IMG/VR virus record: IMGVR_UViG_3300009172_000020
Location: 1-36,622 of that record
DNA length: 36,622 bases
Source: a virus
Strand: one strand, 5' to 3'
A model generated the notes under the pieces. The model made no database searches, was not told the origin of the DNA, and saw only the letters and a list, made by a program, of their open reading frames with translations. Within the stretch, counting starts at the first letter, position 1, and every line of letters begins with the position of its first letter. Of this stretch, positions 1 to 36,622 are shown one piece after another. The position numbers were made by a program, and so were the translations under genes.

Positions 1-1
1 C

Positions 2-661
2 GACATTGTAGATAGGAGCATAGAAGAATTTGAATATCACACCGATGTCATCCGCTATATGGGATACGGACAAACATTCCAAGACTTTAAGTGCAATGTA
101 CACATATCAGGCCGCCAAGGTCCAGCCGGTATCAGGTCAGCACTCAAACGGTTATCGCCAGAGGCACGAAACACCATCACAATCGAAAATGACGAAAACA
201 AATGGGGCATTGCAGACAGCCTCGAACTTGCAGACGACCTTGCCCTTGTACTCGACATACACCATCACTGGTGCCGTGAAGGTGAGTACATTAAGCCAAC
301 CGACGATAGATTTGCTCGCGTAATAGATAGCTGGCGCGGTGTGCGTCCTGCAATACACTACAGCTACAGTAGGACAGAACACTTACCCGAAGGCTATGCA
401 CACGACACAATGCTAGACATGCCGGCGCTATTAGAAGCAGGCTACAAGAAAGGCAAACTACGGGCGCACAGTGATTGGTATCCTAATGATAGAGTTAATG
501 ACTGGGCATTGTCTTTCTTAGACTATGCAGATATTATGTGCGAGTCAAAGTGCAAGAACTTAGCCAGCATTGATTTATATAAATATTATGACGCAAAGGA
601 ACACTATGAACTATTTAAACAAAATGTACAACAGCAAGAACGTGAGCTCGAAAACGCATGA
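2..661 (+). CDS. uvsE: UV-damage endonuclease (UvsE/UvdE family), 5'-truncated by the window edge
   Basis: The frame is open from the first bases, so the start lies upstream; 219 residues of the C-terminal part are present, against roughly 300 for the family. The family is a TIM-barrel, metal-dependent nuclease that nicks DNA 5' to UV photoproducts and starts excision repair. Family landmarks are visible in order: TIENDEN (about residues 60-66, metal-binding Glu), LDIHHH (84-89), PAIHYS (116-121), RAHSDWY (154-160) and DIMCESKCK (177-185, the usual D-x-M-x-E-x-K). All expected C-terminal metal-ligand positions look intact, so the visible part seems functional. It overlaps the next gene by 56 bp. 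Repair of sunlight damage fits a surface-water phage; that ecological reading is inference. Confidence 0.88.
   Translation, partial: DIVDRSIEEFEYHTDVIRYMGYGQTFQDFKCNVHISGRQGPAGIRSALKRLSPEARNTITIENDENKWGIADSLELADDLALVLDIHHHWCREGEYIKPTDDRFARVIDSWRGVRPAIHYSYSRTEHLPEGYAHDTMLDMPALLEAGYKKGKLRAHSDWYPNDRVNDWALSFLDYADIMCESKCKNLASIDLYKYYDAKEHYELFKQNVQQQERELENA
578..585 (+). promoter_or_regulatory. T4-type late promoter, exact TATAAATA
   Basis: TATAAATA matches the T4 late promoter core exactly. It lies inside the 3' end of the UV endonuclease gene and 20 bp upstream of the ATG at 606, the right distance to drive that gene. Late promoters of this kind are read by host RNA polymerase carrying the phage gp55 sigma factor. 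Confidence 0.6.
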
Positions 662-899
662 AAACGTATCAACAAAAAATCCTAACCGCGTAGCGGGTGG
701 TCTTAAAGGACAAGGTGTTGATCATTTCGTGATGGTATCAGAAGATGGTTTAGAACAAAGAGTTCCTAGCCATCGCTATGTGAATAGCTTAGAAGAGCAG
801 ATAAAAAAACAGCGAGGCGCAATTAACGTTTTAGAACGTAAACTGGCTCGCTGTGAATCTTCTATTAATAAACTAAATTCTTTAAAATCTATTTCTTAG
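606..899 (+). CDS. Small protein of unknown function with C-terminal coiled coil
   Basis: This is a 97-aa protein. The start at 606 was chosen because AAGGA sits 5 bp upstream; an in-frame ATG at 570 lacks such a site and would precede the late promoter at 578. I do not recognise the family. The N-terminal third is Asn/Lys/Ser-rich and probably unstructured. The middle (VDHFVMVSEDGLEQRVPSHR) looks like a small folded strand region, and the last ~35 residues (SLEEQIKKQ...INVLERKLARCESSINKL) have coiled-coil spacing. It overlaps the upstream gene at its 5' end, and its last 11 bp overlap the tail of a convergent minus-strand gene. A late-expressed small virion or assembly protein is possible, but this is inference from the promoter only. 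Confidence 0.7.
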   Translation: MNYLNKMYNSKNVSSKTHENVSTKNPNRVAGGLKGQGVDHFVMVSEDGLEQRVPSHRYVNSLEEQIKKQRGAINVLERKLARCESSINKLNSLKSIS

Positions 900-1167
900 A
901 TAGTTTAAGAACTTCGTTTACTAAATCAGCTTTCTTCTTTCTCTTATCAATGTCAACACCATAAGTTGCTAGTGCAAATTCTTCTAACTTTACTTTCGTA
1001 AGTTTAGATAAGTCTGCTTTCTTAACTTTTACAGCTTTAACTTCGGTAATCACAGGTTCAATCTTAGGTGCAAATCCTACACCATTTTTCGTAACTGATT
1101 TCTTTGCAGGTGTATTAACTACTTCTGGCTCTGCCGTTGTAAAAAGGTTTCGTAACCAACTAAACAT
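889..1167 (-). CDS. Small basic protein with SAP/Rho-N-like C-terminal helix pair
   Basis: This is a 92-aa, Lys-rich protein. I chose the ATG at 1167 because GGAGA lies 8 bp upstream; a second in-frame ATG at 1182 has a weaker GAGA site and would add five residues. The N-terminus (MFSWLRNLF) is a short hydrophobic/aromatic segment followed by a Pro/Lys-rich linker. The C-terminal ~45 residues (LSKLTKVKLEEFALATYG...KKKADLVNEVLKL) have the pattern of SAP, HeH/LEM or Rho N-terminal helix-extension-helix domains, which often bind nucleic acid. It is convergent with the preceding gene (11-bp overlap) and divergent from the 51-aa gene at 1236. The exact role is unknown. Confidence 0.7.
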   Translation of the reverse strand: MFSWLRNLFTTAEPEVVNTPAKKSVTKNGVGFAPKIEPVITEVKAVKVKKADLSKLTKVKLEEFALATYGVDIDKRKKKADLVNEVLKLSKK

Positions 1168-1196
1168 TATTATATTCTCCATATTATTATATTCTC
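1166..1196. repeat. 14-bp direct repeat around the start of the SAP-like gene
   Basis: ATTATTATATTCTC occurs at 1166-1179 and again at 1183-1196, 17 bp apart. On the minus strand each copy carries a GAGA ribosome-binding site followed by an ATG, so the translation start region is duplicated. Confidence 0.7.
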
Positions 1197-1200
1197 TACA

Positions 1201-1208
1201 TTATTTAC
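1201..1208 (-). promoter_or_regulatory. Possible late promoter, minus strand (GTAAATAA)
   Basis: Read on the minus strand this is GTAAATAA, a one- to two-base variant of the late core. It lies 34 bp upstream of the SAP-like gene start and touches the plus-strand CATAAATA at 1208, giving a back-to-back pair like the clearer one at 28651-28674. Confidence 0.35.
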
Positions 1209-1215
1209 ATAAATA
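1208..1215 (+). promoter_or_regulatory. T4-type late promoter (CATAAATA)
   Basis: CATAAATA followed by TG lies 20 bp upstream of the ATG at 1236, the same spacing seen for the other late promoters in this window. Confidence 0.5.
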
Positions 1216-1235
1216 TGTTAACAAGGAGACTAATT

Positions 1236-1391
1236 ATGATAGACAAATTAGAATTAAAAAAGATTGATGGACTTAGAATTGACAAGAAACCTTTTCAGCC
1301 CATTAGCCTTAAGAAAGATACAAAATTACCCGAAAGTAAAAAGTCTATGAAAACAACAGAAAATGTTAAACCCGGAGGATACAAGTACTAA
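1236..1391 (+). CDS. 51-aa basic protein of unknown function
   Basis: ATG at 1236 has AAGGAG about 7 bp upstream and runs 51 codons to TAA. The product is Lys-rich (MIDKLELKKIDGL start, PGGYKY end), has no Cys and no membrane segment, and is probably mostly disordered. It sits behind a late promoter, and its stop overlaps the next ATG (TAATG), so the two genes are likely translationally coupled. I do not recognise a family. The good ribosome-binding site and the tight coupling are the reasons for calling it real. Confidence 0.62.
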   Translation: MIDKLELKKIDGLRIDKKPFQPISLKKDTKLPESKKSMKTTENVKPGGYKY

Positions 1392-1555
1392 TGAAAAACT
1401 GGATTAAAGATAGAATAGAAGAACGTACATCTTGGAACGGAGCAATGCTTATTGCAGTTGGCGTTGTTGTGCTAATTGCAGGACCATTTGCTAAACTAGC
1501 AGCATATGCAGCTATTGCATACGGTGCTTGGGCAATTTACTCAAAAGAAGACTAA
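1391..1555 (+). CDS. 54-aa single-pass membrane protein
   Basis: ATG at 1391 overlaps the stop of the previous gene. The 54-aa product has a charged N-terminus (MKNWIKDRIEERTSW) and then one long hydrophobic, Ala/Val/Ile/Gly-rich stretch (about residues 17-50), which could be one long or two short membrane helices, ending in KED. It looks like a small inner-membrane protein. Holin-like or virion-membrane roles are possible, but nothing specific shows them. GGAGG lies about 12 bp upstream, a somewhat long spacing that fits translational coupling. Its last four bases overlap the stop of the convergent zinc-ribbon gene. Confidence 0.7.
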   Translation: MKNWIKDRIEERTSWNGAMLIAVGVVVLIAGPFAKLAAYAAIAYGAWAIYSKED

Positions 1556-1839
1556 AGTTTACTAACAGGGAGAACAGAACTAGCACTCATATTCCAAACT
1601 TGTTTGCGTTCTACTCCCTTTTTTTGTGCAAATCTCTTTGCATCACAATTACTACATACGTGAAAATAATTATTATTCAGCCGTTTAGGATCCATACTTC
1701 CTCTAGCACGTTCAAACTCAGCATCACAATTATCACATCTAAACACACAAATAGTCGATGTACGCTTATAAGTATGTTCCTTGCCGGTCTTGCTAGGCCG
1801 TACGTGTGTCTTCTTTAGTGTGTAATCTCTTATGAACAT
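1552..1839 (-). CDS. Zinc-ribbon protein of marine T4-like phages, unknown function
   Basis: This is a 95-aa basic protein with two CxxC pairs (Cys35/Cys38 in CDNC and Cys62/Cys65 in CSNC) 24 residues apart, a typical four-Cys zinc-binding fold. Around them are conserved-looking motifs (THVRPSKTG, GSMDPKRLNNNYFHVC, KRFAQKKGVERKQVW). The pattern resembles HNH-associated or recombination-type zinc ribbons, but no HNH His-Asn motif is visible, so nuclease activity is not claimed. I start it at the ATG at 1839 because upstream residues (MLYVFISLFYNLYVN) look like translated AT-rich spacer. The chosen ATG has no clear ribosome-binding site, so the start is uncertain. It is on the opposite strand to both neighbours. 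Confidence 0.72.
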   Translation of the reverse strand: MFIRDYTLKKTHVRPSKTGKEHTYKRTSTICVFRCDNCDAEFERARGSMDPKRLNNNYFHVCSNCDAKRFAQKKGVERKQVWNMSASSVLPVSKL

Positions 1840-1843
1840 ATAA

Positions 1844-1851
1844 GTATTTAC
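1844..1851 (-). promoter_or_regulatory. Weak late-promoter-like site, minus strand (GTAAATAC)
   Basis: Read on the minus strand this is GTAAATAC, ending only about 4 bp before the ATG at 1839. If used, the transcript would be nearly leaderless. One mismatch from the xATAAATA core makes this a tentative call. Confidence 0.25.
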
Positions 1852-1872
1852 ATAAAGATTATAGAATAAAGA

Positions 1873-1880
1873 AATAAATA
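1873..1880 (+). promoter_or_regulatory. T4-type late promoter (AATAAATA)
   Basis: AATAAATAC lies 21 bp upstream of the IscA-like gene start at 1902. It is also the nearest candidate promoter for the 2991-aa structural gene that follows directly. Confidence 0.5.
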
Positions 1881-1901
1881 CATATAACAAAAGGACAATC
1901 T

Positions 1902-2297
1902 ATGAGCATTTGTACACTAACCGACATAGCAAAGACACAAATTGACACTATCTGCAAAGAAAATGAAAGTTACGCGGTCACGCTAAACTTAAAAGGCGGT
2001 GGCTGTGCAGGATTTGAATACGATTGGGCAACATACAAAACTGCCGATGAGTTGCTAGACGATGATACAATAATTTACGGTGTAGAAGGTGCTACGTTTA
2101 TTGTAGGTGCGGCAAGTTTAATGTACTTATTTGGAACTGAAATAGACTATGTAAAGTCGATAATTGGATCGGCTTTTGAAATTAATAACCCTAATGCACA
2201 ATCCGCTTGCGGTTGTGGTATTAGTGTAAATTTTAACTTGGATAAAGTTGAAGAGAATGCAATGATAGAGAATGCAATGATAACGGAGCTCACATAA
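1902..2297 (+). CDS. IscA/HesB/ErpA-type iron-sulfur cluster carrier protein
   Basis: This is a 131-aa A-type carrier protein of the HesB/IscA family, which in bacteria accepts and delivers [2Fe-2S] or [4Fe-4S] clusters in the cytoplasm. The three family cysteines are present: Cys35 in LKGGGCAGFEY, and Cys103 and Cys105 in SACGCGISV near the C-terminus. The core length fits the family (~110 aa), with a ~15-residue extra tail. That tail includes a tandemly duplicated ENAMI coded by a perfect 15-bp repeat. AAGGA lies 6 bp upstream of the ATG. HesB-like genes are known in T4-like cyanophages, where they may support Fe-S enzymes during infection. Here it shares a late promoter with the giant virion gene, separated from it by one base. 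Confidence 0.9.
   Translation: MSICTLTDIAKTQIDTICKENESYAVTLNLKGGGCAGFEYDWATYKTADELLDDDTIIYGVEGATFIVGAASLMYLFGTEIDYVKSIIGSAFEINNPNAQSACGCGISVNFNLDKVEENAMIENAMITELT
2253..2282 (+). repeat. Perfect 15-bp tandem duplication in the iscA-like tail
   Basis: GAGAATGCAATGATA is present twice head to tail (2253-2267 and 2268-2282). It adds five residues (ENAMI) in frame at the extreme C-terminus of the IscA-like protein, outside the cluster-binding region. The perfect identity suggests a recent slippage event. Confidence 0.85.
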
Positions 2298-2298
2298 A

Positions 2299-5200
2299 AT
2301 GGCAAGACAACAAGTAGATATCGGTGTTGAAGGAAATGATGGAACAGGCGATAGTATACGCGAGTCGTTTCGTAAAACGAATGAAAACTTTCAAGAGATA
2401 TATGCGGTAGTAGGTAAAGGCGGTCAAATTACCTTTACGTTACTTGCTGACACGCCAGATAGCTTAACACCATTTAAAGGTGACGGAGTTGATGCTTATC
2501 TGCCAATGGTTTCGCAAGACGGTACTCGCATTGAAGTAAGAAAACTAGGCTCAGATAGTGATGAAAATCCTGCAAATATCGACACAATCAGCGTAAATGT
2601 TTCAGAAGCTGGTAAACTAATTTTAAAACTAAATGCTATTTCAGTACAGTCAGATCCAAAGCCTGTACTTGGTGGACCATTAAATGCTGCTGGCGTTGCT
2701 ATTGCTAACGTAGGCACATCAGTCACAGATGCTAATAACTTTAACAATGTACATGGTACTTCATTTACTACTGATGATCTTGTAATTGATAAAAAGTTTG
2801 CAGATAGAAATTACATACGCAGACAAGACCCGGGTGAAACAATTAATGTTCCAGCTGAGCCTACTGACGCTATATCGTTTACAAAAAATATTGATGGTAT
2901 CCAAGACATAGTAGGCGCCCAAGGCGTTGTACTAGTTCCTGCACACGGATTAACACGTGGTTCAGATGGTGCCGCATACATCTTTAATACAAGTGGCACA
3001 GGACTTAACTGGTCAAGAAAAGATCCAACGTCTGGTAATACTATTGCTAGTACAGATACAGACGATAATAATCAGCTAATTTACTCACCATTACAAAACG
3101 GCGACACTGTTTATATAGGTGTATTAGATTCTAATAACCTAGGATTTTTTGTAAATAAAAATGATGCACTACTAGAAGATACAACATTAAGAAACGACAG
3201 ACGTTACAACTTAACAACAACAGATGCTGCTGCATTATCAATTACTGATGCAGGCTATGATACAGACATTGAAGGCTTTTTCCTAAGCCACCAAGTATTA
3301 CCACGTGATGCAATTACACGCAGACAAGGTGATACTATGGAAGGCCCACTTACACTACACGATCACCCGGGCGACCTTGCTGGCGCTGGTACTCCAAACG
3401 GACTTGCTGATTTACAGGCTGTCTCAAAGTTATATGTTGATAGCCAGTCAACAGAGTCAAGTGCTAATATATTCGTAAGTGCTGTTGGTGATGATGACCA
3501 AGACGTTGCGCCTCCAGGTAAGGAAGGTAGTTCATTAGCATATTCATACAGAACAATTGGTGCTGCGGCACGTAAGGCACAAGCAGTACAAATTGCATCA
3601 CCGTTTGAGCCTGGTCCATATATGCAGGACATATTTACTTCACGGTTAGTTACTGAAGGCGAACCAGCTGTTGTAGAACTTTCACAAGTTACACAAACAG
3701 GATTTGCTGTAGGTGCAGGGCTTGGAAGTAGAGCAAACACTAAATCGTTAGTGGCCTCAAACTTAAACTATATTATTGCTGAAGTTGTAGCATGGAAAGA
3801 TGCACAGATTGCTGCTAAAGCAACTACAACTGTAGGCACTACTAATGTTGTATGGACCAATAGAGTTGTTAATGATAGAGCATTAGAATTAGATCTACGC
3901 AAGGGCTTAACAGCTGCATTACTAGATCATGTTGCAGGTACACTTGCACAAAACTTATCAGTAAGAGTTGGTGTTGAATTTTACAATGACGAATATGGCA
4001 GATCACAAAACGGATTATTAAAAAACGTATACGCACACTTATTAGAGAGAGCAAGAACTGTAACAGCAAGTGTTATTGTTAATACACCATTTACATCCTT
4101 ACAAACAATTTATACACAAGACATAATTACATACGGTTCTAATCAACCAGACAGTGACGATTCAGGTTCTGTAACAAGCAATATGACTGTGCAACGTGAC
4201 ATCGTTACTGGCGGCGTATTTTCAGCACCAACAGAAAGAGCTGGTAGTAGATACGAACTATTCTTTAGTAACACAGTAAACGGTATAACACAGGGCAAAG
4301 TTGATCAAGGAGATCCTGCTAACAGAGACCTTAGAGTTGGTAAAGTTATTAGAGGTAAAACAAGTGGCGCCATTGGTAAAATTATTAGATACTTCCCAGG
4401 CGATGACAATGTTAATAATCCTGGATCAACTGATGACTTAGGCGAACTACAACTTCTTTCAGCACAAGAGTTTACTATCGGTGAACAACTTGAAATGGGT
4501 AACATTGTTAACAATAGACAAATTACTGTTAAAATTGAAACTGGTCAATATTTAGAAGACTATCCTATTAAAGTACCTGCTAACGTTTCGTTAGTTGGTG
4601 ATGAATTTAGACGAGTTATTATTAGACCAAAACCACAAGTATCACAATCACCATGGTCCGGTACATATTTTTATAGAGACAAAGGCTTTGACGGTCTAAC
4701 AGGTGATAGCGATAGTATAACAGGTGTCGCAGATCCTGGCTTACCTACAGCAGGCGAAGCGTATATCAATCCGTTATCTGGAGCAACAGACGGATACTTT
4801 GGTAGACACTATCTATACAATCCAGCACTGCCTAAGAACGTTGATAACGGCGGCAATTTAACTATTACTAACCCAGGTGGGTATCTTGATGCGGCTGTTT
4901 TAATTGAAAAGAACAAACAGTTTATTATTGAAGAAAACATTGCGTTTATAACTTTTGCAGAAGATGCTAACGCATCTGGCACACCAGGCTATGATGGCTA
5001 TGCAAGTTTAGACTGGAACGCAGGCGCAAAAGATAGATATAGAAGAACAATTGGTAGTTTAGTAGATGCGATTGCTGCAGACTTGCGTGAAGGCAAGAGC
5101 ATCAACGTATTGCACACACAAGGAGCAATATTCTTTGATGGACTAAACTATACAAATGAAGCAATTCCAAGATTCCAAAGTATAATTGCAGCATCAGATG

Positions 5201-8200
5201 TAATTCAAAATATTGTTGTAAACACACCTTATAACAATTCATTATACACAGCATTTAAAGGTGCTAACCATCCTACTCAGTATATCAATGCTAACCTTGC
5301 AGGTGGTGCGACTGTAGCAGGTAACGGTAACCTAATTTATAATATATTTGAATTAATTAAATGGGGCAACGATAGTACACCAAATGATGATTGGAACCCA
5401 GCAAAGCGTTCAAATCAATTAGATGCATTCTTAATGAATGATGCTACTATTTTACGTAACATGACTGTACAAGGTCATGGTGGATTTATGTGCGTACTTG
5501 ATCCAGATGGTCAAATTCTTACTAAGTCACCATATATACAAACAGGTTCAAGTTTCTCACAGTCGATAAACAGACAAGCATTTAGAGGCGGCATGCTAGT
5601 TGATGCGTTCTGTGCTAATACACCAGTTAAAGTAACTAATGTGGAAGCAAATGGTTACGAGCTACTTATAACAGCTGAGCCAGGAAGCGGCTTAGCAATT
5701 AGAAAACCACAAACACCATGTCCATTTTATATTAACGGTATTAGATACCAAGTTAACGATGTTACAGATTATAATGATGGCGGACTAGGTGGAGCTGTTG
5801 CACCAACAGCAAGATTAATTCTAGACTCGACATCAGGTCCAAAGAGCGAAGTTGACCCAAGTGTAAACATAGGTTGGGATACAGTTGAATTACCGATCCT
5901 CGCTGGCGGATTTGCTCTCACACTACAAACAGCTGGTAACAGATCACAACTAGGTAATGACTTTACACAAGTTAATGACTTAGGGTACGGTCTTGTTACC
6001 ATTAACGGTGGCTTGTCAGAGATGGTTAGTATGTTTACGTACTACTGTCACACAGCATACTATGCAGGCAACGGCGGGCAAATTAGATCACTTAACGGTT
6101 CAAATGCAAATGGTTTATATGGATTAGTTGCTGAAGGTTCAGATCCAAACGAAGTTCCGGATGATGTTGTTCTAAAAGACGACATGACGCAAAGTGCTAA
6201 GACATTCTCAGCGGTAACAGTGATAGAGTTGTCTCAAAACGTAACTGTAGCAGCAGGTGATACTATTGCAAACGCAGCTTCATCAGCAAGTGCTAGTGGC
6301 GTATCAGTATTTGCATCAGTAGGTAAAAAGATTTACCTTAGTGGAACTTCAGGTAGTTGGTCAAACGGCGCGAGTGTATTTATAAACACAGTCGATTCAG
6401 GTGCAGACGTTACTATAGTTGACACAACAGGTTACACTAACCTTGATGACCAATTAAGTCTTCATGTTTATGACTTAGAACATATTCCAAGTAACAAAGG
6501 CGAACTTGATTATTACCACGATGATGGTGGCACACCGCTTAATAGAATTGCACGTTATGAACTAGCGAACATTCAAAAAATGAATGGTATTCTTGTTGAC
6601 GGTTACACAATTGACAATACAGAATACTCGTTTGCTCCTGTAAATAGAGAAGTTGATGCTAACGATATTATTGGTAACAATGAATCAGAACCAGTAAGCG
6701 AATCAACTGAAGCAAGAATTGTTATTTCTAAAGCAAATAAAAATGGCGGCATATACAGTGTAGACATATTTGGTACAGAGAGTGGAGATCATTATAAAAT
6801 TGGTGATGTGTTCACAGTAACAGGCACACAGTTAGGGGGAACAACTCCAGCTAACAATGCTACAGTTACAGTTAGTGAGATTAATAGAAGTACATTAAAT
6901 GTAGACAAAGGCATACAAACTGGTAGTATTCGTAGAATGTCAATTACTGGTTCAATCAACAGTATTGCAGGATACACTCCAGATAGAGATGGCCAAGTAT
7001 ATAAACTAAACTTTAGCACATCAAGTGACTCATTTGATAATGACGGATTACTTGATGAGATTCCAATCAACAAACCAGTTGATATTAGAAACAACGCAAC
7101 ACACTTATTTAGAGATATTGAAAGTGTTGGTAGTTTAACAATCCGTCCAAGTACGGCTGTAAACTTTGATGACGATCCAATTGATACTTATAGATCAATA
7201 AGTTTTGGTGTTAATAATAGTGCTGGTAATATATTAGAAGATGACGAATCCCTTACAGGATTTGATGCTGGGTATGACTTTGTAGGATTGTTAGTAGAAG
7301 ATAGTTATGTAGCAACAACCGGCGCAACGCTTAGTGTTGCATCAACTTCAACTACACTAGGTAACACACAAGGCGATACTACTATTGCTATTACCTTATT
7401 AACAGAATCTAAAGATATCTTTAGAATAAACAATAACTTTGACACTGATGCACAGTATCAAAATATACCAGCTGATGACACTGGGCGTGATTATACTATT
7501 AACTATGAATTACCTAAAGTAATATCATGGAGAGGTAAGAAGCACATTGTATACAACTATAGAGAAGTCAAAATTGAAAGTGGTGTACATAATGTACAAT
7601 CAGTATTTGGCGTATCGAATACATATGCTGTAGTTGACATTAAAGAAGTTAGTGAAACAAACCTAACACTAAATGAGAAGGCAAGTTGGTTAAGACAAAA
7701 CTTCTTTAACCTAGCTGAAAGGCAAGTAATTGTTAGACAAGTAGGTAACACAAGTGCAACTGGTAAAGTTAAAGTTAAACAAACTAATGAACAAATTTTA
7801 GACTTATATGATTGGTCAGGTGTAGCATTTAACACAACAGGCGCACTAGAAATTAGTATAGATGCAGGCGGGTCATATACAACTATGACAGACCTTGCTA
7901 CAGGACTTATTAATATAGTACCAACGGTTGTTGAAGTTAAAGAAACAAACGTAACAGCGGTTGCTACAGGACTTTCACAACCTGTAACACAATCCTTTGG
8001 TGCTGGTATTTTATTACGTGCTGGTCTACAAGACGGTGCTCCTGCAAAGATTACAATTCAAATTAGTACATGTAGAGCAACAGGACATGATTTCCTAGAC
8101 ATTGGTACAGGGTCGTTTAACCAAACAAACTATCCAAATGTTATTTTAGGTTTTCCAGCTAAGGAAGCTAGCCAAACTAATGAAGTAAACGAACGTAACA

Positions 8201-11200
8201 AAGGTAGAGTGTTCTTTGTAAGTACAGACCAAGATGGTTTCTTCCGTGTAGGTAGATTCTTCACAGTTGACCAAGGTACTGGTACAGTTACATTTGCGGC
8301 AAGTATTGCATTGTCAGATGTTGACGGTATTGGATTTAAACGTGGTGTTGTTGTTACTGAGTTCTCAACAGACAGTGCAATGAGTGATAATGCTAATGAC
8401 ACAGTTCCAGTTGAAAGTGCTGTCAGAGGGTATGTAAGTAGACGTTTAGGTTACGATCAACAAGGTAATGCTGTAACTAATCCATTAGGACCAAGTGTAC
8501 TACAGCAAAACGGTAGTGTTCCACTAACAGGTGATCTACAAGCAAACCAAAACACAATACTTGGCATTGCTCCAGTAGACCTTGCACTTACAGCAGGTAC
8601 AACCGCTGTAAACAAAGACTATGTAGACAGTAGATCAGAAGGTGTTAAAAAATTCAAGACACTTAGAGATGTAGAAATAAGCACAGGTGATGCTAATCAA
8701 GTATTGGGCTTAACCGGAACATATTCTATATACTTAGACAGTAACAGTATTGGCGCACCAACCGGGTTTACAATAGGTAAACTATTAACCAACAGTGCAG
8801 GCACAACTAACTTTGGTACTATTACAGGTACATATGATTTTTATGATAACGGCTTAGGTGACGTTACTGTAATCTACTTTACTAAGGGTCCAGACATTGC
8901 TACGTTAACTGAATTTAACTTAAACTTCTCAGGTGCTACACTAGCAGGCTTAAAAGCTGCAGCACCGGCTGTGTACGCAAGACCAGATGGCGGTGGCGCT
9001 GTTGATGGTAATGCAAAATATATTAATGGGCCATTCCAAGAAATTATAAACATTGGCGAAGAGCCAGATGTTGGCGGCGTTCCTGTAAGTGATATTGCAT
9101 TTACAACAAGACGTTTAATTAATGATGACGATGCAGGAAATGCAGACCCAGATAGACCAACAGCATATTTTGATATGCAGATTAACGATGAAGTAATTAT
9201 TAACCAAGACGTTAATCCAACAGCGGCTATTGTACAAAGTAAGTTGAACATGCAAGAAGCTGATACTTTTGTAACAGCACAAACTAGTTTAATTACTATT
9301 CCGGCAACGGAAGTTGTACAAGGCGAAACATATACTATTGTTGTACAAGGTACTACAAACTTTAGTACACTAGGTGCTGGTGCCAGTACAGCAGGTACAG
9401 TGTTTACAGCAACATCTAGTAATCCAGATATTACTGGTAGCGGTACTGTTAAAAGATCACAAAGCGACATAACTGTTAGACAGCTAGTAGACGATGACAG
9501 TTATGCAACTAACCAAGCAACACTAGGCTTGTCGGCATTTGACGGCGCAAACTTTAAAGTTACTAGAGGACACGTTGAACTCAAAGACAACGGTATACCT
9601 AAATCAAAACTAGAGCAAATTGCTTCAGATACTGTACTAGGTAACTCATCGGGCGTACAAGCAAATGTTGCAGAAGTTACATTTACTACAGTAGTTGATG
9701 AAGGTCAAGGCATACAACACACTGACTTTGCAACAACACAAGCAACTGGTGTGTTGACTAGAACACTTGAGACAGCAGGAGCAGAAACATATCTAGTAGT
9801 TAATGATACTACAACTGGTCAAGTTAATAGTTTTGTAAAAACAACGGCTGCTGGTATTATTGATGCACAGGGATATGCACTTAACAACAATACTGTACTA
9901 ACACAAATTGGCGCTGGCGCAAACGGCACACTTACACTTAAATCTATACAGGGCGGCAAGAGTATACAAGCATCAGGTGGACTAACAGATATTACTACAC
10001 CTGCAAATGATAGACCGGCATACACAACTGTATTTGGTAACCTAAATGTAGGAAACTTAACAGATCCAGACGGCGATGATGCTGGCACTGATCCAGATAT
10101 ATTTGATAGAAGCACATTACATGCAGCCGCTGACACAGCATTTGATACAGCTTTTCCCAACCCTGCTGGCACAACAGTAACACCGTTTGTAGCATCGCAA
10201 TGGACTTATACTAACTTCATTGAAGCACAAAACGAAAAAGGTCTTACATCGGCAGGTATTGCGATAGGTGCATACAGTGGTAAGGCGGCCGCAGGTGACG
10301 TTGCTATTATTGTATCAAACGGCACTACGCAAAAAGCTATTACTTTTGGTATGCGAGATACTACAGGCAACAGTGTTGTTGATACACTTGCAATTACACC
10401 ACAAGACGACAACAGTGTTAATTTAGGTGATGCAAACTTAAGATGGAAAAATGGTTACTTTAAAAATCTAGATGTTGATACAGGCATTACAACTGGGGGT
10501 GACATTTCATCAACTGGTGTTACAGCAGGAAATATCCAAGTAGGTATAACTGGTGATAATGAGATTGATACAACATCAGGTAACTTAACTATTGATTCAG
10601 CAGGCGGTACAGTAGCAATTGAAGATGATGCAACTGTTTCAGGTACACTAACTGTTACATCAACAACAACGCTCAATGGTGCTGTTAGCTTAGGTGATGC
10701 AGCTGCAGATGATATTGCTATAAACGGTAAAGTTAATACAGATATTATTCCAAAAGGTGCTACACATGACTTAGGTGATGCAACAAATACTTTTGCTAAA
10801 ACATTTACAAGAGAACTATCAGCAGGTGCTGCAGCAACAACAGGTACTATTACAGGTGACTGGAGTTTATCAAGTGGTTCTAAATTACAATCAACCTATG
10901 CTGACTTGGCTGAGATGTATTCAGCAGACACAAAGTACGAAGTAGGTACTGTATTAGTGTTTGGCGGCGACAGTGAAGTTACTACAACAAACGTACACAC
11001 TGATCATAGAGTTGCTGGAGTAGTAAGTGATCATCCAGCATATGTTATGAACCAAGGGTGTCCAGGCATAGCAACATGTGTTGCACTACAGGGGCGTGTA
11101 CCTTGTAAGGTAATTGGTAAAGTACAAAAAGGTGACTTACTTGTTTCAAGTGGGTTAAGAGGATATGCCGTTGTTAATAACACACCAACTGTTGGTACTG

Positions 11201-11274
11201 TTATTGGTAAGGCTGTAGGCACCAAAGACGATGCTGGTGAAGGCATTGTTGAAGTAGTAGTAGGAAGAACATAA
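2299..11274 (+). CDS. Giant 2991-aa virion fibre/baseplate-associated protein with Peptidase_G2-like C-terminus
   Basis: This is by far the largest gene here. The N-terminus (DIGVEGNDGTGDSIRESF, then FQEIY, residues 7-35) is a module shared with the 229-aa protein at 28698 and common in marine T4-like structural proteins, probably a virion anchor. Then come a tail-fibre-type motif (RRQGDTMEGPLTL, about 341) and LYVD. Beta-rich, pectate-lyase-like stretches follow near 750-780 (YPIKVPANVSLVGDEF) and 1050-1080 (ILRNMTVQGHGGFM). A highly conserved-looking block (VSTDQDGFFRVGRFF, then DGIGFKRGV) lies at about 1973-2020, and repetitive beta segments occupy about 2680-2860. The last ~125 residues (YADLAEMYSADTKYEVGTVL, LQGRVPCKVIGKV, GIVEVVVGRT) resemble Peptidase_G2-type autoprocessing/chaperone domains of phage appendages. 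Such domains help trimerise fibres; cleavage here is unproven. The stop overlaps the next ATG. Confidence 0.87.
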   Translation: MARQQVDIGVEGNDGTGDSIRESFRKTNENFQEIYAVVGKGGQITFTLLADTPDSLTPFKGDGVDAYLPMVSQDGTRIEVRKLGSDSDENPANIDTISVNVSEAGKLILKLNAISVQSDPKPVLGGPLNAAGVAIANVGTSVTDANNFNNVHGTSFTTDDLVIDKKFADRNYIRRQDPGETINVPAEPTDAISFTKNIDGIQDIVGAQGVVLVPAHGLTRGSDGAAYIFNTSGTGLNWSRKDPTSGNTIASTDTDDNNQLIYSPLQNGDTVYIGVLDSNNLGFFVNKNDALLEDTTLRNDRRYNLTTTDAAALSITDAGYDTDIEGFFLSHQVLPRDAITRRQGDTMEGPLTLHDHPGDLAGAGTPNGLADLQAVSKLYVDSQSTESSANIFVSAVGDDDQDVAPPGKEGSSLAYSYRTIGAAARKAQAVQIASPFEPGPYMQDIFTSRLVTEGEPAVVELSQVTQTGFAVGAGLGSRANTKSLVASNLNYIIAEVVAWKDAQIAAKATTTVGTTNVVWTNRVVNDRALELDLRKGLTAALLDHVAGTLAQNLSVRVGVEFYNDEYGRSQNGLLKNVYAHLLERARTVTASVIVNTPFTSLQTIYTQDIITYGSNQPDSDDSGSVTSNMTVQRDIVTGGVFSAPTERAGSRYELFFSNTVNGITQGKVDQGDPANRDLRVGKVIRGKTSGAIGKIIRYFPGDDNVNNPGSTDDLGELQLLSAQEFTIGEQLEMGNIVNNRQITVKIETGQYLEDYPIKVPANVSLVGDEFRRVIIRPKPQVSQSPWSGTYFYRDKGFDGLTGDSDSITGVADPGLPTAGEAYINPLSGATDGYFGRHYLYNPALPKNVDNGGNLTITNPGGYLDAAVLIEKNKQFIIEENIAFITFAEDANASGTPGYDGYASLDWNAGAKDRYRRTIGSLVDAIAADLREGKSINVLHTQGAIFFDGLNYTNEAIPRFQSIIAASDVIQNIVVNTPYNNSLYTAFKGANHPTQYINANLAGGATVAGNGNLIYNIFELIKWGNDSTPNDDWNPAKRSNQLDAFLMNDATILRNMTVQGHGGFMCVLDPDGQILTKSPYIQTGSSFSQSINRQAFRGGMLVDAFCANTPVKVTNVEANGYELLITAEPGSGLAIRKPQTPCPFYINGIRYQVNDVTDYNDGGLGGAVAPTARLILDSTSGPKSEVDPSVNIGWDTVELPILAGGFALTLQTAGNRSQLGNDFTQVNDLGYGLVTINGGLSEMVSMFTYYCHTAYYAGNGGQIRSLNGSNANGLYGLVAEGSDPNEVPDDVVLKDDMTQSAKTFSAVTVIELSQNVTVAAGDTIANAASSASASGVSVFASVGKKIYLSGTSGSWSNGASVFINTVDSGADVTIVDTTGYTNLDDQLSLHVYDLEHIPSNKGELDYYHDDGGTPLNRIARYELANIQKMNGILVDGYTIDNTEYSFAPVNREVDANDIIGNNESEPVSESTEARIVISKANKNGGIYSVDIFGTESGDHYKIGDVFTVTGTQLGGTTPANNATVTVSEINRSTLNVDKGIQTGSIRRMSITGSINSIAGYTPDRDGQVYKLNFSTSSDSFDNDGLLDEIPINKPVDIRNNATHLFRDIESVGSLTIRPSTAVNFDDDPIDTYRSISFGVNNSAGNILEDDESLTGFDAGYDFVGLLVEDSYVATTGATLSVASTSTTLGNTQGDTTIAITLLTESKDIFRINNNFDTDAQYQNIPADDTGRDYTINYELPKVISWRGKKHIVYNYREVKIESGVHNVQSVFGVSNTYAVVDIKEVSETNLTLNEKASWLRQNFFNLAERQVIVRQVGNTSATGKVKVKQTNEQILDLYDWSGVAFNTTGALEISIDAGGSYTTMTDLATGLINIVPTVVEVKETNVTAVATGLSQPVTQSFGAGILLRAGLQDGAPAKITIQISTCRATGHDFLDIGTGSFNQTNYPNVILGFPAKEASQTNEVNERNKGRVFFVSTDQDGFFRVGRFFTVDQGTGTVTFAASIALSDVDGIGFKRGVVVTEFSTDSAMSDNANDTVPVESAVRGYVSRRLGYDQQGNAVTNPLGPSVLQQNGSVPLTGDLQANQNTILGIAPVDLALTAGTTAVNKDYVDSRSEGVKKFKTLRDVEISTGDANQVLGLTGTYSIYLDSNSIGAPTGFTIGKLLTNSAGTTNFGTITGTYDFYDNGLGDVTVIYFTKGPDIATLTEFNLNFSGATLAGLKAAAPAVYARPDGGGAVDGNAKYINGPFQEIINIGEEPDVGGVPVSDIAFTTRRLINDDDAGNADPDRPTAYFDMQINDEVIINQDVNPTAAIVQSKLNMQEADTFVTAQTSLITIPATEVVQGETYTIVVQGTTNFSTLGAGASTAGTVFTATSSNPDITGSGTVKRSQSDITVRQLVDDDSYATNQATLGLSAFDGANFKVTRGHVELKDNGIPKSKLEQIASDTVLGNSSGVQANVAEVTFTTVVDEGQGIQHTDFATTQATGVLTRTLETAGAETYLVVNDTTTGQVNSFVKTTAAGIIDAQGYALNNNTVLTQIGAGANGTLTLKSIQGGKSIQASGGLTDITTPANDRPAYTTVFGNLNVGNLTDPDGDDAGTDPDIFDRSTLHAAADTAFDTAFPNPAGTTVTPFVASQWTYTNFIEAQNEKGLTSAGIAIGAYSGKAAAGDVAIIVSNGTTQKAITFGMRDTTGNSVVDTLAITPQDDNSVNLGDANLRWKNGYFKNLDVDTGITTGGDISSTGVTAGNIQVGITGDNEIDTTSGNLTIDSAGGTVAIEDDATVSGTLTVTSTTTLNGAVSLGDAAADDIAINGKVNTDIIPKGATHDLGDATNTFAKTFTRELSAGAAATTGTITGDWSLSSGSKLQSTYADLAEMYSADTKYEVGTVLVFGGDSEVTTTNVHTDHRVAGVVSDHPAYVMNQGCPGIATCVALQGRVPCKVIGKVQKGDLLVSSGLRGYAVVNNTPTVGTVIGKAVGTKDDAGEGIVEVVVGRT

Positions 11275-11423
11275 TGGCAAAACGTCCACAAGGGAAAAGT
11301 GTCACAAATGATAATGGAAGACGATTAACAGTTATTGCCAATCGTGGTCCTAGGTTACAAGTAAAGATCAAAGGAGATCCAAAAGATACTATTGATCAAT
11401 CACTTAAAAATACTAGGCGATAA
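11274..11423 (+). CDS. 49-aa basic protein of unknown function
   Basis: ATG at 11274 overlaps the TAA of the giant gene (TAATG) and runs 49 codons. The product is strongly basic (MAKRPQGKSVTNDNGRRLTV start, KNTRR end), with a probable short beta segment (RLTVIANRGPRLQVKIKG) and no membrane segment or Cys. Translational coupling to the giant fibre gene, and a stop codon that lies inside the next late promoter (11419-11426), mark it as the last gene of that transcription unit. I do not recognise a family. It could be a fibre-assembly partner, but only its position suggests so. Confidence 0.6.
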   Translation: MAKRPQGKSVTNDNGRRLTVIANRGPRLQVKIKGDPKDTIDQSLKNTRR

Positions 11424-11426
11424 ATA
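11419..11426 (+). promoter_or_regulatory. T4-type late promoter (GATAAATA)
   Basis: GATAAATATAG includes the TAA stop of the 49-aa gene and lies 21 bp upstream of the ATG at 11448. No other clear promoter is seen until 28666 on this strand, so it probably serves the whole run of fibre genes from 11448 to 26374. Confidence 0.6.
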
Positions 11427-11447
11427 TAGTAAATAGGATAAGAAATA

Positions 11448-14400
11448 ATGGCCAATAGATTTCCACTAGTAGTAGATACAACAGCAGGTAACCAGTTTAG
11501 AGAATTACCGGATGGTGACAATCTATTACTGACAAACAGTAGCATTGTAAATGCTCTTGATATAACAGCATTAGGAACAGTTACAGCATCGCAATTAGTT
11601 GTTGATGGCACTGTATTCAGGAATGAATACGCTGACTTACAAAATAAGCCAACGATTCCTACATCAATACTTCAATTAGGTATAGGTGACGGTACAACTG
11701 GTCAGTTCTTAACAACGAACGGTTCAGGCGTAATTAGTTTTCAAAACTTACCAGATACAGATCCATCAGTAGGTGGAGACTTAACAGGTACAGTAAGTAC
11801 AGCAACGATTAATGCAAACACAATTGGCATTAGTCAACTAGATGTTAACGACGGTACAATTGGTCAAGTACTTGCAACAGACGGCTCAGGCAACTTACAG
11901 TTCCTTACAATTTCCGGTGGCGGTGGTGGTGGTGGCGCAAGTAACTTTGTTGACCTAGGTGGACAAATTGCACTAAGCCAAATTGATGACGACTTTATTA
12001 CACCAGCTAAATTAAATGACAACAGTCAGGTACCAACAGCAGGGCAATACTTAACAGTAAGTGCAGGCGGCGACTTTGAATACTTGAACTTACCTACAAC
12101 AAACCCAGAATGGGTTAACGTACAAAACAAACCAACAATACCTGCAACACTAACAGACTTAGGTATTACAGACGGTGATGCTGGCGATCTTCTTAAAACA
12201 GACGGTGCCGGTAACTTTAGTTTTACAGCATTTGATAGTATTGAAAACATAGAGTTTAGTGGAACAACAATTAGAACTGTAACAGACAACAGTAATATTT
12301 CACTTGATCCAAAAGGCAACGGATATGTTAATGTTATAGGCACAAATGCTTTAGTCCTTCCAACAGGTACAACTGGCGAACGTTCACCAAACGTTGCTGG
12401 TGCAATGCGTTTGAATAGTACACTAGGTATTTTTGAAGGCTATGACGGAAGTAACTGGAGCGGACTAGGTGGTGTAAGATCTGTAGATGGACTAACATAT
12501 GTTAGTGCAGAGACTACTCCAGGTGCTAGTGATGATACAATTACATTTGTTACTAATGATCAAACAAGTGCAACACTAACTGAAACTAAATTAGAAATAA
12601 ATCAAGCTGTTGGTGTAAAAATAAAAAGCACACAAACAGCATTAGACTTTGAAACTGGTGCATTAAGTGTTGACGGTGGCGTCAGTATTAAGGGCAACTT
12701 GATTGTCAGTGGTGCAATATCAGTTAACGAAGAATTTAATACAAGTATAAAATTCGACGGTGCTACGCTAACAGATACATCAACAAATCAAATTACAGTT
12801 AACCCATCCGACATTTCTTTTTTAGCAACATCAATGAAGTTAAGAATATTTGGTGCTAGTGCAGATAATGTCGACCAAGATACAAGCAACTTAGGTGTAC
12901 AAGTAAGTAGAGTTGGTTTTGCTACGCCAGACGCAAGCGGCAATGAAGTAACATTTAGTTATAGAGTTGCACAAATGGATCAAAACACAGGAAAAATAAG
13001 TGCTGTGACAGCGGCTGTAGATATTACTATTGAGCCAGATGAAATAACTGACTTTAACAACAATAAAAATATTCAAGTTGTAGTAAGCAGAGTATCTTCT
13101 TCACACAACGTGCTTGTTTATAGAAAAATTGGTTCAGAAGTTGATTATAGTTTACATACAGTGTTAGGACCAAAAGAACTAGGCAATGCATTAAGTAATA
13201 TTGTATACACAGACTATTATGATTTTGCTGTTACGCCTTGGAGCAAGCTATCAACGCAAGGTATGTATACAGCAACTAGTGGACTAGTGCATGTTCCTTT
13301 AGTGGCGCCAGGCACTCCTAAACTAGGATTTATAGATACTAGTATAACTGATATAAACACAGATACAAATATAATTACAGTAGCAAATAGTTATTTTGCA
13401 AGTCAAGCAACTGTTGAAGTAGTTGTTGACGATACTATTCCTGTACAAACAGCAATTGATGCTGCTAAAACACAAAATAGAAACGGACTAACGTTAGAAA
13501 ATAGAACTTACTTTATACAACGATTAGAAATACCAGACGGCTTCACACTTAAAGGTGGCGGCGACCAAACAAGAATAATAAAACAGTATTGGTCAACAGA
13601 TGTGTCAACAGGTGACAATAACTTTATACGTCCAAAGAGCGGATACGCAACATACGGTAATATTACTATTAGAGACGTGCGTATAGACGGTAATGCACAA
13701 AACCAATATTTAACAACTGATACTACAACAAAATATTTAAACTATGCTGTTTACCTTTATGGAACTGACATACTATTTGAAAACGTAGAATTAGATAATG
13801 TTATTGGTGGAGGCATATATGCTTACCACGCATCAATTACAAACAACCTAACTATTTTAAATAGTGAAATTACAGGCGGTGGTCTAACTTATAGTTATGA
13901 TTGGAACCCATTGTATGCAGACGAGTGTAGAACTATTAAAATTGCACACAACACATTTAAAGATTATCCTGGACCAGTAAGTATTAGTGCTGTACAAAAA
14001 GGTATTGTATCACCTAATATTGTTGACAACTGTGGTGAAGGTATATTTGCATACGGTGCAACTAAAATTGTACTCACACCAAACGTACTACTAGGACCAG
14101 CAGGTGAGTTTATTTCCAATCCAGATGTACTTAACTCAGAATACGATAGCGTAAACGTAAACATTGAACCAGGTGTTGACTTTAATAGTCCACAGTTTGT
14201 GTATCAAGAGAATGGTGCATTCTTTGACTTTACAGCTAATCAAGGGCAGTTAACAGGAATAATAAACGAACTACGAAAAACAAACAACGTTGAAGAGCTT
14301 TCAACAGATTATAGTGAAACACTAGGTGGCGATGATTACATAGCGTTTACTAACGCTGGTGATGTAAATGGAGCGTTTGCATTCCGTATTGTAGCATCAA

Positions 14401-14789
14401 GAGTTAGTGACTTACTTAGTAGAGCAAGTTATACACAATTAGTTACAGCAAATGCTAATTCACAAGGGTTAGTGTATAGAATTGTTGCAACAGAATATGT
14501 ACCACAAAAGACTGTTAGCGGTGCTGGAAATCAGTTAGCAGGCAGTCATTACGAAGTTCCTGTAAATAGTACTACTGGACTGAACTTAGAAGATATAGTA
14601 AGGTTAGTCGGTCATAATACAACTCCACCATCGGGCGGAATTAACGGAACGATAAAAACAATAAATACGATAAGCAATACTATTGGTATTGATTTTGGTG
14701 ATGGCTTTGGTGATATTACTGTAGTAGGTAATAGCGGCCAAGTAGCATTACAAAACAATTTCGTAGTAGCCAAAGGGAAAATTAACTAA
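11448..14789 (+). CDS. 1113-aa tail-fibre-like protein with right-handed beta-helix domain
   Basis: The N-terminal half holds repeated phage-fibre motifs: YADLQNKPTIPTSILQLGI (about residue 61) and VNVQNKPTIPATLTDLGI (about 223), which are near-copies, with TGQFLTTNGSG-type strands between and a seven-Gly linker at about 157-163. A jelly-roll-like middle (about 430-640) follows. Residues about 660-895 look like a right-handed beta-helix of the pectate-lyase type: a TIPVQTAIDAA entry helix, then stacked short strands such as NGLTLENRTYFIQRLEIPDG, GNITIRDVRIDGN, NNLTILNSEITGGG and RTIKIAHNTF. Such domains in phage fibres bind or degrade surface polysaccharide; catalytic residues cannot be assigned by eye. 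AGGATAAG, about 5 bp upstream, supports the start. Its stop overlaps the next ATG. Confidence 0.85.
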   Translation: MANRFPLVVDTTAGNQFRELPDGDNLLLTNSSIVNALDITALGTVTASQLVVDGTVFRNEYADLQNKPTIPTSILQLGIGDGTTGQFLTTNGSGVISFQNLPDTDPSVGGDLTGTVSTATINANTIGISQLDVNDGTIGQVLATDGSGNLQFLTISGGGGGGGASNFVDLGGQIALSQIDDDFITPAKLNDNSQVPTAGQYLTVSAGGDFEYLNLPTTNPEWVNVQNKPTIPATLTDLGITDGDAGDLLKTDGAGNFSFTAFDSIENIEFSGTTIRTVTDNSNISLDPKGNGYVNVIGTNALVLPTGTTGERSPNVAGAMRLNSTLGIFEGYDGSNWSGLGGVRSVDGLTYVSAETTPGASDDTITFVTNDQTSATLTETKLEINQAVGVKIKSTQTALDFETGALSVDGGVSIKGNLIVSGAISVNEEFNTSIKFDGATLTDTSTNQITVNPSDISFLATSMKLRIFGASADNVDQDTSNLGVQVSRVGFATPDASGNEVTFSYRVAQMDQNTGKISAVTAAVDITIEPDEITDFNNNKNIQVVVSRVSSSHNVLVYRKIGSEVDYSLHTVLGPKELGNALSNIVYTDYYDFAVTPWSKLSTQGMYTATSGLVHVPLVAPGTPKLGFIDTSITDINTDTNIITVANSYFASQATVEVVVDDTIPVQTAIDAAKTQNRNGLTLENRTYFIQRLEIPDGFTLKGGGDQTRIIKQYWSTDVSTGDNNFIRPKSGYATYGNITIRDVRIDGNAQNQYLTTDTTTKYLNYAVYLYGTDILFENVELDNVIGGGIYAYHASITNNLTILNSEITGGGLTYSYDWNPLYADECRTIKIAHNTFKDYPGPVSISAVQKGIVSPNIVDNCGEGIFAYGATKIVLTPNVLLGPAGEFISNPDVLNSEYDSVNVNIEPGVDFNSPQFVYQENGAFFDFTANQGQLTGIINELRKTNNVEELSTDYSETLGGDDYIAFTNAGDVNGAFAFRIVASRVSDLLSRASYTQLVTANANSQGLVYRIVATEYVPQKTVSGAGNQLAGSHYEVPVNSTTGLNLEDIVRLVGHNTTPPSGGINGTIKTINTISNTIGIDFGDGFGDITVVGNSGQVALQNNFVVAKGKIN

Positions 14790-17700
14790 TGTCAAGTTTA
14801 AACAATATTAACAATAATGCTTCGGTCGTAAACGTAGGCAGAACTACTCCAGTTACGCCAGGCGCACAACCGGCTGCAAACAGTATTCCTGTTGTAGTTG
14901 CTACAGACCAAACAGCGATACCGGTCGTTGAACAAAACAAAATACAATCAGAGGTTGCCCTTTCGTTACTAGGTATACCTAGATCAGAAGTTGCACTTGG
15001 TATCTTTGCTGATGTTAACACATACGATGTTAACCCAAGTGAATGGTCAAGCGCACCTGCAGATTATTCAGAAGTAGGCAATACAGATACACAGTATACA
15101 GGTGTTGGTGGCGCACAAGGCTGGGGCATCTTACACTTACCTGAAGAATCAGGTGCAAAGGTTACAGCACCAGCAGACGAAACAGCAGTACTTACAAGTA
15201 AAAGATTTTTTAGATATCAGCCAGGACGTGTTTCTGCAGCTACATTTGGTATTAAGAGTTCATTTGCTTCAGGTAACGTAGTAGGCGCTGGTCAAAGACA
15301 ACCAACAAGAAACCCAGACGTTAAAAAGTATGGCATCTTTGATAAGTTTGACGGATACTATTGGGAAACAAGAGACACAGGACAAGGCGATCAGTTTGCT
15401 GTTGTAAGACGTACACAATCTATTATTAGAAAGAACCCTTTGCAATTTGGTAATAGTTCAGGACAACAAACAGAAGATCACGCACTAGGTGGTAAAGCAC
15501 CATCAATAGCGGAAAGCACATATAACCAATATCCGACAGCAACAAAATACTTGACAGAAAATAAATTCGATCTAATTGACAAGAGTGTTATTAGTAACAC
15601 GGCTGTTAAGTGCCAACGAGATTTAGGTTACTTCTTAGACGCAATTGGTACAGATATTACACTAGGCACAACCTACGGTGCAATATTCCAAGGATTAGCA
15701 GAATCTAATTCAAACGAATATCCATTACCAGCAAGCGTTACTACAGCAATTGACAACTCAGAAACACAAGTTAAAGCACTAGCAGGTGTAGATACAACAG
15801 CAGATGCTGCTGTAGACGCATGGTACGCTATTTTAAGAGCCGTTGCTGTTGATGCTGGTACAAGAGTTGATTATGCAAGTGCAACTCAAACAGAGCAAAT
15901 TGCTTTCCTTAAAGCTGTTACATTTACTGATCCGTCAAGTGGAGCAACAGCAAGTGAGATAGCTGTTAAAGACCAACTAGTTGCGAACAGAGATTTTATT
16001 GCGGCAGAGATTAATGCTTGGGTAACAGATCAGTATCCAAGTGCAAGTCACAATGTATTCAAATGTACACGAGATGTGTTGTTTGTTTTAAATGCTATAT
16101 CATATGATTTATTATACGGCGGCAACAGTTCTATATACGATGCGGCTAAGTTCTTCTTTTACGATGGATTTAGTAAGAGTGATCAAACATCAGATTATAT
16201 TACACAAACAGTAGCGGCATATGGCCACTTAGCTAGTATCCTTGACGACATTGTTAAAAATGTAAGTATTGTTAAAACAACAGGAAACAGCGAAACACAA
16301 AGCACAGGCAATGGTGTTGCTGGTAATGCAGACTCAGACATAGTTGTTGCATATGCTACAATTATTAGAGATGTTATTAACGAAGGTGACATACTATTAA
16401 GTTTGCCAGTTACAAGAACAGCACCAGATACTTCATGGGGTGCAGCTTCTATGACAGCTGCTCAATCAGCAATTACAGCAGCTAAACAAACTATTGTAAC
16501 TACAGTGTCACCTGTAACATTTACAGGCGACGATCTAAAATGTAAGAGAGATTTAGAATTTGTATTAGATGCTTACATCAACGATTTACGTTGGGGCGGC
16601 AACGGACACATAATTGCAAATGGTGCAACTTACGAAACAGCATTATTAAATGATGCAGAGCGTGAGGGCGAAACGCATTATTTCTTTAGAAATAAATTGC
16701 GCGATACACTAGCAGGTATAAATGAAACAGCAGCAAGAACTAAAATTGGTGACCTTGCTAAGTATCAAATACAAGCGGTAACAGCAAACGGCTCAGGTGC
16801 ATACCCTGCACAACTAGGTCCAGACGGAGTTACTACAGGTAAAATTACAGAAGCACAGATTGCAGCTGCTACATACGGACAACGTAGTAAAGTAGAAACT
16901 ATATTTGCTGTATACTCATTGTACTATGGTTACTTAGTAAGTCAAAGTTTAACTTACGATGCTGTAACAGATTTACCAGATGGTGCTGTTGAAGCAGACT
17001 TCTTAGAAGTACTCAAGTACAAATGTGTTAGAGATGTTAAGTATATAATGAATGGTTACGGTAGCGATGTACAGTTTGGCGGAAACGCAGGAACAGTATA
17101 TAACGCAGCAAAATACTATAGCGACGGCGCACTAAAAGTTTACTCACAAACAAACGCTGGCGTAGTTGCAGAAATTAACAGACACGTATTTTTAAAGGAC
17201 TTGTTAACAGCAACAGGAACTGTAAGTGTAACAAGAACAGATGATTCAGCTATTAGTATTAATAGTTTGGCAACTAAGTTTGCTTTAAGTACAGCTCAAA
17301 GAGATAAACTTAATGTGCTTGGTAATCTTATTGTAAACAACTTTACAACAGAATATGCTGGCGCTGTTGATTACGGTAAAGCAGGACAGTTTGGTGATTT
17401 AGTAATCTTACGTGATGGATTAATAATGTGCCATGCTGCACTTTACGATCCAACACTACTTAAAAAGCGTTTGAAAACTCCAGCACAAATTGATACAACA
17501 AATAATACCTTTACTTTAGCAGAAGGAAGTGTTATAATAGGACAGTATGTAAACTATTATGGCGATTGTCCACAACTAACTGACGGTAAGACTTACTGGG
17601 TATCAAATGTTAGTGGACCAAAAGGGAATGTGATACAACTTATGGATCCTGCAGTAGCTGACTTTGACCAGTTCGATGTTAACCCAAGTAATAATACTAT

Positions 17701-19531
17701 AATCACGTTAACTGGTGCAGGAACAAGTCACTTTATTGAAACTCCAGTTCCGTTTATTGCTCCAAGCGAGTATAGCAAGTCGTTTGGACTTGCTGGTGTT
17801 ACAGAAAGATATGACGGTATGTTCCCATACTTATATAGCTCTTCAGGTGTGCTACCTGCAGAATCATCTGACGTAGTAATTGGTTACATTGATACAGCAA
17901 TAGACACAAGTATTGATGCTGCATCGTTAAGAACACAAATAGATAACTTAAACTTCAAGTACAAAACTTGGACAAGAGATCATGTTGATCCATCATACTA
18001 TTCAGTATATGAATATAGAGTTGGTAGAACTAGATTCTCAGGAGATAGTTTAGACGGAACTACACGTAATAGTGTATACAGTGATAACGTACTAGACAAG
18101 AAAGCAGGTGAACTGTTCCTAGGAACAGGCGTTTCAGCACAAGAGCAAACATCAGTTTGGGATCTAGACTTTAGTAAGGTTACCATGCTTAAAGTTGAAT
18201 TTAGTTGGTACGGTGCTGTTGGTGCGTTATTCCTAGCATATGTTCCAGTTGGCAATGGTGAAGCACGTTGGGTAAGAGTACACCATTTACGTTGTTCAAA
18301 CCAGTTAAAGATATCTTCATTAGGTAATGCTACACTTCCAATTACATATCTAGTATATGGTGGCGGTAGTGAAAGTAGATTTGGTGTTCCAAATGCTAAC
18401 AGGCTTCAGAACCCATATGGTAGTTATTCAGAAAGCCTTGTTAAGTATGGTGCTTCTTACTACATTGATGGTGGTGACAGAGGTACTGTAAGACTATTCA
18501 ACCACAGTAGTGAAACACCAACAGATGTATATGGATCAAGATACAAAGTAGGCGTTGACAACACTAATGCAGGTGATCCGGTTACACCTATAATGACAGT
18601 TAATAATCTAGACCCAGATACAACAGGATTAAATGCTCCAGCTGTTAGTACATTCTATATGAACGCTAGAATTATTACAGGTAACTCACAGGATCAAAAC
18701 GTTAAAGTTATTTGGGTAGACGGCAACGACCTATATCTTAATAAGCCAGTAAGTGCTGTTTCGACACTAGGTATAATTGTAGACAGACCTGCATTGCTAT
18801 ACGGTTTAAAAACTAAAGACAACATTACATCAGGTAATGGTGATGACGTTAGAAACAGAGTACAGGTATATCCAACACGTTTAAGTGCTGGGTCTCAAGG
18901 TACTGTAAATACTAAACTGACACTAGTTAAAAGTCCGACATTCCAAACAACTGTAGGAACGACCGGAAGTTTTGCAATTAATGCAGAAGTAAATATAAAC
19001 AGTCAATACTTACTGTCTACAACAAATACAGATTACCTTTCACAAAACGGCGACTTTACATACGGTTACTTCCAAGCAAGTTTAAATGGATCAGAAACAC
19101 TCATCAGTGTACTAGGAAGACTAGAGAAAGCTAATGATAATTACTTCTTCTATCCAGAGGACATCTACAACGGTACGTTAGTTTTTGCTAGTGGTGCTTC
19201 GTTCTTAAAAGAAGGCGTGTATGACCCACAGGGTACAACACTTACTTCAAGCGAAACTACATTTGAAAAAGAACGTTTAAGTTCAGTAGAAGTTGCACTA
19301 AGATCACAAACACCTATTCCAGGTACAGGTACAGAACTAGCAAGTTACTATATTGCTCCAGGTGCTGAAGAATTTGACTTAGCAACATATTTTGATTATA
19401 ACAAAGAATACATAAGTTACCCATTAACAGATCAAATAGAAACCCTTTACATAGCAACGTTTAGTAATACACTTAACAGTTCAGCTGCGCAGGTTTCATT
19501 GAGTGCCAGCTTAACGTGGGAGGAGCAATAA
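14789..19531 (+). CDS. 1580-aa virion structural protein with four ~155-residue KCxRD repeats
   Basis: This is the second-largest protein. The N-terminus (PVVVATDQTAIPVVE at about 33, then SLLGIPRSEVALGIFADVNTY) and motifs FFRYQPGRVSAATFG (about 137), VEFSWYGAVGALFLAYVP (about 1136) and KYGASYYIDGGD (about 1219) all recur in the next gene, so the two are paralogues. Inserted in this one is a helical region (about 274-860) made of four diverged repeats spaced about 150-160 residues apart. Each opens with KCxRDxxxxLxA and a D...GGN-type turn (at about 274, 424, 584 and 744). This repeat type occurs in marine T4-like structural proteins; its function is not known to me. It probably belongs to a baseplate-attached fibre. 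It starts on the stop of the previous gene. Confidence 0.85.
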   Translation: MSSLNNINNNASVVNVGRTTPVTPGAQPAANSIPVVVATDQTAIPVVEQNKIQSEVALSLLGIPRSEVALGIFADVNTYDVNPSEWSSAPADYSEVGNTDTQYTGVGGAQGWGILHLPEESGAKVTAPADETAVLTSKRFFRYQPGRVSAATFGIKSSFASGNVVGAGQRQPTRNPDVKKYGIFDKFDGYYWETRDTGQGDQFAVVRRTQSIIRKNPLQFGNSSGQQTEDHALGGKAPSIAESTYNQYPTATKYLTENKFDLIDKSVISNTAVKCQRDLGYFLDAIGTDITLGTTYGAIFQGLAESNSNEYPLPASVTTAIDNSETQVKALAGVDTTADAAVDAWYAILRAVAVDAGTRVDYASATQTEQIAFLKAVTFTDPSSGATASEIAVKDQLVANRDFIAAEINAWVTDQYPSASHNVFKCTRDVLFVLNAISYDLLYGGNSSIYDAAKFFFYDGFSKSDQTSDYITQTVAAYGHLASILDDIVKNVSIVKTTGNSETQSTGNGVAGNADSDIVVAYATIIRDVINEGDILLSLPVTRTAPDTSWGAASMTAAQSAITAAKQTIVTTVSPVTFTGDDLKCKRDLEFVLDAYINDLRWGGNGHIIANGATYETALLNDAEREGETHYFFRNKLRDTLAGINETAARTKIGDLAKYQIQAVTANGSGAYPAQLGPDGVTTGKITEAQIAAATYGQRSKVETIFAVYSLYYGYLVSQSLTYDAVTDLPDGAVEADFLEVLKYKCVRDVKYIMNGYGSDVQFGGNAGTVYNAAKYYSDGALKVYSQTNAGVVAEINRHVFLKDLLTATGTVSVTRTDDSAISINSLATKFALSTAQRDKLNVLGNLIVNNFTTEYAGAVDYGKAGQFGDLVILRDGLIMCHAALYDPTLLKKRLKTPAQIDTTNNTFTLAEGSVIIGQYVNYYGDCPQLTDGKTYWVSNVSGPKGNVIQLMDPAVADFDQFDVNPSNNTIITLTGAGTSHFIETPVPFIAPSEYSKSFGLAGVTERYDGMFPYLYSSSGVLPAESSDVVIGYIDTAIDTSIDAASLRTQIDNLNFKYKTWTRDHVDPSYYSVYEYRVGRTRFSGDSLDGTTRNSVYSDNVLDKKAGELFLGTGVSAQEQTSVWDLDFSKVTMLKVEFSWYGAVGALFLAYVPVGNGEARWVRVHHLRCSNQLKISSLGNATLPITYLVYGGGSESRFGVPNANRLQNPYGSYSESLVKYGASYYIDGGDRGTVRLFNHSSETPTDVYGSRYKVGVDNTNAGDPVTPIMTVNNLDPDTTGLNAPAVSTFYMNARIITGNSQDQNVKVIWVDGNDLYLNKPVSAVSTLGIIVDRPALLYGLKTKDNITSGNGDDVRNRVQVYPTRLSAGSQGTVNTKLTLVKSPTFQTTVGTTGSFAINAEVNINSQYLLSTTNTDYLSQNGDFTYGYFQASLNGSETLISVLGRLEKANDNYFFYPEDIYNGTLVFASGASFLKEGVYDPQGTTLTSSETTFEKERLSSVEVALRSQTPIPGTGTELASYYIAPGAEEFDLATYFDYNKEYISYPLTDQIETLYIATFSNTLNSSAAQVSLSASLTWEEQ
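15604..17370 (+). repeat. Four diverged ~155-codon repeats (KCxRD...GGN) inside the 1580-aa gene
   Basis: Units begin near 15607, 16060, 16538 and 17020 with KCQRDLGYFLDAIGTD, KCTRDVLFVLNAISYD, KCKRDLEFVLDAYIND and KCVRDVKYIMNGYGSD. Units two to four continue with GGN, and two and four with (Y)NAAK/DAAK. Apart from this signature the units have diverged strongly, so the duplication is old. Confidence 0.75.
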
Positions 19532-19534
19532 TAG

Positions 19535-22500
19535 ATGCCTCAAATCAAAATAGGATTCGACAGAATACCTATACCAACGTCAAAGACATTTGTACCTCTT
19601 TATGACATTGTTAAAGGTGTCCCGCTAAGAGATTCAAATGGTAACATAATTGTTACTGAATCTGAAGGTCCGGTAGAGGCTCTTTCGAAAGCAGAGAATA
19701 GTACCAGTGTTGTAGTAAACAACGTTGTCGCTGATAATACAGTGTTAAGTATTGTTGAACAATTTGCTGAAACATCACAAGTTAGTACATCACTATTAGG
19801 TATTCCAAGAGCAGAAGTCCAACTTAGTTTATTCTCAGATGTAAGTACATACGGTATAAACGAAGAAGAGTGGGAGTTCTATCAATTTAACGGAGTGTCT
19901 GGTCGCCCTGGTGGGTGGTATACTAGACGCAACACTACATACGGCAATCATTACTATACAAGACTAAGAGAAGAAACAAATGAACAAGCACTTGTTGTAG
20001 AAAGTTTTCCTGTAGCATTTACATTTCCTCCGGGACCTAACTATGTAAATGGCGGCTACAATACAGCGGTGTTCAACAGATATTTAGAATTTATAAATTT
20101 AGGCAACCAACTATATAACGATTATGTAGGTGACTATCCTCTGTTTGCACAAGAAAACTTTTTAGACCCTACACTATGTGATGTATCAGACGGTGACGTA
20201 AACTATCCAGATGATGAACAACTGGGTTATGATAAACTTGAAAACTGGTGTCAAGCATGGATGAACATGCGTGACGGATTATTAAGTAATCCTGGTACTA
20301 ATACTCCAATAAGATTCCCTACAGGATATGATGCTACAAACACAAGGCCTGGACAATCAGACCAAGCACAGTACTTTGGGCTACTTCAAAGTAAGAAAGC
20401 ATATAGATATCAGCCAGGACGTATATCAGGATTTACTTTTGGCTTTAGAGCAAGTAGAGACGAAGCTAGTATTGACAACACCATCGAATGGGGCATAGGC
20501 AATCCAACAGATGAATATGTGTTTCAAATAAGAGGTCCACAATTTAATATCATACGTAGAAGCTCGGTAAGATTGCCAAACGAAATACTACAACGCATGG
20601 GCTTTAATAATTCATCTCAAACAACAGTTAGTAGTAGAGAACCGTTTAACGAAACTGAATTCTATGAACTTGTAATTACAAGAGACTTTTTTAACGGAGA
20701 TGCACTCGATGGTAATGGTAGATCGGGTTACTTACTTGATCCAAAAAAAGTTACTATGTACAAAATTGAATTTGGTTGGTACGGTGCTATTGGTGCTAAG
20801 TTTTATGCTTACATTCCAACAGACACTGGAGATGCACGTTGGGTGTTAATGCACACACTAACAATTGAAAACCAACTAGGTGAACCTTGTTTACAAGATC
20901 CTTACTTTAAATTTAGATACTTACAAGATATTAAAAACACTGGTAACATTAGAACACCACAATACTTGTACAAGTATGGTGCTTCGTGTTATATTGACGG
21001 CGGCGACAATAGTGCTGGCAAATACTACAGTTACACATCAGATGATAAAATTGTAAACAGTGCTAGACAAACAAGTATTGCAGGAATTTATCCTAAACAG
21101 TTTATTAAAAACAGTAACGGTTACCAAAAGCCAAACAAGAAAAATGTTTATCCAGTAGATTTAAAAATAGACTGTGATCAACTTACAGAAGTTCAGGTTG
21201 TTGAAATAGAAGGATGTCCTGCATTTGGACATCACTATGCACCTAGTTTACACAGTAATCAAAACGGTGTAATACGTAGCGTAAATATAAACGGTTCTGG
21301 TTCTGAAATAACAACTAATCCGCAACTACAAGTTAATATAACAAATATTACTCAAGCAAGTTGTGGTATTGTAACTACAGCAACAGCACATGGTTTTTAC
21401 ATTGGACAAAAAGTTACACTTGAAAATGTTGTAGGTATGACAGAGGTTAACTTACAAACATACTATATTGATGTATTAAGCGATACACAATTTGCTTTAT
21501 ATAGCGATCCACAATACGATACAGAAGTTAACACAAGCGGCTTTGCAGCATATATAAGTGGCGGAACAGTAGATGGTGATCCAATATTTAGATCAAGAGA
21601 CGATGACTCGAAACTAATCATACCCGGTATTAATAGTAGCTACGCAAAAATAACTAGTGAATCAACAGCAAACATTGAACGTATAGGGTTTGACGGAGCA
21701 TACGAAAAAAGTGCAACAGGTACTATCGATCCACAAGTAAAATTAAATGGCGTATTAACAAACCGTGCTGATATAGACACAACGTCTGTAAGATTTACAA
21801 GTTACTATGATGCCATTGCAGGTAGTACGTACCCTGTTACAGGTGACAGTTTTGATTGTAACTATTTAAATCCTGTAACTAGAGAAGGAACACAGTTTTG
21901 TGAATTTTTAATTGGTGTTACAGAGAACAAACCGATTATAGCAACACGTACTAATGCACTTGGTACTCCAATACAAGAAATTAAGTTTTTAGCAAAAGAC
22001 GGCATCACAGAACTAGAGCCTAATCTAGATAATATACTACATGCAGAATTTACTCATAGTAGCTTATTTAGAGATAGGGACGGATATGAAGAGTCAGAAG
22101 GCGATGCACCATTAGGTATACGCTATGACGTAGATTATCGTTTGCCGCAACCGGCAGGTACTGACTCTGGAATATGCTCCGGCCTTAAATGTTCAATTGA
22201 AGATAGGTTAGAATTTGCTGTAACATATGCATCAGCAGATCCTGTATCAGGCACGTCGAGTGATGTTATTGTATTTGACGATGAGCCTAGTGAGTTAATT
22301 AATGGCTTTAATTTAATAGGCGGAGAGTTTGGCGAAGGCGATACAGCAAGTGGAATTAAATTTACATCTGGACTAAAAACTTTTGTTACTGGTGAAGGTG
22401 TAGAAAAATATTACGTAGATGTAGATGGTGCTCCTAGTAGTAGTGCATTTACTTTAAAAGTATCTCCTGTAAGATTAACAGATAAACTTATAACAGGCGA

Positions 22501-22978
22501 CCCTGACAAAGGTATAAACAAAGTACAAATCTTTAGTTTCCAACCAAAGCCGATGTATCTTGTTGTGTTTATGCGAGACAATGCTAGAATGAATAATGTA
22601 ACTATTACTGAGTACATAAACGGAACTACAAGAGCATTTTGTCCTGAATGGATTTCAAACAGCGGAGTTGATGTAGTATTTTCCGGTGGTGCAAGTGCAG
22701 GGGTTCCTGCAGCTAACTACTTAGAAAAAGAAAGACTAGCAAGTACAAGTGTAGACGTACAAAACTCGCAACCTCTAAGACCAGGTAAGTTAAAGGACAC
22801 GTTATATGTTTCACCTAATAGAAACAACACTGTTGACTTAGACAGTGTGTATGGCCCAGATAGAACAACAATTACTCCTGGAATATTAAATACTTCAGCA
22901 ACATTTGTCACAGCAAGAAGTATGATCAATAACGATGTTAATTTAGTAAGTGCAAGTATCACAACGAAGGAAGATTAA
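19535..22978 (+). CDS. 1147-aa virion structural protein, paralogue of the upstream 1580-aa protein
   Basis: The shared framework with the 1580-aa protein is clear: SLLGIPRAEVQLSLFSDVSTY (about 85), YRYQPGRISGFTFGFRASR (about 290), KIEFGWYGAIGAKFYAYIP (about 411) and YKYGASCYIDGGD (about 481), in the same order. It lacks the KCxRD repeat region. Residues about 603-650 (TATAHGFYIGQKVTLENVVG, then GMTEVN and FALY) resemble the small beta FCCH-like domain that recurs in phage structural proteins. The C-terminus (ASVDVQNSQPLRPGKLKDTLYVSP) is beta-rich and has a counterpart in the paralogue (VEVALRSQTPIPGTGTELASYYIAP), so the ends also correspond. A strong GGGAGGAG lies 10 bp before the ATG, within the last codons of the upstream gene. 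Its own stop overlaps the LRR gene start. Confidence 0.85.
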   Translation: MPQIKIGFDRIPIPTSKTFVPLYDIVKGVPLRDSNGNIIVTESEGPVEALSKAENSTSVVVNNVVADNTVLSIVEQFAETSQVSTSLLGIPRAEVQLSLFSDVSTYGINEEEWEFYQFNGVSGRPGGWYTRRNTTYGNHYYTRLREETNEQALVVESFPVAFTFPPGPNYVNGGYNTAVFNRYLEFINLGNQLYNDYVGDYPLFAQENFLDPTLCDVSDGDVNYPDDEQLGYDKLENWCQAWMNMRDGLLSNPGTNTPIRFPTGYDATNTRPGQSDQAQYFGLLQSKKAYRYQPGRISGFTFGFRASRDEASIDNTIEWGIGNPTDEYVFQIRGPQFNIIRRSSVRLPNEILQRMGFNNSSQTTVSSREPFNETEFYELVITRDFFNGDALDGNGRSGYLLDPKKVTMYKIEFGWYGAIGAKFYAYIPTDTGDARWVLMHTLTIENQLGEPCLQDPYFKFRYLQDIKNTGNIRTPQYLYKYGASCYIDGGDNSAGKYYSYTSDDKIVNSARQTSIAGIYPKQFIKNSNGYQKPNKKNVYPVDLKIDCDQLTEVQVVEIEGCPAFGHHYAPSLHSNQNGVIRSVNINGSGSEITTNPQLQVNITNITQASCGIVTTATAHGFYIGQKVTLENVVGMTEVNLQTYYIDVLSDTQFALYSDPQYDTEVNTSGFAAYISGGTVDGDPIFRSRDDDSKLIIPGINSSYAKITSESTANIERIGFDGAYEKSATGTIDPQVKLNGVLTNRADIDTTSVRFTSYYDAIAGSTYPVTGDSFDCNYLNPVTREGTQFCEFLIGVTENKPIIATRTNALGTPIQEIKFLAKDGITELEPNLDNILHAEFTHSSLFRDRDGYEESEGDAPLGIRYDVDYRLPQPAGTDSGICSGLKCSIEDRLEFAVTYASADPVSGTSSDVIVFDDEPSELINGFNLIGGEFGEGDTASGIKFTSGLKTFVTGEGVEKYYVDVDGAPSSSAFTLKVSPVRLTDKLITGDPDKGINKVQIFSFQPKPMYLVVFMRDNARMNNVTITEYINGTTRAFCPEWISNSGVDVVFSGGASAGVPAANYLEKERLASTSVDVQNSQPLRPGKLKDTLYVSPNRNNTVDLDSVYGPDRTTITPGILNTSATFVTARSMINNDVNLVSASITTKED

Positions 22979-25362
22979 TGGCAGAGATTAAATTTGGTCT
23001 AAACGTAAACAGGAGTCTTGCAGATGTTGCAGATCCTGCAGCGGCATTAGAAAATATAGGCATAGATATTAACGATCTTGATGTTATTAGAAACGCAGCC
23101 GGCACCTTAGGCATTACAGCAGACGATGTAAAAACATTAAGTGGGCTCGAAGTTCCTGTACAAACATACCTTGTTAAGCTATACCAAGATACATTACAAT
23201 ACGCTACTATTATTGACGAAACAGCAGGTACAGGTTCGGCACTAAAAGGTAACTTATCAGTTAACGGTGCATTAGGTGCTGGCGCAATTAAGTATCAATA
23301 TATTGATGATGACAATAGTACACTAAAATTTGCAGACATTAGTACAAGCCGTGTTAGTAGCTGGAGTAGTACAGACAGTCCTGCATCAAGCACTAGTCCA
23401 ATATTTTACGGAAGTCAAATTGAAGTCGATGGCGCTATTGAAGCAAATACATTAGAAATATTAAAGCCAGCTGATACAGTACGGTTTAGAAGTTCTGAAG
23501 TTCCTACACACAAAGTACAAGCAACTATCGGCGGTCAAACAGTATACCTATATGCAATGAAAGGTATACCTTTAATATTTGAAGGATTCTTCCGTAACTT
23601 AGATAGTGATTTAAGATTAGTTACAAGTGGTGCAGTTAGTTGGCGGGTTGTAAACAATCAATTTGATTACTTAACAAAAGAATATGAAAATGTAGGCGGC
23701 AGTAATACAACACGTAGTTTCTTAAGATATAGAGACACAGGCGCTGCATCTAAAAACATTGAGATATATCATAATCCAAATAATATTTTAACATTACCAT
23801 TAGGCGGAGTTGGTATAGAAGAGTTGCCAGCGGCCGCATTAGAAAATTGTGAAAACTTATATGTAAACAACAACATCCTAAAAACATTCCCAGACTTTAC
23901 ACAGTTTGTTCCTAATGTTAGATTATTAGATGTTAGAGAGAATAACTTTACACTAGGTGACGAGCCTACTTTACGTAAATTTAATTCAAGTGTGTTAGCA
24001 CGTATACCTACAACAGTTAGAGAGATTAGATTTGGCAATACATTTAACGGAAGTATAACAGCAGACCTAACAACACTTACTAGCTTGTTAACTTTAAATC
24101 TAAACGGACACAGCAGAGGCGGAGCGTTTAATTACTTCGACCAAGATGCTGAAGATCCAACTGGTGCAGGGCCTGAAGTTGCAACCACTTGTCAAAACTA
24201 TTACCTATACAGAAACAGTTTTAATTCTGTACCACAAAGTGTTAAAGACTTGCCAGACCTAAGGCAGATTAATATATACAGTAATAGCATTACTGATGAT
24301 AGTATGCAGTTTGCTAGTAGTGTAATTAACTATATAAACATAGGCGGCAATCCAGGAATAAACATTCCAAACCTAACAAACAAAAATTCACTACAGAATT
24401 TTTATTCTCATTACAATAGTGCAGCTAATGTACCTGCAGATAGAAACTTATTTACTACAAGCTCAGGAGCATATAAGTTTGCAAACTGTGGAGCTCTAAG
24501 ACTTATATACTGTTACGGAAGTGCATATACTGGACCAATACCAAAGTTTGCTGGAAACTCACAATTATACTATTTCCAAGGACAGTACACTGCATTAACA
24601 GGTGGACGTTCAGACACAGAACAAGACTACGTTTTGTATGATGATGTATTTGATGATTGTAACACTTCAATGCAGTACTTCCAAGTAGCAAGTAGTAGTT
24701 TGTTAAATGCTCCAATGCACCCAGACTGTTTCGAGAAGCCAACAAACATGGTAGGAATTGTATTTAGAAGTTTCAATGCTGGAGTTAGCGGAGCGTTTCC
24801 AAGTTTAAGCACAATGCAAAACTTGCGGTACATTGTAATGTTGCAGAATAACTTTACAGGACCATTGCCTAACTTCTTTAACAATCCACAACTATATTAT
24901 TGCCACTTGTATGGCAACTCATTTAGTGGTACTATTCCTGTAATACAAAGCAATGCATTACAGTACTTCTATGTGCATAGTAATCAGTTAACAGGATTCG
25001 GTGGACTAGAAACACCGAACCTAAGAAGATTGTTTATTAGTTACAATTTAATTACTGGTGCTGTCCCTAATATGAATAATTTAGTACTGTGTTATGATTT
25101 TTATATGAATAACAATGACTTTACAGACTACACATCAGGAGCGGTAGTGTTGTGTAGAAGTTTACTTAGATTTGATATAAGCAACAATCCAAACATGTCA
25201 GCGGGAGCGGTAAATAGTATTGTAGCAGATCTTGTTGCAAATTATGAAAACAATCCACGTAGTGGTATTAGTATTAATTTAGCAAACACAGCTATTCCTA
25301 CAGGTGATGCTGTAGAGCAAATAGAGTTCTTAAGGTCCAAAGGCTGGAATATGAGGTTATAA
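22978..25362 (+). CDS. 794-aa virion-associated protein with long leucine-rich-repeat region
   Basis: The N-terminus (NVNRSLADVADPAAALENIG) matches the attachment-type start of the two following proteins, so this is probably a fibre or baseplate component. After a beta-rich segment (about 115-265) comes a leucine-rich-repeat region from about 270 to the end. Examples are LENCENLYVNNNILKTFPDF (about 288), VRLLDVRENNFTL, LRQINIYSNSITD, LRYIVMLQNNFTGPLPNFF (about 615), YCHLYGNSFSGTIPV (about 641), FYVHSNQLTGFGG, LRRLFISYNLITGAVPNM and LRFDISNNPNMSAG. The NxFxGxIP/LP signature is the plant-specific type of LRR also seen in some bacterial surface proteins. LRR solenoids bind proteins or glycans, which suggests host-surface recognition (inference). 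Some repeats are irregular. No signal peptide or membrane segment is seen. Confidence 0.88.
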   Translation: MAEIKFGLNVNRSLADVADPAAALENIGIDINDLDVIRNAAGTLGITADDVKTLSGLEVPVQTYLVKLYQDTLQYATIIDETAGTGSALKGNLSVNGALGAGAIKYQYIDDDNSTLKFADISTSRVSSWSSTDSPASSTSPIFYGSQIEVDGAIEANTLEILKPADTVRFRSSEVPTHKVQATIGGQTVYLYAMKGIPLIFEGFFRNLDSDLRLVTSGAVSWRVVNNQFDYLTKEYENVGGSNTTRSFLRYRDTGAASKNIEIYHNPNNILTLPLGGVGIEELPAAALENCENLYVNNNILKTFPDFTQFVPNVRLLDVRENNFTLGDEPTLRKFNSSVLARIPTTVREIRFGNTFNGSITADLTTLTSLLTLNLNGHSRGGAFNYFDQDAEDPTGAGPEVATTCQNYYLYRNSFNSVPQSVKDLPDLRQINIYSNSITDDSMQFASSVINYINIGGNPGINIPNLTNKNSLQNFYSHYNSAANVPADRNLFTTSSGAYKFANCGALRLIYCYGSAYTGPIPKFAGNSQLYYFQGQYTALTGGRSDTEQDYVLYDDVFDDCNTSMQYFQVASSSLLNAPMHPDCFEKPTNMVGIVFRSFNAGVSGAFPSLSTMQNLRYIVMLQNNFTGPLPNFFNNPQLYYCHLYGNSFSGTIPVIQSNALQYFYVHSNQLTGFGGLETPNLRRLFISYNLITGAVPNMNNLVLCYDFYMNNNDFTDYTSGAVVLCRSLLRFDISNNPNMSAGAVNSIVADLVANYENNPRSGISINLANTAIPTGDAVEQIEFLRSKGWNMRL

Positions 25363-25363
25363 C

Positions 25364-26374
25364 ATGGCAAGTTCAAGTATACAAGGGTTTCTAAAATCAG
25401 CAAACCTATTAGAAAACACACAAGATAGACAAGCACTTAACAACTTAGGTACGGCACCGGTTGCTGACGATATTAGTTTGTTTATTAACAATAATCAAAA
25501 CGTTAGTACAATACAGTGCGCTGACTCTGAGTACAACTTTATTACAGGGCTTGTTACACTAGTAAACAGTACGCCAGAATTATTTGCAGCAAGAAGTGCT
25601 GTTTTTACAAATGGTGATCCTGTAAAAATAAATTACACCGACGACACTGTACTCAAAGATGACTTGTTTATTACACAAAGTGATGGTGAAAAAACTTTTG
25701 GATTTGCATCAGACAAAGCAGGCGACAGTCAGTATACATTTAGTCCTCCAGCTGCTGGATTTAAGGTTGTAAGATCAGATGCTGTTGTACTTTCAAACTT
25801 AACATTCTTAGGTGCTGTAGAAGATACCGCAGGCTTTAGTAGTGGACTTGGTGAAGGGGCTGCCGGTGGCGAACCTGAAGGTGCATCAGGCATCAATACT
25901 GAAGACACATATGCTAATCAGTTTTTATCAATATATCAATACTTAGATATTGCAAAATATCAAGCAGATAAGAAATTTGTAAGCGATAGAGATGTTGCTA
26001 CAGATGATGACTTTAGGATGGAAGGTACATTTAATATTGAAGATCCTTCAGACATGATTCTTAGTGAAGGCGTAAACTCTAACAGTCCTGGATTGTATAT
26101 TACAAACCCAGCAAGCCCGCTTACTAACATTCAACGTATAAGAGCATTCAGTGATACATCAAATCCTTGGGAAGTTACTGGTAGTGGCGCAAACACTAAA
26201 CTATCTACAGGTGCTATAACAGCACAGACTGGTGATTTAAAATTAAACAACGGAATACTCATTGACGGAATTACGCCGCTTACTGAAAGTGGAAACGTAA
26301 CCAATGTTACGTTTACTCACAAAGCAAAAGTAAAAATAGACGGTATTGACTACTTTTTGTGTTTAACTAGTTGA
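25364..26374 (+). CDS. 336-aa virion structural protein sharing fibre N- and C-terminal modules
   Basis: The N-terminus (FLKSANLLENTQDRQALNNLG) is a copy of the module that opens the LRR protein and the PA14-like protein (L-x-D/E-xx-D-xx-AL-x-NLG). A middle beta region follows, then a flexible Gly/Glu linker near 163-180 (GEGAAGGEPEGASG). The C-terminus (VTFTHKAKVKIDGIDYFLCL) ends in a small domain also found at the end of the opposite-strand PA14-like protein (ITFNGTVYKVL). It starts two bases after the LRR gene. Its last 12 bp overlap the 3' end of the minus-strand gene; the shared bases are almost palindromic, and both proteins end in Thr-Ser. It is probably a small fibre or baseplate decoration; the exact role is unknown. 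Confidence 0.8.
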   Translation: MASSSIQGFLKSANLLENTQDRQALNNLGTAPVADDISLFINNNQNVSTIQCADSEYNFITGLVTLVNSTPELFAARSAVFTNGDPVKINYTDDTVLKDDLFITQSDGEKTFGFASDKAGDSQYTFSPPAAGFKVVRSDAVVLSNLTFLGAVEDTAGFSSGLGEGAAGGEPEGASGINTEDTYANQFLSIYQYLDIAKYQADKKFVSDRDVATDDDFRMEGTFNIEDPSDMILSEGVNSNSPGLYITNPASPLTNIQRIRAFSDTSNPWEVTGSGANTKLSTGAITAQTGDLKLNNGILIDGITPLTESGNVTNVTFTHKAKVKIDGIDYFLCLTS

Positions 26375-28633
26375 TGCTAGTACTTTATACACTGTTCCAT
26401 TAAACGTAATAGGTATTGTCCTATCAAATGCTAATGCATCTCCAAGACTCAATTCTGTTGCTGTTGCATTTACAGCAACAAAGTCTCTAACTTTTAATAT
26501 ACTAGATGCGTGTGTAAACTGAAGTCCTACTGTAGCTCCTAAACCGTCCGTTGTTCTAAGACCGTCTAAGGTACCAACAAATGGCGGTGCTGTGTTAAGT
26601 GGTATAACACATGCTTCCTTATTTTGTGTAGTTGCCGTTGGACATATAACAACAGTAGTACCAGCTACCATATCATCGCCTGCTTCTACCGGCTTATTAA
26701 TTGTAATAGTATTTGTGTTAGGATCAATAGCGACAATTCTAGTAAGTGTGCTAGTATCGTCCGGGTCAATAGCAGGCAAGTAAGGACTACTTTGTATAAC
26801 ATTATTAAGTCCAAAGCCAGTAACATCATTAAGAATTAGTTGTGTGTCGCCCGGGGATGCCGTTGTAGCAATTTCTCTACCTAGTGTTCCTATACAAAAG
26901 TTATTTAAACTATTGTTGTTTAGCCCTTTATCGCTGAAGAAGAATACTTCCTCTAATCCTGATAAGTTTAATGCGATGTTAGTTGTAAATGTTCTAATAC
27001 TTGATATACTTGTTACTCGTATATAATCGGTACCAGCTGGATTATTTTCGCAAACAACTACAGTTCCTATTTTAAGTCCGTTAGTAGTTGTTATAGTAAC
27101 ATCGTTGCCAACAGACGTTGCCGCTTGTGTATCTAAGAATCCTCTGTGATCTAAAAACTTAACAGCAACAGTAGCATCACCCGATGATGTTCCATTTACA
27201 ATTACAATATTGTTGCGTGAAATATCCGATACTTGTGTGCCACTAGCAAACGCAGGTGAAATAATTTTATTACCAATTTCAATATTATCAGTATATGGGC
27301 TTGTTGATGTTGTGCTACAAATATTACTGTTTTGAATTAAGTTGTATGTGTACTCTGCTCGCAATGCGTTAGCAAATCTCAAAGGTGGAGCGTATGTAAC
27401 TGTTAATGGAGATATACTTAACCATTTAGCATACTGAGTACTAAAATTAACATCAGTTGGACCAATTGTGCCTCCACCTGTTAAAAGTCGATTATCATAA
27501 AATCCTTTAAAGCTATCTTCCTCAAAATCTGCAGGTAGTGATTGATACAAATACCAGTACGGCCAGTTACCGCTATCTTTAACATTTGTTGATAAGTTAG
27601 CATCTATGTACTTGTTAAAATAATTCGCTGTAGGATCACTATACCAGTAAGTTAATCGTATTTCAATTGGAACATACTTTTCTAGTGTTGACTCTGTGTG
27701 TGCAAATCTAAATGCTTCACTACCAATTTTATTAGCAATACTATATGTAAGTACAGCTTCATCAGGCACAGTTATACTTTGATTTAATGTGATAGTAGTG
27801 TTGCCTACACCATCAACAAACAGTCCAGAAGATATTTCAGTACCAAGTATTGCATTGCCAGAGGCATCCACAGCCGAGGTAACTTGATCGCCTATAATTA
27901 CTGTCCTAGCATCAATAGCGTCTACAGTTACACTAAGCTCATTAGCCATTGCACTCTTATGTTCTATCGGGCGTTCTTCAGCAAATGTATTTTGTACAAC
28001 TTGTAAGTCGCCAAACTCATCTGCTACTTCAAACATTACTAGTCCAGTAGTGTCGAAACTAAATGTACTAGGTCCACTAGCATCTGGTACGTAAAAGCCT
28101 TGCCATTGAATAAGTCCGTTTGCTCCACCTAGTGTATCGTCTAGCTTATTACTAAATTCAAATACACCATTGTTCCAGAAAGGCTTAGTTACTTGCGGGT
28201 TTTCACCCGGTGTAATAATTGTTGCGCCCGTTGTGTTCTTTGACAACGAAGCATTAATTTGATCAGTATCGTAAAACTTTGCAACTAGTCCATCGCCTCC
28301 ATTAAAGAACGGGGGATCATTAGTTGTTGCAATAATAGTATCTAATTGGTTCTTTACTGTAATTACCGGCGTTGCTATTTTGTCTACAAGCTCACCATCT
28401 TCTAATACAGTGTTCTTAACAGCAAGTCCTGCCATAAGACCAATATCTCTATTAGTTACTGTACTGTTGCTTATACCTTTAATAGCATCTAGGTCGCCGC
28501 CACTAAATGACTTATTATCAGAACCAACTACTAGGTTATTTAAAACGTTGTTAAGCGCCTGGTCTTTACTCTGCAGATCAGATAGATTTAAATCTCTACG
28601 TAGTCCTATGTTCTTAAATGATGGTCTTGGCAT
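26363..28633 (-). CDS. 756-aa virion structural protein with PA14-like domain, opposite strand
   Basis: The N-terminus (FKNIGLRRDLNLSDLQSKDQ, then ALNNVL) is a fuller form of the anchor seen in the LRR and 336-aa proteins. Residues about 115-330 look like a PA14-type beta-barrel: GLVAKFYD, FEFSNKLDDT, then LIQWQGFYVPDASGPSTFSF (the W-x-G-hydrophobic-xxP-xx-G signature), and later VPIEIRLTYWYSD. PA14 and GLEYA domains bind carbohydrate on cell surfaces. The rest is beta-rich, with TTTNGLKIGTVVVCENN and TGFGLNNVIQSS repeats at about 515-660. The C-terminus (ITFNGTVYKVLASTS) matches the end of the convergent 336-aa protein. It is the only fibre gene on the minus strand, with its own ribosome-binding site (AAGGAG, about 9 bp upstream) and late promoter. 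Confidence 0.83.
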   Translation of the reverse strand: MPRPSFKNIGLRRDLNLSDLQSKDQALNNVLNNLVVGSDNKSFSGGDLDAIKGISNSTVTNRDIGLMAGLAVKNTVLEDGELVDKIATPVITVKNQLDTIIATTNDPPFFNGGDGLVAKFYDTDQINASLSKNTTGATIITPGENPQVTKPFWNNGVFEFSNKLDDTLGGANGLIQWQGFYVPDASGPSTFSFDTTGLVMFEVADEFGDLQVVQNTFAEERPIEHKSAMANELSVTVDAIDARTVIIGDQVTSAVDASGNAILGTEISSGLFVDGVGNTTITLNQSITVPDEAVLTYSIANKIGSEAFRFAHTESTLEKYVPIEIRLTYWYSDPTANYFNKYIDANLSTNVKDSGNWPYWYLYQSLPADFEEDSFKGFYDNRLLTGGGTIGPTDVNFSTQYAKWLSISPLTVTYAPPLRFANALRAEYTYNLIQNSNICSTTSTSPYTDNIEIGNKIISPAFASGTQVSDISRNNIVIVNGTSSGDATVAVKFLDHRGFLDTQAATSVGNDVTITTTNGLKIGTVVVCENNPAGTDYIRVTSISSIRTFTTNIALNLSGLEEVFFFSDKGLNNNSLNNFCIGTLGREIATTASPGDTQLILNDVTGFGLNNVIQSSPYLPAIDPDDTSTLTRIVAIDPNTNTITINKPVEAGDDMVAGTTVVICPTATTQNKEACVIPLNTAPPFVGTLDGLRTTDGLGATVGLQFTHASSILKVRDFVAVNATATELSLGDALAFDRTIPITFNGTVYKVLASTS

Positions 28634-28650
28634 ATAATACTCCTTGTACA

Positions 28651-28659
28651 GTATTTATC
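28651..28659 (-). promoter_or_regulatory. Late promoter for the minus-strand PA14-like gene (GATAAATAC)
   Basis: Read on the minus strand this is CTGATAAATACTG, followed by AAGGAG and the ATG at 28633. It is the left arm of a perfect 9-bp inverted repeat with the plus-strand promoter at 28666. Confidence 0.6.
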
Positions 28660-28665
28660 AGCTTT

Positions 28666-28674
28666 GATAAATAC
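28666..28674 (+). promoter_or_regulatory. Late promoter for the plus-strand gene at 28698 (GATAAATAC)
   Basis: GATAAATACATT lies 24 bp upstream of the ATG at 28698. It is the right arm of the inverted repeat GTATTTATC-6 bp-GATAAATAC, so both strands are transcribed outward from the same 24 bp. Confidence 0.6.
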
Positions 28675-28697
28675 ATTATATAATAGGAAACAAATAA

Positions 28698-29387
28698 ATG
28701 GCTGTACAACTAGTAAACATAGGTAGAATTGCAAATGATGGGACAGGAGATGACCTACGTGAAGCATTTGTCAAAATTAATCAAAGTTTAGAAGATCTTG
28801 ATTTACGTATTGACGATAAAACAGAAGGTTTAAACTTAGGGTCTGGCGCAGGTGTATTTAAACAACGCACAGGATATAATTTAGAGTATAAATCACTTGT
28901 AGGTAGCAGCGATATTGTTATTACTAATAATCCTACTGAGCTTGCTCTAACTATTGATGCTGGACTTGCAGCTACTCCTATTGTAGCTGACACTGGTACA
29001 GCAACTATTCCAGCAAGAGGCACACTTAGAATAAACGGTAGCAATGGCATAACGACTACAGCTGATGATGGCACGGGTACTATTACTATTGCAGGTAACG
29101 CAACCCTAGCAAGTGATACAACTCCTACACTAACAGCAAACCTTAATGCCAACGGCAATGCAATTATTAATGTAGGTACACTAACAGGTGCCAATGTGAT
29201 GAGTGATGTATGGGGTATAGATATTCGCCCAATACACGACTTATATGTTAACTTAGACTTCGGCGACATTGAATCTAATACAGATAACTTTGTTGATTTC
29301 TTTAAAAGCCTAGTTGACGCTGATTACGGAACATTACTTACACCAATACTATTAAACACGGATAATGGGCTATTACCTACACTGTAA
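28698..29387 (+). CDS. 229-aa virion structural protein with shared N-terminal anchor
   Basis: The N-terminus (VNIGRIANDGTGDDLREAF, residues 6-24, then VKINQSLEDL) is the same module as the start of the 2991-aa protein, in its most typical marine T4-like form. It is followed by small beta repeats (VADTGTATIPARGTLRING, then SNGITTTADDGTGTITIAGN) and a C-terminal segment with an acidic/aromatic run (VNLDFGDIESNTDNFVDFF). It is short for a fibre and may be a baseplate or fibre-attachment piece. TAGGAAA lies upstream of the ATG, behind the late promoter at 28666. The next gene begins 24 bp after its stop, so the two probably share a transcript. Confidence 0.8.
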   Translation: MAVQLVNIGRIANDGTGDDLREAFVKINQSLEDLDLRIDDKTEGLNLGSGAGVFKQRTGYNLEYKSLVGSSDIVITNNPTELALTIDAGLAATPIVADTGTATIPARGTLRINGSNGITTTADDGTGTITIAGNATLASDTTPTLTANLNANGNAIINVGTLTGANVMSDVWGIDIRPIHDLYVNLDFGDIESNTDNFVDFFKSLVDADYGTLLTPILLNTDNGLLPTL

Positions 29388-29411
29388 AGTTGCGCTGAAA
29401 GGATTTATTAT

Positions 29412-32400
29412 ATGGCAAGTATCTGGACACAACCAAACAACTACAAACTAAGAACACTTGTAGAAAGAGTTAAATTAGAAACAGGAGATTTTATATTACC
29501 TGTAGACTCTGATGCAACTGTTGTATTACTAGCAGGGAAATTACCTCCTGGGCTAAGGCTAGATGGTGTCCAACTTAAAGGTACACCATTTGAAGTTGAA
29601 ATTGTTAAAGTATTTAAATTTGTACTACGGGCAACACTAGGTAGTATTACAGAAGACAGAACATACTCAATAGAAGTTACAGGACCAGATGAACCTATAT
29701 GGATAACATCGTCAGGTCTTTTGCCTATGGGGCAAAACGAAACTTTATTTGTATTAGATAATCAAATTATTGACTACCAATTTTTGGCCATAGACGCAGA
29801 TACGTCAACAGGGCAAACAATAGAATATTACATAGTTCCAGGGGAGGGCACCCTACCGCCTGGGCTGACTCTTACAAGTACAGGAAAAATACAAGGTGTT
29901 GTAGAACCTTTACTTGCATTAGATAAAGAAGCAGCCAAGGGCGGATTTGATACTAGTCCGTACGATGCATACCCAAGTGACTTTTCAATAAAAGCAGACA
30001 GAGGCTTTGATAGTTACTTTTACGACAATGTACGTTACGACACACAATCAGACCCGCAAATACCTAAAAAGTTAAATAGGTATTACGAATTTAAAGTTAC
30101 AATTAATGACGGCGTAACTAGCACACCACCAAAAAGAACATTTAAAATTTATGTTGTAGGCGATGACTATCTAAGAGCAGACAACACTATTATGAAAGTC
30201 TCAAATGGTGTGTTTAAAGCAGATAATACTAACATACGTGAACCTAAATGGCTCACTCCAGGCGACCTTGGATACAAAAAGTCAAACAACAATGCTACAG
30301 TGTATCTTGATGTTTATAATTCAAATACATTGCAGGGCAATCTTTTATACAGTCAAGACGAACTTAATAATGATAACTCAGAAAGTATATTACCTCCAGG
30401 ATTAAAACTAGATACGCTTAATGGTGAGTTAACAGGTACAATCCCTTATCAGCCACAGAGCTTTAAAGATTACAAATTTACAGTACGAGCAACACGTTAT
30501 ACAAATGACATAGATTATGCTGTTATTACAGGAACATTCTACGAAGACACATTATCCGGCAAACGTACATTTAAAGTATACAAACTTCCGCTAAATGTAC
30601 AAGACGGTATAACATTAAATGACGGCATTGATGATCTAAATGATTTACAAGGACAAGTCTTAGTACTCAGCGGCAGACCATATACGGTAGAATCAGTTGA
30701 CGGATCAGATGAAGAATATGACGAGATAACATTAACAGAAAGTTTAAGACCTTTTTTAAGTTTTACACTTGCACAAGATAGTGTAGCAAACTCGCAATCT
30801 ATCTTTGTAAATAAATTAAACCAATTTGAAAGAATTCAATGGAAAGATAAGCAACTTGTATATGATAACCAAAGTGCTACTCCAGAAACATATACAATAC
30901 AAAGTGTGTATGGGTATAGAAAATGGAAAGTTGACAGTGCTTCGGCAGCCATTGTATTAAATTTTGAAGCTGGAGGCACAACGGCACTGGCATTTGGTGC
31001 AAGTGAAACTTTTTCACAATCTATTATTAGAATATTTGAGGGTAACGATTTACCTGTATTTGTTGACGCAGGCGCCACAACAGGTAGTGTAACTTTTTGG
31101 GCACCTGATAATGCGCTTACAAAATCATCAAGAATGAAGCAAATATTTACAGGTAATGACGTAATATTCACATTACTCGATAGTAACAAAGACCTGGTAT
31201 ACTTTGATAAACCATTAGAACCGGGCAGATCTTATACAACTGGACAAACAGTAAGTATAGCATTATACGGCGACGGATTTTTTGAGAAAGAATTAATTAC
31301 ATATGCTAACGAAGATGTAAACAACCCAAGTACGCCTAAGACATTTACAATAAGAATACTAGGAGAAGTTGACAGCGAACTAACTTGGATTAGCCCTGCA
31401 GACCTAGGGTCTATTACAGCAAACTTCAATAGCACAAAGCGTGTAACCGCTAAGACGAATGTTCCAGATACTAGACTACTATACTCTATTGTGTCAGGGA
31501 GCTTGCCAAACGGGCTTAGATTAGCTTACACAGGCGAAATAATAGGTAAGGTTACACAGTTTGGCACTTTAGAAAAATTAGGCTTAACTACATTTGACAG
31601 TGCAGACTTTAGTCTAGATGCCGGAACAACTTCAGTAGATAGAAAGTATACTGTAAAAATTAAAGCAGAAGATAGATTTGGTTATAGTGCTATCGAACAA
31701 GACTTTACTATTGCTATAATTGATAAAGACGATACACTATACACTAACTTGTATATTAGACCTATGCTTGAACCTACTATAAGAAAAGAGTTTAAACGCT
31801 TTGTAAGTAATCCGGATATATTCCCAACCACTTCAATATACAGAGCAAGCGATCCTAATTATGGCATACAAACTAAAGTTAACATGTTAGCGTATGCAGG
31901 TATTGAAACTACAAGCATAGACGAATATGTAGCTGCTACAGCAAAGAATCATAAACGTAGGAATTATAAAATTGGCGATGTTAAAACAGCCGTTGCAAAA
32001 AATCCTGGATCTAATGATGTTGTATACGAAATAGTATATATAGAAGTTATTGATCCTCGTGAAAGTAAGAAGGGTAAGGTTGCAAATAACTTTGTAAATA
32101 TACCACAGCCTAATCTTACAGCAGATTCTGTATCATTAGAAGTAATGGACGATGTAACAGCACAGGACAGTGGTTACGACATTGCTATTGTTGACGGACG
32201 TTATAGAGATATAGAAGTAACACTTGATCAAGGTGCTGGACTTACTGTTGGAACAAGAACAGGCGAAGAAATACAATACATTGATAACGATGATATGGAC
32301 GTGACACTGCGTGACGGATCAGAAATTAATATCGATGTAGATCTAAGTGACAGCGAACCAATAAGAAACAGATACAGAAGCCAAAACCAAAACACTGTAA

Positions 32401-32768
32401 AATCAGATAGTAATGCGGTAACTATTAATAACGCAAATGAAGTAAACATGTATATTAGTAACACAACTAATATGAGAGAACAGTTAGAAAGTATTGGTAA
32501 AAGTCAAAGAGAGTATTTACCGCTTTGGATGCGAACAGGTCAAGACGGAAGTATAAGTGAAATTGATTATGTAACAGCAATTCCGTTAGCATACTGTAAA
32601 GAAGGTGAATCTAAAAAGGTTCAGCAAAATGTAAAAAATGCACTTACAAACGGAGAGTTTGATTTCAAAAGAATAAACTTTGATGTAGACAGATATGTTG
32701 TTGACAGTGCAACAGGAATACAAGATGAAAGATATATAGTCTTTCCAAATTACATTTTTAATGTATAA
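29412..32768 (+). CDS. 1118-aa virion structural protein with four He_PIG/cadherin-like motifs
   Basis: Four LPPGL-type motifs, diagnostic of He_PIG or cadherin-like Ig folds, are visible: AGKLPPGLRLDGVQLKGTPF (about 41), LPPGLTLTSTGKIQGV (about 147), LPPGLKLDTLNGELTGTIP (about 328) and LPNGLRLAYTGEIIGKV (about 698). Each is followed by a YxFxVxAxD-type closing strand (for example YKFTVRATRY, YTVKIKAEDRFG). The C-terminal ~280 residues are different and non-Ig. They include YLPLWMRTGQDG and AIPLAYCKEGESKK near 1034-1070 and FDVDRYVVDSATG close to the end, which look like a conserved baseplate-type domain of marine T4-like phages. GAAAGGA lies about 10 bp upstream of the start. Ig-like arms with a virion-bound tail domain would suit a fibre or baseplate-decorating protein; the exact T4 counterpart is not clear. 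Confidence 0.83.
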   Translation: MASIWTQPNNYKLRTLVERVKLETGDFILPVDSDATVVLLAGKLPPGLRLDGVQLKGTPFEVEIVKVFKFVLRATLGSITEDRTYSIEVTGPDEPIWITSSGLLPMGQNETLFVLDNQIIDYQFLAIDADTSTGQTIEYYIVPGEGTLPPGLTLTSTGKIQGVVEPLLALDKEAAKGGFDTSPYDAYPSDFSIKADRGFDSYFYDNVRYDTQSDPQIPKKLNRYYEFKVTINDGVTSTPPKRTFKIYVVGDDYLRADNTIMKVSNGVFKADNTNIREPKWLTPGDLGYKKSNNNATVYLDVYNSNTLQGNLLYSQDELNNDNSESILPPGLKLDTLNGELTGTIPYQPQSFKDYKFTVRATRYTNDIDYAVITGTFYEDTLSGKRTFKVYKLPLNVQDGITLNDGIDDLNDLQGQVLVLSGRPYTVESVDGSDEEYDEITLTESLRPFLSFTLAQDSVANSQSIFVNKLNQFERIQWKDKQLVYDNQSATPETYTIQSVYGYRKWKVDSASAAIVLNFEAGGTTALAFGASETFSQSIIRIFEGNDLPVFVDAGATTGSVTFWAPDNALTKSSRMKQIFTGNDVIFTLLDSNKDLVYFDKPLEPGRSYTTGQTVSIALYGDGFFEKELITYANEDVNNPSTPKTFTIRILGEVDSELTWISPADLGSITANFNSTKRVTAKTNVPDTRLLYSIVSGSLPNGLRLAYTGEIIGKVTQFGTLEKLGLTTFDSADFSLDAGTTSVDRKYTVKIKAEDRFGYSAIEQDFTIAIIDKDDTLYTNLYIRPMLEPTIRKEFKRFVSNPDIFPTTSIYRASDPNYGIQTKVNMLAYAGIETTSIDEYVAATAKNHKRRNYKIGDVKTAVAKNPGSNDVVYEIVYIEVIDPRESKKGKVANNFVNIPQPNLTADSVSLEVMDDVTAQDSGYDIAIVDGRYRDIEVTLDQGAGLTVGTRTGEEIQYIDNDDMDVTLRDGSEINIDVDLSDSEPIRNRYRSQNQNTVKSDSNAVTINNANEVNMYISNTTNMREQLESIGKSQREYLPLWMRTGQDGSISEIDYVTAIPLAYCKEGESKKVQQNVKNALTNGEFDFKRINFDVDRYVVDSATGIQDERYIVFPNYIFNV

Positions 32769-32773
32769 TACTA

Positions 32774-32781
32774 GATAAATA
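32774..32781 (+). promoter_or_regulatory. T4-type late promoter (GATAAATA)
   Basis: TAGATAAATAATA starts 6 bp after the stop of the 1118-aa gene and 28 bp before the ATG at 32802, followed by a good CAGGAG ribosome-binding site at 32788-32793. Confidence 0.6.
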
Positions 32782-32801
32782 ATATACCAGGAGAAAACAA
32801 C

Positions 32802-33398
32802 ATGGCCAGTAATATAGTAGATACAACAATTGACGATACATACCCAGTAGCAGGTATTGATAATGATAGTCAAGGGTTTAGAGACAATTTTAACATAATT
32901 AAATCAAACTTTGTAGCAGCGAAAGCAGAACTTACAGAGTTGCAAAATAATGCAATCTTAAAAAATAAACTTACTAGTCAAGCATCGCTTAATAACGACT
33001 TAGGCGGTAACGAAATTACTAATGCATTATTAAAAGATTGTGCTGAAGGCATAAGTGCTAACGGTACTATTAACGCATTACAGAACATAAGTTACTTAAA
33101 TGGTGTATATCAAACAGGTACAGTAACAGGCGATCTTACACTTACTCTTGCAGATTGGCCAGATGCAGGGTATGCTAGAATGGTTGTTGAACTTTCAAGT
33201 GACGGAGCATCAGCCAGAGCTATTACATTTAACGGTGAAAATACAGCACAGTTTAAAAAGATAGGCACTGACTCCTGGACTTCAACATCAGCAACAACTG
33301 TAATTGCATCAGTAACAGCTAATAAAGAAATTTATGAATTTTGGACACATGATGGCGGAACAAACATCTACGCTAAAATCATAGGCACCTTTAGTTAA
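32802..33398 (+). CDS. 198-aa virion structural (short fibre-like) protein
   Basis: The N-terminus (YPVAGIDNDSQGFRDNFNII, then KSNFVAAKAEL, residues 14-44) is a variant of the anchor module G-xD-xx-xxFR-xNF that opens the 229-aa and 2991-aa proteins, here followed by a short coiled coil. The remainder (about 90-198) is a compact beta domain (TVTGDLTLTLADWPDAGYAR, ARAITFNG, IYEFWTHDGG), typical of small phage fibre tips in marine T4-like genomes. It has its own late promoter at 32774 and a strong CAGGAG site 8 bp before the ATG. Its stop overlaps the next ATG. It is the last clear structural gene of the block. Confidence 0.8.
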   Translation: MASNIVDTTIDDTYPVAGIDNDSQGFRDNFNIIKSNFVAAKAELTELQNNAILKNKLTSQASLNNDLGGNEITNALLKDCAEGISANGTINALQNISYLNGVYQTGTVTGDLTLTLADWPDAGYARMVVELSSDGASARAITFNGENTAQFKKIGTDSWTSTSATTVIASVTANKEIYEFWTHDGGTNIYAKIIGTFS

Positions 33399-33631
33399 TG
33401 TTTAACCCTTTAGTTGATAGCTTCTCTTTACTAAAAGACTCAGAAGTAGAAGACAAATTATTAGATCTAAAACGCAAGTACTGGCTAACACAGAATCCAT
33501 CCGTTCGAGACCAAATTCAGGTCATTATGAACATGTATGCAGAAGAAATGCATGTACGTTCAGCACAAAATATGCAAAAAAGTATTGATGATCAGCAATC
33601 AGGACTTGACAATTTAATCAATATCAGTTAA
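33398..33631 (+). CDS. 77-aa helical protein of unknown function
   Basis: The ATG overlaps the stop of the 198-aa fibre-like gene (TAATG). The 77-aa product (MFNPLVDSFSLLKDSEVEDK start) appears entirely helical, with an amphipathic stretch (KLLDLKRKYWLTQNPSVRDQ, then IQVIMNMYAEEMHVR) and an Asp/Gln-rich tail. I think this kind of small protein recurs at this position in marine T4-like phages, but I cannot name a function. Coupling to the fibre gene suggests late expression. Its 3' end contains the early-type promoter that faces the next gene. Confidence 0.68.
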   Translation: MFNPLVDSFSLLKDSEVEDKLLDLKRKYWLTQNPSVRDQIQVIMNMYAEEMHVRSAQNMQKSIDDQQSGLDNLINIS

Positions 33632-33634
33632 AAT
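33606..33634 (+). promoter_or_regulatory. sigma70-type early promoter (TTGACA-17-TAAAAT)
   Basis: A perfect -35 TTGACA (33606-33611), a 17-bp spacer and -10 TAAAAT (33629-33634, one mismatch from TATAAT) sit across the end of the 77-aa gene. Initiation would fall near 33641, at or just before the first codon of the polymerase-like gene. That makes the ATG at 33647, or a leaderless start, possible. Confidence 0.5.
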
Positions 33635-33640
33635 AAGTGT

Positions 33641-34162
33641 ATGCTTATGAAAACAGACACCCTAGGTATTCCACGATTCTCTAATAGAGATCTTATAGAC
33701 ATGATATATTCTGGTAATGCAGATAAAGTTCATGTAGTTCTGTGTGATCAAAATGATGATGTAGATAAGTTTAACGAAGTGTGTGAAGAACAAGGTATTA
33801 ACAAGCTACAAAAGTATATTCCATTAGATGTAGACGAGCAGACTTTTGACAGTGTATGTCAAAGTGAATGGTTTATGCCTGATGAATATAAGAACATGGA
33901 TATTTCACAATATTTGCAAGACAAGTGTAAAACACAAGAAGAACTTGTACGCTACTTTGAAGAATATGCAGAGTTTAACAAACGAGGTATGCTACCGTTA
34001 TTACGTTATATGATCTATCTAGTAGACTTTATGCGTGAAAATGATATTGTATGGGGAGTAGGTAGAGGTAGTAGTGTAGCAAGTTATGTGTTATACTTAA
34101 TAGGTGTACATAGAATTGATTCAATCCAGTATGACCTGGATTGGAGAGAGTTCCTTAGATAA
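33641..34162 (+). CDS. Stand-alone fragment resembling DNA polymerase III alpha (DnaE GRGS region)
   Basis: This is a 173-aa protein. Residues about 116-173 (LPLLRYMIYLVDFMREND, then IVWGVGRGSSVASYVLYLIG and VHRIDSIQYDLDWREFL) align by eye with the bacterial DnaE/PolC segment that reads YFLIV-x-FI-xWAK-xx-x-I-x-VGPGRGS-xx-GSLVAY-x-L-x-IT-x-xDP-x-xxDL-xFERFL. That segment forms the nucleotide-binding part of the family-C palm. The protein stops exactly where DnaE continues into the PDxDxD catalytic aspartates, so it cannot be a polymerase alone. The N-terminal ~110 residues are Asp/Glu-rich and unplaced. No remainder of a polymerase follows. It could be a decoy or regulator binding nucleotides, a primase/clamp partner, or a relic. 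The start is uncertain: ATG at 33641 or 33647, with no clear ribosome-binding site. Confidence 0.75.
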   Translation: MLMKTDTLGIPRFSNRDLIDMIYSGNADKVHVVLCDQNDDVDKFNEVCEEQGINKLQKYIPLDVDEQTFDSVCQSEWFMPDEYKNMDISQYLQDKCKTQEELVRYFEEYAEFNKRGMLPLLRYMIYLVDFMRENDIVWGVGRGSSVASYVLYLIGVHRIDSIQYDLDWREFLR

Positions 34163-34165
34163 ATA
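34158..34165 (+). promoter_or_regulatory. T4-type late promoter (GATAAATA)
   Basis: TAGATAAATACG contains the TAA stop of the polymerase-like gene and lies 22 bp upstream of the ATG at 34188, which follows an AGGAG site. It should drive the 137-aa gene and the gp31-like gene coupled to it. Confidence 0.6.
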
Positions 34166-34187
34166 CGTATATAATAGGAGAAGTATT

Positions 34188-34601
34188 ATGGCAATGAGAC
34201 AAAAAGGTCAAAAGACCTACACAACAATGCAAGGCAAACAAGTTGACATGGATTTGTTGCGTAAGAAGAATGAACTTACTCCAGCGGTAGGCAATGCTCG
34301 TGTAAATGCACGTGGCGATGAGCTAGGCCCTGGTGGTAAAATTGTTCGTAAGCGTGAACAAGTAATTAAAGATTATTACAAAGGATCTATGCCAGTAGCT
34401 GAAGAACCAGCTTTATCTGTATCTGACGTTGTTTCTGAAGAAGCACCTGCAGCACAAAAGGCTGTTAAGTCTAAAACTACTACAAGAGCTCAACAGAAAG
34501 TTGAAGAAGCAGCAACTTTACCAACTGAAGCCGAATTAAAAGAGTTCGACGACGACTGGGTAGAAGATACTGACGGCAACTTTGTACAAAAAGGTGACTA
34601 A
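34188..34601 (+). CDS. 137-aa conserved T4-like phage protein, unknown role
   Basis: The start at 34188 is set by TAGGAG 7 bp upstream and the late promoter; an in-frame ATG 84 bp upstream lies inside the preceding gene. The N-terminal ~65 residues (RQKGQKTYTTMQGKQVDMDL, NELTPAVGNARVNARGDELG, PGGKIVRKREQVIKDYY) are basic and look strongly conserved. The rest is Ala/Glu-rich, probably disordered, and ends acidic (EFDDDWVEDTDGNFVQKGD). A basic conserved head and an acidic tail under a late promoter, directly coupled to the head-assembly co-chaperonin, would fit a capsid-core or assembly protein. That is inference; I cannot assign a T4 gene number. Confidence 0.72.
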   Translation: MAMRQKGQKTYTTMQGKQVDMDLLRKKNELTPAVGNARVNARGDELGPGGKIVRKREQVIKDYYKGSMPVAEEPALSVSDVVSEEAPAAQKAVKSKTTTRAQQKVEEAATLPTEAELKEFDDDWVEDTDGNFVQKGD

Positions 34602-35008
34602 TGGCTAACAACATAAATGCAATCAAAGGCACACCAAGTGCTATTGGTAAGCGTGTACTTGTAACTGACGTAATGTTCGGCGAGCAAGTAACTGAAAGTG
34701 GTTTAATTATTGCAGGTGACGACGGCAAAGAAAGAGGCATATATCCTCGTTGGGGTAAAGTATACTCTAAAGGTCCTAAAAACATAGATGACTATGAAGT
34801 AGGAGAATGGATACTAATGACTCACGGTCGTTGGACACGTGGAATAAAAGTTGAAACAGAACGTGATGGTGAAATAACTCTCCACATGGTAGACGAAACT
34901 GGGATATTAGCATATTCTAATGAGAAACCAAATGATCTACGAATAGGTGCAGAACATGGTGATGGCACCATTGCAACTATTGATCCTGGATCATTTATTA
35001 ACGTATAA
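34601..35008 (+). CDS. 31: gp31-like GroES-type co-chaperonin for head assembly
   Basis: This 135-aa protein belongs to the T4 gp31/GroES-like family, the co-chaperonin that replaces host GroES on GroEL so that the major capsid protein folds. Visible features in order: KRVLVTDVMFGEQVTESGLI (about 17-36), where the segment from about 24 to 45 with GIIL-like SGLIIAG corresponds to the GroEL-binding mobile loop; YPRWGKVYSKGP (48-59), the start of the beta-barrel core; VGEWILMTHGRWTRGI (67-82); and a closing DETGILAYSNEKP (98-110). T4 gp31 is 111 aa; here a ~25-residue tail follows. The ATG overlaps the preceding stop (TAATG), with AAAAGG upstream. Confidence 0.87.
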   Translation: MANNINAIKGTPSAIGKRVLVTDVMFGEQVTESGLIIAGDDGKERGIYPRWGKVYSKGPKNIDDYEVGEWILMTHGRWTRGIKVETERDGEITLHMVDETGILAYSNEKPNDLRIGAEHGDGTIATIDPGSFINV

Positions 35009-35016
35009 GAGGCAAC

Positions 35017-35370
35017 ATGACAAACGTTTTTGAAGACATCAATAAATTCGCTACGGCTTGTGACCAAGCACCAAGTGAAGCAAACTACAAAATGTATCTT
35101 GATTTAATTCGAGAAGAAACAGGCGAACTAGAAGATGCTATTGCTGATAACGACAGGATCGAACAACTAGATGCACTAGTAGATATTCTAGTTGTGACAA
35201 TAGGCGCCATTCGAGCAGGCGGCATGAATGCTGAAGGTGCTTGGAAAGAAGTAATGGACACAAACTTTGCTAAGATTGATCCTGAAACAGGCAAAGTAAT
35301 CAAACGAGATGACGGGAAAGTGCTAAAACCGGAAGGTTGGCAAGCCCCAAAACTTTCACAATTTATTTAA
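35017..35370 (+). CDS. MazG/HisE-type all-alpha NTP pyrophosphatase
   Basis: This is a 117-aa all-alpha NTP-PPase family protein. The magnesium-binding signature is complete: EETGE (Glu33, Glu34, Glu37) on the first helix and LDALVD (Asp52, Asp56) on the next, followed by the family's ILVVTIGAIRAGG helix, NFAKI and the C-terminal GKVLKPEGWQAPKL. The single-domain length and the KV-x-KPEG ending fit phage members related to phosphoribosyl-ATP pyrophosphohydrolase and MazG better than full-length MazG. Members hydrolyse NTPs/dNTPs to monophosphates, in phages possibly recycling host nucleotides or lowering ppGpp; the substrate here is unknown. AGAGG lies 4 bp before the ATG. It is the last gene before the early promoter at 35379. 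Confidence 0.85.
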   Translation: MTNVFEDINKFATACDQAPSEANYKMYLDLIREETGELEDAIADNDRIEQLDALVDILVVTIGAIRAGGMNAEGAWKEVMDTNFAKIDPETGKVIKRDDGKVLKPEGWQAPKLSQFI

Positions 35371-35378
35371 AATAATAC

Positions 35379-35407
35379 TTGACTTTCTTCCTTGTATGCG
35401 TTATAAT
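35379..35407 (+). promoter_or_regulatory. sigma70-type early promoter (TTGACT-17-TATAAT)
   Basis: TTGACT (35379-35384), a 17-bp spacer and a perfect TATAAT (35402-35407) lie in the largest gap of the right end. Initiation near 35414 gives a ~23-nt leader to the ATG at 35437. It should drive the membrane protein, the exonuclease, the 56-aa protein and gp44. Confidence 0.72.
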
Positions 35408-35429
35408 ATAAGCTATAATGTATACAAGG
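35390..35429. repeat. 16-bp imperfect inverted repeat over the early promoter
   Basis: Left arm CCTTGTATGCGTTATA (35390-35405) and right arm TATAATGTATACAAGG (35414-35429) are complementary at 14 of 16 positions, with an 8-bp centre. The dyad covers the -10 box and the start point, which suits an operator; if transcribed, only the right arm would be in the RNA. The right arm holds a second TATAAT. Confidence 0.65.
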
Positions 35430-35436
35430 ACAAGAA

Positions 35437-35598
35437 ATGCGAATTCCTAATCAAAGCTCAGGCATAGGTACTACCGGTTTAGTCGGTATAGTACTAATGT
35501 CTTTACACCTAACAGGGTATTTAACAGGATGGGCTTGGCCCGTGCTGTATGTAATGCTAATTATTTCCGGTATCGGACAAGAAAACAGGAGAAGTTAA
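35437..35598 (+). CDS. 53-aa small membrane protein
   Basis: The ATG at 35437 follows AAGGA and is the first start codon after the early promoter. The product (MRIPNQSSGIGTTGLVGIVL start, GQENRRS end) is hydrophobic from about residue 12 to 46. It has two probable membrane segments (TGLVGIVLMSLHLTGYL and WAWPVLYVMLIISGIG) joined by a short Thr-Gly-Trp turn, and a basic tail on the same side as the N-terminus. I do not recognise a family. As the first early gene it might act on the host envelope or in superinfection exclusion; only position suggests this. Its stop is followed at once by the exonuclease ATG. Confidence 0.68.
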   Translation: MRIPNQSSGIGTTGLVGIVLMSLHLTGYLTGWAWPVLYVMLIISGIGQENRRS

Positions 35599-36138
35599 AT
35601 GGCCACTCATGGTATGATCGACTTAGAAACACTGGACACTCGTCCTAGCTGTACCGTATTAAGTTTAGGGGCAATTAAATTTAATCCTTTAGACTCAAGC
35701 GAACCTCATTCAGAGCTTTACTTTAAGGTGTGTGTAGACGATCAAGATCGTTTAGGGCGTACTACAAGCGACAGCACTATTGAATGGTGGAGCAAGCAAG
35801 ACCCTAAAGCAATGGAAGAAGCATTTGATCAAACAGGTGCTATCAGTGTTGAAGAAGCACTACGTCAAGTTAGCAAGTGGAGTGTAGGCGTTGATACTAT
35901 TTGGGGGCAAGGCTACGGCTTTGACATAACTATACTTGAAGATATGTATCGTATGTTAGGTGTTCCTATTCCATGGCAGTTTTGGCAAATTAAAGACAGT
36001 CGTACGCTATTTACTTGCTGCAAAACAGATCCACGTAAAGTACTTGGACAAGAAAACTTACACAATGCCCTTGCTGATGCATATTTCCAAGCAAGAGGTG
36101 TGCAATTAGCATACAACGAGTTAGGAGTGCTACGATGA
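35599..36138 (+). CDS. DEDDh 3'-5' exonuclease, DexA/Rv2179c-like
   Basis: This 179-aa protein has the full DEDDh set: Asp8 and Glu10 in MIDLETLDTRPSC (motif I), Asp109 in GQGYGFDITILEDMY (motif II), and His155/Asp160 in HNALADAYFQA (motif III). STIEWWSKQ (59-67) and WQIKDSRTLF (129-138) are also present. The same STIEWW and FW-xx-RD-xRT elements occur in T4 DexA, and the shorter length is like the Rv2179c-type exoribonuclease group. Members degrade single-stranded DNA or RNA from the 3' end; the substrate cannot be told here. Start chosen: ATG directly after the preceding stop, with AGGAGAAG upstream. The stop overlaps the next start (ATGATG). Confidence 0.87.
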   Translation: MATHGMIDLETLDTRPSCTVLSLGAIKFNPLDSSEPHSELYFKVCVDDQDRLGRTTSDSTIEWWSKQDPKAMEEAFDQTGAISVEEALRQVSKWSVGVDTIWGQGYGFDITILEDMYRMLGVPIPWQFWQIKDSRTLFTCCKTDPRKVLGQENLHNALADAYFQARGVQLAYNELGVLR

Positions 36139-36305
36139 TGGATCGACAAAACAAAGAAGGCAGTGCATCTGAAAAACAGATTCAAGAGTTTTTAGATAAA
36201 GGCGGCAAGATTACACAGTGTCCACCCGGCGCACGTACTGAAGAAATTAATTTTAAAGGCGGATTTTACGGTAAAAAGAAAAAGAAGCAGGAGGCAAGTG
36301 AATGA
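36135..36305 (+). CDS. 56-aa basic protein of unknown function
   Basis: Start ATGATG at 36135 overlaps the exonuclease stop and has TTAGGAG 7 bp upstream. The 56-aa product has a central motif (EKQIQEFLDKGGKITQCPPG) and ends in a Lys-rich segment (FYGKKKKKQEASE). A motif of the form I-xx-FLxKGGKI-x-x-xPPG recurs in small proteins of many tailed phages, to my knowledge without a function. The basic tail would allow nucleic acid binding. Its stop overlaps the clamp-loader start (ATGA), so it is translated together with the exonuclease and gp44. Confidence 0.72.
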   Translation: MMDRQNKEGSASEKQIQEFLDKGGKITQCPPGARTEEINFKGGFYGKKKKKQEASE

Positions 36306-36622
36306 AAGAATTATGGGTAGAAAAGTATCGTCCTAATACAGTAAAAGGATATGTGTTTAGAGATGATGCACAGCGTAATCAAGTAAATACTTGGATTAAA
36401 GAAAAAACTATCCCGCATTTGCTGTTTAGTGGTAACGCAGGTATTGGTAAAACAACACTTGCAAAATTATTGTTTAATGAATTAGAAATACAAGATTTAG
36501 ATATTCTTGAAATTAACGCATCGCGAACAAACTCAGTAGATGACGTTCGTGATAAAATTGTAAACTTTGTACAGATGATCCCATTCGGGGACTTTAAGGT
36601 TGTATTACTAGATGAGGCAGAC
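36302..36622 (+). CDS. 44: gp44-like clamp-loader ATPase (RFC small-subunit family), 3'-truncated
   Basis: The first 107 residues are present; the gene runs off the window. The N-terminal WVEKYRPNTVKGYV (5-18) is the clamp-loader hallmark (W-x-EKYRP). HLLFSGNAGIGKTTLAKLL (39-57) holds the Walker A motif, ILEINASRTNSVDDVRDKI (68-86) is the typical LNAS/D-x-R segment, and VVLLDEAD (100-107) is Walker B at the window edge. In T4, gp44 forms a 4:1 complex with gp62 and loads the gp45 sliding clamp onto primer-template DNA. An AGGAGG site lies about 7 bp upstream. It follows the exonuclease and a small gene in one coupled early unit. Confidence 0.93.
   Translation, partial: MKELWVEKYRPNTVKGYVFRDDAQRNQVNTWIKEKTIPHLLFSGNAGIGKTTLAKLLFNELEIQDLDILEINASRTNSVDDVRDKIVNFVQMIPFGDFKVVLLDEAD

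Follow-up and report, generated by a model that had tools for sequence, protein, structure and literature searches.

The LRR gene and its surroundings

The window (the whole 36,622-nucleotide stretch analysed, positions 1 to 36,622 of IMG/VR record IMGVR_UViG_3300009172_000020) carries an ATG-initiated open reading frame of 794 residues at 22978–25362 on the forward strand, exactly where a preliminary description of the sequence had placed a phage virion protein with a long plant-type leucine-rich-repeat (LRR) region. Its start codon shares bases with the stop of the gene before it (TAATG), and the next gene begins 2 bases past its own stop. The surrounding cluster contains genes with matches to PHROG families of tail fibres and of virion structural proteins. 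The features of the locus are listed below.

14789–22978, forward: two upstream virion genes (14789–19531 and 19535–22978), homologues of S-TIM5 gp120 and gp119 in identical order
22978–25362, forward: gene of the LRR protein, a putative virion protein of 794 residues
22978–23169, forward: N-terminal module, helical, residues 1–64 (hhalign)
23170–23571, forward: conserved region with ADISTSR...SSWSS and YAMKGIP motifs and no confident fold, residues 65–198 (pLDDT below 50)
23572–23769, forward: long β-strands adjoining the solenoid, a probable N-terminal cap domain, residues 199–264 (DSSP; pLDDT ~56–84 per ten-residue block)
23785–25233, forward: LRR solenoid with a tyrosine-rich concave face, residues 270–752 (Pfam, phmmer, AlphaFold2, PDB comparison)
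24067–24072, forward: first insertion site, residues 364–365, where relatives L047, L050, L051 and L053 have an extra small domain in an LRR loop
24607–24627, forward: second insertion site in the same four relatives, residues 544–550
24847–25068, forward: plant-type NxFxGxIP/LP stretch (NNFTGPLP, NSFSGTIP, NLITGAVP), residues 624–697 (motif count)
25234–25359, forward: C-terminal helix and solenoid cap, residues 753–794 (pLDDT about 94 or more)
25364–26374, forward: downstream gene of 336 residues in the position of S-TIM5 gp117
26363–28633, reverse: gene of 756 residues with the shared N-terminal module, counterpart of S-TIM5 gp116 (also reverse)

The LRR content of the frame was borne out by Pfam, phmmer, motif counts and the predicted structure. 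In the HMM comparison with LRR families that the preliminary description had proposed, the protein qualified for the Pfam LRR clan, matching LRR_4 above its curated cut-off (35.3 bits, E 1.2e-8, cut-off 27) and also LRR_8; relatives L048, L051, L053 and L005 were also above cut-off. Against PDB sequences, phmmer matched plant LRR receptor kinases, mostly over residues ~596–740 (best E 1.2e-15). Residues 266–745 contain 11 instances of a degenerate LRR pattern 11 residues long, compared with a mean of 2.4 and a maximum of 8 in 2000 shuffles, and the motif NxxS/TGxxP occurs three times (residues 624, 647 and 690), compared with 0.08 in shuffles. About 19 repeats of 21–26 residues, four of them 33–35, with regularly spaced strands, cover ~480 residues (~270–752), so the earlier estimate of roughly 500 was right. 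Plant-type (PS) repeats of ~24 residues, with LxGxIP following the strand, are found in residues ~500–700, which hold three strict plant-type motifs plus GAFP and GPIP; repeats on the N-terminal side of residue 500 deviate from this pattern and have less regularity.

Immediately upstream, residues 611–679 of the 19535–22978 product match Pfam E1_FCCH (37.5 bits, cut-off 29.5), an unusual name for a phage virion protein.

Predicted structure of the LRR protein

An AlphaFold2 model built from 8 near-identical sequences was weak, with a mean pLDDT of 56. A second model, from twelve sequences down to 44% identity and without templates, reached a mean pLDDT of 75 and a pTM of 0.70. Here residues 1–196 have no resolved fold, and an uninterrupted solenoid runs from residue ~270 to the C-terminus at a pLDDT of ~90, mostly above 85, with parallel strands on the concave side and a Z score of 26 to solved LRR structures. 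When the model was compared with the PDB, the best 21 matches were all plant LRR receptor ectodomains, at Z 24–26 over about 470–505 residues. Structure prediction, another check that had been suggested at the outset, thus returned a solenoid and supports a plant-type LRR fold at the level of a model; the predicted arm is long and curved, in the manner of plant receptors for immunity and hormones.

The ectodomains of plant LRR receptor kinases (ERL1, HSL1, RGFR1, BRI1, PXY/TDR) likewise form superhelices with NxxxGxIP-type repeats. The window protein differs from them in having no kinase and another N-terminal domain, in being encoded by a phage gene, and in sharing just 15–21% identity, a level at which common descent and convergence are indistinguishable. 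No relative emerged from two scans that covered 84,980 genomes of bacteria and archaea; both relied on exact short peptides, which LRR proteins in general would escape, and a cellular donor may still exist.

A marine phage family with conserved gene order

Fourteen IMG/VR relatives with 86–93% identity each encode exactly 794 residues. More distant relatives are L047, L051 and L053 (60–64% identity, 964–969 residues), L048 (43–44%, 794 residues) and L092–L095 (33–36%, 833–1209 residues); the LRR part is kept in all of them, from 93% down to 33% identity. Where the contig is long enough, homologues of the 14789 and 19535 genes, the LRR gene, the 25364 homologue and a reverse-strand 26363 homologue follow one another in that order, and in L092 two extra ORFs precede the LRR gene. 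Judged by sequence comparison, the LRR gene is represented across a marine phage family by orthologues in conserved synteny. The 26363–28633 gene is a lone reverse gene among forward virion genes; every relative with coverage retains it, as does S-TIM5 (gp116).

The greater length of L047, L051 and L053 is accompanied by an extra domain at both insertion sites in the solenoid, which L050 has in part. The second insert resembles two segments of a ~2983-residue fibre ORF in the record of the relative L007 (E 2e-6). The solenoid therefore tolerates additions to its loops, the repeats staying in register. Residues 366–490 of L053 and 613–716 of L051 form a small domain with the pattern 'TDFTTIGA..N..GT.F.AT', which looks like a mobile fibre domain.

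A sister lineage, 40–44% identical in the 29412 gene, has no block 11448–28633 in the examined loci; its place is taken by one or two genes that are unrelated or fibre-like. This replacement fits an exchangeable host-recognition cassette but does not prove one. The 29412–32768 gene itself encodes 1118 residues with putative Ig domains (He_PIG, E 6.5e-15), of which the 40–44% relatives lack about 300 residues.

As for the host, psbA was found in none of the relatives, including the 152-kb L007, and tRNA genes were found neither in the window nor in the scanned stretches of the L007 record. A search of all records for T4-type Gp23 gave no match, and its controls were equally silent. At 76–110 kb of L007 (L072, L073), a long run of genes resembles, by eye, radical-SAM, sugar-modifying, glycosyltransferase-like and tryptophan-halogenase-like ones, which would be an unusual cargo for a phage.

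An N-terminal module common to a neighbouring gene

The preliminary description had placed the LRRs behind an N-terminal module shared with neighbouring fibre proteins. By hhalign, with relatives included, the first ~60 residues of the LRR protein match the N-terminus of the reverse-strand 26363–28633 product (probability 94.3, p 9.6e-8; best p of 0.02 among 40 column-shuffled control profiles); the same comparison with fewer sequences was weak (probability 41). The 26363–28633 product in turn matches that of the 25364 gene moderately (probability 76, p 2e-5), and the direct comparison of the LRR protein with the 25364 product was not significant. The claim of a shared module consequently holds mainly for one neighbour. 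The same module is common to S-TIM5 gp118 and gp116.

Relationship to S-TIM5 gp118

A direct tblastn search of 50,697 phage records with the window protein yielded nothing convincing. Only a structure search, together with gene order, profile comparisons and relatives of intermediate distance, brought out the link to the cultured cyanophage S-TIM5. In a viral structure library, the best fold match of the window protein was S-TIM5 gp118 (YP_007006107.1 / H6WFW9; E 1.3e-16). Over residues ~5–325, hhalign joined the two at a probability of 97.5% (E 8e-12, alignment A4) and 99.4% (E 2e-21, A6), whereas HMMs of the family sequences did not reach gp118. With relative L092 as the query, the only tblastn matches among the 50,697 phage records were four S-TIM records at the gp118 gene (E 2e-5). 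In S-TIM5, gp118 is flanked by counterparts of the two genes that adjoin the LRR gene, and the order gp120-gp119-gp118-gp117-gp116(-) reproduces that of the window together with its strand switch. Homology and gene order with gp116–gp120 thus place the window protein with the gp118 type of annotated virion proteins. gp118 is itself above the Pfam LRR_1 cut-off.

S-TIM5 gp118 and its counterparts in S-TIM54, S-TIM61 and S-TIM66 (Aurunvirus) share the N-terminal region, LRRs, gene order and strand switch with the window protein. However, gp118 is longer (1193 residues, compared with 794), its LRR part is not alignable by sequence past the first repeats, its annotation goes no further than virion structural protein, and its host is a known cyanobacterium. 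The S-TIM5 record labels it 'virion structural protein and packaging', the evidence used here being that product name. Membership of the virion, which had been proposed from the position of the gene and its N-terminus, gains indirect support through this syntenic annotation. S-TIM5 is described as having a novel structural module in place of the one common to T4-like cyanophages (PMC4928673). According to PMC10665884, Sabehi et al. 2012 found kinases in S-TIM5 virions, so proteomics of these virions exists. In the literature searched, S-TIM5 gp118 is nowhere described as an LRR protein, and no paper joins leucine-rich repeats, cyanophages and structural proteins or mentions Aurunvirus.

Variation across the solenoid surface

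The preliminary description had also suggested that the arm might bear diversity, and had proposed comparing variation on the LRR face with the rest of the gene. Among eight non-identical close relatives, dN/dS was 0.043 on the concave face, 0.057 in the core, 0.071 in the N-terminal part and 0.112 in the loops, and variable sites differed between concave and loop positions (p 0.002). Within the clade the concave face is thus the most conserved LRR surface, and the LRR gene as a whole is conserved at least as well as its neighbours in most relatives (86–93% identity, compared with 61–92% for other genes). Rapid or targeted variation was therefore not borne out: concave dN/dS is the lowest, the 14 closest relatives do not vary in length, and a search of seven relatives' records, which may be fragments, found no diversity-generating reverse transcriptase (PF00078), with positive controls that worked. 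On the same grounds of low dN/dS and no PF00078 match, we rejected the gene as the target of a diversity-generating retroelement.

Deep relatives show a different pattern. Identity to these is 0.17–0.29 at concave positions, 0.29–0.42 in loops and 0.44–0.54 in the core; concave positions were set by pattern and DSSP strands rather than by coordinates, and loop positions include LRR consensus residues. For L048 the values are 0.23 for concave, 0.42 for loop and 0.54 for core positions (p 0.001), and for L093 and L094 0.17 compared with ~0.33 (p 0.005 and 0.002); the difference between concave and loop identity was not significant for L092 and L095. The 36 pairs tested share ancestry and are not independent. 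By these sequence comparisons, the concave face is often the least conserved surface between lineages.

The concave face is also rich in tyrosine, which occupies 22 of its 95 positions but 5 of 286 loop positions (aromatic enrichment, p 5e-6). This richness holds in most relatives and is weaker in L048 and L094. LRR proteins as a whole, however, often have tyrosine at some of their concave positions.

Possible function of the LRR arm

The analysis shows the class of fold and its repeats, the orthology and synteny of the gene, the N-terminus held in common and the conservation pattern; from these we infer particle attachment, receptor binding and a glycan preference. With a gp118 relative annotated as a virion protein, the LRR arm is probably a surface that grips the host. 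Our preferred reading, at about even odds, is that a marine myovirus-like lineage carries the protein on its virions as an adhesin, and that the concave face is a binding surface particular to each lineage. In such an adhesin, the short N-terminal module would probably dock the protein to a tail or baseplate fibre assembly, and the small β-domain would cap a long right-handed LRR superhelix of plant-receptor-ectodomain build. Its tyrosine-rich, aromatic concave face would bind a host surface molecule, perhaps a glycan or outer-membrane protein; it would stay constant within a lineage because the receptor is constant, and would be rebuilt between lineages that use other receptors. The wider proposal, that a marine phage family recognises its hosts by a virion-borne, plant-receptor-type LRR arm whose tyrosine-rich concave face is fixed within and rebuilt between lineages, we offer tentatively.

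Some observations weigh against an adhesin. Host recognition may fall mainly to a separate fibre, the product of a 5005-residue ORF on the reverse strand of the 152-kb relative (L074:4933–19950 of L007), which is probably a giant protein of the tail fibre or baseplate; strong conservation within the clade would equally suit a structural contact inside the virion. The main alternative, which we consider somewhat unlikely, is a tail or baseplate scaffold that uses its concave face to clamp another protein of the virion cluster, such as the product of 19535–22978 or 25364–26374, rather than the host. Strong purifying selection on the concave face within the clade agrees with it, as do neighbours that are unchanged in relatives with enough coverage, and lineage-specific concave faces would then track co-evolving partners. 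However, LRR proteins mainly serve recognition, the candidate partners are large, have domains of their own and include none with a known need for such a clamp, and the absence of the whole block from the sister lineage is contrary to an essential tail scaffold.

Instead of a host receptor, the arm could bind host exopolysaccharide or the surfaces of mucus, algae or particles and so hold the phage near its hosts. For vibriophages, an LRR in the tail module was suggested to be consistent with adherence to mucus (PMC10945359), and a tyrosine-rich concave face would suit glycans; yet no association with mucus or particles is known for these contigs, and we regard this reading, which our data do not distinguish from host binding, as improbable. 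A role outside the virion, as an intracellular partner of some host factor in infected cells, is more doubtful still: the fold matches include LRR proteins from large dsDNA viruses of eukaryotes, but the tail-fibre operon, the N-terminal module common to a virion-cluster gene and the annotation of the S-TIM5 counterpart as virion structural speak against it.

Comparison with other phage LRR proteins

Most known receptor-binding proteins of tailed phages are trimeric β-helices, β-sandwich tips or lectin folds, and to our knowledge the LRR fold class is not used for receptor binding in any characterised phage. LRR proteins as such are already known in phages (PMC7765460, PMC10945359). ORF 287 of the tailed Vibrio phage pir03 is one (PMC7765460), but its annotation is BspA family/DUF285, unlike the window protein with its LRR_4 and LRR_8 matches and its plant receptors as best fold matches. 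An LRR has likewise been proposed in the tail module of marine phages of Vibrio mediterranei (PMC10945359); that assignment is weak (10% HHpred probability) and concerns the most variable protein of its genome, whereas the window protein is conserved. The new element, as far as our tools can tell, is a plant-receptor-type LRR arm whose descent and place in the virion cluster are conserved in a marine phage family, and which was unnamed in the cultured cyanophages of that family. If the LRR arm does recognise hosts, it would add a fold known chiefly for recognition in the immunity of plants and animals, in a family that includes cultured Synechococcus phages; with the S-TIM5 host in culture, the idea is directly testable.

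Other features of the window

Downstream of the cluster, 33641–34162 encodes a stand-alone DNA-polymerase-like protein of 173 residues (phrog_11127, full length). As listed, it overlaps 34104–34601 by 59 bases; the start assigned to that second frame is probably an internal ATG. At the other end of the window, two short tandem repeats (1164–1205 and 2252–2282) lie ahead of a giant fibre gene at 2299–11274.
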